A stretch of DNA of 64,000 bases from Xanthomonas sp. SI. Lineage in GTDB: Bacteria > Pseudomonadota > Gammaproteobacteria > Xanthomonadales > Xanthomonadaceae. The position numbers were made by a program, and so were the translations under genes. The stretch lies in contig NZ_CP051261.1 of assembly GCF_014236855.1 (NCBI RefSeq), positions 4,960,001 to 5,024,000 of the forward strand, read 5' to 3'. Numbering within the stretch: the first letter of the stretch is position 1; the number at the start of each line of letters is the position of its first letter. Positions 1-64,000 of the stretch are shown here, one piece after another. The notes under the pieces were generated by a model, which saw only the letters and a program-made list of their open reading frames with translations, made no database searches and was not told the DNA's origin.

Positions 1-654
1 CCGGAACAGGCTGGTCGACGGCAGCACCTTGCCCGCTCCGTCCAACGCCACCGGCACCACGTCCACGCCAGCATCGATAGCGGCCTGCAGTAGCCCGGCC
101 TTGAATTCGGCCAGTTCGCCGTTGCGGCTGCGGGTGCCTTCCGGGAACAGGCACAGGTCCTGGCCCTGGCGCAGCAAGGCCGCGGCCTGGCGCCGGACCA
201 TGGCGCCGGCGCGGCGGCTGTCGCGGTCCAGGAACAGCATGCCGGTGGCGCGCGCATACCAGCTCACGAACGGCACCTGCAGCATTTCGTCCTTGAGCAG
301 GAAGCGCAGCGGCACCGGCAGCGCCGCGAACAGCGCGCAGATGTCGATGATCGACTGGTGGTTGCTGACGAACAGGTGGTTGCGCGACCAGTCCACCCGC
401 TCCTGGCCCTCCACTTCGAAGCGCACGCCGGCGCCGAAGAACAGCACCGGCGCCCACACCCGCGCGCCCATGCGCAGCGGCAGCCGCGGCCCGGCCAGCA
501 GCAACATGCCCAGCGCCACGACGATGCCCACCCCGGTAAAGCTCAGGGTGAACAGCAGTTGCAAGGTATTCCACACGGCCCAGGCCATGCGCGACGGCAT
601 CCCTGCCTGCGGCATCTTCAGTTTGTCCTTGATGATCTGCACAAGCCTCTGCAT
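1..654 (-). CDS. 1-acyl-glycerol-3-phosphate acyltransferase-like protein (C-terminus cut by window edge)
   Basis: Reads on the minus strand from an ATG at 654 and stays open to base 1 (218 codons), so the 3' end lies outside the window. An N-terminal hydrophobic segment (about residues 28-54) precedes a PlsC-type acyltransferase core with the catalytic NHQSIID (NHx4D) at 98-104 and the acceptor-binding FPEGTRS at 170-176. The family transfers acyl chains to lysophospholipids or related acceptors at the inner membrane. It starts 15 bp after the COG4648-like gene and follows xanC on the same strand. This position suggests it acylates or membrane-anchors the xanthomonadin aryl polyene, as acyltransferases of aryl-polyene clusters are thought to do. 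A general phospholipid role cannot be excluded. Confidence 0.85.
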   Translation of the reverse strand, partial: MQRLVQIIKDKLKMPQAGMPSRMAWAVWNTLQLLFTLSFTGVGIVVALGMLLLAGPRLPLRMGARVWAPVLFFGAGVRFEVEGQERVDWSRNHLFVSNHQSIIDICALFAALPVPLRFLLKDEMLQVPFVSWYARATGMLFLDRDSRRAGAMVRRQAAALLRQGQDLCLFPEGTRSRNGELAEFKAGLLQAAIDAGVDVVPVALDGAGKVLPSTSLFR

Positions 655-669
655 CCCCCGATGCGCGCG

Positions 670-1401
670 TCAGCGCAATAGATCGCGCCAAAAAACCGGC
701 CCCAGCCGCGCCAGCTGGTGCAGGAAGTCAGGCAGATTACGGTAGGGACGCTGCGGAAACCAGCGCCCGCGCAGGAAGTACTCGCCGACGAAGAAGCCGC
801 CGATGACGCCGTAGCCCAGCAGATTGGCGATCAGCGAGGCGCGCGCATCGCCGATCGGCAGCGGCGAAGCCTGCCCCAGCTGCGCCAGCACCCCGCTGGG
901 CACGGCGCACAGCGCCAGCAACAGGTTCAGCAAGGTCATGGCCGCCAGCAGCAGCGCCCAGGCCAGGGTCAGCCGGCGCGTATAGCGCAGCTGCTCGGGG
1001 GTCAGCGGCAAGCCGGCCTGGCGGTACAGCGCCTCGACGATGAGCGAGATCAGCGGCGTGCGCCCGCGCTGCAGGCTGCGCCCGAAGAACCAGGCCACCC
1101 AGGCGGTGAACAGCACCGGCGGCGCGGCCAGCAGCAGCAGCGCGTGCGGCGAGCGCCACAACGGCAGCAGCGCGGCCAGCGCCAGCAGCGCCAACGCCCA
1201 GGCCCACGGCCGCAGCCGCGCCATCGGCTCCACCAGCACCATCAGCACCAGCGCCGCGCCGGCCAGGACGGCCAGATCGGAACGGTGCGCGGCGTTGGCC
1301 CAGTGCGCCAGCGGCGAATACGCCAGCGCCAGCAACACCCCCAGCGCCAGCGCCCACGGCGCGGCGGCGGCCGGCTCAGCTGGTCTTGTTGGCTTCGACA
1401 T
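670..1401 (-). CDS. COG4648-like integral membrane protein of the xanthomonadin/aryl-polyene cluster
   Basis: A 243-residue, strongly hydrophobic protein with about six predicted membrane segments (Leu/Ala/Trp-rich stretches from residue 15 to 120, then around 140-170 and 190-210) and a basic C-terminal tail. Its first codons overlap the end of the upstream acyl carrier protein gene by 26 bp, and the acyltransferase starts 15 bp downstream, so the three are probably translated as a unit. Proteins of this type accompany the ACP in aryl-polyene clusters and are sometimes labelled ketosynthase in databases, but I see no ketosynthase active-site motif here. The exact role is unknown; a part in membrane transfer or assembly of the pigment is inference. 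Confidence 0.75.
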   Translation of the reverse strand: MSKPTRPAEPAAAAPWALALGVLLALAYSPLAHWANAAHRSDLAVLAGAALVLMVLVEPMARLRPWAWALALLALAALLPLWRSPHALLLLAAPPVLFTAWVAWFFGRSLQRGRTPLISLIVEALYRQAGLPLTPEQLRYTRRLTLAWALLLAAMTLLNLLLALCAVPSGVLAQLGQASPLPIGDARASLIANLLGYGVIGGFFVGEYFLRGRWFPQRPYRNLPDFLHQLARLGPVFWRDLLR

Positions 1402-1645
1402 GCGCCGACAGTGCGCGCAGCGAGGCGAAGATGCGGCGGTTCTCGTCGTTGTCCGAGCGCAGCTGGAAGCCGTAGCGCTTGCTGATCGCCAGCGCCAGTT
1501 CCAGCGCGTCGATCGAGTCCAGTCCCAGCCCGGTATTGAACAGCGGCGCCTCCGGATCGATGTCGCCGGGCTGCACGTCTTCCAGGTTCAGGCTCTCGAC
1601 CAGCAGCTCGGCCAGTTCACGTTCGGCGGCGGTTTGCGAAGACAT
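1376..1645 (-). CDS. xanC: Acyl carrier protein of xanthomonadin synthesis
   Basis: An 89-residue ACP. The phosphopantetheine-attachment Ser lies in LGLDSIDALEL (about residues 47-57), preceded by the usual acidic helix. It carries the aryl starter loaded by XanA2 and the growing polyene for the type II polyketide enzymes. I chose the ATG at 1645: the frame is open further upstream to 1729, but the extra residues are Arg/Cys-rich, unlike an ACP, and would run into the promoter region of the divergent halogenase-like gene. It overlaps the next gene by 26 bp. Confidence 0.85.
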   Translation of the reverse strand: MSSQTAAERELAELLVESLNLEDVQPGDIDPEAPLFNTGLGLDSIDALELALAISKRYGFQLRSDNDENRRIFASLRALSAHVEANKTS

Positions 1646-1774
1646 CCAGGGGCTTCCAGGCGGTGAGGACAGGTGCGACAAGATGGTGCATCGGGCGCAG
1701 CGACGCAACTGTCCGACCCTGGCAGGCAAGCTATCATGACCCTCGTCTTACATGTCAGCCGCAGGTTTTTCAGG
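1646..1774. promoter_or_regulatory. Divergent promoter region between xanC and the halogenase-like gene
   Basis: This 129-bp spacer separates two head-to-head pigment genes, so promoters for both should be here. On the plus strand a TATCAT hexamer near 1731 could be a -10 element. On the minus strand a TTGCGT and a CATCTT hexamer are separated by 17 bp. Both matches are weak and could be chance in this composition. Confidence 0.3.
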
Positions 1775-3142
1775 ATGAATTCCACCGCTCCCGCCCGCGC
1801 GCCCGCGCCCTCGCCCGCCACGCCGCAGGCCGCCGCGGCGGAAACGCCCGATGTGCTGGTGATCGGCGGCGGCCCGGCCGGCTGCGCCGCGGCGACCCTG
1901 CTGGCGCAACAGGGCTGGCAGGTGACCCTGCTGGAGAAGGACCACCATCCGCGCTTCCATATCGGCGAATCGCTGCTGCCGATGAACATCCCGATCCTGC
2001 AGCGGCTGGGCGTGCTCGAGCAGGTGCGCGCGATCGGCGTGCTCAAGCTCGGCGCCGATTTCCCCAACGACAGCGGCGGCTACAACACCTTCCGCTTCGC
2101 CAAGGCGCTGGACGCGCAGTCCGACTACGCGTTCCAGGTGCCGCGCGCCGACTTCGACCGGGTGCTGTTCGCCCACGCCCGCGCCGCTGGTGCCGATCTG
2201 CGCGAAGGCGTCAAGGTCGAGACCGTGCAGTTGGACGGCGCGCAGCCGCTGGTGCAGGCGCGCAGCGCCGACGGCGTGCACAGCTTCCGTCCGCGCTACC
2301 TGATCGACGCCAGCGGCCGCGACACCTTCCTCGGCAACAAGCTCAAGCTCAAGCGCGCCAACGCCCAGCACCAGTCGGCGGCGTTGTTCAGCCATTTCCG
2401 CGGCGTGGCGCGGCGCCCCGGCGAGGACGCCGGCAACATCAGCATCTACCGCCATCCGCATGGCTGGATGTGGCTGATTCCGCTGCCCGACGACGTGATG
2501 AGCGTCGGCGCGGTGTGCTACCCGGAATACATGAAGACCCGCCAGGGCGACAGCGAGGCGTTCCTGATTCGCACCCTGGCGCTGAACCCGGACGTGGTCG
2601 AGCGCATGGCCGGCGCGCAACGCGTGGCGCCGGTGCACGCCACCGGCAACTACGCCTACGAGTGCACGCGCATGAGTGGGCCGCGCTGGCTGATGCTCGG
2701 CGACGCCTATGCCTTCGTCGATCCGATGTTCTCCTCCGGCGTGTACCTGGCCATGCACAGCGCCGAGCGCGGCGCGGCGATGGTGGATGCGGCGCTGCGC
2801 GATCCGGCGCGCGAAGCGCGGCTGCAGCGCGGCCTGGAGAAACACCTGCGCCGCGGCTTGGACGAATTCAAGTGGTTCATCTACCGCTTCACCTCGCCGA
2901 CCATGCGCGAACTGTTCGCGCAGCCGCGCAACGTGCTGCAGGTGGAACAAGCGATCGTGGCGATGCTGGCCGGCGATGTCTTCGACAACCGCGCGGTGCT
3001 GCGCCGGCTGCGCGTGTTCCGCGCGATCTACGCCATGTCCGCAGCGGCGATGCTGCCGCGCGCCTGGCGGTCCTGGCGCCAGCGACGCCGCCAGGCACGC
3101 GAACAGTTCCACGGCGACACCTTGCATGGAGACAACTCATGA
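1775..3142 (+). CDS. FAD-dependent halogenase-like oxidoreductase of the xanthomonadin cluster
   Basis: A 455-residue flavoprotein. GGGPAG at 31-36 is the Rossmann nucleotide-binding turn, GESLLP at 64-69 is the flavin-halogenase/monooxygenase signature, and WMWLIP at 231-236 matches the WxWxIP motif that separates flavin halogenases from monooxygenases. K91 in KLGA is a candidate for the catalytic Lys. Xanthomonadins are brominated aryl polyenes, so halogenation of the aryl head group is the natural role, though I cannot exclude a hydroxylase. The ATG at 1775 was chosen because the frame upstream (open from 1673) lies in the divergent promoter region; an ATG at 1736 is an alternative. It overlaps xanB2 by 4 bp (ATGA), implying translational coupling. 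Confidence 0.85.
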   Translation: MNSTAPARAPAPSPATPQAAAAETPDVLVIGGGPAGCAAATLLAQQGWQVTLLEKDHHPRFHIGESLLPMNIPILQRLGVLEQVRAIGVLKLGADFPNDSGGYNTFRFAKALDAQSDYAFQVPRADFDRVLFAHARAAGADLREGVKVETVQLDGAQPLVQARSADGVHSFRPRYLIDASGRDTFLGNKLKLKRANAQHQSAALFSHFRGVARRPGEDAGNISIYRHPHGWMWLIPLPDDVMSVGAVCYPEYMKTRQGDSEAFLIRTLALNPDVVERMAGAQRVAPVHATGNYAYECTRMSGPRWLMLGDAYAFVDPMFSSGVYLAMHSAERGAAMVDAALRDPAREARLQRGLEKHLRRGLDEFKWFIYRFTSPTMRELFAQPRNVLQVEQAIVAMLAGDVFDNRAVLRRLRVFRAIYAMSAAAMLPRAWRSWRQRRRQAREQFHGDTLHGDNS

Positions 3143-4149
3143 GCCGGCCGCACCCGCAGTTCCCGTCCCACGCGCAGCGCCACCCGCAGCTGCAGGTGGA
3201 CTACGTCGCCGAGACCGATCCGGGCGCGCTGCTGCGCGACGAACGGGTGCTGGCGGTGTTCGGCTTCGGCAACGGCGCGCCGCACCACGACGACCCGCGC
3301 TACCTGCGCGTGCCGCTGCAGCCGCACGGCCCGCGCATGCTCGAGGTCTGGCGCACCGACGCGCCGGTCAGCAGCGGCCGCGACGGCGACATCGCCTGGG
3401 CCAGCGACGGGCGCCTGCAGTTCGGCGTGATCGAGATCGACGAGCAGACGCTGGAGATCGAAGAAGCCTCGCGCCTGGCCTACGCGCAGATCACCGCCTT
3501 CGTCGGCCGCAGCGCCACGCCGCGCCTGCTGCGCATCTGGAACTACCTCGACGCGATCACCCTGGGCAGCGGCGACCGCGAGCGCTACCGCCAGTTCTGC
3601 GTCGGCCGCGCGCGCGGCCTGGGCGATTTCGACGCCAGCCAGCTGCCGGCCGCCACCGCGGTCGGCCGTTGCGACGACGCGCGGGTGATGCAGATCTACT
3701 GGCTGGCCGCCGCGCAGGCCGGCACGCCGCTGGAGAACCCGCGCCAGGTCAGCGCCTATCGCTACCCGCGCCAGTACGGCCCGCAATCGCCGAGTTTCGC
3801 CCGCGCAATGCTGCCGCCGGCCGGCAGCGACATGCCGCTGCTGCTGTCCGGCACCGCCAGCGTGGTCGGCCACGCCTCGATGCACACCGGCCAGCTGCTG
3901 GCGCAGCTGGAGGAAACCTTCGCCAACTTCGACGCGCTGCTGGGCGCCGCACGCATCCATGCCCCCGACCTGCCGGCGCAGTTCGGCGACGGCACCCGGC
4001 TCAAGGTGTACGTGCGCGAAGCGGCCGACCTGCCGCTGGTCGCCGCCGCGCTGGACGCCCGCTTCGGCGAGCGCGTGCCGCGCCTGCTGCTGCACGCGGT
4101 GATCTGCCGCAACGAACTGGCGGTGGAGATCGATGGCGTGCATGGTTGA
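3139..4149 (+). CDS. xanB2: Chorismatase making 3-hydroxybenzoate and 4-hydroxybenzoate
   Basis: A 336-residue protein with the length and features of the XanB2/Hyg5/FkbO chorismatase family, including the conserved GTASVVGHASMH stretch near residue 237 and a VFGFGNG motif near residue 39. The family cleaves chorismate. XanB2 gives 3-hydroxybenzoate, the xanthomonadin starter, and 4-hydroxybenzoate, which also feeds ubiquinone. The start ATG overlaps the stop of the halogenase-like gene (ATGA), with GGAGA nine bases upstream. Pairing with the halogenase, and XanA2 about 1 kb away on the other strand, fits head-group formation, activation and bromination. Confidence 0.9.
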   Translation: MSRPHPQFPSHAQRHPQLQVDYVAETDPGALLRDERVLAVFGFGNGAPHHDDPRYLRVPLQPHGPRMLEVWRTDAPVSSGRDGDIAWASDGRLQFGVIEIDEQTLEIEEASRLAYAQITAFVGRSATPRLLRIWNYLDAITLGSGDRERYRQFCVGRARGLGDFDASQLPAATAVGRCDDARVMQIYWLAAAQAGTPLENPRQVSAYRYPRQYGPQSPSFARAMLPPAGSDMPLLLSGTASVVGHASMHTGQLLAQLEETFANFDALLGAARIHAPDLPAQFGDGTRLKVYVREAADLPLVAAALDARFGERVPRLLLHAVICRNELAVEIDGVHG

Positions 4150-4342
4150 GCATGCGTGCGGCTGAGGGTATCCGCCTGCCGTCATGGCGGCGGTAGCGCC
4201 TGCTCGACGAGGCGTCGAACAACGCAAGATGTTCGGTAGCGGCGGCTGCCCGATTCGGTGCTCGCATGCGCGCACCGCCCCCCCCGAGTAGCGTCGCCAG
4301 ATAATCGGCGGCACCCGATCCAGACCTGTGCACTGGCATTCC

Positions 4343-4876
4343 ATGTCCGACATTCGCCGCAAGATCGTGATCGTTTCCGGCGCGCCTGGCGCAGGAAAAA
4401 CCACCTTGGCGATGCCGCTTGCCAAACGGCTCGGCTTTCCGCTGTTCTGCAAGGATGTCATCAAGGAAACGCTGACCGACAGCCTCGGCGACAGCGGCGG
4501 CGATCTGGCCGCGTCACGCCGTCTCGGCGGCGCGGCGATGGAACTGCTCTGGTCGCTGGCGCGCCACGCGCCGCAAGCGGTGCTGGAAGCAAACTTCCGG
4601 CCGCGCAGCGCGTACGAACGCGAAAAACTGACCAGCCTGGACGCGGTCATCGTCGAAGTTCACTGCGACTGCGGTCCCGACGAAACCGCCCGGCGTTTTC
4701 GGGATCGCGCGGCGGCCAGCGCACATCACGCCGCGCATCCGCTGAAAGAACTGCCGCCGGACATGCTTGCGGAGTACGCCGGACCGGTTGGACTAGGGAC
4801 GGTGGTCGCGGTGGATACGCGCGTGCCGGTGGACCTGGAGCGCCTCGTGGCGCAGGTAGTGAGCGCTTTATCCTGA
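4343..4876 (+). CDS. P-loop kinase-like ATPase (AAA_33 type)
   Basis: A 177-residue protein with a textbook Walker A, GAPGAGKTT, at about residues 13-21 and an early FCKDVIKETL stretch typical of small zeta-toxin or adenylylsulfate-kinase-like phosphotransferases. I start at MSDIRR (4343); an in-frame ATG five codons upstream is less likely because of its composition. The substrate is unknown. It lies between xanB2 and the convergent xanA2 and has no obvious pigment role, so it is probably an unrelated gene inside the locus. The spacers on both sides (about 190 bp each) hold nothing I can recognise. Confidence 0.7.
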   Translation: MSDIRRKIVIVSGAPGAGKTTLAMPLAKRLGFPLFCKDVIKETLTDSLGDSGGDLAASRRLGGAAMELLWSLARHAPQAVLEANFRPRSAYEREKLTSLDAVIVEVHCDCGPDETARRFRDRAAASAHHAAHPLKELPPDMLAEYAGPVGLGTVVAVDTRVPVDLERLVAQVVSALS

Positions 4877-5072
4877 AGAGCGGCGGCTGGTCCATTCGGC
4901 GTTGAGGCCGGGCCGAGTGCCAAAGGCAGTGACGACCGCCGGGGCGTGCGAGATGCGTGCCGTATCCACTTACCCGTCGGGACAAGCAGCGAATTTCCCG
5001 GCCAATGCAGCGCCGTACTACGCAGATGCGACAGTCACCGGAAGCACCACGGCGTCCGGTGCCCCCCGACCC

Positions 5073-6434
5073 TCAGCCCTCGCGCTCCCCCGCCAACAAC
5101 GCCAGCAACCGATCGCGCGGCAGTTTGCCGGTTTCGTTGCGCGGCAAGGCGTCGAGCTTGCGCAGGCGGCGCGGCAGGAAGACCGGGTCCAGTTCGCGGC
5201 GCAATGCGGCCAGGATCGCGGCTTCGTCCAGGGTCGGCGCGACCACCACGGCGGCGATACGGCCGACCGCCTGGCCGGGTTCGGGTTCCAGCTGCAGCAT
5301 CGCGCCGTCGACCACGCCCGGCACACCCAGCAGGCGCCGGGTCAGGTCGGCCAGCGAGGCGCGCTTGCCGGCGATCTCCAGCAGGTCGGCCTGGCGGCCG
5401 CGGACCTGGAAACGGCCGTCGGCGTCCACGTCCATCAGGTCGGCCAGCAGCACCGGCTGCGGCAGGTGCGGCGCGTGCACCAGGGTGCCATCCGGTTGCG
5501 GTGCCACGCGCACGCCGGGCAGCGGCGTCCACTGCGCTTCGCAGGCGGTGCGGCGGCTGGCGAACACGCAGGTTTCGGTGGAGCCGAACATCTCGCGCAC
5601 CTGCCCGCCGAAGCGTGCCTCGGCAGCCGCGGCCAGTTCCTGCGCCAGGGGCGCGGTGGCCGAGACGATGCCGGCCAGCGGCGGCAGGGCGACACCGGAT
5701 TCGACCAGCGCGCGCAGATGCACCGGCGTGGTCACCAGCAGCCGCGGCGCCGGCACCTGCGCCAGCGCGCGCGCCACGTCCTCGGGGAAGAACGGCCGCC
5801 CGGCATGTACCGCCAGAGGCGTCACCAGCGGCAACAGGATCGACAGCTCCATGCCGTACATGTGCTGCGGCGGCACCGTCGCCACCACCTGCGGTACCGC
5901 GTCCGCCTCCCACAATCCGACCAGCGCCAGCAGATCCTGGCGGGTGCTGGTCAGGAAACTGCCCCAGGTCTTGGGGTTGGGTTTCGGCGTGCCGGTGCTG
6001 CCGGAGGTGAAGCCGATCGCGACGAGCGCATCGTCCGCCAGTTGCGGCATGTCGCCGTCCAGGCTCGGCAACGGCTCGGGCAGCTGCCAGTAGCGCGGCG
6101 GCGGTTCGGCCAGTTCCAGGTCGCCCAGGCAATAGCTGTCTGCATGGCTGCGCTGCACTTCGGCGACCACCGCCGGCGCGCGCGAGGACGGCAGCAGCGA
6201 GGTCTGCCCGCGCAGCGCGACCGCGCAGAACGCGACCATGAAGCGGTAGCGGTCCTCGCACAGGTTCAGCGCATGCCGGCCCGGCGGCAGCACCGCGGCC
6301 AGGCCGCGCACGTGGCCGAGGAAGGTGGCCAGATCGATGTGCTGGCCGCCGGCATAGGCCAGCGGACGGTGCAGGTCGCCGACGGCAAGAGGATGCAGCA
6401 GCGGCGGGGAAACGGCGGACGAAGCGACAGGCAT
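5073..6434 (-). CDS. xanA2: 3-hydroxybenzoate:ACP ligase (AMP-forming) of xanthomonadin synthesis
   Basis: A 453-residue ANL-family adenylate-forming enzyme. The phosphate-binding loop GFTSGSTGTPKPNPK is at 141-155, FGSTETCVF holds the aromatic/Thr-Glu core motif, and NETGKLPRD near the C-terminus carries the catalytic Lys. It activates an aryl acid, known as 3-hydroxybenzoate for XanA2, and loads it onto the ACP. XanB2 and XanC for the adjacent steps are in the same 6-kb stretch. The length and the rather short C-terminal domain fit the aryl-polyene ligase subgroup. It reads towards the P-loop kinase gene and starts 136 bp after cydB, on the same strand. Confidence 0.88.
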   Translation of the reverse strand: MPVASSAVSPPLLHPLAVGDLHRPLAYAGGQHIDLATFLGHVRGLAAVLPPGRHALNLCEDRYRFMVAFCAVALRGQTSLLPSSRAPAVVAEVQRSHADSYCLGDLELAEPPPRYWQLPEPLPSLDGDMPQLADDALVAIGFTSGSTGTPKPNPKTWGSFLTSTRQDLLALVGLWEADAVPQVVATVPPQHMYGMELSILLPLVTPLAVHAGRPFFPEDVARALAQVPAPRLLVTTPVHLRALVESGVALPPLAGIVSATAPLAQELAAAAEARFGGQVREMFGSTETCVFASRRTACEAQWTPLPGVRVAPQPDGTLVHAPHLPQPVLLADLMDVDADGRFQVRGRQADLLEIAGKRASLADLTRRLLGVPGVVDGAMLQLEPEPGQAVGRIAAVVVAPTLDEAAILAALRRELDPVFLPRRLRKLDALPRNETGKLPRDRLLALLAGEREG

Positions 6435-6570
6435 GCGTGGCGAAGGCTCGGCGGGCGACAGGCCCGCAACGGGCAGCGCGAATCGGTAGCTTGGCCGCCA
6501 CCGCCGCCGCTGGCAAGCCGGCGCCGCCGCGCACGCGATCGCGGCAAGCGGCGCGCCGGTGCCGCCGGAC

Positions 6571-7587
6571 TCAGTGGTGGTAGCCGCTGTCGGCGGTGAT
6601 CTTGCCGCGGAACACCCGGTACGACCATGCGGTATAGCCCAGGATCACCGGCAGCAACACCACCAGCCCGGCCAGCACGAAGCCCTGCGAGGACGGCGGC
6701 GAGGCCGCTTCCCAGATGGTCAGCCCCGGCGGCACGATGTTCGGCCAGATGCCCAGCACCAGGCCGAAGAACCCGAGCACGAAGAAACACAGGGTCAGCA
6801 GGAACGGGCGCGCATCGCGGCCCTGCGCCATCGCCGCGCGCCACAGCGCGAACGCGTTGACCAGCACCAGCAGCGGCACCGGCGACAGCCACCAGAAATT
6901 GCCGCCGTGGAACCAGCGCGCCATGATCCGCGAGTCCAGGAACGGCAGCCAGGCGCTGACCAGGCCCATGAACACCACCACCACCAGCACCAGCGGCCGG
7001 GTCAGCGAACGCGCGATGCGCTGCATCGGCCCCTCGGTCTTCAGGATCAACCAGCTGCCGCCGAGCAGCGCATAGCCGAACACCACCGCCGCGCCGGTCA
7101 GCATCGAGAACGGGCTGAACCAGCCCAGCACGCCGCCCAGATACTTGCCGCCCTGCAGCGGCATGCCCTCGACCAGCGCGCCGAGAATCACGCCCTGCCA
7201 GAACGCCGCGCACAGCGAGCCGGCGGCGAACGCCCAGCCCCACAGGTACTTGGAAGTGTGCGCCTTGAAGCGGAACTCGAACGCCACGCCGCGGAACACC
7301 AGCGCGATCAGCATCATCAGCACCGGCAGGTACAGCGCCGACAGGATCAGCGCATAGGCCTTGGGGAACGCCGCCAGCAGGCCGGCACCGCCGAGCACCA
7401 GCCAGGTCTCGTTGCCGTCCCAGATCGGCGCGGCGGTGTTCATCATCAGATCGAGCTGGTCCTCGTCCTCGGCGAACGGGGCGAGGATGCCCAGGCCGAG
7501 CACGAAGCCGTCCAGCAGCACGTACATCAGCACGCCGAATCCGATCACCCCGAACCAGATCACCGGCAGCACGGTGGCCATGTCCAT
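6571..7587 (-). CDS. cydB: Cytochrome bd-type quinol oxidase subunit II
   Basis: A 338-residue polytopic membrane protein starting MDMATVLPVIWFGVIGFGVL, with the family signatures DGFVLGLGIL and IWDGNETWLV in the first 65 residues and eight or nine membrane segments. It pairs with CydA to reduce oxygen to water using quinol. Its ATG overlaps the cydA stop (TGATG), so the two are translationally coupled. The C-terminus ends in a short His-containing tail. Confidence 0.95.
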   Translation of the reverse strand: MDMATVLPVIWFGVIGFGVLMYVLLDGFVLGLGILAPFAEDEDQLDLMMNTAAPIWDGNETWLVLGGAGLLAAFPKAYALILSALYLPVLMMLIALVFRGVAFEFRFKAHTSKYLWGWAFAAGSLCAAFWQGVILGALVEGMPLQGGKYLGGVLGWFSPFSMLTGAAVVFGYALLGGSWLILKTEGPMQRIARSLTRPLVLVVVVFMGLVSAWLPFLDSRIMARWFHGGNFWWLSPVPLLVLVNAFALWRAAMAQGRDARPFLLTLCFFVLGFFGLVLGIWPNIVPPGLTIWEAASPPSSQGFVLAGLVVLLPVILGYTAWSYRVFRGKITADSGYHH

Positions 7588-9023
7588 CAGCGCGTCTCCT
7601 CGAGATCGTCGTCGGCCGCCGAGATCGGCCGCGCCGGGGTCTTGTCGCCATCCTGCAATTGCGGTTCGGGCTCGTGCGGCAGCGGCCCCTTGCGCAGCAT
7701 CTTCAGGATGTACCAGCCGCCGAAGCCGAACACGAAGGCATACGCGGCCACGTACACGCCCAGCGACACCCACACCATCGCCGGGCTGATCGCGCTGACC
7801 GCATCACGGGTGCGCAGCAGGCCGTAGATCACGTACGGCTGGCGCCCGATCTCGGTGACGAACCAGCCGGCCAGCAAGGCCACGAACCCGGCCGGCAGCA
7901 TCGCGTTCCAGGCCACGTGCAGCCAGCGTCGCCGCAACAGCGTGCCGCGCCACCAAAAGAACAGCGACACGAAGGCCAGCAGGAGCATCGCCATGCCCAA
8001 TCCGACCATGACCCGGAACGCGTAGAACACCGGCTTCACCGGCGGCCGCTCGTCGGCCGGCACCGAGGTCAGCGGCGCGATCTCGCCGTCCAGGGTATGG
8101 GTCAGGATCAGGCTGCCCACGCGCGGGATCTTGACCTCGTAGTCGTTGCGCTCTGCTTTCTCGTTGGGCACCGCGAACAGCACCAGCGGCACGCCGGCGC
8201 CGGGCGCCTCGCCATGCCAGTGCGCCTCCATCGCCGCCACCTTCATCGGCTGGTGCTCGAGCGTGTTCAGGCCATGCGCGTCGCCGGCGGCGATCTGCAG
8301 CGGCACCGCGATCGCGGCGAACGCCACCGCCAGCTTCAGCATCCGCCCCGCCACCTCCACGTGCACGCCGCGGCGCAGGTACCAGCCGCTGACCCCGCCG
8401 ATCACGAAGCAGGTGGTGATGAACGAGGCCAGCACCATGTGCGTCAACCGGTACGGGAACGACGGATTGAAGATCACCTCGCGCCAGCTGGCCGGCTGGA
8501 ACACGCCATCGACGATGGCGTAGCCGGCCGGCGTGTGCAGCCAGCTGTTGGCCGACAGGATCCAGAACGTGGAGATCAGCGTACCCAGCGCGACCAGGCA
8601 GGTGGACAGGAAATGCAGCTTCTCCGGCACCTTGCGCCAGCCGAACAGCATCACCCCGAGGAACGAGGCCTCCAGGAAGAACGCGGTCAGCACCTCGTAG
8701 CTGAGCAGCGGGCCGAGGATGTTGCCGGCGCGCTCGCTGAGCACCGACCAGTTGGTGCCGAACTGGAAGCTCATCACGATGCCGCTGACCACGCCCATGC
8801 CGAACGACACCGCGAAGATCTTAAGCCAGAAGAAATACAGATCGCGCCACAGCGTGTCGCGGGTGCGCAGCCAGCGCCATTCCAGGAACGCCAGCCAGCT
8901 CGACAGGCCGATGGTGAAAGCCGGGAACAACACGTGGAAACTGATGACGAATCCGAACTGGATGCGCGAGAGCAGCACTGCGTCCATGGGACGTTCGCTC
9001 GAGAAACCGTAACTGAGCGTCAT
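7587..9023 (-). CDS. cydA: Cytochrome bd-type quinol oxidase subunit I
   Basis: A 478-residue heme-binding subunit, if started at 9023. The N-terminal region has LLSRIQFGFVISFHVLFPA with the conserved axial His, and further on SANSWLHTP and GRQPYVIYGLLRT, all CydA hallmarks. The Q-loop between the DAHG region and the GLGM segment is short, as in the cyanide-insensitive CioA subgroup. An internal ATG at 8987 (MDAVLLSRIQF) gives the canonical N-terminus and may be the real start. The frame also extends upstream to 9131, but that part is made from a palindromic repeat and is rejected. Coupled to cydB by a one-base overlap. Confidence 0.93.
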   Translation of the reverse strand: MTLSYGFSSERPMDAVLLSRIQFGFVISFHVLFPAFTIGLSSWLAFLEWRWLRTRDTLWRDLYFFWLKIFAVSFGMGVVSGIVMSFQFGTNWSVLSERAGNILGPLLSYEVLTAFFLEASFLGVMLFGWRKVPEKLHFLSTCLVALGTLISTFWILSANSWLHTPAGYAIVDGVFQPASWREVIFNPSFPYRLTHMVLASFITTCFVIGGVSGWYLRRGVHVEVAGRMLKLAVAFAAIAVPLQIAAGDAHGLNTLEHQPMKVAAMEAHWHGEAPGAGVPLVLFAVPNEKAERNDYEVKIPRVGSLILTHTLDGEIAPLTSVPADERPPVKPVFYAFRVMVGLGMAMLLLAFVSLFFWWRGTLLRRRWLHVAWNAMLPAGFVALLAGWFVTEIGRQPYVIYGLLRTRDAVSAISPAMVWVSLGVYVAAYAFVFGFGGWYILKMLRKGPLPHEPEPQLQDGDKTPARPISAADDDLEETR

Positions 9024-9072
9024 TGTTAGCCCCCGGTCGTGAAATTGCGTGTGACGGGTTGTCGCAGGGGGC

Positions 9073-9150
9073 GGGATTCGGGATTGGGGATTCGGGATTG
9101 GCAAAAGCGAAAAGCCGCTGCGAATCCCCAATCCCGAATCCCCAATCCCG
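9073..9150. repeat. Long inverted repeat of the GGGATTCGGGATTGG family
   Basis: The left arm 9073-9100 (two tandem GGGATTCGGGATTGG-type units) is matched in reverse complement by 9122-9150, with a loop of about 20 bases. It sits between the divergent cydA and S9 peptidase genes. A shorter unpaired relative lies at 16173-16210. This is a typical palindromic spacer element of Xanthomonas genomes. Confidence 0.8.
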
Positions 9151-9230
9151 GCCCCTCCATGACCAACGGCGCAGTCGCAAAAGCGTCGCGGCTGCTACCC
9201 TCCCCGCTTGCCCGTTCGTCCGGAATCCAG

Positions 9231-11612
9231 ATGCGTCGCGTAACCCTGTGCGTTGTGTTGCTGTCCCTGTCCTGCCTGGCGCCGCTGGCCGTCGCGCAGG
9301 ACGCCGCTGCCCCGTTGACGATCGAGCAGGCGATGGCCGATCCGGACTGGATCGGACCGCCGGTCGAGGCGGCCTGGTGGGCCTGGGACGGGCGCCAGGT
9401 GCAGTACCAGCTCAAGCGCGCCGGCAGCCCGGTGCGCGACACCTACCGCCAGGGCGTCGACGGCGCCGCCGCGCAGCGCGTCGAGGACACCCAGCGCAGC
9501 ACGCTGGATGCGGCAGATCCGGTCTACGACGCGACGCGCCAGCGCATGCTGTTCGTGCGCAACGGCGACGTGTTCCTGCGCGACCTGCGCAGCGGCGCGC
9601 TGACCCAGCTGACCCGCAGCAACGAGGCCGCCTCGCGCCCGCAGTTCACCAGCGACGGCGGTGCGCTGTGGCGGGTCGGCAACGACTGGTACCGCTGGAG
9701 CGCCGGCGGCGGCACGCTGCAGGCGGCGGTGCTCAAGGCCGAGCGCGATCCCGATGCCGCGCCCAAGCCCGATGCGCTGCGCGAGCAGCAACTGCGCACC
9801 CTGGAAACCCTGGCCCGCGACCGCGCGCAGCGCGAGCTGGCACGGCAGCAGGAACAGGCCTGGCGCCGCGCCGACGGCAGCCGCGCGCCGGCGCCGGTGT
9901 ACCTGGGCGAGGACGTGGCCATCGACGACAGCGCGCTGTCGCCGGACGGCCGCCACCTGCTGGTGGTCACCCACGCCAAGGGCGGCGACGAAGGCCGCGA
10001 CGGCAAGATGCCCAAGTACGTGACCGAATCGGGCTACGAGGAATTCCAGGAAGCGCGCACCCGCGTCGGCCGCAACCCGCCGCTGGCGCAGACCCTGTGG
10101 CTGGTGGACGTGGTCGCCGGCAGCGCGCGCAAGCTCGACGTAGCCGGCCTGCCCGGCATCGCCACCGATCCGCTGGCGGCACTGCGCGAGGCGGCCAAGC
10201 AGGAACCGCTGAAGGGGCCGCGCGCGATCCGCGTGGAGACCGACGGCGACGGCGCCGGTCCGGCGCTGCACTGGAGCGCCGACGGCCGCAATGTCGCGAT
10301 GATGCTGCGCGCGGTCGACAACAAGGACCGCTGGATCGCCAGCGTCGATCTGGACAAGGCCACCCTGCTCAACCGCCACCGCCTCACCGACGCGGCCTGG
10401 ATCGGCTGGAGCTTCAACGACTTCGGCTGGCTGCCGGACAACCAGACGCTGTGGCTGCTGTCCGAGCAATCCGGCTATGCGCACCTGTACACCCAGCGCG
10501 GCACCGACAAGCCGCGGCAGCGCACCTCGGGCAAATGGGAAGTCTCCGCGCCGGTCGCCACGGCCGACGGCCAGGGCTTCCTGTTCCTGTGCAACCGCAA
10601 GTGGCCGGGCGACTACGAAGTATGCAAGCTCGACCTGCGCGACGACCGCGTCAGCGAACTGACCGCGCTCGACGGCGTGGAAGACTTCGCGCTGTCGCCA
10701 GACGGCCAGCAGCTGCTGGTGCGCTATTCGGGCAGCTACCTGCCGCCGCAACTGGCGGTCGTGCCGGTGGCCGGCGGCAACGCGCGCACCCTCACCGACA
10801 CGCGCAGCGCCGCGTTCAAGGCGCGCGCCTGGATCCAGCCGCAGTACGTGCAGGTGCCGTCCAAGCATGGCGCCGGCGTGGTCTGGGGCAAGTACTACGG
10901 CCCGCAGCATCCCGAACCCGGCAAGCGCTACCCGATCGTGATGTTCGTGCATGGCGCCGGCTACCTGCAGAACGTGTCGGCGCGCTACACCCCCTACTTC
11001 CGCGAGCAGATGTTCCACAACCTGCTGGTGCAGAAGGGCTACGTGGTGCTCGACCTGGACTACCGCGCCAGCGCCGGCTACGGCCGCGACTGGCGCACCG
11101 CGATCTACCGCAACATGGGCCATCCGGAACTGGAGGATTACCTGGACGGCCTGGACTGGCTGGTCGCCGACAAGCAGGGCGACCGCGACCGCGCCGGCAT
11201 CTACGGCGGCTCCTATGGCGGCTTCATGACCTACATGGCGCTGTTCCGCAGCCCCGGCACGTTCAAGGCCGGCGCCGCGCTGCGCCCGGTCGGCGACTGG
11301 ACCCAGTACAACCACGAGTACACCGCCAACATCCTCAACACCCCGGAACTGGACCCGGAGGCCTACCGCACCTCCTCGCCGATCGAATACGCCGCCGGCC
11401 TACGCGACCACCTGCTGATCGCCCACGGCATGATCGACGACAACGTGTTCTTCCGCGATTCGGTGAGCATGAGCCAGAAGCTGATCGAGCTGCACAAGGA
11501 CAACTGGGAGATCGCGCCGTACCCGCTGGAAAAGCATGGCTTCACCCGCGCCGATTCGTGGCTGGACGAATACAAGCGGGTGCTGAAGCTGTTCGAGCAG
11601 CAGTTGAAGTAG
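9231..11612 (+). CDS. Secreted S9-family prolyl oligopeptidase / dipeptidyl peptidase
   Basis: A 793-residue protein with a signal peptide (basic start, hydrophobic core to about residue 20, likely cleavage after AVA). A beta-propeller region (about 40-540) with SPDG-type repeats is followed by an alpha/beta-hydrolase domain. The nucleophile Ser is in GGSYGGF, the catalytic Asp in HGMIDDNV and the catalytic His in EKHGFTR, in the usual order. The family removes dipeptides or cleaves short peptides in the periplasm or outside the cell. The start at 9231 was chosen because the signal peptide begins there; the upstream open frame is repeat-derived. Confidence 0.93.
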   Translation: MRRVTLCVVLLSLSCLAPLAVAQDAAAPLTIEQAMADPDWIGPPVEAAWWAWDGRQVQYQLKRAGSPVRDTYRQGVDGAAAQRVEDTQRSTLDAADPVYDATRQRMLFVRNGDVFLRDLRSGALTQLTRSNEAASRPQFTSDGGALWRVGNDWYRWSAGGGTLQAAVLKAERDPDAAPKPDALREQQLRTLETLARDRAQRELARQQEQAWRRADGSRAPAPVYLGEDVAIDDSALSPDGRHLLVVTHAKGGDEGRDGKMPKYVTESGYEEFQEARTRVGRNPPLAQTLWLVDVVAGSARKLDVAGLPGIATDPLAALREAAKQEPLKGPRAIRVETDGDGAGPALHWSADGRNVAMMLRAVDNKDRWIASVDLDKATLLNRHRLTDAAWIGWSFNDFGWLPDNQTLWLLSEQSGYAHLYTQRGTDKPRQRTSGKWEVSAPVATADGQGFLFLCNRKWPGDYEVCKLDLRDDRVSELTALDGVEDFALSPDGQQLLVRYSGSYLPPQLAVVPVAGGNARTLTDTRSAAFKARAWIQPQYVQVPSKHGAGVVWGKYYGPQHPEPGKRYPIVMFVHGAGYLQNVSARYTPYFREQMFHNLLVQKGYVVLDLDYRASAGYGRDWRTAIYRNMGHPELEDYLDGLDWLVADKQGDRDRAGIYGGSYGGFMTYMALFRSPGTFKAGAALRPVGDWTQYNHEYTANILNTPELDPEAYRTSSPIEYAAGLRDHLLIAHGMIDDNVFFRDSVSMSQKLIELHKDNWEIAPYPLEKHGFTRADSWLDEYKRVLKLFEQQLK

Positions 11613-11630
11613 AGCTGCCTGCGGCAAATG

Positions 11631-11658
11631 GTCGCGGCTGAAGCCGCTCCTACAGGGG
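11631..11658. repeat. Half copy of the GTAGGAGCGGCTTCAGCCGCGAC palindromic repeat
   Basis: GTCGCGGCTGAAGCCGCTCC followed by TACAGGGG, identical to the right arm of the complete palindromes at 14921-14998 and 44994-45066. It lies 18 bp after the S9 peptidase stop; no matching left arm is present. Confidence 0.8.
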
Positions 11659-11809
11659 TTTCCTGCGAACCGCAGGGTCTGTTGTGGGGGCGACTGCGGT
11701 CGCGACGGGCGAAGCGCCGGCTTCCTGGTAGTCGATGGGCGAAGAGGCGCAGTTCGCTTGCGCCGGCAGCAACCGGCCCTATCCTTGCCGGACGCTTCGC
11801 GGCCCCCTC

Positions 11810-12400
11810 ATGCCGCCACCCATCGAAGGACCGCCGATGCCACCCCCGCCGCTGCCCGCCGCACGCAACCCGATGATCGACACGATGGCGAAGATCTCGC
11901 TGGTGGTCGGCGTGGTCTGGCTGCTGTACGCGCTGGGCCAGCTGGCGGTGCTGGCGCTGCTGCCCGATGGCGCTCTGCAAGAAGTGGTCGTGCGCATCGG
12001 CATCGCGCTGCCGGCGCTGTGGCAATGGTGCCTGGACCATCTGTTCGCGCTGTCGCTGCTGTCGGCGTTGCTGGCGCTGCTGTTCAGCGCCTCCGCATGG
12101 GGACTGCAGCAACGGCGCGAATGGGCACGGCTGAGCTTCGTCGCCTTCCTGGTCATCACCGGCCTGGCCAACTTCGCCAGCCTGCCGCTGCTGTGGCAAT
12201 TTTTCGGCGCGATGCGCCAGATGCTGCCCGAGGCGATGCTGCATAGCGCCGACGGCGCGCAGTTGCTTGGCCAGCTGCAGAGCGGACGCATGATCAGCAT
12301 GGCCACCGCCACGGTGACCGCGCTGGTCTTCGCCGCGCTGCACGGCTGGATCGTCTACCAGTTGTACCGGCCGGCGATCCGCGCCGAATTCCGCAGCTGA
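11810..12400 (+). CDS. Small integral membrane protein of unknown function
   Basis: A 196-residue protein with a Pro-rich, probably cytoplasmic start and four hydrophobic segments (about residues 27-50, 72-95, 108-132 and 165-185), the last followed by a short charged tail. No enzyme motif is visible. I chose the ATG at 11810; another in-frame ATG at 11837 is possible. It precedes the exported protein at 12443 by 42 bp on the same strand, so the two may be co-transcribed. Confidence 0.65.
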   Translation: MPPPIEGPPMPPPPLPAARNPMIDTMAKISLVVGVVWLLYALGQLAVLALLPDGALQEVVVRIGIALPALWQWCLDHLFALSLLSALLALLFSASAWGLQQRREWARLSFVAFLVITGLANFASLPLLWQFFGAMRQMLPEAMLHSADGAQLLGQLQSGRMISMATATVTALVFAALHGWIVYQLYRPAIRAEFRS

Positions 12401-12442
12401 CCTCACCCGCCGGCACCGCGCCGGCTTCGAAAAGGACTTCCG

Positions 12443-13450
12443 ATGACATCGCATTGCCCCAGCCGCCGCTTCCTGGCCGGCGCCACCCTGTCCGCCCTGG
12501 CCTGGTTCGGCATCGCCGCCTGCGCCGACGCCGCGCCCGTCGCCCCCGTCTGCGGCCTGTACGTGGACGGCGCACAGAACGCGCTGTATCTGGAAAGCGC
12601 CGACAGCGCGCGGCTGGAGCCCGAGCAGGACACGCCACGGCGCTTCCATCTGCAGCGCGAGGGCAACGCCTTGCAGCTGTTCGATCTGGCCAGCGGCCGC
12701 AGCGAGCGCTACACGCTGTCGGCGGACGCCGCCGAGATCCGCGCAGCGGACGGCACCGTCTACCGCCGCGGCAGCAGCGCCACCTGCGCAGCGTCCGCCC
12801 CGGCGCCGACATCGGCGATCGCGCAGTGCCGCGCGGACCTGCCGGCCTGCGCGCAGCGGCTGGCGCAAGGCGACCGGGCACAGGCCGCGGAACTGTGCGG
12901 GCCGCAGCTGCCGTTCGCCTGCGGCGCGCTGCTCGATCCCGCAGCGGCGGCGACCGACGCGCCCACCCAGGCCAACGCCGCAATGCAGCCCGAAGCCGTG
13001 TGCCAGCGCAGCGCCTCCCCGCAGATCTGCACTGCGGCGGCGGAACGGCAGTGGGACGCCGGCCAGTTCCTGCGGGCCAAGGCGCTGCTGGAACAGGCCT
13101 GCGCCCTGTCCGATCCGGTGGCCTGCGGCCGCACCACGGCACTGGAAGACGTGGACGCGGCGCTGCTGCAGTCGCCGCCGGCCACGCGGCTGCCATGCGG
13201 CCGCTTCGTCGCCCCCATCGGCGACGGAATCAGCCTGCAGTTCGGTGCCGATGGCAGCGTGCGCAGCGGCGAGGGCGAGGTCATGGAAGCGCGCCTGGAA
13301 GATGGCCAGGTCGCGCTGCGCCAGCAGGATGGACAGCAATGGCGGCTGCGTCCGCTCGGCGCGAAGCAGCTGCTCGGCCTGGATCGCGCGCACCGCTTCA
13401 TGGTGTTCTTCGGCGACGAAGCCGGCCACTGCGGTGCCGCGGCGCGGTAA
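12443..13450 (+). CDS. Exported cysteine-containing protein of unknown function
   Basis: A 335-residue protein with a Tat-like or Sec signal (SRRFLAGATLSALAWFGIAA, residues 7-26, then a likely cleavage near ADA). Cys pairs recur through the mature part. The middle section (about 125-235) has two segments with spaced Cys and Ala-rich helices that look like Sel1/HcpC-type helical repeats. The N- and C-terminal parts look beta-rich and could be MliC/lipocalin-like. The start has GAAAAGGA upstream. Function is not recognised; a periplasmic location is likely. Confidence 0.7.
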   Translation: MTSHCPSRRFLAGATLSALAWFGIAACADAAPVAPVCGLYVDGAQNALYLESADSARLEPEQDTPRRFHLQREGNALQLFDLASGRSERYTLSADAAEIRAADGTVYRRGSSATCAASAPAPTSAIAQCRADLPACAQRLAQGDRAQAAELCGPQLPFACGALLDPAAAATDAPTQANAAMQPEAVCQRSASPQICTAAAERQWDAGQFLRAKALLEQACALSDPVACGRTTALEDVDAALLQSPPATRLPCGRFVAPIGDGISLQFGADGSVRSGEGEVMEARLEDGQVALRQQDGQQWRLRPLGAKQLLGLDRAHRFMVFFGDEAGHCGAAAR

Positions 13451-13523
13451 CGGCGCGGTAACGGCGCAATCAGCCGGCCACGGGGCCGCAGCGCAGCGCT
13501 TGCTGTCACTGTCCGACAGTGAC

Positions 13524-13590
13524 TCCCGTCTCCCCACGGGGGAAGGCGCCCCGAAAGGGCGGATGGGGTGCGGGCGAAGCTCCTCCGGCA
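13524..13590 (-). repeat. Degenerate copy of the polA-downstream spacer repeat
   Basis: The sequence reading CCCGTCTCCCCACGGGGGAA, GGCGCCCC, GGGCGGATG and GGGCGAAGC is the reverse complement of one half of the repeat unit at 19031-19508, with several changes. It occupies most of the spacer upstream of hemF. Confidence 0.6.
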
Positions 13591-13723
13591 ACCCGGCGCC
13601 GCGCGCGGCATCCTGGCAATGCCGGTCGGGTTAACAGGCCCTGGCGATCGGCACGCAATAATGTGCGCCGCGCCGCTGCCTGCCGCCCAGCGCAGGCGGC
13701 CCGCCCCCCTCCCCGCCGCCTGA

Positions 13724-14904
<1,181 letters not shown>

Positions 14905-14920
14905 TCGCAGTGACGCCGCC

Positions 14921-14998
14921 CCCTGTAGGAGCGGCTTCAGCCGCGACCGGGCGTTACCGGGAAAGCCCCGGTCGCGGCTGAAGCCGCTCCTACAGGGG
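14921..14998. repeat. Complete palindromic repeat (GTAGGAGCGGCTTCAGCCGCGAC family), possible bidirectional transcript end
   Basis: The left arm 14921-14951 and right arm 14966-14998 are near-perfect inverted copies of about 30 bases with a 14-base loop. It lies between the convergent DUF2164 and DUF421 genes, the classic place for REP-like elements that stop transcription or protect 3' ends. Related copies are at 11631-11658 and 44994-45066. Confidence 0.85.
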
Positions 14999-15008
14999 TT
15001 TACAGGGA

Positions 15009-15488
15009 TCAACCATCCTTGGCGGTCAGGATCGTGATGTGGCCGTTGGTCTCCAGCAGCGCCAGGCGCACGTTGTCCAGGCCCGGGCAGCCCTGCTGGC
15101 GCATCGCCGCCTCGAAATCGGCGTTGCTGACCAGTTCGCGGCGCAGCACCTGGCGGAACACATGGCCGTCGCGCGCCAGCACCACCGGCTCGCCTTCGAT
15201 CAGCCGCTCGGCGCGGTCGCTGCGCGAGGTGATCAGGCCGACCCCGAAGTTCAGCGCGATCAGCGTCGCCGCCAGCAACAGGCCGCCGCCGAGCGAGGTG
15301 TCCTGGCCCAGCAGGGCGTTCTGCACCGCATTGCCGAGCAGCACGATCAGCAGCATGTCGAACGGTGTCAATTGCCCCATCGCGCGCTTGCCCGATACCC
15401 GCACCATGGTCAGTACCGCCACATACACCACCACCGCGCGGAAAATGAATTCCCACCACGGCATCGACAGATGAAAAAGATCGGGCAT
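15009..15488 (-). CDS. DUF421 (YetF-like) membrane protein
   Basis: A 159-residue protein with three N-terminal membrane segments (about residues 10-75) followed by a small cytoplasmic domain. FRAVVVYVAVLTMVRVSGKR and MGQLTPFDMLLIVLLGNAVQ are the DUF421 signature. The C-terminal part has a TSRSDRAERLIEGEP block and ends in a short beta strand. The function of the family is unclear. The ATG at 15488 fits the family N-terminus; the frame stays open upstream through the sRNA region, which I treat as spurious. Confidence 0.85.
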   Translation of the reverse strand: MPDLFHLSMPWWEFIFRAVVVYVAVLTMVRVSGKRAMGQLTPFDMLLIVLLGNAVQNALLGQDTSLGGGLLLAATLIALNFGVGLITSRSDRAERLIEGEPVVLARDGHVFRQVLRRELVSNADFEAAMRQQGCPGLDNVRLALLETNGHITILTAKDG

Positions 15489-15566
15489 CGCGCGGCTCGC
15501 AGATAAGGTGGTTGCACCCCGGCGTATGCCGGCGGCGATGGCGCTGAACTGGATTTTTTCGCAGGC

Positions 15567-15605
15567 AATAAAAAGCCCCGCGGACCAGGGGGAGGTCGGC
15601 GGGGC
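15567..15605 (-). terminator. Rho-independent terminator (third hairpin of the candidate sRNA)
   Basis: Arms 15594-15605 and 15575-15586 form a GC-rich stem of 12 positions with one C-C mismatch and a seven-base loop. Five U residues (15574-15570) and a further AUU follow. It ends the candidate sX13 transcript. Confidence 0.85.
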
Positions 15606-15689
15606 CAGGGAACGGAGACTTGGGGAGGAGTCGCCGTTCCTAGATCTGCTCCAGGGGATGGGAGGAGATCCGCGACAGGTATTGCGCCT
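15567..15689 (-). ncRNA. sX13: Candidate sX13-type small RNA (three hairpins with C-rich loops)
   Basis: On the minus strand three consecutive stem-loops expose pyrimidine-rich loops. The first is at 15643-15670 (loop CCUCCCAUCCCC-like), the second at 15609-15640 (12-bp stem, loop CCUCCCCA), and the third at 15575-15605 (loop UCCCCCU), followed by a U tract. A TATATC hexamer at 15702-15697 would place the 5' end near 15689, giving about 120 nt. This matches what I know of Xanthomonas sX13: about 115 nt, C-rich loops that pair with G-rich ribosome-binding regions, and a location next to polA. The gene next to it here is indeed polA. The exact 5' end is inferred. Confidence 0.7.
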
Positions 15690-16212
15690 GTCGAGGGATA
15701 TAAAACCATTTTGCACCTTGCTAGTTCGTGAAGATTTTAGTTAAAAATTCATCGAATTAAGGACCGATTCATTCACGAAATCCAGCGCAACGCAGGGTTC
15801 CAGAAACAACTGCTTTTTATAGGATGGATCCGTGCACAAGAACGCGGCGGACGCGCGTTTGTGATGCGGAGTGGATCCCGAAACTGTGCGCTGTTCGCCG
15901 GTCTGGCGCATGGATGCGCCAAAACCGGTGCGATGCGATCCAATCCGCCACGCGAGCAACGACAGGAGCAGCGCGTAGACAGTTGCGCCGCGACGCTCCC
16001 CGCGCGGCCCATCGCCAAGCCGCGCGGTTTCGAATAAAGGCGTTCAGGCGTGCCGCAACATCACGAGCGCGACCCGGTCACCACTCCGCCGCCTGCGAAT
16101 CAGGCCGCCCATGGCGACGCGCGCCCATCCCTGCTCACCACACCCAGACCCGGCCGCTGGCCGGCCCGGGCTTTCCCATTCCCGATTCTCGATTCCCCAT
16201 TCCCCGCCCCAA
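15690..16212. other. Gene-free spacer upstream of the sRNA and downstream of polA
   Basis: About 520 bp without a convincing gene. 15720-15790 is unusually AT-rich for this chromosome and contains TTCGTGAA (15725-15732) facing TTCACGAA (15772-15779), an inverted pair 39 bases apart. This lies directly upstream of the sRNA promoter and may hold regulatory sites. 16173-16210 is a degenerate copy of the GGGATTCGGGATTGG repeat just after the polA stop. I see nothing in the rest. Confidence 0.5.
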
Positions 16213-18981
16213 CTAATGCGCCTCGTCCCAGTTGTCGCCGACGCCGCTGTCCACCACCAGCGGCACCTTCAGTTCGGCGGCGCCGGCCATCAGCCGGGTC
16301 ACCTCGGGCAGCAGGGTGTCGACGAAGTCGGCATCGGCCTCGAACACCAGTTCGTCGTGCACCTGCAGGATCATCAGCGCGCGCTCGCGGTGCTGTTCCA
16401 GCCAGGCGTCCACGGTGACCATGGCGCGCTTGATGATGTCCGCGGCGGTGCCCTGCATCGGCGCGTTGATCGCCGCGCGCTCGGCGCCGGCGCGCAGGCC
16501 CTGCTGCTTGGCGTTGATGTCGTTCAGGTACAGGCGGCGGCCGAACAGGGTCTCCACGTAGCCCTGGGTGCGCGCCTGCTCGCGCATGCGCTCCATGAAG
16601 TCGCGCACCGCCGGGTAGCGGCTGAAGTACAGCGCCACGTAGTCCTGCGCCTCGCCGCGGCCGATGCCCAGGTTGCGGGCCAGGCCGAACGCGCTCATGC
16701 CGTACATCAGGCCGAAGTTGATCGCCTTGGCGGCGCGGCGCTCGTTGTTGGTGACGTCCTCGAGCTTGCGTCCGAACACCTCGGCGGCGGTGGCGCGGTG
16801 CACGTCCACGCCGGCGCCGAAGGCGCGCAGCAGGCCCGGGTCCTCGGACAGGTGGGCCATGATCCGCAGTTCGATCTGCGAGTAATCGCAGGCGATCAGC
16901 TTGCGTCCCGACGGGGCGACGAAGGCGCGGCGGATACGGCGGCCGTCGTCGGTGCGGATCGGGATGTTCTGCAGGTTCGGATCGGCCGAGGACAGCCGCC
17001 CGGTGGCGGCGCCGGCCTGGTGGTAGCTGGTGTGCACGCGGCCGGTGTCAGGATTGATCATCTCCGGCAGCTTGTCGGTGTAGGTGCTGCGCAGCTTGGC
17101 CAGGCCGCGGTATTCCAGGATCACCCGCGGCAGTTCGTGCTGGTCGGCGATCGCCTCCAGCGCCTCTTCGTTGGTGCTGGGCTGGCCCTTGGGGGTCTTC
17201 ATCAGCGCCGGCAGCTTCAGTTCGTCGAACAGCACCGCCTGCAGCTGCTTGGGCGAATCCAGGTTGAAGGTGCGCCCAGCCAGCGCGGTGGCCTTCTGCT
17301 GCGCGGCGAGCATGCGCTGGCTCAGGTCCTGGCTCTGCCTGCGCAGTTCGGCCATGTCCACACTGACGCCGTTGGCCTCGATCCGTGCCAGCACCGGCAC
17401 CAGCGGCATTTCGATCTCGCGGTAGACCTTGGCCAGCGCCGGCTCGGCGTCCAACTGCGCGGACAGCGCGCGGTGCAGGCGCAGGGTGATGTCGGCGTCC
17501 TCGGCGGCGTAGCCGGTGGCGTCGTCGATGGCCACCTGCGAGAACGCGATCTGCTTGGCGCCCTTGCCGGCCACGTCCTCGTACTTGACCGTGTCGTAGC
17601 CCAGGTAGCGCCGCGCCAGCGAATCCATGTCGTGGCGGCTGGCGGTGGAGTTGAGCACGAAGCTCTCCAGCATGGTGTCGTCGGCGTAGCCGCGTACGTC
17701 CACGCCGTGGCGGCGCAGCACGTGCAGGTCGTACTTGCCGTGCTGGCCGACCTTGGGCTTGGCCGGGTCTTCCAGCAGGGGCTTCAGCGCCGCCAGCGCC
17801 AGGCTCCGGTCCAGTTGCACCGGCGCGCCGGGGTAGTCGTGGCCCAGCGGCAGGTAGTCGGCGCGGCCGGGCTCGATCGCGAAGCTGAGCCCGACCAGGT
17901 TGGCGCGCATCGCGTCCAGTGCGTCGGTCTCGCTGTCGAAGGCGAAGCCGTCGGCCGCGCGCAGGCGCTGCAGCAGGTGTTCGAACTGCTCCGGGGTCAT
18001 GATCGCGGCGTAGTCGCCCTTGGCGGCCAGCGCCGGGTCCAGGGTGTCGTCGATCGGTGCCGCGGCGCGGGCATAGCCGGCGGCGGTGCCGCGCAGGCTG
18101 GGGGTGACCTCGGCGGCGCCGGCCGGGGCGGCCACGCCGCCGTCCAGGTCGCGCAGCGCCTGGGTGAAGCCGTAGCGCTGGTACAGGCCGCGCAGCAGGT
18201 CCGGCTCCTGCTCGCGCAGGGCCAGCGTGCGCGGGCCGCCGGGCAGCGCCACGTCGGTCTTGATCGTGACCAGTTCGCGGTTCAGCGGCAGCCGCGCCAG
18301 CGCCGCGCGCAGGTTTTCGCCGATCTTGCCCTTGATCGCATCGGCATTGGCCATGACCCCGTCCAGCGAGCCGTATTCGGCCAGCCACTTGGCCGCGGTC
18401 TTGGGGCCGCATTTGTCCACGCCCGGCACGTTGTCGATGGCGTCGCCCATCAGCGCCAGCAGGTCGACGATCTGGCTCGGCCACACGCCGAACTTCTCCA
18501 TCACCGCCGCGTCGGAGTCCATGCGGCTGCCGCTCATGGTGTTGACCAGCTGCACGCCGGGGCGCACCAGCTGGGCGAAGTCCTTGTCGCCGGTGGAGAT
18601 GGTCACGTCCAGGCCGTCGCCGGCGCCCTGCAGGGCCAGGGTGCCGATCACGTCGTCGGCCTCCACCCCGCCCTCGCGCAGGATGGTGATGCCCAGCGCG
18701 TGCACGATCTGGCACATCGGCTCGACCTGCGCGCGCAGCTCGTCGGGCATCGGCGGGCGGTTGGCCTTGTACTGTGCGTACAGGTCGTCGCGGAAGGTCT
18801 TGCCCGGCGCATCGACCACGAAGGCGACGTACTCGGGACGCTCCTTCAGCGTGGCACGCAGCATGTTGACCACGCCGAACAGCGCGCCGGTGGGCTCGCC
18901 GGCGGGGTTGGTCAGCGGGGGAAGCGCGTGGAACGCGCGATACAGGTAACTGGACCCGTCGATCAGGACTAATCGGCTCAT
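16213..18981 (-). CDS. polA: DNA polymerase I
   Basis: A 922-residue, full-length Pol I. The 5'-3' exonuclease domain (about 1-290) starts LVLIDGSSYLYRAFHALPP. A 3'-5' exonuclease domain (about 325-510) keeps the acidic FDSETDALDAM motif, so proofreading is probably intact. The polymerase domain has motif A DYSQIELRIMAHLS, motif B KAINFGLMYG and motif C QVHDELVFE. It fills gaps in repair and removes RNA primers. The candidate sX13 RNA lies downstream on the same strand, and a repeat array and a DUF2782 gene lie upstream, on the other side. Confidence 0.98.
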   Translation of the reverse strand: MSRLVLIDGSSYLYRAFHALPPLTNPAGEPTGALFGVVNMLRATLKERPEYVAFVVDAPGKTFRDDLYAQYKANRPPMPDELRAQVEPMCQIVHALGITILREGGVEADDVIGTLALQGAGDGLDVTISTGDKDFAQLVRPGVQLVNTMSGSRMDSDAAVMEKFGVWPSQIVDLLALMGDAIDNVPGVDKCGPKTAAKWLAEYGSLDGVMANADAIKGKIGENLRAALARLPLNRELVTIKTDVALPGGPRTLALREQEPDLLRGLYQRYGFTQALRDLDGGVAAPAGAAEVTPSLRGTAAGYARAAAPIDDTLDPALAAKGDYAAIMTPEQFEHLLQRLRAADGFAFDSETDALDAMRANLVGLSFAIEPGRADYLPLGHDYPGAPVQLDRSLALAALKPLLEDPAKPKVGQHGKYDLHVLRRHGVDVRGYADDTMLESFVLNSTASRHDMDSLARRYLGYDTVKYEDVAGKGAKQIAFSQVAIDDATGYAAEDADITLRLHRALSAQLDAEPALAKVYREIEMPLVPVLARIEANGVSVDMAELRRQSQDLSQRMLAAQQKATALAGRTFNLDSPKQLQAVLFDELKLPALMKTPKGQPSTNEEALEAIADQHELPRVILEYRGLAKLRSTYTDKLPEMINPDTGRVHTSYHQAGAATGRLSSADPNLQNIPIRTDDGRRIRRAFVAPSGRKLIACDYSQIELRIMAHLSEDPGLLRAFGAGVDVHRATAAEVFGRKLEDVTNNERRAAKAINFGLMYGMSAFGLARNLGIGRGEAQDYVALYFSRYPAVRDFMERMREQARTQGYVETLFGRRLYLNDINAKQQGLRAGAERAAINAPMQGTAADIIKRAMVTVDAWLEQHRERALMILQVHDELVFEADADFVDTLLPEVTRLMAGAAELKVPLVVDSGVGDNWDEAH

Positions 18982-19030
18982 CGGGCAATTCTACGCTGGG
19001 CGTGGGCCGAGACCGGAGACCAGACCAAGA

Positions 19031-19508
19031 GCCCCTCTCCCATCGGGAGAGGGGTTGGGGTGAGGGTACGGCGCGAAAGCGTCTCGCGGAGTTTGGGTGC
19101 ACGAGGCTGCGCCCGGACCCTCATCCGCCCCTGCGGGGCACCTTCTCCCGACGGGAGAAGGGAACAGCCGCTTTAGCCCCTCTCCCACCGGGAGAGGGGT
19201 TGGGGTGAGGGTACGGCGCGAAGCGACTCGCGGAGTTTGGCTGCGCGAGGCTTCGCCCGTACCCTCATCCGCCCCTGCGGGGCACCTTCTCCCGATGGGA
19301 GAAGGGAGCAGCCTTAGCCCCTCTCCCATCGGGAGAGGGGTTGGGGTGAGGGTACGGCGCGAAGCGTCTCGTGGAGTTTGGATGCGCGAGGCTTCGCCCG
19401 TACCCTCATCCGCCCCTCGGGGCACCTTCCCCCGAAAAGGGGGCCATGGTCCCGAGGGGAGAAGGGACAGCCGCTAGCCCCTCTTCCATCAAGAGGGGTT
19501 GGGATGAA
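19031..19508. repeat. Tandem array of 3.2 copies of a 140-160 bp palindromic spacer repeat
   Basis: Units start at GCCCCTCTCC near 19031, 19176, 19317 and (partial) 19477. Each carries a small hairpin (CTCTCCCATCGGGAGAG-like), a GGTTGGGGTGAGGGTACGGC block, a variable centre, CGTACCCTCATCCGCCCC, and a second hairpin (CTTCTCCCGATGGGAGAAG-like). The two ends are inverted relatives of each other, so each unit can fold as one long hairpin. Copies differ by a few substitutions and one insertion in unit 3. A degenerate inverted copy is at 13524-13590. No protein or spacer structure of CRISPR type. Confidence 0.88.
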
Positions 19509-19597
19509 GCGCTACGCGCGCCCAGCCGTTGCGCGCCGAATACGGCGGCTCGGCGCATAATCCGTGGCGACGACTTTAAGCTGTGGAGAATGCTGCG

Positions 19598-19885
19598 ATG
19601 AAAGCCCTGATGCTGGTTCCACTGTTGCTGCTGGCGGGCTGCGCCTCGACCGGGATCGGCCCTGACGGTCCGCCGGTGGACGTCCGCGGCGCGGACGTGA
19701 CCCACCGCACGATGGACAACGGCGACAGCGTGGACGAATACCGGGTCTCCGGCCAGCTGCGCGCGGTCAAGGTGACCCCGGCCAACGCCCCGGCCTACTA
19801 CCTGTACGACCAGAACGGCGACGGGCACATGGACGGCAGCAAGGACAATGTGTCGCCGGTGTACTGGAAGCTGTACAGCTGGTGA
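19598..19885 (+). CDS. DUF2782 family lipoprotein
   Basis: A 95-residue protein with a lipoprotein signal (MKALMLVPLLLLAGC, lipobox LLAGC with Cys at 15) and a mature domain typical of DUF2782: a DEYRVSGQLRAVKVTP strand followed by YYLYDQNGDGHMDG. The DxNxDG stretch could bind calcium, which is inference. GGAG lies upstream at suitable distance from the ATG at 19598. The family is usually found beside polA in xanthomonads and pseudomonads; its role is not known. Confidence 0.85.
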   Translation: MKALMLVPLLLLAGCASTGIGPDGPPVDVRGADVTHRTMDNGDSVDEYRVSGQLRAVKVTPANAPAYYLYDQNGDGHMDGSKDNVSPVYWKLYSW

Positions 19886-19929
19886 GGCCGGCGCGCCGGC
19901 CTCCAGTCGCCGGCGCACAAGCGCTACCC

Positions 19930-20021
19930 AGGGCGTGTCATCCATTCCCCTGGCGGCTCGCGCCGCTCCTGCGCATGTGTGGAGCGCCGACACGGCAGCA
20001 TGTCCGCGTATGACACGCCCT
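19930..20021. repeat. 92-bp element with perfect 12-bp inverted ends (AGGGCGTGTCAT)
   Basis: AGGGCGTGTCAT at 19930-19941 is matched by ATGACACGCCCT at 20010-20021. The interior contains a smaller palindrome (GGCGGC/GCCGC type). It separates the DUF2782 gene from the convergent deaminase-like gene and supplies part of the stop codon of the latter (20020-20022). It may be a transcript end or a miniature mobile element. Confidence 0.6.
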
Positions 20022-20415
20022 ACAGGGTGATCGCGGCGAAGGCCGGGATCGCCGGGAAACCGGCCGGCGCCGCGGCGGTCCCGGCCGTCTTGACCCCGTT
20101 GCGGTACCACAGGTAGTACGGATAGATGGTCGCCGCCGGTTTCTGCCCCAGGCCGTGGTCGGCCGAATAGGCGCCGTTGTTGGCGGTGACCTTGACCAGC
20201 AGCGGCAGCCGCTGCTTGGTGAACGCCGCATCGCAGACCGCGCAGGGAAACGCGTCCTGCACGATCAGGAACGGCCCGGCCGCCGCCTTCGCCCCAAGCG
20301 CGTTGTAGACGCCGATCTCCGAATGCTGCTGCTTGCCCTGGCCGCTGACCGAGCCGGTCGCACCGGATTTCCATTTGCCGTTGGCAACGTAATAGCCTTC
20401 CGTGTTGATGGTCAT
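20020..20415 (-). CDS. Small protein with a nucleic-acid deaminase signature; candidate toxin next to the T6SS locus
   Basis: A 131-residue protein without a signal peptide. It has HSEIGVYNAL at 31-40 and, after one helix and a hydrophobic strand, FPCAVCDAAF at 57-66. HxE followed by PCxxC is the zinc-site signature of the cytidine-deaminase fold (H31, C58 and C61 as ligands, E33 as proton shuttle). The small size, soluble nature and place 42 bp behind a metallopeptidase gene at the end of a T6SS string recall deaminase toxins of polymorphic toxin systems, including families named from Xanthomonas genes. The rest of the sequence is Ala/Gly-rich with no further motif. Toxin function, and the deaminase call itself, are inference from a short motif. 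Confidence 0.6.
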   Translation of the reverse strand: MTINTEGYYVANGKWKSGATGSVSGQGKQQHSEIGVYNALGAKAAAGPFLIVQDAFPCAVCDAAFTKQRLPLLVKVTANNGAYSADHGLGQKPAATIYPYYLWYRNGVKTAGTAAAPAGFPAIPAFAAITL

Positions 20416-20457
20416 GCACGATCTCCTTGCAGGTTTTGTGGGGGGAGTGGGGACGGC

Positions 20458-21504
20458 TCAGCCGCGCGCGGCGATCAGCACACGCTTGGTGAACTGCCCG
20501 TAGTTGTCCGCATTGACCAGCGCATAGGCCGGATGGAACTGCGCCAGGACCTTGTCCATCGGCTCGGTGCTGCTCTGGTGGGCGAAGGGCGATACCGAAT
20601 TGCCGAAGTCGGCATGCGCCGGATCGTCGCTGACCCGCGCGCACTGGAAGCTGCCAGCCGCATCGAGGTCCGGGACGTCCACCGCGTTCAGTGCGCCGTG
20701 CGCGAACTCGTGCGCCAGGGTGGCGATGGTGTCGTCGGTGCTCTTCTCGTAGTTGCCGCCGCCGAGGAACGCGCGCCCCATCAGCATTTCCACCTTTCCG
20801 CTCAGCGACAGTTCGCCCTTGGCGCTCTTGGTCACCAGGTTGCGGCGCACGCAGCCGCCGTAGGTCTCGGCCCAATCCACGCGGTTGCGCACGTCGATGA
20901 AGTCCGGCGTGCCTTCGAACGCCAGCACCAGCGCGCGGAAGTTCTCGACCAGCTTCTGCAGGCGCGCGGCGTCGTAGGCGCCGAAGAAATCGAGATAGGT
21001 GCGTTCCGGCGGCGGCACCGGGACGGCGGCGAAGCGCTTGAGCCTGGCGGCGTCGAGCACCGCGTCGCGGGCCAGCGTCACCGCCGCCCTGGCGCGCCGC
21101 ACCGCCTCGTTGATGCGCGCGATTTCCGCGGTGGTCAGCGCCGCCACGCGTTGCGCCGCCGGCAACAGCGTGCCGCCGTGCCTGGCCGGATCGTAGGCGA
21201 CGAGCCGCCAGCCGACCGCAACCACCTGGGCCGGCGCCGCAGCGGCGGCCGGCGCCGGAGCAGGAACCGCCGATTGGCGGACCACCTCGGCGTTCAACTC
21301 GTCGGCCACCGACCGCAACCTCGCGTATTCGGCCGCCTGCGCGGACTTCCATGCGTCGAACTGGGTGCGCACCGCGTTGACGTTGGCACCCTTCACTCCG
21401 TTGCCCTGCTTCGCCCAGGCCAGGACGGCGACGTCCACGCGCTTCAGTTCGGCGCTGCGCGGCTGCAGGCGCGCCTTGAGTTCCCATTCGCTGACGATGC
21501 TCAT
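20458..21504 (-). CDS. M35/aspzincin-like zinc metallopeptidase, candidate T6SS effector
   Basis: A 348-residue protein without a signal peptide. The N-terminal 80 residues are helical and charged, followed by an Ala/Pro linker (82-92). The C-terminal domain (about 125-348) starts with long helices and a YLDFFGAYDAARLQKLVENF block, carries the zinc motif HEFAH at 265-269, and ends with ALVNADNYGQFTK (328-340), which is very like the end of deuterolysin/Lys-specific (M35) peptidases. The third zinc ligand, an Asp after the HExxH in this family, is plausibly one of D292-D299. GGGAG precedes the ATG at 21504. It follows tssA on the same strand; delivery through the T6SS is inference. Confidence 0.72.
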   Translation of the reverse strand: MSIVSEWELKARLQPRSAELKRVDVAVLAWAKQGNGVKGANVNAVRTQFDAWKSAQAAEYARLRSVADELNAEVVRQSAVPAPAPAAAAAPAQVVAVGWRLVAYDPARHGGTLLPAAQRVAALTTAEIARINEAVRRARAAVTLARDAVLDAARLKRFAAVPVPPPERTYLDFFGAYDAARLQKLVENFRALVLAFEGTPDFIDVRNRVDWAETYGGCVRRNLVTKSAKGELSLSGKVEMLMGRAFLGGGNYEKSTDDTIATLAHEFAHGALNAVDVPDLDAAGSFQCARVSDDPAHADFGNSVSPFAHQSSTEPMDKVLAQFHPAYALVNADNYGQFTKRVLIAARG

Positions 21505-21948
21505 GCTGCGACTCCCTCGTCCGGTGGCAGGCGCCGATCGCAGGATGCGAAGGCGGCGCGTTGGCTGGACGCGTGCGCTGCTGGCGTGTACCTGCGGCGC
21601 ATGCGTCCTTGGCAGCCAGGGTCGGCGCAAGCCGCAGGCCGGACCATCGGTGCAAACCTGATTCCGTGCTGCCGTGGGGCCGAGGGATCGTGTCGCGCCG
21701 TGGTTCGGCAGTGGCATGCGCGTGGCGCATGCGCACGCGACGGCGCGCAGCAGGCGGCAGGTGCCGCCTTCGCTGTGTGGTCCGTTCGTTCGCGAAGGAG
21801 TGGCGCGCCCTGCTACGCGCCTTGTCTTGCGGCCGAGGGTCGCAGGCGATGCGGGAAGCGCGTCGCGCTTATCCGTGTGTGAGCCCCAGCGGTGCAGCGC
21901 GGCGAATCCCCGCGCGCGGCGCGCGGGCGTGGTGCCGCGCTGCCGCGG
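21505..21948. other. Gene-free spacer between tssA and the metallopeptidase gene
   Basis: 444 bp with only out-of-frame, Arg-rich readings and no ribosome-binding site that would support a gene. No clear terminator or repeat of the families seen elsewhere. A promoter for the peptidase/deaminase pair could lie here, but I cannot point to one. Confidence 0.4.
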
Positions 21949-23001
21949 CTAGGCGTCCTCGTCGCGGACGCCGGCCACGTGCTGCAGTTCGCTGACCCCG
22001 GCCGGGGCCAGTTCCTTGAGCAGGTCCAGGAAGTTGCGTCCGACCAGGCGCTGCGCGCGGCGCAGCAGCAGCGGCACCGGGCTGGAGGGTTCGTGGCTGG
22101 CGTAGTAGGCGCAGATCTCGTCGAGCCGGCGCATCACGTCGTCGGGGCTGGCGATGCGGGCATTGCCGCCGCCGGCTCCGGCAGGCGCGGCGCTGCCGCC
22201 CTCGCCACCGGCCTGCTCCTCGCCCGCCGCGTCGCCTTCGGCTGCGCCGCCGTTGCGCGCGGTCCATTGCGGCAGCAGGAAGCGCTCCAGCTCGCGCAGG
22301 TCGCCAAGCAGCGACTTGAGGTCCGGCGCGGCGCTGCCGATCCGATCGGCGAACAGCGCGTCCAGCTCGCGCGCCAGCTGCTGCGCGCGCTGCACCGCGG
22401 CCACGGTCTCCCCCAACGCTTCCAGCGGGCAGTCCAGGCAGCAGGCCTCGATCTCGGTCAGCGACGGCACGCTGTCGCCAGCATTGGCCGGTTTGACGCT
22501 GCCGTTGGCCACGCGCAGGTCGCGCAGGCTGAAGCGGCCCAGCCGCGGCGATTGCACGAAGGCGGTGCTGCGCAGCGCGCCGAGCAGGCCCAGCGGATCG
22601 CCCAGCGCGACCACGGCGTTGACCCGCGCGGTCGGGTCGTCGTCGTCCTCGGCGTCCAGCTGCGGATGCACGCTGTCCCAACGCTGCGCCAGCAGCGCAT
22701 GCACCAGGGCCAGGCCGTCGGCCCAGCCGGGCAGGCCGCGCAGGCGCAGCCAGGCCGCGCTCAGGTGGATCGCCACGCGCAGGTCGTGGCTGCGGCGGAA
22801 CAGCGCCAGCGCCAGGGTCTGCACCTTGTCCCAGTCGGGCTCCTCGGCGGCGATCACGCTGTCGCCGACCGCGCGCTCGGCCTTGTTCGCCGCGGCGCGG
22901 TCCAGCGCCAGGAAGTCGGGGTCGTATTCCAGGTCCGGGCCGGACACCGCGTCGTCGGCGATCGGCGCCAGCAGCGTCTCGAGGGTCTGTTCGGTGCTCA
23001 T
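21949..23001 (-). CDS. tssA: T6SS baseplate/sheath-cap protein TssA
   Basis: A 350-residue protein with an N-terminal ImpA domain (LEYDPDFLAL near residue 25 and EEPDWDKVQTLALALFRRSHDLRVAIHLSAAW-like text at 53-84, shortened here to EEPDWDKV...FRRSHDL), an Ala/Gly/Glu-rich linker around 250-285, and a C-terminal helical block ending in the typical LVGRNFLDLLKELAPAGV. TssA primes and caps the growing sheath. The ATG at 23001 has GGAG upstream; a TTG two codons earlier is rejected. It is separated from the TpsA adhesin gene by 80 bp and is the last core T6SS gene in this direction. Confidence 0.93.
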   Translation of the reverse strand: MSTEQTLETLLAPIADDAVSGPDLEYDPDFLALDRAAANKAERAVGDSVIAAEEPDWDKVQTLALALFRRSHDLRVAIHLSAAWLRLRGLPGWADGLALVHALLAQRWDSVHPQLDAEDDDDPTARVNAVVALGDPLGLLGALRSTAFVQSPRLGRFSLRDLRVANGSVKPANAGDSVPSLTEIEACCLDCPLEALGETVAAVQRAQQLARELDALFADRIGSAAPDLKSLLGDLRELERFLLPQWTARNGGAAEGDAAGEEQAGGEGGSAAPAGAGGGNARIASPDDVMRRLDEICAYYASHEPSSPVPLLLRRAQRLVGRNFLDLLKELAPAGVSELQHVAGVRDEDA

Positions 23002-23081
23002 GCGCAATCACTCCGGGGCGGATGCGGCCGGCGTGGCGATGGCGCACGCCGGCAGGAAAACGGGACGGCGGCGCGCTGCGC

Positions 23082-26000
23082 TCACTCCTGCGTGCACTGC
23101 GCATCCGGATCGTCGGCGTCGCAGGCCGGCTGCTGGTCGGCCGGCAGGCGCAGGCCCGGTTTGACCAGGCCGAACGCGCGGTAGCTGGCGTTGGCCGCGC
23201 TCAGGTCCACATAGGCGATGGTGCGGCTGTTCGAACTCTGCGCGCGGCTGGCGAACGCCGAGGTCGGGACGTTGAAGCCCGCCTCGCCGTCCACGACCAG
23301 CAGGCTGCCGTCGGCGGCGACCGCGTAGAAGTACGCTGGCGGCAAGCCGACCGCCGCGACGGTCTGGTTGCTCACGCCCAGCACGTAGATCGGATTGGCG
23401 ACGGTGCCGATGCGGCCGCTGGCCGAGAAGGTGCCGGCGCCGTCGTACAGCCAGGCGGTGTCGGTCTGCAGCAGATCGCCGAGCACGGCCAGGTACAGCG
23501 CCGAGGTGCCGGCATTGACGGTGTAGGCGCTGCCGTTGAGCGCGGACAGGGTCAGGCTCTGGCCATTGCTCAGGCTGAAGCCCCCGGGCGAGGCGAAATC
23601 GCCCAGGGTGCCGATGCGGTTGTCGATCGCCGCACCGGCGGCGCCCAGCCGGGTGCTGCCGCCGACGCTGCCGCTCAGCGTGTCGGCGCTGATGCGGCCG
23701 CTGCTGGTTTCGCTCAGGTCGCCGCCGACCTGCAACCAGACGCTCTGGCCGCCGAGTGCGCCGTCGATCGCCAGATCGCCGCCTGCGTCCAGACGCAGCG
23801 CACCGGCAACCGCGACCGGACCGGTCACGCTCAGGTCGCCCAACGTGCGCAGGCTCAGCTGCGTCGCATCGAAGGCACCGAGCGCGGCGATGGCGTTGGC
23901 GCCGGTCAGGCTGGTGGCGCCGCTGGAACTGCCGCTCAGCGAGGCGGCGCGCAGCGTACCGGCGCTCTGCGCGATCGTGCCGCCGCTGCGCAACTGCAGC
24001 GCGCCACCGCTGCTCACGTCGTGGCCCAGCCCCAGGTCGCCGCCGGCGCTCAAGCCGATGCTGCTGCCGCTCAACGCGCCGGCCGTGCGCAGCGCGCCGC
24101 CCGCGCTCAGCGCCAGCGTGCCGCTGGCCTGCGCCGCTACCGTCAAATCGTTGCGATCGGCGATGGCGATATCGCCGCCGCTGGCTTGCACCGTTCCCTG
24201 GAAATCGTTGCCGGCATCGGTCAGCGCGATCGCGCCGCTGCCGGCATCCAGCGTGGTGGCGCCGGCGACGGTCAGCGCGCCGTGCTGGCCGATGCCGCCG
24301 CCGCTCGCCGCGGGCGTGGCGCTGGCGGTGACGATGGTGGAGGTGGTGGAGGTGGAGGTGGTGGAGGTGGTGGAGGTGGTGCCGCCGCCAGCGTCGCTGC
24401 GCGCGACCAGATCGCCGCCGATGCGGCCCTGGCCCAGCGACAAGGCGCCGCCGCTGGTCACGTTCAGCGCGGCGACCGCCACGCTGCCCAGCGACAGTGC
24501 ATTGCGGTCGCGCAGAGTGGTGGCGCCGCCGGCGAGGTTCACGTCGCCCTGGAAATCGTTGCCGGCGGTGTCCAGCGCGATCGCGCCGGCACCGCTGTCG
24601 ATCGTGCTGCTGCCGCCCACCTGCAGCGCGCCGCTCTGGCTCACTGTACCGCCGCCGCTGGTGGCGACCAGATCGCCGGCGATGCTGCCTTCGCCCAGGT
24701 TGAGCGCGCCGTGGCTGGCAACGTCCAGCGACCCCAGCGACAGCGTGCCCAGCGACAGCGCGTTGGCGTCGCGGACGCGCGCGGCGCCGCCGCTGAGTGC
24801 GAGCAGGCCCTGGAAATCGTTGCCGGCGTCGTCGAGCGCGATCGCGCCGCTGCCAGTGGCGATTGCCGTATCGCCAGTCACGCGCAAGGCGCCGTTCTGG
24901 CTCAGCGCGCCGGTGCTGGTGAGCTGCAGCGCGGCGGCGTTCGAGGCGCCCAGGGTCAGCGCGCCGAGCGCGCCGATGCGGACCGCGCCGCCGTCGAACG
25001 CCAGTGGGCCGGCGAAGCGATTGGCCTGGTCCAGCGTGATCGCGCCGCTGCCGGCCGTCAGGCGGGTAGCGCCGCCGATGTCGAGCGCGCCGCTCTGGCC
25101 GATCGTGGCGTTGCCGCTGTCGGCCTGCAGGGCGCCGCGTACGCTGCCGCTGCCCAGGTTCAGCGCTCCGCCGCTGCTCACCGCCAGGCTGTCGACCGAC
25201 AGCATGCCCAGGCGCAGCGCACCACTGTCGTGCAGCTGCACCGCGCCGCCGGCGATGTCCACGGTGCCGGCGAAATGGTTGCCGCTGCCGGTCAGGGCGA
25301 TGCCGCCGCTGCCGGTGTTCATGCTGGTGCTGCCGTCGACCGTCAGCGCGCCGGCCGTCTGCACGATGGCCGCGTTGTCCGTGCTCAGCAGCAGAGTGCC
25401 GGTCACGGCGACGTCGTCGGCCAGGCTCAGGCCGCTGCCGCCGCTGAGGGTCAGGTTGTGGCCGCTCAGCGCGCCGCCCAAGCTCAGGGTGCCGTGGCGG
25501 GCGACCAGGCTCAGGTCGCCGCTGCCGGTGTCGATCGCGCCGCCCGGCAGGTCGAGCGAACCGTCGGCGAGCAGCGACAGTGCGGCGTTGTTGCCGTTGT
25601 GGACGGCGGCGATGCTCAGATCGTTGCGGTCGGCGAGCTGGATGCCGCTGCCGCTGAGATCGACCGCGCCGACGAAGTCGTTGCCGGCGTTGGTCAGTGC
25701 GATCGCGCCGCTGCCGGCGTCGATGCTGCTGGTGCCGGCGACGGTGACAGCGCTGCTGGCGGACTGGGAGATGCCAGCGTTGGTGGTCTTGAGCCGCAGC
25801 GTGTCGCGGGCAGTCACGTTGTCGGCAAGGACGATGCCGCCGGCGCTGTCCAGGTCCAGCCGGTTCCCGGACAAGGCCGCCGCGGTGGTCAGCACGCCGC
25901 CGCTGCGCAGGGTGATGTCGGCGCTGCCGGTATCGATCGCGGTGGCCGGCAACGACAGGGTGCCGCCTGCGGTCAGCGACAGCGCACTGTTGCTGCCCAG

Positions 26001-29000
26001 GCTCAGCGCCCCGATGCTCAGGTCGTTGGCGTCGGTCAGGGCGACGCCGCTGCCGGCGACGCTGACCGCCTGGCCGAAGTCGTTGCCGGCCTGGTTCAGG
26101 GCGATCGCGCCGGTCCCGGCATCGAGCGTGCTGGTGCCGGCGACGACGAGCGCACCGCCGATCTGCGAGATCGCCGCGTTGCTGGTCTGCAAGCGCAGCG
26201 TGGCGCCGGCGGTGACGTCGTGGGCAAGGACGATGCCGGCCGCGCCGGCCAGGTCCAGCCGGTTCCCGGACAGGGCGGCCGCCGTGGTCAGCACGCCGCC
26301 GCTGTGCAGGGTCATGTCGGCGCTGCCGGTGTCGATCGCGATGGCCGGCAGCGACAGCGCGCCGCCCGCGATGAGCGACAGCGCGCTGTTGCTGCCCAGG
26401 GTCAGTGCGCCGATGGTCAGAGCGTTGGCGTCGGCCAGGGCGATGCCGCGTCCGGTGGCGCTGACCGCCTGGCCGAAGTCGTTGCCGGCGTTGGCCAGCG
26501 CGATCGATCCGCTGCCGGCGTCGAGTGCGCTGGTGCCGGCGACGCTGAGCGAGTTGATCGTGGACTGGCCGATCGCGCCGCCGTTGCTGGTCGCGACCAA
26601 TGCGCCGTTGACCGTGCCGCTGCCCAGGTTCAACGCACCGCTGCTGGTGGCGGTGAGGTTGCCGGTGGCCAGCGTGCCCAAGGTCAGCGCGCCGCTGTCG
26701 GTGATGGCCGTGGTGCCGCCGGTCAGGCTCACCGCTTGCCCGAAGTCGTTGCCGGCGCCGGTCAAGACGATGCCGCCGGTGCCGGCGTCGATGCTGCTGG
26801 TGCCGGAGACGGCGAGTGCGCCGGCGCTCTGGACGATCGCGCTGTTGCTGGTCGTCAGCGCCAGCGTGCCGGCGGTGACGTCGTGCGCCAGGGTGATGCC
26901 GTCGTCGCCGCTGAGGCTCACGTTGGTGCCGGACAGCGCCGCCGCGGTGGCCAGCACGTTGCCGCTGTGCAGGGTCAGGTCGGCACTACCGGTATCGATC
27001 GCGTTCGCCGGCAAGCTCAGCGTGCCGGCTGCGATCAAGGACAGGGCGCTGTTGCTGCCCAGGGTCAACGCGGCGACGTTCAGGTCGTTGCTGTCGACCA
27101 GGCGAATGCCGCTGCCGGTCAGCGACACGGCGCCGCCGAAATCGTTGCCGGCCTGCTCCAGCGTGATCGCGCCGGTGCCGGCATTGAGGCTGCTGGTGCC
27201 GCTGACGGTGAGCGGGCTGGTCGTGGACTGGGTGATCGCGCCGCCGTTGCTGGTCGCCGACAGTGCGCCGGTCACGGTGCCACTGCCCAAGTTCAAGGCG
27301 CCGCTGCTGGTCGCGGTGAGCGCGCCGGTGGCCAGCGTGCCCAGGGTCAGTGCGCCGCTATCGGTGATCGAGGTGGTGCCGCCGGTCAGACTGACCGCCT
27401 GGCCGAAGTCGTTGCCGCTGGTGGTCAAGGTGATCGCCCCGGTGCCGGCATTGAGGGTACTGGTGCCGGTGACGGTCAGCGGATTGCTCGCGGATTGGGT
27501 GATCGCGCCGCCGTTGCTGGTTGCGGACAGCGTGCCGTTCACCGTGCCGCTGCCCAGATTCAAGGCGCCGCTGCTGATCGCGGTGAGGTTGGCGGTGGCC
27601 AGGGTGCCAAAGGTCAGCGCGTTGGCATCGGAGATCGCGGTGCTGCCGCCGGTCAGGCTGACCGCCTGGCCGAAATCGTTGCCGGCACTGGTCAAGGCGA
27701 TGGCGCCGGTGCCGGCGTCGATGCTGCTGCTGCTGTTGACGGTGAGCACGCCGGCGCTTTGGCCGATCGCGCTATTGACGGCGCTCAGCGTCAGCGCGCC
27801 GGCGGCGGTGACGTTGTGCGCCAGCGTGATGCCGTTGTCGCCGCGCAGGTTGACGTTGGTACCGGACAAGGCCGCGCCGGTGGTCAGCGCATTGCCGCTC
27901 TGCAGGGTCAGGTCGGCACTGCCGGTATCGATCGCGTTCGCCGGCAGGGTCAGCGTGCCGGCGGCGATCAAGGACAGCGCGCTGTTGCTGCCCAGGGTCA
28001 ACGCGGCGACGTTCAGGTCGTTGCCGTCGACCAGGCGAATGCCGCTGCCGGTCAGCGATACGGCGCCGCCGAAATCGTTGCCGGCCTGTTCCAGCGTGAT
28101 CGAGCCGGCGCCGGCATCGAGGGTGCTGGTGCCGCTGACCGTGAGCGGATTGGTCGTGGACTGGCTGATCGCGCCACCGTTGCTGGTCGCGGACAGGGCG
28201 CCGCTCACCGTGCCGCGGCCCAGGTTCAGTGCACCGCTGCTGATGGCGGTGAGAGAGCCGGTGGTCAGCGCGTCAAACGCCAGCGCGTTGGCGTTGGTGA
28301 TCGCGGCGTTGCCGCTGATCAGAGTGAGCGCTTGGCGGAAGTCGTTGCCGGCGGTGGTCAGGGTGATCGCACCGGTGCCGGCATTGAAGTAGCTGGTGGC
28401 GGTGACCGTGAGTGGGTTGCTCGCGGACTGGGTGATCGCGCCGCCGTTGCTGTACACGGTCAGCCCGCCGGTCACCGTGCCGTGGCCCAGGTTCACGTCC
28501 CCGGTGGCGACGGCGAAGAGGTCGCCGGTGGCCAGCGTGTCCAGGGTCAGCGCGCCAATGTCGACGATCGCAACGCTGCGGCCAGTCAAGCTCACCGCTT
28601 GCCCGAAGTCGTTGCCGTTGGTGGTCAGGCTGACATTTCCCGTGCTGCCGGCATTGAAGTTGCTGATGCCGCTGACCGTGATCGGGTACAACCCGGACTG
28701 GCGGATGTTACTGCCGTTGCTGGTCGCATCCAGGGTGCCGGTCACGGTGCCGGTGCCCAGGTTCAATACGCCGTTGCTGATCAGGGTGAGGTTGCCGGTG
28801 GCCAGCGTGCTCAGGGTCAGCGCGTTGGCGTCGGTGAGCGCGGTGCTGCCGCCGGTCAGGCTGACCGCCTGACCGAAGTCGTTGCCGGTGGTGGTCAGTG
28901 TGATCGCGCCGGTGCCCGCATTGAGGGCGCTGGTGCCGGTGACCGTGAGCGGGTTGCTCGCCGACTGGGTGATCGCGCCGTTGTTGCTGGTCGCGGCCAA

Positions 29001-31277
29001 CGTGCCAGTCACCGTGCCGCGGCCCAGGTTCAAGGCACCGGTACTGATCGCGGTGAGTTTGCCGGTGGCCAGCGTGCCCAAGGTCAGCGCGTTGGCGTCG
29101 GTGATCGCGGTGCTGCCGCCGGTCAGGCTGACCGCCTGGCCGAAGTCGTTGCCGCTGGTGGTCAGGGTGATCGCGCCGGTGCCGGCGTTGAGGGTACTGG
29201 TGCCGGTGACGGTCAGCGGATTGCTCGCGGATTGGGTGATCGCGCCGCCGTTGCTGGTGGCGGACAGCGTACCGGTCACCGTGCCGCGGCCGAGATTCAG
29301 TGCGCCGGTGCTGATGGCGGTGAGGTTGCCGGTCGCCAATGTGCCGAGGGTCAGTGCGCCGCTGTCGGTGATCTGGGTGGTGCCGCCGGTCAGGCTCACG
29401 GCCTGCCCGAAGTGGTTGCCGGTGCCGGCCAGGGTGATCGCACCGCTGCCGGCGTTGACGCTACTGGTGGCGGAGGCGGCGATTGCGCCGGCGCTCTGGG
29501 CGATCGCGCTGTTGACGGTGGTCAGCGCCAGCGTGCCGGTCGCGGTGACGTCGTGTGCCAGGGTGATGCCGGCGTCGCCGCTCAGGCTCACGTTGGTGCC
29601 GGACAGCGCTGCCGCGGTGGCCAGCACGTTGCCGCTGTGCAGGCTCAGGTTGGCGCTGCCGGTGGCGATCGCACTGCTCGGCAGGGTCAGCGTGCCGCCG
29701 GCGTTCAACGACAGCGCGCTGTTGTTGCCCAGGCTCAGCGTACCGATGGTCAGGGCGTTGGCGTCGGTCAGGGCGATGCCGCTGCCGGTCAGCGACACGG
29801 CGCCGCCGAAATCGTTGCCCGATTGCTGCAGCGTGATCGCGCCGCTGCCGGCATTGAGGTTGCTGGTGCCGGTCACCGTCAGCGGGCTGCTCGCGGATTG
29901 GCCGATCGCGCCGCCGTTGCTAGTGGCGGCCAGGGTGCCGGTCACGCTGCCGCTGCCGAGGTTCAAGGCGCCGGTGCTGGTCGCGGCGAGGTTGCCGGTG
30001 GCCAGCGTGCCCAGGGTCAGCGCGCCGCTGTCGACGATGGTGGTGTTACCGGCGCTCAGGCCGACCGCCTGCCCGAAGTCGTTGCCGGCGTTGTCCAGGG
30101 TGAGCGCATGGCTGCCCAGCGAGAAGCTGCTGCTGCCACCCACCGTCAGTGCACCGGACTGCGCCAGGTCGATGGCGTTGGTCAGGCTCAGGTTGCCGTC
30201 CACGCTCAGGCTGGCGAGGGCGGCGATGTGGTTGCTGCCGCTGAAACTGGCGTCGCCGCCGATGCTGCCGCCCAGGGTGCCGGCCGTGTAGGTGCCGCTC
30301 TGCTGCACGCTGTGGTCGGTGCTGATGTTGATCGCGCCGCTGCCCACATCGATGCTGCCGCTACCGCCGACGCTGGTCTGGCTGCTGCCGTTGGCGACCA
30401 GCGACACGCTGCCGTCGCTGCCGCCGCTGAGGGCGGCGGCGGTGATGGTGCCGCTGTTGTTGATCAACTGGTCAAACAGGCCCTGCGCGGCGCGCGCCTG
30501 CAGCGTGATGATGCCGCCGGGCGCGCTGAGGGTGCCGCTGTTGCTGTTGTCCACTGCCACGCTGTCCAGCTGCAGCTGCAAGGCCTTGTCGACGACGACG
30601 CCGAAGCCGCCGCTTTCGAAGGTGAGGGTGACCTTGTCGGCACCGACCAGGTTGATGTTGCCGGCGCTGGCGGTGATGGTGCCGCTGTTGACCACCTTGC
30701 CGCCGATCAGGTCGACCGCGCCGGCGGCGGCGTTGATGGTGCCGCTGTTGGACATCAGCGCGACCGTGTTGCCGCCGGCGTCGAGCGTGTCGTTGCCGCT
30801 CATGAAGGCGGAGGCGGTGGTGCCCAGGGTGCTGGCCACCAGCCCGCCGACGTTGATGTGCGTGGTGCTGCCGAAGATGATCCCGTTGGGGTTGATCAGG
30901 AACACCTGGCCGTTGGCATTGAGATTGCCGAAGATCTGCGTGGGATTGCCGCTCTGCACCAGGTTGAGCACCGCTGAATTGGTGGACGGCTGGTTGAACG
31001 TCACCGTGGCCGCCGAACCGATATCGAACGCGGACCAGTTCAACGCCATCCGGCTGGAGGTCTGGTCGATGGTCAGGGTCGCGCCGCTGGCCGCATTGAT
31101 GGTGCCGGTGCCGCCGGCGATGCTGCCGCCGGTCGGCAGTTGGGTACTCGCCACCTGCGCCGCCGCGTCGCCGGGCGCCGCGGCGCCAATGGCGAGCGCC
31201 AGGGCCAGCGCGAGCGGCGAGTGGCGCAGCGCCCGTGCGGCACGGGGGGCGATCGAAGTCTGGGCGATGGCGGACAT
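23082..31277 (-). CDS. Giant filamentous-haemagglutinin-type TpsA adhesin
   Basis: A 2731-residue exoprotein of a two-partner secretion system. A signal peptide (to about residue 41, ending AAAQ) precedes a TPS domain with NPNGI at 129-133 and SRMALNWSAFDIG at 75-87. From about residue 390 to 1870 it is made of repeated modules containing GNDFGQAVSLTG-like and NGGAITQSASNPLTV-like blocks. Less regular beta-helix sequence with a Thr/Ser tract follows. The C-terminus ends in a Cys pair 11 residues apart (CDADDPDAQC, last 13 residues), as in HMW1, where such a loop anchors the protein to its transporter. GAGGA lies before the ATG at 31277. The tpsB gene ends 11 bp upstream. Likely surface adhesin; no C-terminal toxin domain is visible. 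Confidence 0.92.
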   Translation of the reverse strand: MSAIAQTSIAPRAARALRHSPLALALALAIGAAAPGDAAAQVASTQLPTGGSIAGGTGTINAASGATLTIDQTSSRMALNWSAFDIGSAATVTFNQPSTNSAVLNLVQSGNPTQIFGNLNANGQVFLINPNGIIFGSTTHINVGGLVASTLGTTASAFMSGNDTLDAGGNTVALMSNSGTINAAAGAVDLIGGKVVNSGTITASAGNINLVGADKVTLTFESGGFGVVVDKALQLQLDSVAVDNSNSGTLSAPGGIITLQARAAQGLFDQLINNSGTITAAALSGGSDGSVSLVANGSSQTSVGGSGSIDVGSGAINISTDHSVQQSGTYTAGTLGGSIGGDASFSGSNHIAALASLSVDGNLSLTNAIDLAQSGALTVGGSSSFSLGSHALTLDNAGNDFGQAVGLSAGNTTIVDSGALTLGTLATGNLAATSTGALNLGSGSVTGTLAATSNGGAIGQSASSPLTVTGTSNLNAGSGAITLQQSGNDFGGAVSLTGSGIALTDANALTIGTLSLGNNSALSLNAGGTLTLPSSAIATGSANLSLHSGNVLATAAALSGTNVSLSGDAGITLAHDVTATGTLALTTVNSAIAQSAGAIAASATSSVNAGSGAITLAGTGNHFGQAVSLTGGTTQITDSGALTLGTLATGNLTAISTGALNLGRGTVTGTLSATSNGGAITQSASNPLTVTGTSTLNAGTGAITLTTSGNDFGQAVSLTGGSTAITDANALTLGTLATGKLTAISTGALNLGRGTVTGTLAATSNNGAITQSASNPLTVTGTSALNAGTGAITLTTTGNDFGQAVSLTGGSTALTDANALTLSTLATGNLTLISNGVLNLGTGTVTGTLDATSNGSNIRQSGLYPITVSGISNFNAGSTGNVSLTTNGNDFGQAVSLTGRSVAIVDIGALTLDTLATGDLFAVATGDVNLGHGTVTGGLTVYSNGGAITQSASNPLTVTATSYFNAGTGAITLTTAGNDFRQALTLISGNAAITNANALAFDALTTGSLTAISSGALNLGRGTVSGALSATSNGGAISQSTTNPLTVSGTSTLDAGAGSITLEQAGNDFGGAVSLTGSGIRLVDGNDLNVAALTLGSNSALSLIAAGTLTLPANAIDTGSADLTLQSGNALTTGAALSGTNVNLRGDNGITLAHNVTAAGALTLSAVNSAIGQSAGVLTVNSSSSIDAGTGAIALTSAGNDFGQAVSLTGGSTAISDANALTFGTLATANLTAISSGALNLGSGTVNGTLSATSNGGAITQSASNPLTVTGTSTLNAGTGAITLTTSGNDFGQAVSLTGGTTSITDSGALTLGTLATGALTATSSGALNLGSGTVTGALSATSNGGAITQSTTSPLTVSGTSSLNAGTGAITLEQAGNDFGGAVSLTGSGIRLVDSNDLNVAALTLGSNSALSLIAAGTLSLPANAIDTGSADLTLHSGNVLATAAALSGTNVSLSGDDGITLAHDVTAGTLALTTSNSAIVQSAGALAVSGTSSIDAGTGGIVLTGAGNDFGQAVSLTGGTTAITDSGALTLGTLATGNLTATSSGALNLGSGTVNGALVATSNGGAIGQSTINSLSVAGTSALDAGSGSIALANAGNDFGQAVSATGRGIALADANALTIGALTLGSNSALSLIAGGALSLPAIAIDTGSADMTLHSGGVLTTAAALSGNRLDLAGAAGIVLAHDVTAGATLRLQTSNAAISQIGGALVVAGTSTLDAGTGAIALNQAGNDFGQAVSVAGSGVALTDANDLSIGALSLGSNSALSLTAGGTLSLPATAIDTGSADITLRSGGVLTTAAALSGNRLDLDSAGGIVLADNVTARDTLRLKTTNAGISQSASSAVTVAGTSSIDAGSGAIALTNAGNDFVGAVDLSGSGIQLADRNDLSIAAVHNGNNAALSLLADGSLDLPGGAIDTGSGDLSLVARHGTLSLGGALSGHNLTLSGGSGLSLADDVAVTGTLLLSTDNAAIVQTAGALTVDGSTSMNTGSGGIALTGSGNHFAGTVDIAGGAVQLHDSGALRLGMLSVDSLAVSSGGALNLGSGSVRGALQADSGNATIGQSGALDIGGATRLTAGSGAITLDQANRFAGPLAFDGGAVRIGALGALTLGASNAAALQLTSTGALSQNGALRVTGDTAIATGSGAIALDDAGNDFQGLLALSGGAARVRDANALSLGTLSLGSLDVASHGALNLGEGSIAGDLVATSGGGTVSQSGALQVGGSSTIDSGAGAIALDTAGNDFQGDVNLAGGATTLRDRNALSLGSVAVAALNVTSGGALSLGQGRIGGDLVARSDAGGGTTSTTSTTSTSTTSTIVTASATPAASGGGIGQHGALTVAGATTLDAGSGAIALTDAGNDFQGTVQASGGDIAIADRNDLTVAAQASGTLALSAGGALRTAGALSGSSIGLSAGGDLGLGHDVSSGGALQLRSGGTIAQSAGTLRAASLSGSSSGATSLTGANAIAALGAFDATQLSLRTLGDLSVTGPVAVAGALRLDAGGDLAIDGALGGQSVWLQVGGDLSETSSGRISADTLSGSVGGSTRLGAAGAAIDNRIGTLGDFASPGGFSLSNGQSLTLSALNGSAYTVNAGTSALYLAVLGDLLQTDTAWLYDGAGTFSASGRIGTVANPIYVLGVSNQTVAAVGLPPAYFYAVAADGSLLVVDGEAGFNVPTSAFASRAQSSNSRTIAYVDLSAANASYRAFGLVKPGLRLPADQQPACDADDPDAQCTQE
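24335..24381. repeat. GGTGGA/GGT triplet microsatellite inside tpsA
   Basis: On the plus strand about 47 bases consist of GGTGGA and GGT units only. On the coding (minus) strand they encode a Thr/Ser tract of about 15 residues. Units are multiples of three, so gain or loss would change length and not frame. It lies in the less regular C-terminal third of the adhesin. Confidence 0.8.
25690..30110. repeat. Tandem coding repeats of about 264 and 400 bp in tpsA
   Basis: The marker GTCGTTGCC (encoding the GND of GNDFG) recurs near 26077, 26479, 26741, 27141, 27405, 27672, 28072, 28341, 28605, 28877, 29138, 29405, 29806 and 30077. Spacing is either about 262-272 bp (88-90 residues) or about 400 bp (133 residues). 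The longer unit has an extra 135-bp module encoding a LTLPANAIDTGSADLTL-like block. Some copies are nearly identical in DNA, which suggests recent duplication or gene conversion. Positions were read by eye and may be off by a few bases. Confidence 0.8.
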
Positions 31278-31288
31278 GAGCGGATTCC

Positions 31289-32992
31289 TCAAAAGGTGAA
31301 ACCGAAACGCGAATAGAAACGGACGTCGCGTCCGTCGGACGCATCGCGCCCGCCGGTCGGCTTTGCGGCGCTGAGCCGCAGTTCGAAGCTCTTCCATTGC
31401 GGCACGCGCAGGGTGACGCCGGCACCGGCGCCATCGAACGTGGTCACCGCCGCGGTGGTCGCGCGGTTGCCGCCGGCCGGATAGACCTGCGCGTGGTCGG
31501 CGAACACGTCCAGCTCCAGCACCTCGCGCCACGGCCGGCCGTTGAACGGCGAGGCGGCGTCGGCGAAGCCGGGCGCATCGACGTGGTACTCCAGCGCGGC
31601 GTAGTAGCCGCGGTCGCCGAGCGCGTCGGACACCGGGTAGGCGCGCACGCTGTCCGGTCCGCCGACCGCGAACTGCTCCATCGGGGTCAGCGCGTCGTCG
31701 CTGTACTGGCCGTTGAGCTTGAGGTACAGGCGCTGGGTGCGGCTGAGGTACTGCATGCGCGTATAGCTCAGCCGCGCGATGCTGAAGTGGCTGTCGTGCT
31801 CCGGGCTGACCAGGTCCGGCGTGGCAGAGCGGTCCTTCAGCGACTGGCGCAGGCTCAGCTGCAGCAGATCGATGCCGCGCCAGCGCAGGTCGGTGCGGCG
31901 CAGCGCGGTGCTCAGTTCGACCACGTCGAACTTCTGGTCGGACAGCTGGATGCCGGCGGCGCTGAGCCGCGACTGCTCGCGCAGGTAGCGCGCCGAGGCC
32001 TGCCATTGCAGGTTCTCGCGATTGACGAACTTCCAGTCGCTGCCGAGGTAGACCACCGAGGTCGGGCCCTGCAGGCCGAGCGTGGCGAACACGCCGTTGC
32101 GCACTTCCAGTTCGCTGCGGCTGGCGCCGATCACCGCGCCGAATCCGGGCACTGCCGGCACCGGCAGCGCGTAGGACAACGCGCCGATCCGGCTCTGCCG
32201 CGGGTCCAGCGAATAGGCGTAGCTGGCGGACAGCACATCGCCCAGGCCGAGCGGGCTGTTCCAGGCCAGGCCGAGCTGGGCGCGGTAGCGGCCGGTCAGG
32301 TCGGTGCCGTAGTTGTTGCCGCCCAGGCTGATCGCATACGGGCGCGGCGCCTCGCTGGCGACCAGCAGCACGTCGGTCTCGCCTTCGTGCTGGCCCGGCT
32401 GCAGCACCGAGGACACCGACACGCCCGGCAGGTCGCGCACGTACAGCAGCGCGCTGTCCACGTCCTGCTTGCGCAGCGCGCGCCCCTGCAATGCCTGCAG
32501 CGGCGCGGCCAGGGTGCTGGCGCGGTAACGCGACGCGCCCTTGACCTCGACCTGGCCGACGCGGCCTTCGAGCACGCGGATCTCGACGATCTGTTCCGGC
32601 CCCGGGGTCTGCGCCGGCAGGTAGGCGGTGCTGACGATGAAGCCGGACAGGCGGTAGGCGCGGGTGATGGCGTCGGCCACCGCCTGCAGTTGCTCGAAAC
32701 GCAGCGCCACCACCGGCTGGCCCTGCGCCAAGGCCTGGAATTGCGCATCGGCCAGCGCCTGCACGCTGGCCGGGGTGATGCCGGCCTTGGCGTGTTCGCC
32801 GACATCGCGCACGCGGAAGCCGCGGACCTGCAAGGTCACCGCGCTGTCCTCGCGATCCTTCAGCGGCGGCAGCGTGGCGCTGGCGCCGCTGGCGGCGGTG
32901 CCGGTTTCGGCGGCGGCAGGCGGCAGCTGCGCCCACGCCGGAACGGCAGCGAGCCACGCGGACACAGCCGCGGCCAGACACGTCATACGCAT
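31289..32992 (-). CDS. TpsB outer-membrane transporter (ShlB/FhaC/HecB family)
   Basis: A 567-residue Omp85-superfamily transporter. A signal peptide (ends AWA, about residue 22) is followed by two POTRA domains (about 50-215, with the YRLSGFIVSTAYLPAQ block typical of POTRA1) and a 16-strand barrel. VRAYPVSDALGDRGYY contains the VRGY/F-like loop motif, here VRAY, and the last residue is Phe (SRFGFTF), as needed for BAM insertion. It exports the TpsA protein encoded 11 bp downstream. The start ATG at 32992 has AGGGGA upstream and overlaps the end of the preceding small gene by 10 bp, linking the pair to the ppkA transcript. Confidence 0.92.
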   Translation of the reverse strand: MRMTCLAAAVSAWLAAVPAWAQLPPAAAETGTAASGASATLPPLKDREDSAVTLQVRGFRVRDVGEHAKAGITPASVQALADAQFQALAQGQPVVALRFEQLQAVADAITRAYRLSGFIVSTAYLPAQTPGPEQIVEIRVLEGRVGQVEVKGASRYRASTLAAPLQALQGRALRKQDVDSALLYVRDLPGVSVSSVLQPGQHEGETDVLLVASEAPRPYAISLGGNNYGTDLTGRYRAQLGLAWNSPLGLGDVLSASYAYSLDPRQSRIGALSYALPVPAVPGFGAVIGASRSELEVRNGVFATLGLQGPTSVVYLGSDWKFVNRENLQWQASARYLREQSRLSAAGIQLSDQKFDVVELSTALRRTDLRWRGIDLLQLSLRQSLKDRSATPDLVSPEHDSHFSIARLSYTRMQYLSRTQRLYLKLNGQYSDDALTPMEQFAVGGPDSVRAYPVSDALGDRGYYAALEYHVDAPGFADAASPFNGRPWREVLELDVFADHAQVYPAGGNRATTAAVTTFDGAGAGVTLRVPQWKSFELRLSAAKPTGGRDASDGRDVRFYSRFGFTF

Positions 32993-33453
32993 GCGATTTC
33001 CCCTGGAACGATTCCCTGTCGTGCGCCGGCCTCGCCCCACTGCGCCCCGGGTACCGCGGCGGCAGCGGCGGACCGATGCGCGCGCGGGCCGGGAGCGGCC
33101 GCCGCTTGCGCCTGCCCTGCGAATGCGGGCAAGGCGCCAGCGAAGAATAGCAGTAAAAGTGCGATCAACGTCACGAAAATAAACAGCATGAGCCAGCGCA
33201 GGCGGCGGCGCGCCGGCGCGTCGGCGAACAGCGCACGCAGCGGTTCGTGCGCGGCGCGCGTGGCGGCCGGCACGGCGGCAGCGACGGTCGGCCGCAGCGC
33301 ATTGCGATGGGTCACGCCCTGGCCGATATCGCGCACGGAGGCCAGCACGTTGCGCCGCCGCGCGCGGTATTCGTCGCGGCCGATGCGGCCGTGCTGATAG
33401 GCCTCGGCCAGCGCCTGCAGATGCGCGTTGGCCAGGTGCTGGGCCTCGTTCAT
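32983..33453 (-). CDS. Small SHOCT-like single-pass membrane protein
   Basis: A 156-residue protein. The first 35 residues contain LAEAYQHGRIGRDEYRARRR, a short helical segment like the SHOCT domain. A membrane segment (LMLFIFVTLIALLLLFFAGA) is at about 89-108 and is followed by an Ala/Pro-rich periplasmic tail. It overlaps the ppkA stop by 4 bp (ATGA) and the tpsB start by 10 bp, so it joins the T6SS regulatory genes to the two-partner pair. Function unknown. A role in signalling with PpkA or in TpsB assembly is possible but unsupported. Confidence 0.75.
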   Translation of the reverse strand: MNEAQHLANAHLQALAEAYQHGRIGRDEYRARRRNVLASVRDIGQGVTHRNALRPTVAAAVPAATRAAHEPLRALFADAPARRRLRWLMLFIFVTLIALLLLFFAGALPAFAGQAQAAAAPGPRAHRSAAAAAVPGAQWGEAGARQGIVPGEIACV

Positions 33454-36400
33454 GGCAACTCCCGCAGCACGCGCAGGCCCACGTCCGGCTGCGCCGAGCC
33501 GTTGTCGGCACGCCGCGCCTGCACCGTGCAATCGGCCCAATAGCTGGCGAAACTGCCGCCGCGCGCCTGCACCCCGGCGCCGCTGGACACCCACTCCCAG
33601 ACGTTGCCGGTGACATTGATCAGCCCCCATGGATTGGGCTCGCGGCCGCGCGGCGGCAACGGTGCGCGGCTGGCGTCGCCGGCGCTGGCGGTGGGCGGCA
33701 CGCAATTGCTGTCCTCGGCTTGCCGCCAGTCGCTGCCGGCCTGCGCGGCGTGCTGCCATTCGGCATCGGTGGGCAGGCGATAGCGCCAGCCGCCGCTGGC
33801 GATGGTCAGCCAGCGCAGGTAGGCGCGGGCCTGGGTCAGGCTGATGTTGCGCACCGGCGCGCGCGCCAGTTCCGCATCCCCGGCCGGTTGCGCGGTGCAC
33901 TTGCCGGTGGCCTGGCAGAACAGGTTGAAATCGGCCACCGCCACTTCCGCGCGCGACAGCGCGTAGGGCTTGCCGCCGGCCAGGCCGGGCACCACCACCA
34001 GCATCGGCCCGCGCTGCGCGCCGAGCGCATCGAAGCAGGCCTTGCCGCGTCCGGGCGCGGCAGCGGCGCAAGGATCGGGGCCGGTCGGCACCGGCGGCAA
34101 CGGTTCCTCGTCGCTCGCCGCGCCGGCGGCAGGCGCACGTGCGCTGGCCGCAGGCGCGGTCGCCGGCTTGGCGGCGGGCTTGCCGCTCGCGGGTTTGCGC
34201 GTGGCGTCCTTGGCGGCCGGCTCGACCGCTGCAGCCGGCGTCGGCGCCAATGCATCTGAACTGGGCGCATCGCTGCCGGCCTGGCGCTGCAGGCGTGCGC
34301 CGAGCGTGCCTTCGGGCAGCTGCCCGCGCGCCTTCAGGTCGGCTTCCAGCTGCGCCATCGCCTGCGCATCGCTGCGGTACAGCGCCTCCAGGCGCTGGCC
34401 GAGTTGCTGTCGCGCGGCGGCGGGCAAGGCCTGCGCGCTGCCGTCCATCACCGCGGCGACGACGTCGTAGCGGGCCTGCGCGGCGCGCAGTTCGGCGCGG
34501 TCGCCGAGCGCGGCGACACCCTGGCCGAGCACGTCGGCGGCCTGCCGATAGCGGCCCTGGCGGAACGCGCCGGCGGCGTTGCCGAGATAGACCCCGGCCA
34601 GCAGCTGCGGCGCTTCCTTCTGCAGGAACGGATGTTGCGGTTGCAGCGCGCCGATGCGCGCCAGCGCCTGGCGCGCCTTGTCCAGATCGTTGGCGGCCGC
34701 GGCGCGGCGCATCGATTCGATCCGCGAGGTCACTTCGGCCTCGGCGCTCTCGCGCGCCAGCATGGTCTGCAACTGTTGCTGCAGGGTCTGCAGGCGCTCG
34801 CGCTGGGCCAGCAGCTGCGGCGCCTGCGGCGCCTGGGTCAGGCCGAAATCGACCAGGGCCTGCGCGCCCGGCAACTGCAACGGATCGCTCTGCGGCGCGA
34901 CCGCCGCGGCGATCGCCGCCGCCAGCGCCGCGTCCTGCGCATCGCGCTCGGCCGCCGGCAGGACCGCCAGCGCCGCCTCGACGTTGTCCTGCCAGTCCAG
35001 GTCGGCGGAAGGCTCGGCCAGCAGCGCCGCCAGCGCCTTGCGCGCCTGCGCCGGATCGTGCAGCGCCGCTACCGCCGGCTGGCTGGCATGGTGCTGCGCC
35101 AGTTCCAGCTGCGCGCCGCGCAACTGCAGCCGCAGCGAATCGGGCAGCGTCGCGCGCGCCTGCTGCAGGCGGGTGCGCGCCTGCGCCCACTGCTGCGTGT
35201 CGGCAGCCTGCTGGATCGCCGCGTCCAGGCGCAGCTCCAGTTCCGGGTGGCGCAGCAGCGCGCTGTTCGGATCGATGCGCCGCACCTGGTCCAGCGTGGC
35301 CAGTGCGTTGTCGGCGCGGTCGCGGAAGATGGCGCCGGCGGCGATCTGCGCGTTGAGCGCGGTATCCAGCGCGTTGAGGCGTTCGTTCTTCTCGCGCTCC
35401 ATGCTCTCGCGGCGGGCGTCCAGCGCCGGCGAATACAGCCGCAGCCGGTCGCGCAGCGCGAACGCCTGCAGTGCGCCGCGGTAGTCGTAGCGCCCGCTGG
35501 CCGGATTCCACAGCGCATCCAGGCGGCGCAACAGGAAATCCTGGATCAGGTCGCCGCGGTCCACCAGCAGGCGCCGGCGGTCGTCGTCGTCCAGACTGGC
35601 CAGCGCCTGCATCGCCTGGGTCTCGTCGACGTAACGCTGCGGATCGGCCGCGCCGAAGCGCGCGGTGACCTGCTCCAGATGACGCTGATGCAGATAGCGC
35701 GACGCGCCCCAGCCGCCGGCCCCGACCAGCACCAGCGCCGCGGTGCCGTAGCCCAGCAGCGGCAGCGCGCGCTCGCGCAGCGGCACCTCGCGCAGGCCTT
35801 CCAGCAGCGCCTCGACCTTGCTCAGGCGGTGCGCGGCGGGAAACGCCACCGCTGCGCACAGGGTCTGGTACTGGCGCTTGGTCAGGCCCGGCACCGGTGG
35901 CGGCACGCGCTTGTCGCGCAACGCCACTTCGGCGCTGAGCTTGTCGAACGGATGCTTGCCGGTGAGCAGCTCGAAGCACACGCAACCGAGTGCGTAGATG
36001 TCGTCGGCCGGCGTAGGCTCCTGGCCGCGGATCATTTCCAGGCTGGCGTAGGCCGGGGTCAGCGCGCCGAGCGTGGCCGCATCGAACACGGTCTGCTCGC
36101 CGGCCACGTCGGCGGCGTGCTTGCCGGCGCGGGCGATGCCGAAATCGAACACCTTGGCCACGCCGTCGCGGGTGACCATCACGTTGCCCGGCTTGAAATC
36201 CGAATGCACCACGCCGGCGGCATGCGCCCGCGCCAGGGCCCGCGCCATGCCCTCGATCAGCGGCCGCGCGCGCGCCAGCGGCATGCCGTTGTAGGCCTGC
36301 TCGCGGATCAGCGTCTTCAGGTCGCAGCCGTCGATGTACTCCATGGTCATGAAGACCAGGGTGCGGTCCTTGTCGAAGTCGTAGACGCGCACGATGTTGT

Positions 36401-37091
36401 CGTGGGCCAGCTTCTGCGAGCGCCGCGCCTCGCGCTGCAGCGCGATCAACGAATCGGGATGGCGGCGGAACTCGTCGCTGAGCACCTTCACCGCCAGCCA
36501 TGGGTCGCGGTCGCGCGCCTCGACCTTGCGTTCGTCGCGCGCCAGGTAGACCACGCCCATGCCGCCGCGGCCGAGTTCGCGCTCCAGGTAGAAGCGGCTC
36601 TTCAGCAGCGTGCCGACCGTGGCGTAATCGCCGCCGGCGGCATCGGCCAGGCGTTGCCAGCTGGCCAGGCTGGCGGTGCCCGCGGTGCCGGTCGCGCCGC
36701 CGGTGCCGGTCGCCCCGGTGCGGTCGGCGCCGGCCTGCGGCAGCGGCATTGCCGGCTGCACGCGGGTGGCTTCGTCGTCGACCGCCGCCGGCGGCGGCGG
36801 CGGCGCACGGCGCGGCATCACCACGGTGGCGTCGTCGTCGATCGGTGCGGCCACGGGCGCGGTGCCGCCGTCCGCGCGCAAGGCGTCGAGGCGGGTCACC
36901 AGCGTGGTCACGGTGACGTCGTCGAGCAGATGCTGCTGGCGCAGCTGCCACAGCGTTTCCACCCCGGCCCGGTAGTCGGCCTCGGGCACGGCGCTGCGTT
37001 TGGCCAATGCGTCGAGCACGGCCTTCAGGTCTAGCTCGCCGGTGCGCATCGCGGCGACCAGCTCGACGACGGTAGCGGTATCTTCATGCAC
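33450..37091 (-). CDS. ppkA: PpkA-type Ser/Thr kinase fused to a formylglycine-enzyme-like (TagR-like) domain
   Basis: A 1213-residue protein from GTG at 37091, eight bases after AGGAG. A linker region with two DDDATVV/DDEATRV blocks (phospho-Thr-like sites) precedes a kinase domain (about 165-430): glycine loop GRGGMGVVY, K202, E221, catalytic loop HSDFKPGN (296-303) and DFG (316-318). The HRD Arg is replaced by Ser. One membrane segment is near 450-465, then a long helical periplasmic region, then an FGE/SUMF1 domain (about 1000-1213) with YRLPTDAEWQHAA, NVTGNVWEW and ARGGSFASYW. In H1-type systems PpkA phosphorylates Fha to switch on secretion, PppA reverses it, and the separate FGE-like TagR assists PpkA; here the two are one chain. 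Confidence 0.9.
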   Translation of the reverse strand: MHEDTATVVELVAAMRTGELDLKAVLDALAKRSAVPEADYRAGVETLWQLRQQHLLDDVTVTTLVTRLDALRADGGTAPVAAPIDDDATVVMPRRAPPPPPAAVDDEATRVQPAMPLPQAGADRTGATGTGGATGTAGTASLASWQRLADAAGGDYATVGTLLKSRFYLERELGRGGMGVVYLARDERKVEARDRDPWLAVKVLSDEFRRHPDSLIALQREARRSQKLAHDNIVRVYDFDKDRTLVFMTMEYIDGCDLKTLIREQAYNGMPLARARPLIEGMARALARAHAAGVVHSDFKPGNVMVTRDGVAKVFDFGIARAGKHAADVAGEQTVFDAATLGALTPAYASLEMIRGQEPTPADDIYALGCVCFELLTGKHPFDKLSAEVALRDKRVPPPVPGLTKRQYQTLCAAVAFPAAHRLSKVEALLEGLREVPLRERALPLLGYGTAALVLVGAGGWGASRYLHQRHLEQVTARFGAADPQRYVDETQAMQALASLDDDDRRRLLVDRGDLIQDFLLRRLDALWNPASGRYDYRGALQAFALRDRLRLYSPALDARRESMEREKNERLNALDTALNAQIAAGAIFRDRADNALATLDQVRRIDPNSALLRHPELELRLDAAIQQAADTQQWAQARTRLQQARATLPDSLRLQLRGAQLELAQHHASQPAVAALHDPAQARKALAALLAEPSADLDWQDNVEAALAVLPAAERDAQDAALAAAIAAAVAPQSDPLQLPGAQALVDFGLTQAPQAPQLLAQRERLQTLQQQLQTMLARESAEAEVTSRIESMRRAAAANDLDKARQALARIGALQPQHPFLQKEAPQLLAGVYLGNAAGAFRQGRYRQAADVLGQGVAALGDRAELRAAQARYDVVAAVMDGSAQALPAAARQQLGQRLEALYRSDAQAMAQLEADLKARGQLPEGTLGARLQRQAGSDAPSSDALAPTPAAAVEPAAKDATRKPASGKPAAKPATAPAASARAPAAGAASDEEPLPPVPTGPDPCAAAAPGRGKACFDALGAQRGPMLVVVPGLAGGKPYALSRAEVAVADFNLFCQATGKCTAQPAGDAELARAPVRNISLTQARAYLRWLTIASGGWRYRLPTDAEWQHAAQAGSDWRQAEDSNCVPPTASAGDASRAPLPPRGREPNPWGLINVTGNVWEWVSSGAGVQARGGSFASYWADCTVQARRADNGSAQPDVGLRVLRELP

Positions 37092-37096
37092 GTCCT

Positions 37097-37825
37097 TCAC
37101 TCCTGCAGGCGGACGACGACGGCGGTGACGTTGTCGCGCGCCGCCCGGCCCATCGCCAATTCGAACAACCGCGTCAGCAGCGCCTGCGGCTCGCCATGCA
37201 GGCGGCACTCGGCATCCAGCTCCGGGTCGGGGATTTCCTTGTTGATGCCGTCGCTGCACAGCAGGAACTGCGCGCCGGACGCGCTCGGCGCCAGCACCCA
37301 GTCCACGAACAGCGGTTCCTGCGCACCCACCGCGCGGGTCAGCACGCCGGCGTTGGCGGCCGGCTCAGCGCTGGCGCCGGCGTGCGCGAACTGGGTGGCG
37401 TCGTCCTTGACCCCATGCACGTGGTCGCGGGTGAGCTGGCGCAGCGCCCCCCCGAGGCGGCCGTAGCCGCGGCTGTCGCCGACCCAGCCGTACAGCATGA
37501 AATCCGGGTCGTGCACCAGCAGCACCACGGTGGAAGCGATCATGTCGACCTGGCGCTGCGCTGCGCAGTGCAGCAGTTCGGTGTTGATCTGCGCCAGCGC
37601 GTCCTCGATCGCCTCGATGAAATCGCACACGTCGGCCGCGCGCGGCAGCGTCGCCAGGCGCTCGACGATCAAGCCGCTGGCGTAGTCGCCGGCGGCATGC
37701 CCGCCGAGCCCGTCGGCGACCACCCACAGCCCGGCGTCGTCGCGCAGCAGCAGCGCATCCTCGTTGTGGCGGCGCACCTTGCCGACTTCGGTATGCCCGG
37801 CCGAGCGATAGTGGTGTGCGGTCAT
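37097..37825 (-). CDS. pppA: PP2C-type Ser/Thr phosphatase of the T6SS phosphorylation switch
   Basis: A 242-residue PP2C phosphatase with RRHNEDALLL, the metal-binding VVADGLGGHAAGDYAS, GDSRGYG, CSDGI and RDNVTAVVV motifs, all in order. It opposes PpkA by dephosphorylating the FHA protein. The ATG at 37825 overlaps the tagF stop (TGATG). The ppkA GTG start is 5 bp after its stop. An upstream extension to 37936 lies inside tagF and was rejected. Confidence 0.93.
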   Translation of the reverse strand: MTAHHYRSAGHTEVGKVRRHNEDALLLRDDAGLWVVADGLGGHAAGDYASGLIVERLATLPRAADVCDFIEAIEDALAQINTELLHCAAQRQVDMIASTVVLLVHDPDFMLYGWVGDSRGYGRLGGALRQLTRDHVHGVKDDATQFAHAGASAEPAANAGVLTRAVGAQEPLFVDWVLAPSASGAQFLLCSDGINKEIPDPELDAECRLHGEPQALLTRLFELAMGRAARDNVTAVVVRLQE

Positions 37826-38400
37826 CAGCGCGTGGCCTCCGGCAGCGCGAGCGCGGCCGATGTCAGCCAGCCAAGATAGTCGTGCGCGGACAACAGGCCG
37901 ACGCTGTGCTGCACCACGCCGTCGCCGCTCCACCACAACGCCTGCCCGGCCAGCGCGCGCGGCGCATTGGGAATGGCGGTGGCGTCCGGATCCGGCGCCA
38001 GCGCCTGCAGCTGCGCGTCGAACGCCTCCACGCCCAGCGCGCGATCGGCCAGCGCCTGGCCGAGCAGCGTGGCCGCACGCGCATACCAGCTACGCTCCGG
38101 CGCGGCGCCCTGCGTCAGCGGCAACGCGATCGCCAGCGGGAAACAGCGGCCGACGCGGTCCTCGCCCGGCCCCAGCACGCCGGCCCAGGCCATCCCGCCG
38201 CACAGGCCATTGCCGAGCACGAACGCATGCAGGCCGCTGCCGCGATAGGCCGGCGCCCACTGCGTGCCGAGCTGCTCGCGCGCGCCGGCGATCAGTTGCG
38301 AGAAATGCCGGTCCCACGGTTCGACGAATGCCGGCGGCAGCCGCCGCTGCACGAAGTCGCCGGCGCTCGGCAGCTTGCCGAAGAATCCGGGCAATGCCAT
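37825..38400 (-). CDS. tagF: T6SS post-translational repressor TagF
   Basis: A 191-residue ImpM/TagF protein: GFFGKLPSAGDFVQRRLP at the start, FVEPWDRHFSQLI, and a VGRCFPLAIALPL block near residue 85. TagF represses T6SS assembly independently of phosphorylation and is encoded with pppA and ppkA in H1-type loci. I chose the ATG at 38400 (MALPGFF), eight bases after GAGGA; an ATG at 38409 is also possible. It follows tssM by about 11 bp. Confidence 0.9.
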   Translation of the reverse strand: MALPGFFGKLPSAGDFVQRRLPPAFVEPWDRHFSQLIAGAREQLGTQWAPAYRGSGLHAFVLGNGLCGGMAWAGVLGPGEDRVGRCFPLAIALPLTQGAAPERSWYARAATLLGQALADRALGVEAFDAQLQALAPDPDATAIPNAPRALAGQALWWSGDGVVQHSVGLLSAHDYLGWLTSAALALPEATR

Positions 38401-38411
38401 CGGCTGCATCC

Positions 38412-41400
38412 TCAACCCCCACACGCGAAACGACGCACGTCGGCGTCGAGGAAGGGATGGCGCAGGTTGCCGGCGCGCAGCGGCAGTTGCACCGCATGGC
38501 CCCCGACATCGAAATGGGCGACGAAGCGCAGGTCCGACGGGTTCTGCAGGTCACCGGCCTGCAGCGCGCGGAACAGCGCCCAGTCGCCCTGGTAGTCGAG
38601 CCGGCCCAGCGCGGCGCCGTCGGCGCCGAAGGCGGCGATGCTGACGTGGCCGGGCGTGGGCCCGGGCCATTTCATCGGCATGCTGTCCACGCCGCCGGCG
38701 GTGTAGTCGAAGCGCTGGCCTTCGATGTCCACGGTCAGCCGCGCCACGCCGGCATCCAGGATCGGCGCCAGCACGGTGAAGCCGACTTCCGGCTGCGCCG
38801 CGCCGCGGAAGTATTTTTGCTTGATGCGCTCGGCCAGCTGCAGTTGCGCCGGCAAGCCCGGCGCGCCGGCCAGCGCATCCGGGCCGCTCTTCCAGCGCCA
38901 GTCGCGGCCGCTGGTGTCGAGCAGTTTCTGCAGCGCGTCGCGGTACAGCGCATCGAAGCGCCCGCCGACGCCGAACAGTTCGCCGAAATTCTGCAGCGGG
39001 ATCTCCTGCGCGCTGGCCGGATCGAACGGATAGCGGCCCTTGACGAATTCGGCGCAGACCACGCCCACCGCCTGCTGCACCTGCGCATCCAATGCGGTCT
39101 GCGCGCCGCGGGTCATCAGCGCGGCGCTGCTGCCGGTCAACGCCTGCAGCCAGGCCGACAGCGGCGGCGGCAGTTGCGCCGCTTCCTGTCGCGCCAGCAG
39201 CAATTGCGCGTTGGGCTGCGGCGAGGCGGTGGCCGGATCGGTCATGGTCAGCAAGGTCTTGCTGAGCTGGTCGAGCACGCCGAGCAGGTGGTCCAGCGGC
39301 GTGGCGCCGGGCGCACCGCTGGCGAGCGCGTTGAGCGCGGCGAAATGGCTGGCGATGGCCTCGCCAGGCGGAGCGGCACCGGCATCGCCGGCGTCGCCGC
39401 TGGCCGCCAGCGCCGCGGCCATGGCCGCGTTGCCGCCGGGCAGCTTGGCCGCCATTTTCGCGCCGGCCTTGCCCGCCGCCTTGCTCGCCGCGTCCTGCCC
39501 GGGCTTGGGCGGCGGCGCGCGCAGCAGCTGCTGGGTGTTGTCGCGGACCACGCCGAGCAGCAGCCGCAACGGCGAACTCGGCCCGGCCAGCTTGGCCGCG
39601 ATCGCGCTGGCCTGCTGCAGGTCGGCGGCCGGCTGCAGCTGCAGGTCGGCCAGCAGGCCGTCCCAGTAGCGGATGTAGTCCTGTTCGTAGAGCACGCGCA
39701 CCTGCTGCGCCAGCCGCGCCTTGCCCAGCGCGTCGATGCGGCGCGGGCCGAACACCCAGTCGTCGCGCACGAACTGTTCGACCGCCTCGCCGATGCCCTG
39801 CCCGGCCAGCGCGGCGAACACCGGTTGCGTGTACAGCGCCGGCAGCGGTTCGGACAACGCGGTGCCGCTGTTGCGCTGGAACACGTTGCCGAGCAGGCCC
39901 AGCGCCTTGTCCAGCTGCAGCGGCTCGGCGCCGGCCTGCGGTTGCGACAGCTTGAGGTTGCCGTACACCAGCGTGGCCAGGTCGGCCGAACGCAGCGTGT
40001 TGCGCGCCTGCTCCAGCAGCGCCGGATCCAGCGACAGCGCGCGCAGCCGCCCGGGTTCGTCGAGCAGCGCCTGGAAATGCCCGGCCAGGGCCTGCTGCAG
40101 CACCGTGTCGGCGGGGAACAGCTTGCGCCATTCGATCGCGCTCAGCGCAGTCAGCTGCGGCGCGTCCAGATGCTGCGGCTGGCCCAGCATCAGGTAGCCC
40201 TTGAGGTAGTAGTACAGCGCCTGCGGCGCGCCCGCGTTCTCGGCCATGCCCTGGCGCAGGCGCAGCGCCACGCCCGGCACCAGGGTGCCGTTGAGCTGGC
40301 GCAGGTAGGCGTCGTGCAGTTCCTCGCCGACCGCATCGCCCTGGTACAGGCCCATCCGCATCGACCACGGCGCGCCGTCGCGGTACTGCTGCGCGACCTG
40401 CGCCAGCGCGCGGGTACCTTCCAGTTGCTGCAGCGCCAGCGCGAAGTACTGCGGCGTGGTGGCCGCGCTGTCCGGGTCCGGACTGTGCGGGCGCGCATCC
40501 AGCGCCGCGCGCACCTGCTGCAGGTAGGCGCGGTTGCCCAGGTAGCTGCCGCTGAGTCCGCCCAGCAGCAGCACGCCGAGCAGCGCGATGCCGGCGTAGC
40601 CGGCCACCTGCAGCCAGGCGCGGCGCCGCTCCAGCGCCGGCGCGCGCCCGGCCAGGCCGGATTCGCGCAGCAGCACCTGGCTGAGCAGGCGTTCGACGAA
40701 GAAGGTGCGGCGCTGCGCGCCCGGCGCCTGCACGCTGGCTTCGGCCAGGCCGAAGGTGCGCGCCACCGCGCCCATCATGCGGTCGATCGGCGTGCCTTCC
40801 TGGGTGCCCGAGGTCAGGTACACGCCACGCAGCAGCGGCGGCGTGCCGTAGGCGGTGCCGGCGAACACGCCTTCGACGAATTGCCGCGCCGCTTCGCCGA
40901 GCGCGGCGAACTGCTGCGGGAACGACAGGATCGCCGCGCGCCGGGAACGGTCGCGTTCCACGTGCATGCGTTCGAACAGGCGCGCATTGAGCCGCTCCTG
41001 CAGCAGCGCGTACTCGTCGGCGAAGCCGCGCGCGGCCGTGCCGTCGAGGCTGCGCGGCAGCGGGAACGACACGCCCCACACCTGCGCGCGCTGCTCGGGA
41101 TTGAGATCGTCGAAAAACTCGCCGAAGCCGCCGATCAGGTCGCACTTGGTGAACACCAGGTACACCGGCACGCTCATCTTCAGCTGCTCGCTGAGTTCGT
41201 CCAGGCGGCGCCGGATCGCCTGCACGTGCAGGTCGCGCTCGGCGTCGTCGAGCAGCAGCAGGTCGGACATGCTCATCGTCACCAGCACGCCATTGAGCGG
41301 GCGGCGGCGGCGGTAACGGCGCAGCAGGCGCAGGAAATCGATCCACGCGCCGGCATCGACCTGGCGGTCGGAATCCTGCGTGGTGTAGCGGCCGGCGGTA

Positions 41401-41948
41401 TCCAGGAACACCGCTTCGTCGGTGAACCACCAGTCGCAGTTGCGGGTGCCGCCGATGCCGCGCAGCGCCTGCTGGCCGAAACGCGCGGCGAGCGGGAAGT
41501 GCAAGCCGGAATGCTGCAGCAAGGTGCTCTTGCCCGAGCCGGGCGGGCCGATCACCACGTACCACGGCAGCGTGTACAGATCGCCGCCGCCGCGGCGCTT
41601 GCGCAGGATCTGCACCGCCTCGTGGAAGCGCGCCTGCAGTTGGTCGCGTTCGTCGGCGCCGCGCGCCTGGCGGTCGTCGCCGAGCGCGTCCAGCGCCGAC
41701 GGGGTGGCCATCTCGGTGGCCAACTGGCGGCTCTGCCGGCGCGCGCGCAGCTGCTGCCACTGCAGCCAGCCGGCCCACACGCCGACCAGCAGCAGGATCA
41801 GCAGCAGCCGTGGCACCGCGCCGGCCAGCGGCTGGTGTCCGGCGATGCCGATGTACGGGCCGATCAGCCAGATCAGCAGCGCCGCCAGCAGCAGCCCGAC
41901 CATGGTCACGACCCAACCGGATCGCAGCATTCCCAGCAGCTTGCCCAC
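38412..41948 (-). CDS. tssM: T6SS inner-membrane complex protein TssM (IcmF)
   Basis: A 1178-residue IcmF protein. Two N-terminal membrane helices (about 12-30 and 45-62) are followed by a cytoplasmic GTPase-like domain with Walker A GPPGSGKST (134-142), then a third membrane helix near 430 and a large periplasmic region ending in a beta-sandwich domain. I prefer GTG at 41948 because GGGGGAG lies eight bases before it; a GTG overlapping the tssL stop two codons earlier is an alternative. TssM spans the envelope, holding TssL inside and normally TssJ at the outer membrane. Confidence 0.93.
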   Translation of the reverse strand: MGKLLGMLRSGWVVTMVGLLLAALLIWLIGPYIGIAGHQPLAGAVPRLLLILLLVGVWAGWLQWQQLRARRQSRQLATEMATPSALDALGDDRQARGADERDQLQARFHEAVQILRKRRGGGDLYTLPWYVVIGPPGSGKSTLLQHSGLHFPLAARFGQQALRGIGGTRNCDWWFTDEAVFLDTAGRYTTQDSDRQVDAGAWIDFLRLLRRYRRRRPLNGVLVTMSMSDLLLLDDAERDLHVQAIRRRLDELSEQLKMSVPVYLVFTKCDLIGGFGEFFDDLNPEQRAQVWGVSFPLPRSLDGTAARGFADEYALLQERLNARLFERMHVERDRSRRAAILSFPQQFAALGEAARQFVEGVFAGTAYGTPPLLRGVYLTSGTQEGTPIDRMMGAVARTFGLAEASVQAPGAQRRTFFVERLLSQVLLRESGLAGRAPALERRRAWLQVAGYAGIALLGVLLLGGLSGSYLGNRAYLQQVRAALDARPHSPDPDSAATTPQYFALALQQLEGTRALAQVAQQYRDGAPWSMRMGLYQGDAVGEELHDAYLRQLNGTLVPGVALRLRQGMAENAGAPQALYYYLKGYLMLGQPQHLDAPQLTALSAIEWRKLFPADTVLQQALAGHFQALLDEPGRLRALSLDPALLEQARNTLRSADLATLVYGNLKLSQPQAGAEPLQLDKALGLLGNVFQRNSGTALSEPLPALYTQPVFAALAGQGIGEAVEQFVRDDWVFGPRRIDALGKARLAQQVRVLYEQDYIRYWDGLLADLQLQPAADLQQASAIAAKLAGPSSPLRLLLGVVRDNTQQLLRAPPPKPGQDAASKAAGKAGAKMAAKLPGGNAAMAAALAASGDAGDAGAAPPGEAIASHFAALNALASGAPGATPLDHLLGVLDQLSKTLLTMTDPATASPQPNAQLLLARQEAAQLPPPLSAWLQALTGSSAALMTRGAQTALDAQVQQAVGVVCAEFVKGRYPFDPASAQEIPLQNFGELFGVGGRFDALYRDALQKLLDTSGRDWRWKSGPDALAGAPGLPAQLQLAERIKQKYFRGAAQPEVGFTVLAPILDAGVARLTVDIEGQRFDYTAGGVDSMPMKWPGPTPGHVSIAAFGADGAALGRLDYQGDWALFRALQAGDLQNPSDLRFVAHFDVGGHAVQLPLRAGNLRHPFLDADVRRFACGG

Positions 41949-41953
41949 GGCGC

Positions 41954-43252
41954 TCACTCCCCCGGTTGGAACAGGATTTCGACGCGGCGGTTGCGCGTCC
42001 GGTTGGCCGCCAGGTCCGGCGGCACGGCCACCGGCTGCGAATCGCCGGCGCCGGCCGATTCGATCCGCCCCGGCACCGACAGGCGTTGCCCCAGCAGCTG
42101 CGCCACCGCTTCTGCGCGCGCGGCCGACAGCGCGTAGTTGTCCTTGAAGCGCAGCGAACGCAGCGGCTGGTCGTCGGTATGCCCGACCACGATCACCCGC
42201 CCCGGCAGCTGCTCCAGTGCCGCGGCGATCTTGCCCAGCAGCGGCAGCTGGTCCGGATCGACCTCGACCCCGCCGGAGGCGAACATCGCGTTGGCGTTGA
42301 GCCGCACCCGCGCCTGGCCGTTGGCCTGTTCCTCGACGACGAGCAGGCCGGCGCGCTCCTGCGGCGCCAGCAACTGCTTGAGCGTGACCCGCGGCGGCGG
42401 CGGCCGCAGCGCGTCCGGCGGCGTGCCGCGCTGCAGGCCGATCTGCGCGGCGGCGGCGCTGATCGGCGCCGACAGCGCATTGAGCCGCGCGTTGAACCAC
42501 GCGAACGCCAGCAGCACGATGCAGGCCATGCCCAATGCGGCCACCCACAGCGGCAGGTAGCGCGCCAGGCGCCGGCGGCGGTCGTCCACGCCCTGCCAAT
42601 GCGGCGCCAGCGTCTCCGCCGCGGCGCCGCGCTGGGCGCGGATGCGCCGGTACAGGTCGTCCTGGATCTCGGCCAACTTGGCGCGGCCGCCGGCCTCGAT
42701 CTGGTAGCGACCGCAGAAGCCCAGCGCCAGGCACAGGTACATCAGCTCGATCAGGTCGACGTGGCGCGGCACGTCCGCGCACAGGCGTTCGAGGATCTGG
42801 AAGAACTTGGCGCCGCCGTAGGACTCGCCATGGAACACCACCAGCAAGGTCTTCTGCGACCAGCCGCTGTGCTCGCCCCACGGCGCATTGAGCACCGCCT
42901 CGTCGAGCATCGCGCACAGCACGTAGCGGGCGGCGGTGACCGCTTCGGGGGCCGCGCCACCGTCGCGCGCACGCTGCTCGAAGCGCCGCACCTGCGCGGT
43001 CACCTGCTCGCGCAGCCGCGCCACGTCCGGCAGCGCCACGCTGTGCCGCAGCTGCACCGCCAGCAGCAACAGCGGGCTGGCCGCCTGCACCAGCGGATTG
43101 ACGCTGCGGCCGAGGAATTCGCTGATGTCGGCATCGCCGGGCGCAGGCGCGGACGCCATGGCCGGCGCGGCGGCGGCGGGCGTTGCGGCGCCGCGCTGCG
43201 GGCGCATGATGGTGGCATCGCTCAACGGATCGACGGGCGGTCGTGAATTCAT
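41954..43252 (-). CDS. tssL: T6SS inner-membrane protein TssL with C-terminal OmpA-like domain
   Basis: A 432-residue protein. The N-terminal cytoplasmic DotU domain (about 40-225) has MLDEAVLNAPWG and LIELMYLCLALGFCGRYQ, both family signatures. A single membrane helix is at 234-254. The C-terminal OmpA/MotB-like domain (about 310-432) has VIVVGHTDDQPL and NRTRNRRVEILF, the peptidoglycan-binding residues of that fold. The extended form anchors the complex to the cell wall. It lies between tssK (4-bp gap) and tssM. Confidence 0.94.
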   Translation of the reverse strand: MNSRPPVDPLSDATIMRPQRGAATPAAAAPAMASAPAPGDADISEFLGRSVNPLVQAASPLLLLAVQLRHSVALPDVARLREQVTAQVRRFEQRARDGGAAPEAVTAARYVLCAMLDEAVLNAPWGEHSGWSQKTLLVVFHGESYGGAKFFQILERLCADVPRHVDLIELMYLCLALGFCGRYQIEAGGRAKLAEIQDDLYRRIRAQRGAAAETLAPHWQGVDDRRRRLARYLPLWVAALGMACIVLLAFAWFNARLNALSAPISAAAAQIGLQRGTPPDALRPPPPRVTLKQLLAPQERAGLLVVEEQANGQARVRLNANAMFASGGVEVDPDQLPLLGKIAAALEQLPGRVIVVGHTDDQPLRSLRFKDNYALSAARAEAVAQLLGQRLSVPGRIESAGAGDSQPVAVPPDLAANRTRNRRVEILFQPGE

Positions 43253-43256
43253 GCGC

Positions 43257-44591
43257 TCAGCTCCGGATCGCCCACAGCTGCAGGTCCAGCCCGGCGAACT
43301 CGCTGCCGAAATGGAACGCGATGCCGCCGGAGCCCTTCAACGTGCGCCACAGCGGCGACTGCTTGTCGAATTCGAAATACAGGTAGCCGGCGTGGTACGG
43401 GATCTGCCGCGGCGCCACCGGCATCGGCATCGCCGCGATGCCGGGCAGCTGCAGATTGACCAGGTCGCGGATCTTCTCCACCGGGCCGATCTTGGCCTGC
43501 AGCGGCAATTGCCGGCGCAGCTCTTCGGCGGGCACGTCGGCCTTGGCCGCAAGCACGAAGGCGGCGCTGTCGAACAAGGCCGCGTCCGGCACCATCGCCA
43601 CCCACACGCCGAACTTGCGCGCCTGCACCGGGATCGGCAGCGCGGTCTGTTCGAGCACCGCGCTGAGGCTGCTGCGCAGGCTGGCGATCACCGGCTCGAA
43701 ACTCGGCTGCAGCGCGTCGTGGCGATATGCCGGCCACGCCGGCGGGCGCTTGCCCGGGGTGGTGAAGGTGCTCAGTTCGCCGGCCAGCGCGACCAGCGCA
43801 GCATACAACTCCTGCGGATGCAGCAGCGGCGCCGACGCCCAGTGCGCGATCAGCGGCTGCCAACGGTTGACCACCTGCAGCAGCAGGAAATCGGCGATCT
43901 CCGCCGCACCGCCGCGGTCGCCGACCGACACCCGCGCGGCCAGCGCTTCGCCGCGCTGGTGCAGCAGGCCGAGCAACTCGACCAGGAACGTGGCCAGCCG
44001 CGGCGCGGCCTGGCAGGCCAGCGCGGTCGGCACGAACGCCTCGTCCAGCGTCACCTGGCGATCGGCGCGCGATTCGACGATGCGCGCCAGCGGCATCCGG
44101 GTCAGCCCGTCCAGCGGCTGCGACTGCGGCAACAGGCGCGTGCTCATCCCGCCCACTTCCATCAGCACCGCGCCCTGCATGCTGCCGGAGGCGTCGTCGA
44201 CCTCGGTCTCGCGTACCCGGTAGCGGAACAGCTGGTCCGGCGGCGCCTCGGCGCGGCCCACATCGGCCTGCGCGGCCGCGCGCAGCGGCAGGGTCAGGTA
44301 CACGGTCTGGTCGCGCCAGTTCGGCTCCACGTCCAGCGCCGGCGGCAGCGGATCGTCGCCCGGCATCGCGAACGGGGTGCCGTCGGGAAACACGCCGCGC
44401 GCGCGGCGGATGCCGAGCTTGCCGATCGCCAACAGATCGGTTTCCAGTTCCAGCTCGGAGAAGCCCCAGGCATGCGCATGCAGGCCACCGGCGCGCAGCT
44501 CCACGTAGCGCTCCAGGTAGCGCTCCTGCTGCTGCAGATGCTGGGGGCGCAGAAACAGCCCCTCGCTCCAGACGACCTTGTTGTTGTGCAT
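43257..44591 (-). CDS. tssK: T6SS baseplate protein TssK
   Basis: A 444-residue protein starting MHNNKVVWSEGLFLRPQHLQ, the invariant TssK N-terminus, and ending with YLYFEFDKQSPLW. TssK connects the baseplate to the membrane complex. I start at the ATG at 44591; upstream sequence in frame lacks family similarity and runs into the repeat-bearing spacer. It is the first gene of the tssK-L-M-tagF-pppA-ppkA string. Confidence 0.94.
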   Translation of the reverse strand: MHNNKVVWSEGLFLRPQHLQQQERYLERYVELRAGGLHAHAWGFSELELETDLLAIGKLGIRRARGVFPDGTPFAMPGDDPLPPALDVEPNWRDQTVYLTLPLRAAAQADVGRAEAPPDQLFRYRVRETEVDDASGSMQGAVLMEVGGMSTRLLPQSQPLDGLTRMPLARIVESRADRQVTLDEAFVPTALACQAAPRLATFLVELLGLLHQRGEALAARVSVGDRGGAAEIADFLLLQVVNRWQPLIAHWASAPLLHPQELYAALVALAGELSTFTTPGKRPPAWPAYRHDALQPSFEPVIASLRSSLSAVLEQTALPIPVQARKFGVWVAMVPDAALFDSAAFVLAAKADVPAEELRRQLPLQAKIGPVEKIRDLVNLQLPGIAAMPMPVAPRQIPYHAGYLYFEFDKQSPLWRTLKGSGGIAFHFGSEFAGLDLQLWAIRS

Positions 44592-44993
44592 GATCCGCCG
44601 TGTCCGCTGCTGTCGATGGCGATGCGGCCGCGGCGTTGCACGCAGCAGCCGACCCCAATGTGCGATCCCCTTGCCGACGGCCCGGACGCGGCGCGCGGCG
44701 CGCGCAGTCCAGGCTGGCGGGATGCAGTGTGGCCAGCGCGGATGCGCGCTACCCGACAATTCGTCTCAGGGCGCCGGGGATGCCGTGGCGCTGCACTGCG
44801 TCGAGACGATGGCCTGCGCAACGCGGCCGATCGCGGCACGTGCATTGCGGGTCAGCGTCTTCGATTTCCTGGTGTTGTGCGCCGACATGCGCGCGGTGCC
44901 GATGCCACCGCCGACTCCCACAGGCGACCTGTGTAACGGTGCCGGCGTCATGCGCCGCACGTGCGTTCCTGTCTCTGCGACCACGCAGCTTTT
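44592..44993. other. Gene-free spacer upstream of tssK, where H1-type loci carry tssJ
   Basis: Together with the following repeat this is a 465-bp gap between tagH and tssK. I looked on the minus strand for a lipoprotein signal with lipobox and for the short TssJ beta-sandwich and found neither; readings are Arg/Ser/Pro-rich. A promoter for tssK may be here. Confidence 0.5.
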
Positions 44994-45066
44994 TGTAGGA
45001 GCGGCTTCAGCCCCGACACGTGCTGCGGACAATCCCTGTCGCGGCTGAAGCCGCTCCTACAGGGGG
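44994..45066. repeat. Palindromic repeat (GTAGGAGCGGCTTCAGCC family) overlapping the tagH 3' end
   Basis: The left arm TGTAGGAGCGGCTTCAGCC and right arm GGCTGAAGCCGCTCCTACAG flank a loop of about 30 bases. The last 10 bp of tagH, including its TAG stop, fall inside the right end of the element. Confidence 0.85.
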
Positions 45067-46421
45067 GACTTCCCCGCGCGCCTTGCCGACTTGAGCCGCG
45101 CCAGCTGCGCCTCGTAGGCACGGGCGAACTCGTCGCCGAACAGGCGCCGGAAGCATTCGTCCGGGTCCTTGGCCAGGGCCTGGAAGTTGTCGCGGTAGCG
45201 CTCCCAGTAGCGGCCCTTGCCGGCGAACGCCAGGCGTTTGCCGCTGGCGTCCACCTCCTGCTCCAGCCGGTCGGGGCTGAAGTGGAACAGCATCGATTCG
45301 AACGCGGCGCGCATGCCGGCCAGCATCGCCATCTGGTGGCAGCGGATGTCGTCGAACGCATCGTCGAACGCGGCCACGCCGGACAGGAACGCCGGGCTCG
45401 GCGGTGCCAGCAGCTTCTGCAGCGCATCCTCGGGCGTGGCGGCGAACTTCAGCGGGTTGTTCTCCGAACGCTGGATCACCGTCACCGGCAGGCGGAAGGT
45501 GTTCTTGATCTCGGCGCGTGCGCGCAGCACCTCCATCACCCCATCGACCACGATCTCGAAGATCCGCGCCACGTCCTCCGGCATCTGCGCGGACGGCGCC
45601 GAGGGCGCGGCCTGCGCCGCGAACGGCTGCGGCGCGGCAGGCGTGGCCGCGGCGCTCGCCGCCGGCGGCGCCGCTGGCGCGAAGTCGCCGGTGGTCAGGT
45701 CCCAGTTTTCCGGCAGTTCGAAGCCGCGCGCCGCGGCCGCTGCCGGCGGCGCGGGCACGCGGAAATGGTCGTGGCCGGCATCGCTGTGGTTCCAGCTCTG
45801 TGTCGGCTGCGGCGGCACGGGCGGCGCCGGCAGCGGATCGAGCAGGCGCAGCGGGTCCAGTTCGCCGGCCGCGCCCGGCACGCCGAGATCGCCGAGCAGC
45901 GCATCGTCGTAGGCGCCGCCCGCGGGCGCGGCGGCACCGCCGAATCCGGGCAGACCGAAGTCGAAATCGAATGCGCCAATACCGGCACTGGGCGCACTGC
46001 TGGCCACGTGCGGCGGCAACGCCGCCGGCACCACCTGGGTCAGGTCCGACGTGTCGTCGGGCACCGTCACGGCAGGCGGCGGCGGTGCGGCGGGCGCTTC
46101 GGCCTGCAACTGCACCTGGATCTCGAAGCTATCCAGCTGCAGGCGGTCGCCGTCGCCGAGCGCGGCCGGGTCGCCGCGTTGCAGCGCGGCGCCGTTGAGC
46201 AGCATGCCGTTGGTGCTGCGGTCCTCGATGAAATACATGCCGTTGAGATAACGCACCACCGCATGCGTGCGCGACACGCCGGGTGCGGCCAGCACCCAGT
46301 CGCTGTCGTCGGCGCGGCCGATGCTGCCGCCGCGCTGCGCGAACGCCATCTGCGCGCGCGCACCGAACTGGGCGGCGGCCTGGCCGGCGACGGTGAGGGT
46401 CAGTTTGGACGGTAGGGACAC
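45057..46421 (-). CDS. tagH: FHA-domain T6SS scaffold protein TagH (Fha)
   Basis: A 454-residue protein. The N-terminal FHA domain (about 1-100) has SIGRADDSDWVL, SRTHAVVRYLNGMYFIEDRSTNGMLLN-type motifs (GR, SRTH and STNG present). A long Pro/Ala linker (about 115-265) is followed by a C-terminal VI_FHA domain (about 270-454) with LLAPPSPAFLSG and FSPDRLEQEVD. Phospho-Thr binding by the FHA domain is how PpkA activates H1-type systems. I start at GTG 46421 because AAGGAAG precedes it; another GTG at 46466 exists. The stop codon is supplied by a palindromic repeat. Confidence 0.9.
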   Translation of the reverse strand: MSLPSKLTLTVAGQAAAQFGARAQMAFAQRGGSIGRADDSDWVLAAPGVSRTHAVVRYLNGMYFIEDRSTNGMLLNGAALQRGDPAALGDGDRLQLDSFEIQVQLQAEAPAAPPPPAVTVPDDTSDLTQVVPAALPPHVASSAPSAGIGAFDFDFGLPGFGGAAAPAGGAYDDALLGDLGVPGAAGELDPLRLLDPLPAPPVPPQPTQSWNHSDAGHDHFRVPAPPAAAAARGFELPENWDLTTGDFAPAAPPAASAAATPAAPQPFAAQAAPSAPSAQMPEDVARIFEIVVDGVMEVLRARAEIKNTFRLPVTVIQRSENNPLKFAATPEDALQKLLAPPSPAFLSGVAAFDDAFDDIRCHQMAMLAGMRAAFESMLFHFSPDRLEQEVDASGKRLAFAGKGRYWERYRDNFQALAKDPDECFRRLFGDEFARAYEAQLARLKSARRAGKSPL

Positions 46422-46524
46422 GGGGCGCTTCCTTCGGATCGGGTGGCGCGGCGCGGCCGCGGACACGCTGTTGCGGATGGGCTAGGCGTTGCCGCGCGCG
46501 CGTGGCATCGCGGCACGACCGCGC

Positions 46525-47061
46525 TCATGCCGCCGCTCCGCCGGCCAGCAACTCCAGCGCATGCAGCGCATAGCCATGGCGCCGCGCTTCGAACTGCGCC
46601 GGCTGCTGCGCGGCGAGCAGGTTGATCGCCGCCACCGCCGCGCGCGCGGTCAGGTGCTCGGCCGGCGGCACCGGCGTGTCCTGGCTCGGCGGCGCCAGGC
46701 TGCCGCCGGACCAGGCCACCGCCGCCGCCAGCCACGCGCCCAGCGAGGCATAGCCGCCGGCCTGGGCGAAGGCGAACGCGGCGCGGCGGTTGGCCTCGTT
46801 CGGCTCGCGCACCCATTTCTCGGCCAGTGCGGCGCCGGCGCGGTCTTCCGGCGACAAGGCTTCGCCGCGCGCGCACTGGCACAGCCAGGCGACCACGTAG
46901 CGCTTGGGCAGCAGCCGCGCCAGCAGTTTCAGCGCGTCCTGCGGCTGGCCGCCGTCGAGCAGCACGCGCACCGCGGCCTGTGCCGGTTGCGCGGCGTCCA
47001 GCTGCGCGCGCGCCGGCGCCGACAGCTCCATCTCTACGCAGGCCTTCTCAATCGCATTCAT
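46525..47061 (-). CDS. DUF6931-like T6SS-associated helical protein
   Basis: A 178-residue, Ala-rich all-helical protein with the LLPKRYVVAWLCQCAR and AEKWVREPNEANRRAAFAFA blocks I associate with DUF6931 proteins found in T6SS loci of this type. No enzymatic motif. It sits between vgrG (10-bp spacing) and tagH. A possible adaptor or chaperone for VgrG is only inference from position. Confidence 0.75.
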   Translation of the reverse strand: MNAIEKACVEMELSAPARAQLDAAQPAQAAVRVLLDGGQPQDALKLLARLLPKRYVVAWLCQCARGEALSPEDRAGAALAEKWVREPNEANRRAAFAFAQAGGYASLGAWLAAAVAWSGGSLAPPSQDTPVPPAEHLTARAAVAAINLLAAQQPAQFEARRHGYALHALELLAGGAAA

Positions 47062-47071
47062 CGCCGCGCCC

Positions 47072-49063
47072 TCAACCGATCATGATCAGCGCGCCGCCGA
47101 TCTGGTGCAGCGCATCGGCCTTGAGGCTGAGCATCGGCGCCTTCAGCGTGCCCATCGCCCCGCCCTCCAGCGCCAGCATCGCGTCCGAGTGCACCTTGAC
47201 GCTGGCGCCGGCGCCCATGTCCACGCTCGCCCCGCCCTTGATCGCCACCTGCACCTTGCCTTCCACGTTCACCGCGCTGTTGCCGGTGATGGTGATGGTC
47301 ACGCCCTTGATCTCGATCTCGCCGCTGCTCTTCATCACGATGCTGGACGCGCCGGTGACCAGTTCGATCTCGCTGCCCGCACTGAGCTTGAACTTCTGTC
47401 CGATCGCGTGCGTGGCGTTGTTGCCGACGTCCAGCGCCTCGTCGTTGTCGACCTTGTGCTTGCGGTCGTGCTTAACGGTGCTGGTCTGGTCGTTGTCGAC
47501 GGTGGCGAAGTGGTCGTGCTCCACTTCCTCGCGCAAGTCCTTCTGCGCGTGCACGAACAGTTCCTCGCTGCCGAGCTTGTCCTCGAAGCGGATCTCGTTG
47601 AAGTCCGCGGCGCCGCCGCCGGCGCTGCGGCTGCGCACCCCGCTCTGGGTCTTGTTGTCCGGCAGCGCGAACGGCGGCATGTGATCGGCGTTGTAGACGC
47701 TGCCGATCACCAGCGGGCGGTCCGGATCGCCTTCCAGGAAACTGACCACCACTTCCTGCCCCACCCGCGGCAGGCTCATCGCGCCCCAGCCCTTGCCGGC
47801 CCACGACGAGGCCACCCGCACCGGGCACGAGGGCTTGCTGCCGTCGCGCGCCGAGGTGTTCCAATGGAAGGTGACCTGGATGCGGCCATACTGGTCGACC
47901 ACGATGTCCTCGTCGGTGTCGCTGCCGGTGACCACCGCAGTCTGCAGGCCGGCGATCAGCGGCTGCCGCGCGCGCGCCGCGGTGCGGAACGGCAGCTTGC
48001 TCTCGATCGCCTCGAAGCGGCACGCGAACGGCGCCGCGCCGCTGCCCACGCCGGAGGCATAGCCCGGCGCTTCCAGCGCGGTCTGCGCGCCGATCACCAG
48101 GTATTCCTGGTTCCATTCCGGGCGCGGGAACGCCTTCAGCGAGAACAGCGCACCCATGCGCAGCCCGACCGCGTCGCTTTCGCCGCGATAGCGCGAACGC
48201 TGCACGTTGTGCGCTTCCGCGCGCACCTGCGCGTAGCGCTTGCCATCGGCGACCTGCACATGCGTGCCGGGGTAGTCGAAGGCGGTCAACCCGCTGACCG
48301 GATGCAGATCGCCGCCATGGCCGATGTCCTCGTCCACCGCCAGCGACACGCGCGGGCGCAACGGATCGTAGTCGGTGAGCTGCTGCGCGCTGGTATGCAC
48401 GCTGCGCGCCAGCTGCCATTCGCTGACGGTGGCGCCCATGCCGTTGGCATGCTGGCCCGGTGGCACGTATGGCAAGGTCTCGAAGCCGCCGGTGCTGGCA
48501 TGCGCGCCGAGCGCGTCGGCCAGCACCAGCGTATGCGTGGTCTGGCTGTGGGCGAAGAAGTAATAGATGCCTTCCTGCTCGAGCAGGCGGCTGATGAAGT
48601 TGAAATCGTCCTCGCGGTACTGCACGCAATAGTCGCGCTTGGGATAGGTGCCGCTCAGGCTCAGGGTCACGTCGCCGTAGCCGATGCCGTCGAGCACCGT
48701 GCGTACGATCTCCGGCACGCTCTGCGCGGTGAAGATGCGGCAGTCGCGACGCTGGGTCAGCAACCAAGGCTTGGGCACCAGAGTCACCTCCAGCACCGCG
48801 TAGCTGAGCTTGTCGACGACGTGGAAGCCGGTCTGCGCGACATGCGCGACGATGCCGTGGTACCAGCGCACATGGCCTTCGCCTGCCTTCAGCTGCACCG
48901 CCATCGAGGTGCCGAGCAGCGCGCGCAGGTCCGGCCGCGGCTGCGTGCTGAGCGCGGTCAGGCGGTACTCGAACAATTCGCCCAACGCTTCCGTCGCCTG
49001 CATGCGCCAGAACAGCAGCGCATCGCCAAGGTCGGAGTGCAGCGTCATCATCGGCGTGGGCAT
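47072..49063 (-). CDS. vgrG: T6SS spike protein VgrG
   Basis: A 663-residue VgrG (TssI). The gp27-like part (about 1-380) has YRLTALSTQP, RRDCRIFTAQSV and REDDFNFISRLLEQEGIYYFF. The gp5 OB-fold follows with VRVASSWAGKGWGAMSLPR and VVVSFLEGDPDRPLVIGSVYN. Then come the beta-helix repeats ending in a DALHQIGGAL tail. No extra effector domain is attached, so cargo probably uses the PAAR protein or adaptors encoded just upstream. The start at 49063 fits the family; an ATG four codons downstream is nearly equivalent. Confidence 0.96.
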   Translation of the reverse strand: MPTPMMTLHSDLGDALLFWRMQATEALGELFEYRLTALSTQPRPDLRALLGTSMAVQLKAGEGHVRWYHGIVAHVAQTGFHVVDKLSYAVLEVTLVPKPWLLTQRRDCRIFTAQSVPEIVRTVLDGIGYGDVTLSLSGTYPKRDYCVQYREDDFNFISRLLEQEGIYYFFAHSQTTHTLVLADALGAHASTGGFETLPYVPPGQHANGMGATVSEWQLARSVHTSAQQLTDYDPLRPRVSLAVDEDIGHGGDLHPVSGLTAFDYPGTHVQVADGKRYAQVRAEAHNVQRSRYRGESDAVGLRMGALFSLKAFPRPEWNQEYLVIGAQTALEAPGYASGVGSGAAPFACRFEAIESKLPFRTAARARQPLIAGLQTAVVTGSDTDEDIVVDQYGRIQVTFHWNTSARDGSKPSCPVRVASSWAGKGWGAMSLPRVGQEVVVSFLEGDPDRPLVIGSVYNADHMPPFALPDNKTQSGVRSRSAGGGAADFNEIRFEDKLGSEELFVHAQKDLREEVEHDHFATVDNDQTSTVKHDRKHKVDNDEALDVGNNATHAIGQKFKLSAGSEIELVTGASSIVMKSSGEIEIKGVTITITGNSAVNVEGKVQVAIKGGASVDMGAGASVKVHSDAMLALEGGAMGTLKAPMLSLKADALHQIGGALIMIG

Positions 49064-49294
49064 CGTGGTGTCCGGGAAGTCGAGCGCCGCGCAATGCGGA
49101 CCTTGGCCGGCGCTCGCGAGCGGCGTTCGCGGTGCGGCGCGCAACGCAGGCACCGGCACGAACGCCGCCCGCGTGCGCTGCCGGCAGGGCGATACTCACA
49201 CGGCGCCCGGCGCGAAAGCCGACATTTCGTCTCAGCGCTGCGCACCGCCAGCGGCGCGCGTCCTCGCCGCACACCGGCGTCGAAGCACGCGGCG

Positions 49295-50665
49295 CTAGCG
49301 GCGTGCCAGCACCACCCAGCCCTGCACCGGCGTACCGCCTTCCTTGCGCAGCTGGTCGGCGCGGACTTGCACGCGGGCGAAGCCGGCCTGCGCCAGCGCG
49401 GCCTGCACGTGCGCGCGGCTGTGCCGGTAGCGCCCGCTCGAGCCGAGCTGCACCCGATCGTCCGCGGCGTCCAGCGCCTCCACGGTGAAGGCCAGCCAGC
49501 CGTCGCGGCGCAATGCGGCATGCGCGGCGGCGCAGACCTCGCGCAGGTCGCCGAAGTACACCAGCGTATCGGCCGAGACCACCACGTCCCACGCCTGCGG
49601 CTGCGCCTGCAGGTACGCGGTCAGTTCGCCGACCACCAGCGCGTCGTAGCCGCCACGCTGGCGCGCCTTGTCGATCATGCCGCCGGACAGGTCCACCCCG
49701 GCCAGCTGCCGCGCATGCGGCCGCAGCAGCGGCGCGCACAGGCCGGTGCCGCAGCCGGCGTCGAGCACGTCCAGCGCCGCGCTCGGCGCATGCAGTACCT
49801 GCGCCAGCTCCGTGGCCAGCAGCTGTGGCGCGCGGTACTCGAGATTGTTCAGCAGTTGCTCGTCGAAGCTCTCGGCGAAGCCATCGAACACTTCGCGCAC
49901 GTAGGCGTCGTCGGCGCGCGGCGGCGCGGCGCTGCCGCCGCACGCGGCCAGCATGTGCCGGGCCACCGCATTGTGCGGATCGCGCACCAGCCAGTCGCGG
50001 TACACCGCCACCGCTTCGTCGTGGCGGCCGAGCAGATACCAGGCGGTGCCAAGCGCCTCCAGCGCGCGCAGGTTGGCCGGATCCAGCTGCCACGCGGTGC
50101 GGAAGCACTCGGCCGATTGCTCCAGATGCTCGTGCTGCTGCGCGTGGTTGCGCAGGAACAAGCCGAGCAGATAGTGGCCGTGCGCGAACCCGGGCACCTG
50201 CTGCAGCAGCTGCGCATAGGCCAGGAACGCCTCGTCCAGCCGCGCCTGCGCTTCCAGCACCACCGCCAGGTTGCTCAGTGCGTTGTGGTGCGACGGCGCG
50301 CAGGCCAGCGCGCGCCGGTAGCAGGCCTCGGCCTCGGCCAGGCGCGCGCATTCCTTGTGCACGTTGCCCAGGTTGTTGTGCGCGTCCGGGTAGGCGGGAA
50401 TCAGCGTCAGCGCGCGCTCGATCAATTGCTGCGCTTCGTCGCTGCGCCCGCGCTGATGGCACAGCACGCCGAGGAAGTGCAGCGCGTCGGCATGCGCGGC
50501 GTGCTGCGCAAGCAGGTCGCGATAGCCGCGCTCGGCCGCGTCCAGGTCCCCGGCCCGGTGCACGGCGATCGTCTGCGCCAGCGTCGCTGCGGCCGGCATC
50601 CCCATGCCGGCCGCGGCCGCTTCCGCCTCCCCATGCCGCGCCAGCGCGGCCCCCGCCTGCTGCAT
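49295..50665 (-). CDS. TPR protein fused to an SAM-dependent methyltransferase
   Basis: A 456-residue protein. About seven tetratricopeptide-like repeats (30-270; for example DAHNNLGNVHKECARLAEAE and NALSNLAVVLEAQARLDEAF) precede a class I methyltransferase domain with motif I LDVLDAGCGTGLCAPLL near 300. Further blocks VDLSGGMIDKAR and VVVSADTLVYFGDL fit the fold. The substrate is unknown. Its ATG is 12 bp after the PAAR stop and it precedes vgrG, so a role in modifying or folding a spike or effector protein is tempting, but this is position-based only. Confidence 0.85.
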   Translation of the reverse strand: MQQAGAALARHGEAEAAAAGMGMPAAATLAQTIAVHRAGDLDAAERGYRDLLAQHAAHADALHFLGVLCHQRGRSDEAQQLIERALTLIPAYPDAHNNLGNVHKECARLAEAEACYRRALACAPSHHNALSNLAVVLEAQARLDEAFLAYAQLLQQVPGFAHGHYLLGLFLRNHAQQHEHLEQSAECFRTAWQLDPANLRALEALGTAWYLLGRHDEAVAVYRDWLVRDPHNAVARHMLAACGGSAAPPRADDAYVREVFDGFAESFDEQLLNNLEYRAPQLLATELAQVLHAPSAALDVLDAGCGTGLCAPLLRPHARQLAGVDLSGGMIDKARQRGGYDALVVGELTAYLQAQPQAWDVVVSADTLVYFGDLREVCAAAHAALRRDGWLAFTVEALDAADDRVQLGSSGRYRHSRAHVQAALAQAGFARVQVRADQLRKEGGTPVQGWVVLARR

Positions 50666-50677
50666 CGCCCCGCTCCC

Positions 50678-50965
50678 TTATCCGATCAACACGGTGAAAC
50701 ACCCCAGCACGATTGCCCCGCCGTGCGCGGTGCTATCGCCCAGCCGCGCTGCGGGCATGCCCGCGATCAGCACAGTCGGTGCGCCGGACACGATGCTGTC
50801 CGGCGGCCCCACGCACACCGCCATGTCGCCGATCCGCGCCGCCGGCAACCCGCCGATCAGGACCGTCGGCGCGCCAGGCGCCAGGATCGGCCCGCCCACA
50901 TGCGGCACCACCCCGGTGACCATCGGGCAGACGTGCAGATCGGTGAGGCGGGCGGCAGGTTGCAT
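50678..50965 (-). CDS. PAAR-domain T6SS spike tip protein
   Basis: A 95-residue protein made only of a PAAR domain: ARLTDLHVCPMVTGVVPHVGG with the zinc-binding His/Cys, two LIGGLPAARIGD / LIAGMPAARLGD repeats, and STAHGGAIVLG near the end. It sharpens the VgrG tip. It starts at the ATG at 50965 and lies between the kinase gene and the TPR-methyltransferase. Confidence 0.94.
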   Translation of the reverse strand: MQPAARLTDLHVCPMVTGVVPHVGGPILAPGAPTVLIGGLPAARIGDMAVCVGPPDSIVSGAPTVLIAGMPAARLGDSTAHGGAIVLGCFTVLIG

Positions 50966-51026
50966 GCGGAGCCGAGAGCGCAGTGGCCAGGCATCCAGCT
51001 TGGCGCGCGCGGCGGCGCGCGACCCG

Positions 51027-53522
51027 TCATTTCGTCTCAGCCACCAACGCCGAGCGTGGCGCATCCGGCGCGTCCAGCTTGGCCAGCGTTTCGCGCACTT
51101 GCGCCAGCGGCCCGGGCGCATCGCCGTACAGACCGACCAGGATGTCGCGTGTGCGTTCGGCATGCGCGCGCGCCTGTGCGCGTTGGCCCAAGGCGATCTC
51201 CGCCTCGGCCAGGCCGCGCAGGATTTCCGCCGTCACCTCGTGCCTGCCGCCGAGGACACGCTCGGCATCGGCCAACACCGCCCGCTGCTCAGCTGCGGCA
51301 GCCTGCGCCTGGCCGTCGTCGAGCAGCCAGAACGCATGGTTGGTGCGCGCCATGATGGTGGTGGGATGGTCCTCGGGGTATCTTGCGCGCGCATTGTCCA
51401 GCGCCTTGCGGTAGTAGGGTCCGGATTCGGCGACCTTGCCCTGCTGGCGCAGCGCCCCGGCCAGGTTGTTGTAGATCATCTGGGTATCGGAGCCGTTCAC
51501 CCCGTACAGACGGATCATGACCGGCTGCAATGCCTTCAACTCCCGCTCCGCCGCCGGGTAGTCGCGCTTCATCAGCAGATAGACCGCCAGGCTGTTGCGC
51601 ATCGACAGGGTCAGGGGATGCTCCGCGCCCAGGCGCGCGGCGCGGCGCGCGATCAGCCCGCGGATCAAGGCGATCGCTTGATCGTAGTCGCCGCCATCGG
51701 CCAGCGTGGCGGCGTAGCGATCGCCCGCGCTCAGCACGCTCTGGTCGTCGGCCGGCAATACCCGCAGCATGCCCGTGTACGCCTGCCGGCTCTCGCGCAA
51801 CGCCGCCTTGGCTTCGCCCTGCACGCGCAGGGCCCAACTCAGCCGCGACTGCATGTCGTAACCCAGCGGCGCGTCGGCGCCGTGGCGCAGGCGCACCTGC
51901 GCGACGCCCTCGCGCAAGATGGCTTCCGCGCGCTTCGGCTCGCCCACGTTCACCAGCGCCTCGCCGAGCAGGCGCATGATCTGCAGCTCGTCGGCGCTGT
52001 AGGCGCCCAAGTGCGCCTGTGCATGGCGCCGCGCCGCCTCAAGCTGGGTCACCGCGCGCTTGTACTCGCCCAGCCCGACCAGGCTGGTGCCGATGGTCAG
52101 TTCCACCTCCACCAACGCCTGCGGCTGGCTTGCCAGTTCGCGCGTGGCGCGCTGCGAGGCCTGGTCCATCACCTGCAACAGCAGGGTCTTGTCCTTGTCC
52201 TGGGCCACCGCCGGATCCACGCTGGACAGCAGCGAGCCGAGGAAGTCCGCGGTCACCTGCGCCCGCTGCGCCTCGCGCTGCGCGTTGCGCAGCGACCACA
52301 ACGTGCTGGCCAGGCCGCCGCACAACGCGACCAGCACCAGCAGCGAAGCCAGCACCGCACCACGGTTGCGCTGCACGAACTTGCGCACGTCGCGCCCGCG
52401 CGAGCGGCGCAGCGCCCGCGGCGGATAGTCGCCGAGCCAGCGGCGCAGATCATCCAGCAGCGACGACACCGATGCATAGCGCGCGGCGCGGTCCGGCGCC
52501 ATCGCCTGCAACACGATCGCGTCCAGGCCGTCGTGCAGCCCATGCAGCAATTGCGCCGGCGACTGGCCACGCTGCAGTGCCAGCTCGCGCTGCAGCGGCT
52601 GCGGCTGCGCCTGGATCCAGCGCGAGGGCGCCTCCGGCACGCCGGCCTCGAACAGCTCCGGACGCACCCCGCAGATCAGTTCGTACAGCAGGGCGCCCAG
52701 CGAGTACACGTCGCTGCGCGCGTCCACCCCGCCGCCGTCGCCCTGCGCCTGCTCCGGGCTCATGTAGCCGGGCGTGCCGCTGGCGCCGGCCGGATTGCGC
52801 GAGGGCTGCGCGGTTTCCACCGCGATGCCGAAGTCGATGATGCTCGGCACCGGGCGCCCGTCGACCTCGCCGACCAGCACGTTGTTCGGCTTGAGATCGC
52901 GATGGATCACGCCCTTCTGGTGCGCGTGCTGCACACCCTCGCCGACCCGCACCAGCAGCTCCACCCGCGCGCGCAGCGACAACCCGTGCTGCGCGCACCA
53001 GCGGGTCAGCGGTTCGCCGCGGATGTACTCCATCACCAGATACGGCCGCCCCTGCGCATCGGTGCCGGCATCGTGGATCTGCGCGATCGCCGGATGCTGC
53101 ATCTGCGCCAGCAGGCGGCATTCGAACTCGAACACCGCCCGCTGCTGCGCATCCAGTCCCGTCGCGGCGATCAGCTTGATCGCCACTTCGCGCGCGTAGG
53201 CGCCATCGGCGCGATGGCCCAGATAGACCTGGCCCATGCCGCCGCGGCCGATCAGCCGATCGATCGCCCACGGGCCGAAGCGGGTCCCGGGCGGCACCTC
53301 GTCGGCGTTGCCATCGCCGCCGAGCAGCGTGCCGAGCAGGCCCGGACGCGGCAGCTCGGTAGCGCGCACGTCGGCCGCGAGCAGGCCGAGCAGCTCGTGC
53401 AGCAGCTCTGGCTCGTCGCCGGCCTGCGCCTGCGCGAAGGCCGCGCGCTGCGGCTCGGGCAGGGCGCAGGCTTGATGGAACAGCGCCTGCAGGCGCTGCC
53501 AGGTGGCGGGGTTCAGCGGCAT
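51027..53522 (-). CDS. Transmembrane Ser/Thr kinase with C-terminal helical (TPR-like) sensor region
   Basis: An 831-residue protein. A short helical N-terminus (LFHQACALPEPQRAAF) is followed by a kinase domain (about 80-350): GRGGMGQVY, K116, HRDLKPNN at 207-214 and DFG at 230-232, all intact. One membrane segment is at about 428-450. The outer part is made of TPR-like helical repeats (for example NNLAGALRQQGKVAESGPYYR). In X. citri a kinase, PknS, together with the sigma factor EcfK controls the T6SS. This gene is a candidate counterpart, but no ECF sigma gene is present in the window. It lies between the low-GC cargo genes and the PAAR gene. Confidence 0.88.
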   Translation of the reverse strand: MPLNPATWQRLQALFHQACALPEPQRAAFAQAQAGDEPELLHELLGLLAADVRATELPRPGLLGTLLGGDGNADEVPPGTRFGPWAIDRLIGRGGMGQVYLGHRADGAYAREVAIKLIAATGLDAQQRAVFEFECRLLAQMQHPAIAQIHDAGTDAQGRPYLVMEYIRGEPLTRWCAQHGLSLRARVELLVRVGEGVQHAHQKGVIHRDLKPNNVLVGEVDGRPVPSIIDFGIAVETAQPSRNPAGASGTPGYMSPEQAQGDGGGVDARSDVYSLGALLYELICGVRPELFEAGVPEAPSRWIQAQPQPLQRELALQRGQSPAQLLHGLHDGLDAIVLQAMAPDRAARYASVSSLLDDLRRWLGDYPPRALRRSRGRDVRKFVQRNRGAVLASLLVLVALCGGLASTLWSLRNAQREAQRAQVTADFLGSLLSSVDPAVAQDKDKTLLLQVMDQASQRATRELASQPQALVEVELTIGTSLVGLGEYKRAVTQLEAARRHAQAHLGAYSADELQIMRLLGEALVNVGEPKRAEAILREGVAQVRLRHGADAPLGYDMQSRLSWALRVQGEAKAALRESRQAYTGMLRVLPADDQSVLSAGDRYAATLADGGDYDQAIALIRGLIARRAARLGAEHPLTLSMRNSLAVYLLMKRDYPAAERELKALQPVMIRLYGVNGSDTQMIYNNLAGALRQQGKVAESGPYYRKALDNARARYPEDHPTTIMARTNHAFWLLDDGQAQAAAAEQRAVLADAERVLGGRHEVTAEILRGLAEAEIALGQRAQARAHAERTRDILVGLYGDAPGPLAQVRETLAKLDAPDAPRSALVAETK

Positions 53523-53821
53523 GGCGGGGAGGCCTTTTGCACGGTCCAACGCGGTGCGATGCCCGAACCGCGGCATGGGGCGTGATGCGCCAAGTCTTGG
53601 ACAGCGATCGGGAGCGGCCTGGGCACGACGTCGAGCATGGCTGGCGGAAGAGTGAGGGCCACGCAAGTATCACGCATAAAAGTGACGCGACTCGCATTCC
53701 GTCGCCTGCCGGTTGGATGGATCAAGCGGCACGCGCCGGATCCGCCCGCCGCTTCGTGCCGGATTCGCCACAGACCCTGCATGATTTCGCTTGCCGGGCT
53801 CATGCGCCGTACCGGACGCTC
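53523..53821. other. Spacer upstream of the kinase gene with falling G+C
   Basis: 299 bp without a supported gene. Base composition changes here from the high-GC T6SS genes to the lower-GC cargo block, so this is one candidate boundary of an inserted segment. No clear direct repeat or integrase remnant was found. Confidence 0.35.
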
Positions 53822-54769
53822 CTACCAGCGCAGGCACATCGCTGCGTGATCGGAACCAAAACGACGCTTGATCTCGGCATGCGGCGCAGCCTGATCGAAG
53901 GCACGAAAGACCAGCACCGGCTGGAAGTTCGACAAAGCGTAGTCGAGCTTACGCCCGCTGATTCTCGTCGGACCGACGGGCGCGCAGATTTCGCCGGCCG
54001 GTACCCCCTGAGCCAATAGCTGGCCGGGTTCGGCGTTGAGATCACCGAACAGGATGCTGTTGCCGACGTGATTGGCTTTGATGAAGTTCCACATGGCAGC
54101 GACGACCTGGCCGTTGTTGCCAGACGGCGCATGCCAGAAGAACAGGTTGATGCCGCCGTGGACCACCCACCTGGGAATGCGCCTATTGCCGCCGGCGAGA
54201 TGCGGGCCGCCCGGCGGCCCAGGCACGCCGGCACCGACCGCCGGAAAGGCCAGCGGTTCGGCGAGCGCGCCGAGAATGTTGGTCCAATAGCACAATATCT
54301 TGGCCCCAGGAGCGACTGCGTTGCGTAACGAAGAGGTGTTGCCTGGAAAGCCCTGCTGAACCTCGCAATAGAACACCGGAAACGGCTGGCTTTCGAGCCA
54401 GCGTTGCGTCTGGACTTTGCGCAGGCTGACGCCGGCCTTGTATTCGAGTCTGTTGACTTTAAGAAGCTGGCTCAACTCGGTCTCAACTTGGCGCTGCACC
54501 CTGCGGTCTTCGCTGTAGATGGTCCGCGCGTAGGGATGATAGGACCCGGCCTTCACTACCTCCCTACCTGCGACCCGACGCATCGAGCGCGTAATTGGCG
54601 GGGTTACGACGGCCCCTTTCGCCGCGTGGTTTTCAAGCTGCCGCATCGTGTCGAGTTGAGCGCGTTCGGCTTCCGCCTCCCTTTCCTGGGAAAGCAGTTC
54701 CGCATTCGTTGAGAGATGTTCCGCATTCCAAAAGTAGATTTTTGGCACAACCCTTCTCCTCGATTTCAT
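53822..54769 (-). CDS. Endonuclease/exonuclease/phosphatase (DNase I-like) fold protein, candidate T6SS effector
   Basis: A 315-residue protein. The pattern of the EEP superfamily can be followed: FWNAEHL with N15, FYCEVQ with E136, FFWHAP with H213, SILFGDLNAEPG with D243 and N245, KLDYAL with D276, and GSDHAAM with D307/H308. These are the metal and catalytic residues of DNase I-like nucleases and related phosphatases. A helical, charged segment (21-130) is inserted between the first two blocks and may be a delivery or regulatory region. G+C is visibly lower than in the T6SS core. It belongs to a three-gene cargo block upstream of the kinase. Secretion and DNase activity are inference. Confidence 0.72.
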   Translation of the reverse strand: MKSRRRVVPKIYFWNAEHLSTNAELLSQEREAEAERAQLDTMRQLENHAAKGAVVTPPITRSMRRVAGREVVKAGSYHPYARTIYSEDRRVQRQVETELSQLLKVNRLEYKAGVSLRKVQTQRWLESQPFPVFYCEVQQGFPGNTSSLRNAVAPGAKILCYWTNILGALAEPLAFPAVGAGVPGPPGGPHLAGGNRRIPRWVVHGGINLFFWHAPSGNNGQVVAAMWNFIKANHVGNSILFGDLNAEPGQLLAQGVPAGEICAPVGPTRISGRKLDYALSNFQPVLVFRAFDQAAPHAEIKRRFGSDHAAMCLRW

Positions 54770-54919
54770 CCGTTCGCTTCGACCGGCATGCCCATGCAGT
54801 GAAATCGGCGACAGACCGGCCGTCGAATGCCTGGACGCGACCGGACAGCGCTTCGTTAAACAATCCAATTTTCAATCGACTTATCGCCACCGCGTCGCGC
54901 AGACGCATGGCAGACGCGC

Positions 54920-55699
54920 CTATGCTGCAACCGCCAGATAGGCCTCGATCAGCGCATCCAGTTCATCGGTAGCCGTGACGTGACCATTCTTCACGTTCAG
55001 GCGATACAGATAGCGATAGCTCCCCACCAACTCAAAGGAAAGCGAACCAGCTCCGTAGTAAGCGGCCAGTTCCTCCTCGATTTCCAGATAAAGCCCACGC
55101 TCCGGAAACTGCGCCACGTAATGCATTCGGGTAGTGCCATTGGGCGTATCGGTTCTTTTTTGCTTCGAACCGTAGCTGTAGCCCATGGTATGGATGTCGT
55201 GCTCGATGGCGATGGCAATGCCTCGCGCCTTTATCTGGCCGTCGCTGTATCCCATTCCGGAAAGCGGCCCCGTATTTAGCACGTTCGCACGATACTTAAG
55301 CGCGCCGTCGGAACTGATATGGTCCCGCTCCAATGTCGCGCTTGCCACGTTGTGCTTCAGCGATCCGACACCTGTACTGTAAGGCCCGACATCGCCCTCG
55401 CGGACCAAGTCGTTTCTTCTGTCCAACCTGCTCCGCGGCTTCGCTTTCTTGCCTACGCCCTTGGGAACCGCAGCGCCACTGGGGAGCCGCTTTCCGCCAT
55501 TCTTGAAGCGCACGAAATTGTCGGCGCTAAGCTGAATGGAATTGGTTGCGAAAACCTGGAATACAATCGCGTTGCTCACGACCAATGTGTTCAGATCGTG
55601 GTTGGTGGAAACGTGCCCATACTGGCTGACCTGCCCGGCTTTCGAATAATGCGAATAATAGACCATCGAGTCCTTGATGCTCACGGCCACATAGCCCAT
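54920..55699 (-). CDS. Unrecognised protein with a RDHISS motif in the T6SS cargo block
   Basis: A 259-residue protein with GGAGG before the ATG at 55699, so it is well supported as a gene. No signal peptide. A basic linker (80-100) leads to GSLKHNVASATLERDHISSDGALKYR-type text (about 112-137; core RDHISSDGAL), which recalls the DH-containing site of HNH/endonuclease-VII-like toxins (inference). The C-terminal half looks like alternating strands and helices. Low G+C (30 of 60 bases in a line counted by hand). It sits 47 bp after the 55747 gene stop and may be translated with it. Confidence 0.6.
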   Translation of the reverse strand: MGYVAVSIKDSMVYYSHYSKAGQVSQYGHVSTNHDLNTLVVSNAIVFQVFATNSIQLSADNFVRFKNGGKRLPSGAAVPKGVGKKAKPRSRLDRRNDLVREGDVGPYSTGVGSLKHNVASATLERDHISSDGALKYRANVLNTGPLSGMGYSDGQIKARGIAIAIEHDIHTMGYSYGSKQKRTDTPNGTTRMHYVAQFPERGLYLEIEEELAAYYGAGSLSFELVGSYRYLYRLNVKNGHVTATDELDALIEAYLAVAA

Positions 55700-55746
55700 A
55701 AATCCTCCAAAAACATTGATCGACCGAACCACAGGATGGTTTGACG

Positions 55747-56742
55747 TCAGCCTCCTTCGTACAGGTTTCCGTCCAAGCCATGGAACGATTTCGCATAGGT
55801 TTTGTGTGAACTCGCCACCACCGCGGCGGCATCGTGCGCTACGTCGCGCACCCAACGGGCTTTACCGGTTTCACCGGGGCGCGTGCTATTGGACCACTGC
55901 CCGTCGGCTTTCTTGGCTTCCGCGCTGCCCTTCGAATCGCCTTGCAGCTTCCTCATCGGGAGCTTGTTGCCTTCCTTATCTTTCGTCGCTGCCGAAATCC
56001 AGCCGCGCTTGTCGTAGCGCATGCACAGGAAGCTGGAGACAAAGTGATTCTTGAGCGGTCCTTTCAGCCCGCGCACCAAGTAATCCGTGATCACTTGTGG
56101 CGAGCGATAGCTCTGGGATTCCAGTGTCTCGCCATTCTTCAACACGGTACCTGCAGCATCCGCATGCATGTCCGAAGGGAAGCAGTCCGCCAGCCATTGC
56201 CAGAGGAACACGGTCTTGCGCTCGGCCGCGTTGGCGCGGTAATTTCCCAGTTGCGCATAGAGCCTCGCTGCCGGACGGCCGAACTTGCTGGCGATGCTCA
56301 GCCATTGCAAGGCATGCGTATATTCGCCATGCCGATTGTGCATCGAATCCTTCCAGAACAGCTTGTTGCGCAACATGTAGCCAAGCTCCGGGTCACCAGC
56401 GATCAGCTTGAGCTGCATTGCGGCACCGCGCGCATGATCCGGCGCGAGCCGAGTGGACACTCGGAATCCGTATGGTTCCGCGACCAAGGCGATGACACGG
56501 GTGAACTTGTTTCGCTCGTTGACATCGAGTGTTACGTAACGCTTCCACATCGCTTCCGAAACTATTCTAAGCTGCGCTTCGAATTGAGACTTATTGCAGA
56601 GAAACGCAGCGATCTGCGCCGCAAGCTTAAGATCGCCATCGATGAGCGTCTCGTCCAGACCGGTGTGGTCGTGAGGCTTGAATCCATTGTCCCGCAAGCT
56701 ACGCTCAGCCGTGACCGCATCGGCGAATACTGTGTTTGCCAT
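55747..56742 (-). CDS. Unrecognised protein first in the T6SS cargo block
   Basis: A 331-residue soluble protein with GGGGAAAGAGC in front of the ATG at 56742. The N-terminal two thirds are helical with Trp/His/Tyr-rich blocks such as FWKDSMHNRHGEYTHALQW (near 128-146). The C-terminus (250-331) is basic and polar. I do not recognise the family with confidence; a weak resemblance to LirA/MavJ-type effector proteins is from memory and unverified. Low G+C compared with clpV next door. Place and composition suggest T6SS cargo or an adaptor. Confidence 0.6.
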   Translation of the reverse strand: MANTVFADAVTAERSLRDNGFKPHDHTGLDETLIDGDLKLAAQIAAFLCNKSQFEAQLRIVSEAMWKRYVTLDVNERNKFTRVIALVAEPYGFRVSTRLAPDHARGAAMQLKLIAGDPELGYMLRNKLFWKDSMHNRHGEYTHALQWLSIASKFGRPAARLYAQLGNYRANAAERKTVFLWQWLADCFPSDMHADAAGTVLKNGETLESQSYRSPQVITDYLVRGLKGPLKNHFVSSFLCMRYDKRGWISAATKDKEGNKLPMRKLQGDSKGSAEAKKADGQWSNSTRPGETGKARWVRDVAHDAAAVVASSHKTYAKSFHGLDGNLYEGG

Positions 56743-56828
56743 GCTCTTTCCCCGTAATGACACTATCCGCTACGGCGCAATGCCGCGCTCGACCGCACTG
56801 AATTGCTCGCACTTCGATTGATCCGACT

Positions 56829-59585
56829 TCAGGCGAAGCGATAGGAAAAATCGCCGCCCGTCGTGCCCAGCTTCACGCCGGTGACTGGCTGGCCTTCGAT
56901 CATCCGACCGAGGAACTCGCGCGAAATCTCCGGCAGCATCGAATTGGTCAAGATCGCATCGATCATGCGGCCGCCCGATTCGCTCTCGGTGCAGCGGCCG
57001 ACCACCAGCTTGACCACGTCTTCGTCGTAGTCGAACGGGATCTTGTAGCGGGCCTCCACGCGCTTTTTGATCCGGTTCAACTGCAGCTTGACGATCTGCC
57101 CGAGCATGGCGTCGCTCAGCGGGTAGTACGGGATGGTGACCAGGCGGCCGAGCAGCGCCGGCGGGAAGATCTTCAGCAGCGGCTCGCGCAGGGCCTTGGC
57201 CATGCCGTCCGGGTCCGGCATCAATTCCGGGTCCTTGCACAGGCTGGCGATCAGCTCGGTGCCGGCATTGGTGGTGAGGATGATCAAGGTGTTGCGGAAG
57301 TCGATGCGGCGGCCTTCGCCGTCTTCCATCACGCCCTTGTCGAACACCTGAAAGAACAGTTCGTGCACGTCCGGGTGCGCCTTCTCCACTTCGTCCAACA
57401 GCACTACCGAATACGGCTTGCGCCGCACCGCCTCGGTCAGCACGCCGCCTTCGCCGTAGCCGACGTAGCCGGGAGGCGCGCCCTTCAGCGAGGACACGGT
57501 ATGCGCTTCCTGGTACTCGCTCATGTTGATGGTGATCAGGTTCTGCTCGCCGCCGTACAGCGCTTCGGCCAGCGCCAGCGCGGTCTCGGTCTTGCCGACG
57601 CCGGAGGTGCCGGCGAGCATGAACACGCCGATCGGCTTGTGCGGGTTGTCCAGGCCGGCGCGGGTGGTCTGGATGCGCTTGGCGATCATCTCCATGGCGT
57701 GGTCCTGGCCGATCACACGCTTGGCCAGCAGTTCGGGCAGGCGCAGCACGGTGTCGATCTCGTTGCGCGCCATGCGCCCGACCGGGATGCCGGTCCAGTC
57801 GGCGACCACCGCGGCCACGGCCTGGTAGTCCACGGTCGGCAGGATCAGCGGGTTCTCGCCCTGCAGCGCGCTCAGCTCCGCCTGCACCTGGCGCAAGCGC
57901 GCCAGCAGCGCGTCGCGTTCGTTGCCGGTGGCGCCGGGTGCCGGCATGTCCTGCATCTGCTGCGCCGGCTCCTGCTGCGCCAGCGTCTGTGCCGCCGCTT
58001 CCAGCGGGCTGCCGGTGCCTTCGATCGGGGCGATGCCGGCGCGTAGCTGCGCGCGCAGCGCCAGCAGTTCGTCGACCAGCGCCTTCTCCTCGCCCCAGCG
58101 CTGTTCCAGCGCGGCCAGGCGCGCCTGTTCGGCATCCAGCAGCGCGCGACAGGCGACGTCGCGCTCGTCGACGACGATGCCGATCGCGCGTTCGCGTTCG
58201 ATGATGCCGCGTTCGGTCTGCAGCGATTCGATGCGGCGGCGGCTATCGTCCACGTCGGCCGGGGTGGCGTGCAGGCTCACCGCCACGCGCGCGCAGGCGG
58301 TGTCGAGCAGGCTCACCGACTTGTCCGGCAGCTGCCGCGCCGGAATGTAGCGATGGCTGAGCTTGACCGCCGCCTCCAGCGCCTCGTCCAGGATCTGCAC
58401 CTTATGGTGCTGCTCCATGGTGCTGGCCACACCGCGCATCATCAGCACCGCCTTGACCTCGTCCGGCTCGTCCACCTGCACCGCCTGGAAGCGGCGGGTC
58501 AGCGCCGGGTCCTTCTCGATGTATTTCTTGTATTCGGCCCAGGTGGTGGCGCCGACCGTGCGCAGGGTGCCGCGCGCCAGCGCCGGCTTGAGCAGGTTGG
58601 CCGCATCGCCGGTGCCGGCCGCGCCGCCGGCGCCGACCAGGGTGTGGGTCTCGTCGACGAACAGGATGATCGGCCTGGCGCTGGCCTGCACTTCGTCGAT
58701 CACCGCACGCAGGCGCTGCTCGAATTCGCCCTTCATGCTGGCGCCGGCCTGCAGCAGGCCCACGTCGAGCGCGCGCAGCTCGACCTCCTTCAGCGCCGGC
58801 GGCACGTCGCCGCGGGCGATGCGCTGGGCCAGGCCCTCGACCACCGCGGTCTTGCCGACGCCGGCCTCGCCGACCAGGATCGGGTTGTTCTGCCGGCGCC
58901 GCATCAGGATATCCACCACCTGGCGGATCTCGTCGTCGCGGCCGATGATCGGGTCGAGCTTGCCGTCGCGCGCCTGCGCGGTCAGGTCGGTGGTGAATTT
59001 CTTCAGCGCTTCCTGCTTGCCCAGCGCGGCCGGGGCGATCGCGCCGCTGGCCTCGCCCGGCGCGCCGGCCTGGCCGAGCTGGAAGCCGTCGCTGGGCAGC
59101 AGTCCGTCTTCCGGCGAGCCGGCGACGATCTCGGCGAAGCGCTCGCTCAGCGCTTCCGGCTTGATCTTCTCGAATTCCTTGGAGATGCCGAGCAGCGCAT
59201 TGCGTAGCGTACGCACGCTGAGCACGCCGACGATCAGGTAGCCGGTGCGCACCTGCGCCTCGCCGAAGCTGAGCGAGGCATACACCCAGCCGCGCTCGAC
59301 CGCTTCCTCGACCGTGCCGGACAGATCGGTGACGCCGCTGGCGCCGCGCGGCAGCCGGTCCAGCGCCTCGGTCACGTCGCGCGCCAGGTTCGACGGGTTG
59401 AGCTCGAAGCGCTTGACGATGCGGTGCAGATCCGAGTCCTGCAGTTGCAGGATCTGGTGCAGCCAGTGCACCAGTTCCACGTACGGGTTGCCGCGCAACT
59501 TGCAGAACACGGTGGCGCTTTCGATGCCGCGATAGGCGAGCTTGTTGAGCTTGCCGAACAGGGCGCTGCGACTGATTTCGGCCAT
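56829..59585 (-). CDS. clpV: T6SS sheath-disassembly AAA+ ATPase ClpV (TssH)
   Basis: A 918-residue Clp ATPase. The N-terminal domain (1-150) is the ClpV type that binds the sheath. AAA1 has Walker A GEAGVGKT (239-246). A ClpB-like coiled middle domain is around 430-560. AAA2 has GTSGVGKT and the following VLLDEVEKAHPDVHELFFQV. The protein ends with a ClpB_D2-small domain. ClpV recycles contracted TssBC sheath. The ATG at 59585 has AAGGA upstream. It follows tssG by about 50 bp and marks the end of the tagJ-E-F-G-H core string before the cargo genes. Confidence 0.96.
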   Translation of the reverse strand: MAEISRSALFGKLNKLAYRGIESATVFCKLRGNPYVELVHWLHQILQLQDSDLHRIVKRFELNPSNLARDVTEALDRLPRGASGVTDLSGTVEEAVERGWVYASLSFGEAQVRTGYLIVGVLSVRTLRNALLGISKEFEKIKPEALSERFAEIVAGSPEDGLLPSDGFQLGQAGAPGEASGAIAPAALGKQEALKKFTTDLTAQARDGKLDPIIGRDDEIRQVVDILMRRRQNNPILVGEAGVGKTAVVEGLAQRIARGDVPPALKEVELRALDVGLLQAGASMKGEFEQRLRAVIDEVQASARPIILFVDETHTLVGAGGAAGTGDAANLLKPALARGTLRTVGATTWAEYKKYIEKDPALTRRFQAVQVDEPDEVKAVLMMRGVASTMEQHHKVQILDEALEAAVKLSHRYIPARQLPDKSVSLLDTACARVAVSLHATPADVDDSRRRIESLQTERGIIERERAIGIVVDERDVACRALLDAEQARLAALEQRWGEEKALVDELLALRAQLRAGIAPIEGTGSPLEAAAQTLAQQEPAQQMQDMPAPGATGNERDALLARLRQVQAELSALQGENPLILPTVDYQAVAAVVADWTGIPVGRMARNEIDTVLRLPELLAKRVIGQDHAMEMIAKRIQTTRAGLDNPHKPIGVFMLAGTSGVGKTETALALAEALYGGEQNLITINMSEYQEAHTVSSLKGAPPGYVGYGEGGVLTEAVRRKPYSVVLLDEVEKAHPDVHELFFQVFDKGVMEDGEGRRIDFRNTLIILTTNAGTELIASLCKDPELMPDPDGMAKALREPLLKIFPPALLGRLVTIPYYPLSDAMLGQIVKLQLNRIKKRVEARYKIPFDYDEDVVKLVVGRCTESESGGRMIDAILTNSMLPEISREFLGRMIEGQPVTGVKLGTTGGDFSYRFA

Positions 59586-59634
59586 GGCGGTGATTCCTTG
59601 TGCGAATGCGGAAAGAGAAAGAGAAAAGACGTGC

Positions 59635-60645
59635 TCAGCCGGACGGCCGCAGCACCACGTCGTCGGCGTCGGCGATGTCCCAGCTGCGCTGGCCGAGCCA
59701 GGTGTCCAGGCCCAGGCGCCCGCCGCGCGCCAGCGTGGTCGCCGGCACCTCGTCGGACTGCAGCAGCAGCTGCAGATCCCAGCCTTTTTCGTCGCCGACG
59801 TAGCTGCGGACCGCCGCGGCCAGCTGGCGCAAGGCCTCGCCGCCGGGCAGGAAGCGCTGGAAGGCGCTGCGCGACAGCGGCCCCAGGCGTAGCCGGAACC
59901 GCTGCTGCGCACCGCGCGCATGCGCGCCTAGTACGGTGCTGTGGCCGAGCGTGGCGACCTCGGGCGAAGCGCCCAGCCGCAACCGCGCATCGTCGGGCAG
60001 GCGCATCCATTCGGCGACGAACTCGAGCACCTGCACCGGCACCGCGAACAGCTGTTCGAGCAGGCCGCGCAAGCCTTCGGCATTGCGCGCCACCGGCAGC
60101 AGGCGCCCGGCGAAGTGGCGGCGCGCATCGTCGGGCAGCGCGTCGCGCCCGCGCAGATGCGGCGAGGCGATGCCGGCCAGCGCATCCAGGTAGCCGCGGA
60201 AGCGGTCCTCGTGCGGGCGGTCGGCATGCACGGTCGGTTGCGCATCGGCCCAGGCGCGGTAGAACAGGCTCAGCATGCGGTGATGGAACAGATCGGCGAA
60301 CGCGGCCAGGGTCGGATCCTTGGCCTGCGCCTGGCGCTCGATCGCGTATTCGGTCAGGTGCAGCGGCAGCGGTGCGTTCGGCCCGAACAGGCCCAGGAAC
60401 AGCCCGTACAGCTTGCCCGGCTGGGTGCCGGCGGCGGCCACGTAGCGGTCGATCGAACGCGGCGCGAAGGCCAGCGACGGCGTATGCCGCAGCCGCACCG
60501 GGTCGTCGGACGGGCGCGTGGAACGGCCCAGCCGCGGCTGCTGCGGATGCGCGCGTTCCAGCGCGCGCAGCGCGGCGAAGAACTCGAAGTCGTGCGGCCG
60601 CTCACGCAGCGCCTGCTCCAGGGCGGCCAGATCGGTGGCGCTCAC
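59635..60645 (-). CDS. tssG: T6SS baseplate protein TssG
   Basis: A 336-residue TssG (ImpH). It begins at a GTG that overlaps the tssF stop (GTGA) and contains DFEFFAALRALERAHP, LFLGLFGPNAPLPLHLTEYA and HRMLSLFYRAW, the conserved N-terminal blocks. It ends close to clpV. TssG forms the baseplate wedge with TssE and TssF. The overlap with tssF supports coupled translation; no strong independent ribosome-binding site is seen. Confidence 0.94.
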   Translation of the reverse strand: MSATDLAALEQALRERPHDFEFFAALRALERAHPQQPRLGRSTRPSDDPVRLRHTPSLAFAPRSIDRYVAAAGTQPGKLYGLFLGLFGPNAPLPLHLTEYAIERQAQAKDPTLAAFADLFHHRMLSLFYRAWADAQPTVHADRPHEDRFRGYLDALAGIASPHLRGRDALPDDARRHFAGRLLPVARNAEGLRGLLEQLFAVPVQVLEFVAEWMRLPDDARLRLGASPEVATLGHSTVLGAHARGAQQRFRLRLGPLSRSAFQRFLPGGEALRQLAAAVRSYVGDEKGWDLQLLLQSDEVPATTLARGGRLGLDTWLGQRSWDIADADDVVLRPSG

Positions 60646-62537
60646 AGCAGCTGCCGTTTGCCGAGCTGCGCCGGCCAGCGTGCGATCTCGTTGCGCTCGC
60701 TGGTGCGCAGCACGGTCTCGGTGAAGGAATTGACCGACACGTAGCGGGCGAAGAAATGCTGCAGCACCGCGCCGAGCAGGAACGCGCCGCTGCCTTCGAA
60801 CGCGCTGTCCTCGCAGGTGAGGGTGATTTCCAGGCCACGGCCGAAGCTGATCGGCCCCGGCGCGGGAATGCGGCGCACGATCGGCTGCGCGCGCACCTGC
60901 TTGATGCCTTCGATCTGGCGCAGCGCCGCGGCGTCGAACGGATCGCAGTACAACGTGAGCATCTCGCGCAGCGCGGCGGTGCCGTCCTGGCCGTCCTCGA
61001 ACAGCGACAGGTAGTTCAACTGCAGATGGCTGAGCAGGCGCCACGCGGTCTCGCCATCGCTCAGCGCCGGACGCGGCTTGGTCGGCCCGGCCACGCAGCG
61101 CACGCTGTGCACCGGCGCGCCGGCGTCCATGGTGAAATCGGTCGCGCCCTTGCCCACCGGCATGTGCAGCGGCAGGTCGCGGTTGCTGCACAGCAGCTGC
61201 AGGCCGAGCTGGCGCAAGGAGGTGGCGTAGGCGCCGTCGTCGGCATCGACCAGGCTCACGTAGACCTCGCTGCCGACATAGCTGGAGCGCGCGCCCTGGC
61301 GCCGCTGCCGCGCCGACAGCAGGCGCGGTTCGCGGCGCATGGTGTAGAACGCGCCGTGGCGCGCGTGCCAGGTGTGCGCGTCGCCACCGTAGAACGGCAG
61401 GAAGCGCTGCTCCGGTTCCTGGCGGTCGCCGAAGCCTTCGACCTCGCCCAGGCTGTGGATCTCGAAATCCATCGGCCGGGTGCGGTCGGCGAGCACGTGG
61501 TATTCGGTCTTGCCCGGCGCCAGGTGCAGGCGGTCGGCACGGCGCGGGAACAGGTTGATCGCCGGCGTGCAGAACAGGCGGAAGTTGTCCGCGCTCACCG
61601 CCTGCGCCAGGCTGGGCACGCTGCGCTCCAGCAGCACCACGATCTCGAAACCGGTGCCATGCAGCCGGTGCAGCGCCGCGCGCAGCCCGCCCAGTTCGGC
61701 GAACAGGAAGCGCTGCGGGCAGGCGAAGTATTCCTGCAGCAGGCGGTAGCCGCTGAACGCGCGGCCGTCGTACGGAACCAGCGCCTCGTCGTCGGCGAAG
61801 CCGCGCGCGCGCAGTTCGCTGCGGTCGCGCTGCAACTCCACCGCCGCGCCGGCCGCATCCTGGCCGCGCACCACGAAGCCAGCGGCGTGGCCGAGCAGTT
61901 GTTCGTACAGGCGCGTGGGCAGCTCGTCGGCACCGGCCAGGAACAGCGGCAGCGCATCCAGCGCCAGCATGTTCGCCTGCACCCCGGCCAGCGTTTCGAA
62001 ACGCAGGCGCAATGCGGCGCGCACCGGTTTGGCCGCGGCCTGCGCCGGTGGCAGGCCGATGCCGGCCGCGGCGATCGCCGCCGGCGTGTCCAGGTACTTG
62101 GCTTCGCGCAGCGCCAGCGGCCACAGCGTGAGCGCGTGCGCGGTGCGGTATTCGCAGGCGGTGCGCTCGCCGCCGGCGACCAGGCTGCGCAGCGCGGTGT
62201 GGCGCGGCACGGTGTAGCCCGCGGCCAGCGCGCTTTCCTTCAGCTCCGGCTGCAGCTGCACCACCGCCATCGATGGCATGGGCGTCAGGTAGTGCGGGTA
62301 GACCATCTGCAACAGGTGCTGGGTGAACACCGGATACTGCGCGTCGAGCTTGAGCTGCACGCGTGCGGCCATGAACGCGAAGCCTTCCAGCAAGCGCTCC
62401 ACGTACGGATCGGCGCATTCGAAGCCTTCCAGGCCCAGGCGTCCGGCGATCTTCGGAAACTCGCGCGCGAACTCGCCGCCCATCTCGCGCACGTGCTGCA
62501 GTTCGCGGTTGTAGTAGCCGAGCAGGCGCGGGTCCAT
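60642..62537 (-). CDS. tssF: T6SS baseplate protein TssF
   Basis: A 631-residue TssF (ImpG) starting MDPRLLGYYNRELQHVREMG, with the family blocks FAREFPKIAGRLGL, DPYVERLLEGFAFMAARVQ and QMVYPHYLTPMPSMAV. Its ATG overlaps the tssE stop (TGATG), and its stop overlaps the tssG start. Length is normal. Confidence 0.95.
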   Translation of the reverse strand: MDPRLLGYYNRELQHVREMGGEFAREFPKIAGRLGLEGFECADPYVERLLEGFAFMAARVQLKLDAQYPVFTQHLLQMVYPHYLTPMPSMAVVQLQPELKESALAAGYTVPRHTALRSLVAGGERTACEYRTAHALTLWPLALREAKYLDTPAAIAAAGIGLPPAQAAAKPVRAALRLRFETLAGVQANMLALDALPLFLAGADELPTRLYEQLLGHAAGFVVRGQDAAGAAVELQRDRSELRARGFADDEALVPYDGRAFSGYRLLQEYFACPQRFLFAELGGLRAALHRLHGTGFEIVVLLERSVPSLAQAVSADNFRLFCTPAINLFPRRADRLHLAPGKTEYHVLADRTRPMDFEIHSLGEVEGFGDRQEPEQRFLPFYGGDAHTWHARHGAFYTMRREPRLLSARQRRQGARSSYVGSEVYVSLVDADDGAYATSLRQLGLQLLCSNRDLPLHMPVGKGATDFTMDAGAPVHSVRCVAGPTKPRPALSDGETAWRLLSHLQLNYLSLFEDGQDGTAALREMLTLYCDPFDAAALRQIEGIKQVRAQPIVRRIPAPGPISFGRGLEITLTCEDSAFEGSGAFLLGAVLQHFFARYVSVNSFTETVLRTSERNEIARWPAQLGKRQLL

Positions 62538-63040
62538 CAGGCGTAGCCCTCGCTGACGTCCAGGCGCCCGGTCTCCAAGTCCAGCTCGGTCTTCAGGTAC
62601 AGGTTCAGCGGCAGCGGCTGCGCCCACATCTCCGATTCGATGAAGAACACCAGCGAACGCCGGTCCATGCGCCGCGCGTCGGCCTGCACGGTGACGCGCA
62701 GGGTGTCGGCGATCAGCCGCGGCTCGAACGCCAGGATCGCCTCGCGCAGGCGCAGCTGCAGCGCCGCCGCGTCGATGCCGGACATGGCCACGCCGGCCAG
62801 GTCGGGGATGCCGAAATTCAGCACCGAACGACGCACCTCCGGATACGCGTCCAGCGGTTGGTCGGTAGCCAGGTTGACGCAGTTCAGCAGCCACGACAGG
62901 TCGCGCATCACGCACTCGCGCAGGCGCGCGGCGGAGATCACCCGCTTGTCGCGGCTCTCCTCCTGGCGCAGCGGCTCATCGTCGCTGAGCCGGTCCAGCA
63001 GCGAAGGCTGCAGGCGTTCCTGGGTGGTGAGTTCGGCCAT
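62537..63040 (-). CDS. tssE: T6SS baseplate protein TssE (gp25-like)
   Basis: A 167-residue gp25-like lysozyme-fold protein. LQPSLLDRLSDDEP near the start and VRRSVLNFGIPDL around residue 70 are the conserved parts, with a typical FFIESEMWAQP C-terminal block. It initiates sheath attachment to the baseplate. Spacing to tagJ is 14 bp. Confidence 0.95.
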   Translation of the reverse strand: MAELTTQERLQPSLLDRLSDDEPLRQEESRDKRVISAARLRECVMRDLSWLLNCVNLATDQPLDAYPEVRRSVLNFGIPDLAGVAMSGIDAAALQLRLREAILAFEPRLIADTLRVTVQADARRMDRRSLVFFIESEMWAQPLPLNLYLKTELDLETGRLDVSEGYA

Positions 63041-63054
63041 CGCAGCGGCTCAGC

Positions 63055-63846
63055 TCAGGTCGGATCGAACAGGATCTGGCGCACGTCCAGCAGCGCGTGC
63101 TCGCCGGCATCAGTGGCCCACAGGCGTTGGCCCAGGCCGACGTCGCCGTCGCTGCCACTCCAGTCGGTACGACGCGCCAGCAGCAGTTGGCCGTCGTCGC
63201 TGCGCTCGGTGCCGGGGTAGCGCACCGGCACGAAACCGAACGCCTCGCCGCCGTTGCGCCAGGTCACCGCGACCGGCGCCCACAGCATGTCGCGCAGGTC
63301 GGCCGGCGCTTCGAACCGCAAGGCCTGTATCTGCGTGAACGGCACCCAGGCGTAGCCGCCGTTGACTACGAGTTCCAGGCACGGGCCGAAGCGCGGATCG
63401 GCGTCGGCGATCCAGGCGAAGCGCGTGTCGTCGAGCTCGCCGGCGCTGGTCGGGGCCTGCTCGAATGCCTGCGCACGCAGTTCGGCGGCCTGCGCAGTGG
63501 CGCCTTCGGCCGACAGCCGCAGCGCCTGCAACAGCAGCGCCAACCACGGTTCGGGCGCGCCGAGCACGGTCGGCAAGGCTTGCCCGGCGAACACCGCAGC
63601 GCGCTGGCGCTCGGCCTGCACGGTGATCGCATAGGTGGCGGCGAGCGCGGCGTTGTCGGCATCGAGTTCGCGACAGGCGGTGAGCTGGTCGCGGGCGCGG
63701 TCCCATTGGCCGAGCACCGCCAATAGCTGGAACAGGAACACGCGCTGGCGCGCGTCGGCCGGATGCTGGCGCACGCGTTGGGTCAGCAGTTTCAGCGCTT
63801 CATCCGGACGCCCGTGACGCAGCAGCAGTTCGGGAGTGGTGTCCAT
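63055..63846 (-). CDS. tagJ: T6SS accessory protein TagJ (ImpE)
   Basis: A 263-residue ImpE/SciE protein. An N-terminal TPR-like part (PDEALKLLTQRVRQHPADA) is followed by a C-terminal domain with WIADADPRFGPCLELVVNGGY and LLARRTDW. TagJ accompanies ClpV of the H1 type and binds the sheath protein TssB. Start chosen at the ATG 63846. Hcp lies about 80 bp upstream. Confidence 0.92.
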   Translation of the reverse strand: MDTTPELLLRHGRPDEALKLLTQRVRQHPADARQRVFLFQLLAVLGQWDRARDQLTACRELDADNAALAATYAITVQAERQRAAVFAGQALPTVLGAPEPWLALLLQALRLSAEGATAQAAELRAQAFEQAPTSAGELDDTRFAWIADADPRFGPCLELVVNGGYAWVPFTQIQALRFEAPADLRDMLWAPVAVTWRNGGEAFGFVPVRYPGTERSDDGQLLLARRTDWSGSDGDVGLGQRLWATDAGEHALLDVRQILFDPT

Positions 63847-63927
63847 GGCCTGTCCGCACGAAGGGAATGTGCGGCGCCGTCGCAACGACGGCGCCGGGAT
63901 GCGAGGCGGCCGCAGCCGCCGCCGCGG

Positions 63928-64000
63928 TCAGGCCTTGGCCACGCCCTGGATGTCGTAGGTGAATTCCTTCGCCCCGCCCTGCGCCGTGCCCTTGTCGTCC
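63928..64000 (-). CDS. hcp: T6SS tube protein Hcp (only the C-terminus is in the window)
   Basis: The last 23 codons of a minus-strand gene read ...GGAKEFTYDIQGVAKA and a TGA at 63928-63930. EFTYDIQ before a short tail is the usual end of Hcp (TssD), and its place before tagJ and tssE matches H1-type loci. The rest of the gene lies outside. Confidence 0.8.
   Translation of the reverse strand, partial: DDKGTAQGGAKEFTYDIQGVAKA

What the first reader, a model, noticed from the sequence alone, without database searches (positions are those of the whole stretch)
23082..37091. A complete two-partner adhesin pair is embedded in the T6SS gene string
Seen: ppkA, the 156-residue membrane protein gene and tpsB overlap one another by 4 and 10 bp, tpsA follows 11 bp later, and tssA follows 80 bp after that, all on one strand. 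Known: TpsA/TpsB systems and T6SS loci are normally unlinked, and tssA in H1-type loci sits with tssB. Inference: the adhesin may be co-expressed with the T6SS under the PpkA/PppA switch, so that cells bind a neighbour when the T6SS is ready to fire.
Basis: partly seen in the sequence, partly recalled or inferred. Interest (0 to 1): 0.8.

Follow-up and report, generated by a model that had tools for sequence, protein, structure and literature searches.

The report
Adhesin pair built into T6SS locus
In one branch of a molecular harpoon (the type VI secretion system) of plant- and soil-associated bacteria, the harpoon genes carry in their midst a gene pair for a long surface adhesin with a predicted anchor, which suggests that the machine may come with its own gripping arm.

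Summary
On the minus strand the order is pppA–ppkA–membrane protein–tpsB–tpsA–tssA, with junctions −4, −10, +11 and +80 bp. It is not a local insertion. Across 348 genomes of the order, 39 of 40 T6SSs of this clade have the TpsB gene on the same strand within 20 kb; the 40th has it on another contig. The sister clade has it in 0 of 9. TpsB tracks PpkA in distance (r 0.97), and its tree is best read as one old acquisition. TpsA ends in a two-cysteine tail in 36 of 40 closed ORFs; the other four look broken or gapped. The tail resembles the HMW1/HxuA one that keeps TpsA on the cell. No toxin family was found, and there is no room for an immunity gene. Best reading: a surface-tethered filamentous adhesin that belongs to this T6SS clade, probably for target contact. 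Co-expression is likely in Xanthomonas but unproven; control by PpkA/PppA is not supported. Two genomes kept tpsBA without a T6SS, so it can work alone. The co-location was noted once for X. citri (PMC6797930); my searches found no description of the conserved module.

The parts
37097..37825 (-). pppA, PP2C-type phosphatase
   Evidence: Pfam PP2C_2; coordinates
33450..37091 (-). ppkA, Ser/Thr kinase with C-terminal FGE-sulfatase domain (alternative GTG start at 37100)
   Evidence: Pfam Pkinase 8e-37, FGE-sulfatase 5e-19
32983..33453 (-). 156-aa protein with one hydrophobic span; weak SHOCT-like N-terminus; overlaps ppkA by 4 bp
   Evidence: coordinates; hydrophobic span and YRxRRR motif in 51 of 51 loci, but the script that picked the ORFs preferred ones with RRR/RRK near the start; DUF1707 only sub-threshold, E 0.008
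31289..32992 (-). tpsB, ShlB/FhaC-type outer-membrane transporter
   Evidence: Pfam ShlB 6e-30, POTRA_2 1e-8
23082..31277 (-). tpsA, 2731-aa filamentous-haemagglutinin-like exoprotein
   Evidence: Pfam TPS 1.5e-25 and 20 DUF5649 stretches; NCBIfam adhes_NPXG
30396..31097 (-). TPS secretion domain of TpsA (residues 61-294)
   Evidence: Pfam hit
23085..23174 (-). C-terminal two-cysteine tail of TpsA (last 30 residues; the only two cysteines of the protein)
21949..23001 (-). tssA, 80 bp after tpsA
   Evidence: Pfam ImpA_N 1.8e-33
37825..38418 (-). tagF (start approximate), next gene upstream
   Evidence: Pfam TagF_N 7e-32
38412..41900 (-). tssM (start approximate)
   Evidence: Pfam IcmF families
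41954..43252 (-). tssL with OmpA domain, used as marker of the T6SS clade
   Evidence: Pfam DotU, OmpA; order-wide search

Best explanation
tpsBA is a conserved accessory module of one clade of group 3 T6SS (by gene content the X. citri-type clade) in the order Lysobacterales. TpsB exports TpsA, a repeat-built filament of about 2000-4000 residues. TpsA's two-cysteine C-terminal tail probably stays in the periplasm as a disulfide loop, so the filament remains tethered in its TpsB pore. In Xanthomonas the pair is very likely made from the same transcript as ppkA, the membrane protein and tssA. Its most likely job is to grip the cell that the T6SS will hit, bacterium or protist. Shown: order, junctions, conservation, co-inheritance, domains, cysteine tail. 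Inferred: co-transcription, anchoring, adhesion, and service to T6SS killing.
For: Clade A T6SS: 39 of 40 with TpsB on the same strand within 20 kb, the 40th on another contig; sister clade 0 of 9; no TpsB hit at E 1e-90 in the 22 genomes with only more distant TssL. ppkA-mem overlap of 4 bp in 50 of 51 loci; mem-tpsB -10 bp in 16 of 19 Xanthomonas loci; tpsB-tpsA 11 bp in 18 of 19; tpsA-tssA 47-80 bp in the 14 Xanthomonas loci with an intact tpsA and a tssA in view, -4 bp in Luteibacter. TpsB-PpkA distances correlate at 0.97 (34 taxa), the core pair PpkA-PppA at 0.94 (26 taxa). T6SS-linked TpsBs and the two from T6SS-less genomes form one group, 100/100, apart from FhaC. Cysteine tail in 36 of 40 closed TpsA ORFs. 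The passenger varies faster (79-80%) than its ends (88-92%) against the three closest species. Precedent: TasL, a T6SS-cluster lipoprotein that makes the contact needed for killing (PMC9040878, passages).
Against: No expression, adhesion or killing data. Two genomes keep intact tpsBA without any TssK, so TpsA has some use without the T6SS. In 17 Rhodanobacteraceae loci tssA faces tpsA tail to tail, and outside Xanthomonas mem-tpsB runs from -4 to about 1900 bp by the script's choice of start codon, so a separate promoter is possible there. A transcriptome of an X. perforans tssM mutant reports T6SS genes up while an fhaB goes down (PMC10782981, passages); which fhaB is not said there. The TasL paper mentions large predicted lipoproteins in the T6SS clusters of X. 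citri and Dyella (PMC9040878, passage), so another contact factor may exist in such loci; I did not look for it.
Confidence: 0.55

Rival explanations
1. TpsBA is a general surface or host adhesin (biofilm, plant attachment) that shares the T6SS transcript only because both are useful in the same setting; it does nothing for T6SS firing or targeting.
For: Two lineages, nested among T6SS-linked ones in the TpsB tree, keep intact tpsBA without a T6SS. The FhaB/FhaC pair of X. citri acts in leaf attachment and epiphytic fitness (PMC2632755, passages).
Against: Retention without a T6SS looks rare: of the 308 order genomes without a clade A T6SS, 7 have a TpsB hit at E 1e-90; one of these (G072) groups with the T6SS-linked ones, three group with FhaC, and three (G019, G318, G355) were not placed in the tree. 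G006 is a second case, from the genus set. The pair was not found with the sister T6SS clade (0 of 9).
Confidence: 0.3
2. TpsBA is an upstream contact sensor: tension on, or occupancy of, the TpsA tail in the periplasm is read by PpkA's probably extracytoplasmic FGE-family domain, perhaps through the small membrane protein, and triggers TagF release and firing.
For: ppkA, mem and tpsBA are contiguous, and TpsB-PpkA is the closest correlation of the five pairs tested, on unequal taxon sets. PpkA has one modest hydrophobic span near residue 442 and an FGE domain beyond it. Known PpkA systems take an input through TagQRST or RtkS (PMC6653060, passage).
Against: Sister-clade loci without tpsBA have PpkA with the same FGE domain (4 of 4) and the same small gene after ppkA (3 of 3 readable), so neither arose for the adhesin. 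No interaction data.
Confidence: 0.1
3. A CDI (CdiA-type) contact toxin parked in the T6SS locus.
For: Same TPS export pathway.
Against: The C-terminus is conserved among species, not polymorphic; no toxin family; only 80 bp before tssA, so no room for an immunity gene.
Confidence: 0.02
4. Neutral hitch-hiking of two unrelated loci.
For: None beyond adjacency.
Against: Retention in 39 of 40 systems across two families, with near-fixed junctions in Xanthomonas.
Confidence: 0.03

Closest known systems
X. citri T6SS locus, XAC4112-XAC4117
   Same: Published gene numbers put PppA (XAC4117) and PpkA (XAC4116) next to a ShlB-type TpsB (XAC4114), and the haemagglutinin/haemolysin region XAC4112-XAC4125 is described as flanked by T6SS genes (passages of PMC13147305, PMC2632755, PMC6797930). 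A relative, X. cissicola (L054), shows the full order in its DNA. I did not see X. citri DNA itself.
   Different: The passages treat the adhesin and the T6SS apart. One table draws the T6SS as XAC4116-XAC4148, stopping at ppkA (PMC3071791, passage). Naming differs: PMC3838355 calls XAC4114 a filamentous haemagglutinin.
TasL of Vibrio fischeri
   Same: A large surface protein encoded in a T6SS cluster that creates cell-cell contact for T6SS killing (PMC9040878, passages).
   Different: TasL is a putative lipoprotein with fibronectin-like repeats and is not in an operon. TpsA is a TPS passenger with DUF5649 repeats and a two-cysteine tail.
HMW1/HxuA and CdrA TPS adhesins
   Same: TPS domain, dedicated TpsB. 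For HMW1/HxuA, a C-terminal disulfide loop that holds TpsA in TpsB (PMC5422565, passages).
   Different: Linkage to T6SS is not mentioned in the passages read; anchoring is untested here. A cysteine hook in CdrA is from recall; the passage gives only its cleavable periplasmic tail.
FhaC-FhaB of Xanthomonas (XAC1814/1815)
   Same: Nearest TpsB relatives in the genus, 53-55% identical; that they are FhaC is by position beside a TPS-domain gene and by recall.
   Different: Separate group, 100/100, at another chromosomal site.

Membership tests
Two-partner secretion (type Vb) | TpsA with N-terminal TPS domain | tested here: met
   Pfam TPS 1.5e-25; NCBIfam adhes_NPXG
Two-partner secretion (type Vb) | Adjacent TpsB with POTRA domain and ShlB/FhaC barrel | tested here: met
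   Pfam ShlB and POTRA_2; 11 bp upstream of tpsA
Two-partner secretion (type Vb) | TpsA is exported by this TpsB | not testable with these tools
   needs fractionation
HMW1/HxuA-type anchored TpsA | C-terminal cysteine pair | tested here: met
   36 of 40 closed ORFs; the other four look frame-broken or gapped
HMW1/HxuA-type anchored TpsA | Disulfide loop retained in the periplasm | not testable with these tools
   AlphaFold gives low confidence for residues 342-391 and 395-400 of the model; no more than compatible
CDI (CdiA/CdiB/CdiI) | Polymorphic C-terminal toxin plus immunity gene | tested here: not met
   conserved C-terminus, no toxin family, 80 bp to tssA
Group 3 T6SS with PpkA-PppA-Fha, TagF and TagJ | These genes present in one cluster | tested here: met
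   (ImpE = TagJ); the X. citri subgroup is inferred from gene content, not from a TssC tree
TasL | Lipoprotein with Fn3-like repeats | tested here: not met
   no Fn3 family in TpsA at E 0.001; lipobox not tested by a program

The most novel reading that the evidence does not exclude
A whole T6SS clade has an obligate, co-inherited gripping arm: a tethered two-partner filament that chooses and holds the target and, through its periplasmic tail and the PpkA-membrane-protein pair, tells the machine that contact has been made, so that firing is licensed by adhesion.
Probability: 0.12. Interest if true: 0.88.

Novelty: new variant of a known kind. Interest (0 to 1): 0.62.

Why it matters
T6SS needs contact, and how cells secure it is mostly unknown; TasL in Vibrio is the one tested case that I found. 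A conserved adhesin gene pair inside one T6SS clade, not found with its sister clade, gives natural presence/absence pairs and two natural T6SS losses with which to test whether contact factors are part of the machine. It would also widen the definition of this locus, which at least one published table cuts off at ppkA.

Tried and rejected
CDI toxin: rejected (conserved C-terminus, no room for an immunity gene). Recent single-strain insertion: rejected. My own idea that PpkA's FGE-bearing end and the small membrane protein appear only with tpsBA was dropped: all 4 sister-clade PpkAs examined have the FGE domain, and all 3 loci readable past ppkA have a similar small gene there. The PDB fold search with the model of TpsA's last 400 residues gave no match at E 0.001 or better. 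Promoter and terminator scans were uninformative in this G+C-rich DNA. The first TpsB tree was discarded because five FhaC rows had been translated from the wrong strand; one search replaces it. In the query set the tssK and vgrG queries were out of frame; no conclusion uses them. The Fisher test ignores relatedness and is not relied on.

Sampling limits: the order search drew 348 genomes evenly from a larger group. Of the nine sister-clade genomes I read DNA for four; the other five rest on the whole-genome TpsB search at E 1e-90, and remoter TPS pairs near sister-clade or more distant T6SSs were not sought. The 51 loci are the window plus 50 with distinct tpsB DNA; other loci were left out as the same genome met twice, or because the T6SS is absent (L041, L065/L096) or the match is remote (L072, Pantoea). 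I did not check whether the four TpsA ORFs without the tail are broken in nature or in the assembly. The tree used 34 sequences; the distance test used 26 to 35 per gene. Lists of the paper searches were capped at 12–30 titles.
Full report
What is there. Pfam supports each name except the membrane protein, which has only a sub-threshold SHOCT-like match. Upstream on the same strand lie tagF, tssM, tssL, tssK and fha, and further up a ClpB/ClpV-type ATPase, tssF, tssE and tagJ/impE. The genome has one TssK-type gene and four TPS domains.

Is it a recent insertion? No. In the genus set, 6 of 20 genomes, the window's included, have a tssA at least 86% identical, and in all six the cassette stands in the same order. 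A seventh genome, G006, has tpsBA near polA as in the others, but no T6SS gene in the stretch fetched, no tssA match and no TssK. A scan of named GTDB genomes with the TpsB alignment gave 22 loci. In 20 of them ppkA lies on one side of tpsB and tpsA on the other, in Xanthomonas, Luteibacter, Frateuria, Rhodanobacter and one proteobacterial MAG; the exceptions are Dyella amyloliquefaciens (no match to the T6SS genes in the flanks) and a remote Pantoea match.

How tight is the link? Among 348 genomes of the order, TpsB is found in 47 at E 1e-90 and TssL in 71 at E 1e-60. By best TssL the 71 fall into three identity bands: 64–100% (40 genomes, clade A), 50–56% (9, clade B) and 37–42% (22). TpsB lies on the same strand 8.8–13.6 kb away in 39 of the 40 clade A genomes; in the 40th it is on another contig. 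It is near none of the clade B loci, and no clade B or third-band genome has a TpsB hit. The clade A/B split matches, by gene content, the published X. citri-type and X. oryzae-type subgroups: the clade B locus L092 has tssA on the other strand beside a LysR-like gene (judged by eye), as the review PMC6653060 describes in passages. I did not build a TssC tree.

Junctions as a sign of co-transcription. In 51 distinct loci the ppkA–membrane protein overlap is 4 bp in 50; the exception has a broken ppkA frame. mem–tpsB is −10 bp in 16 of 19 Xanthomonas loci (the others −4, −1 and +19). tpsB–tpsA is 11 bp in 18 of 19 and 10 bp in the other. tpsA–tssA is 47–80 bp in the 14 Xanthomonas loci with an intact tpsA and a tssA in view, 34 bp in one other member of the family (L081) and −4 bp in Luteibacter (L075). 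In 17 other Rhodanobacteraceae loci tssA faces tpsA tail to tail, 1.1–1.6 kb off (two of the 17 tssA matches are partial). Outside Xanthomonas mem–tpsB ranges from −4 to about 1900 bp. So coupling of ppkA and the membrane protein is near universal, while coupling of tpsBA to them and to tssA is strong only in Xanthomonas and near it.

What was there first. In the sister clade, all 4 PpkAs examined carry the FGE-sulfatase domain, and in all 3 loci readable past ppkA a small gene of the same look overlaps its end by 1 or 4 bp, with no tpsB in the stretch. The simplest reading is that ppkA–mem is the older pair and tpsBA entered behind it in the ancestor of clade A.

Inheritance. Protein distances of TpsB and PpkA correlate at 0.97 over 34 taxa, against 0.94 for PpkA–PppA over 26 (permutation p 0.001 for each of five pairs). 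In the tree the T6SS-linked TpsBs, plus the two from T6SS-less genomes, sit on one side of a 100/100 branch from the FhaC group, and split into the two families (95/94 and 100/98). I read this as one acquisition before the families split; transfer between families is not excluded. The two T6SS-less cases nest inside, so they are best read as T6SS losses with tpsBA kept.

What the adhesin looks like. TpsA is 1989–4014 residues long among the 36 ORFs with the tail; in G006 and Dyella it is 2174 and 1906. The window's protein has just two cysteines, the 13th and 4th residues from its end. The pair is invariant in all 16 aligned sequences, which were chosen among closed ORFs, and present in 36 of 40 closed ORFs; 23 of those 36 have no interior cysteine, 13 have one or two. 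A review describes such a C-terminal disulfide loop as what holds HMW1 and HxuA in their TpsB pore (PMC5422565, passages). AlphaFold gives a mostly confident, nearly all-beta body and a low-confidence tail from residue 342 of 400 (mean pLDDT 83.9); no PDB match reached E 0.001. Against the three closest species TpsA's middle is 79–80% identical and its ends 88–92%, while TpsB is 95–99%: the middle varies fastest. That it is surface-exposed is inferred.

How it probably works. Step 1, one transcript in Xanthomonas: likely, not shown. Step 2, TpsB exports TpsA and the tail keeps it tethered: inferred from homology. Step 3, the filament binds a target: inferred. Step 4, binding helps the T6SS: inferred from the clade-specific linkage and from TasL, a different T6SS-cluster protein shown to create contact for killing (PMC9040878, passages). 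Since the X. citri system protects against amoebae and gave no advantage against Gram-negative bacteria (PMC6653060, section 3 part 1 read), the gripped cell may be a protist rather than a bacterial neighbour. In X. citri a clpV deletion lowered biofilm and leaf adhesion (PMC11677086, passages), which fits either a direct or a loose link.

What is known. PMC6797930 notes in a sentence that the X. citri haemagglutinin region XAC4112–XAC4125 is flanked by T6SS genes; PMC2632755 calls XAC4114 a ShlB-type TpsB, while PMC3838355 calls it a filamentous haemagglutinin; PMC13147305 gives PpkA as XAC4116 and PppA as XAC4117; PMC3071791 tabulates the T6SS as XAC4116–XAC4148 (all passages). The Xanthomonadales T6SS review (PMC6653060; part 1 of section 3 read, the rest by term search) has no hit for haemagglutinin, FhaB or haemolysin; its one 'adhesin' is a predicted effector in a table row for X. 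citri. The titles and abstract openings listed by searches, each capped, show no description of the conserved module. I opened 15 papers, all by passages save that one section. Supplements and subscription papers were not searched.

Verdict. Not a new kind of system, but a conserved variant of a T6SS locus with a directly testable contact hypothesis.

Noticed in passing
window 20461-21504 and 20023-20415, minus strand: Two genes between tssA and polA with no Pfam or NCBIfam match; the larger has an HEFAH zinc-protease-like motif (read by eye). Among the loci tested, several of which do not reach that region, they match only in L037: a candidate variable effector with a partner.
   Followed up: partly
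window 54000-57000: Segment of lower G+C (0.56-0.60 against about 0.71) between a kinase gene and a clpV-type gene, with unfamiliar reading frames: possibly exchanged T6SS cargo.
   Followed up: no
L066 2432-9080; also L068, L071: Frateuria loci carry two ppkA matches. In L066 and L068 the one beside pppA is short, 700 and 735 aa; in L066 it lacks the FGE domain that the long copy beside the membrane protein and tpsBA has.
   Followed up: partly
L042 1985-3103, minus strand: In Frateuria terrea a 372-aa gene without a Pfam match overlaps the end of tpsA by 8 bp; tail-to-tail gaps of 1.1-1.6 kb before tssA in 17 relatives leave room for such a gene there too.
   Followed up: partly
L055 1123-19851: In X. 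phaseoli ATCC 49119 tssM, ppkA and tpsA all look frame-broken: the adhesin seems to decay along with the T6SS.
   Followed up: no
window 19030-19435: A 141-bp tandem repeat, 2.8 copies, beside polA.
   Followed up: no
window 51027-53669, minus strand: Second Ser/Thr kinase with TPR repeats in the T6SS region, perhaps the counterpart of PknS of X. citri; not tested.
   Followed up: no
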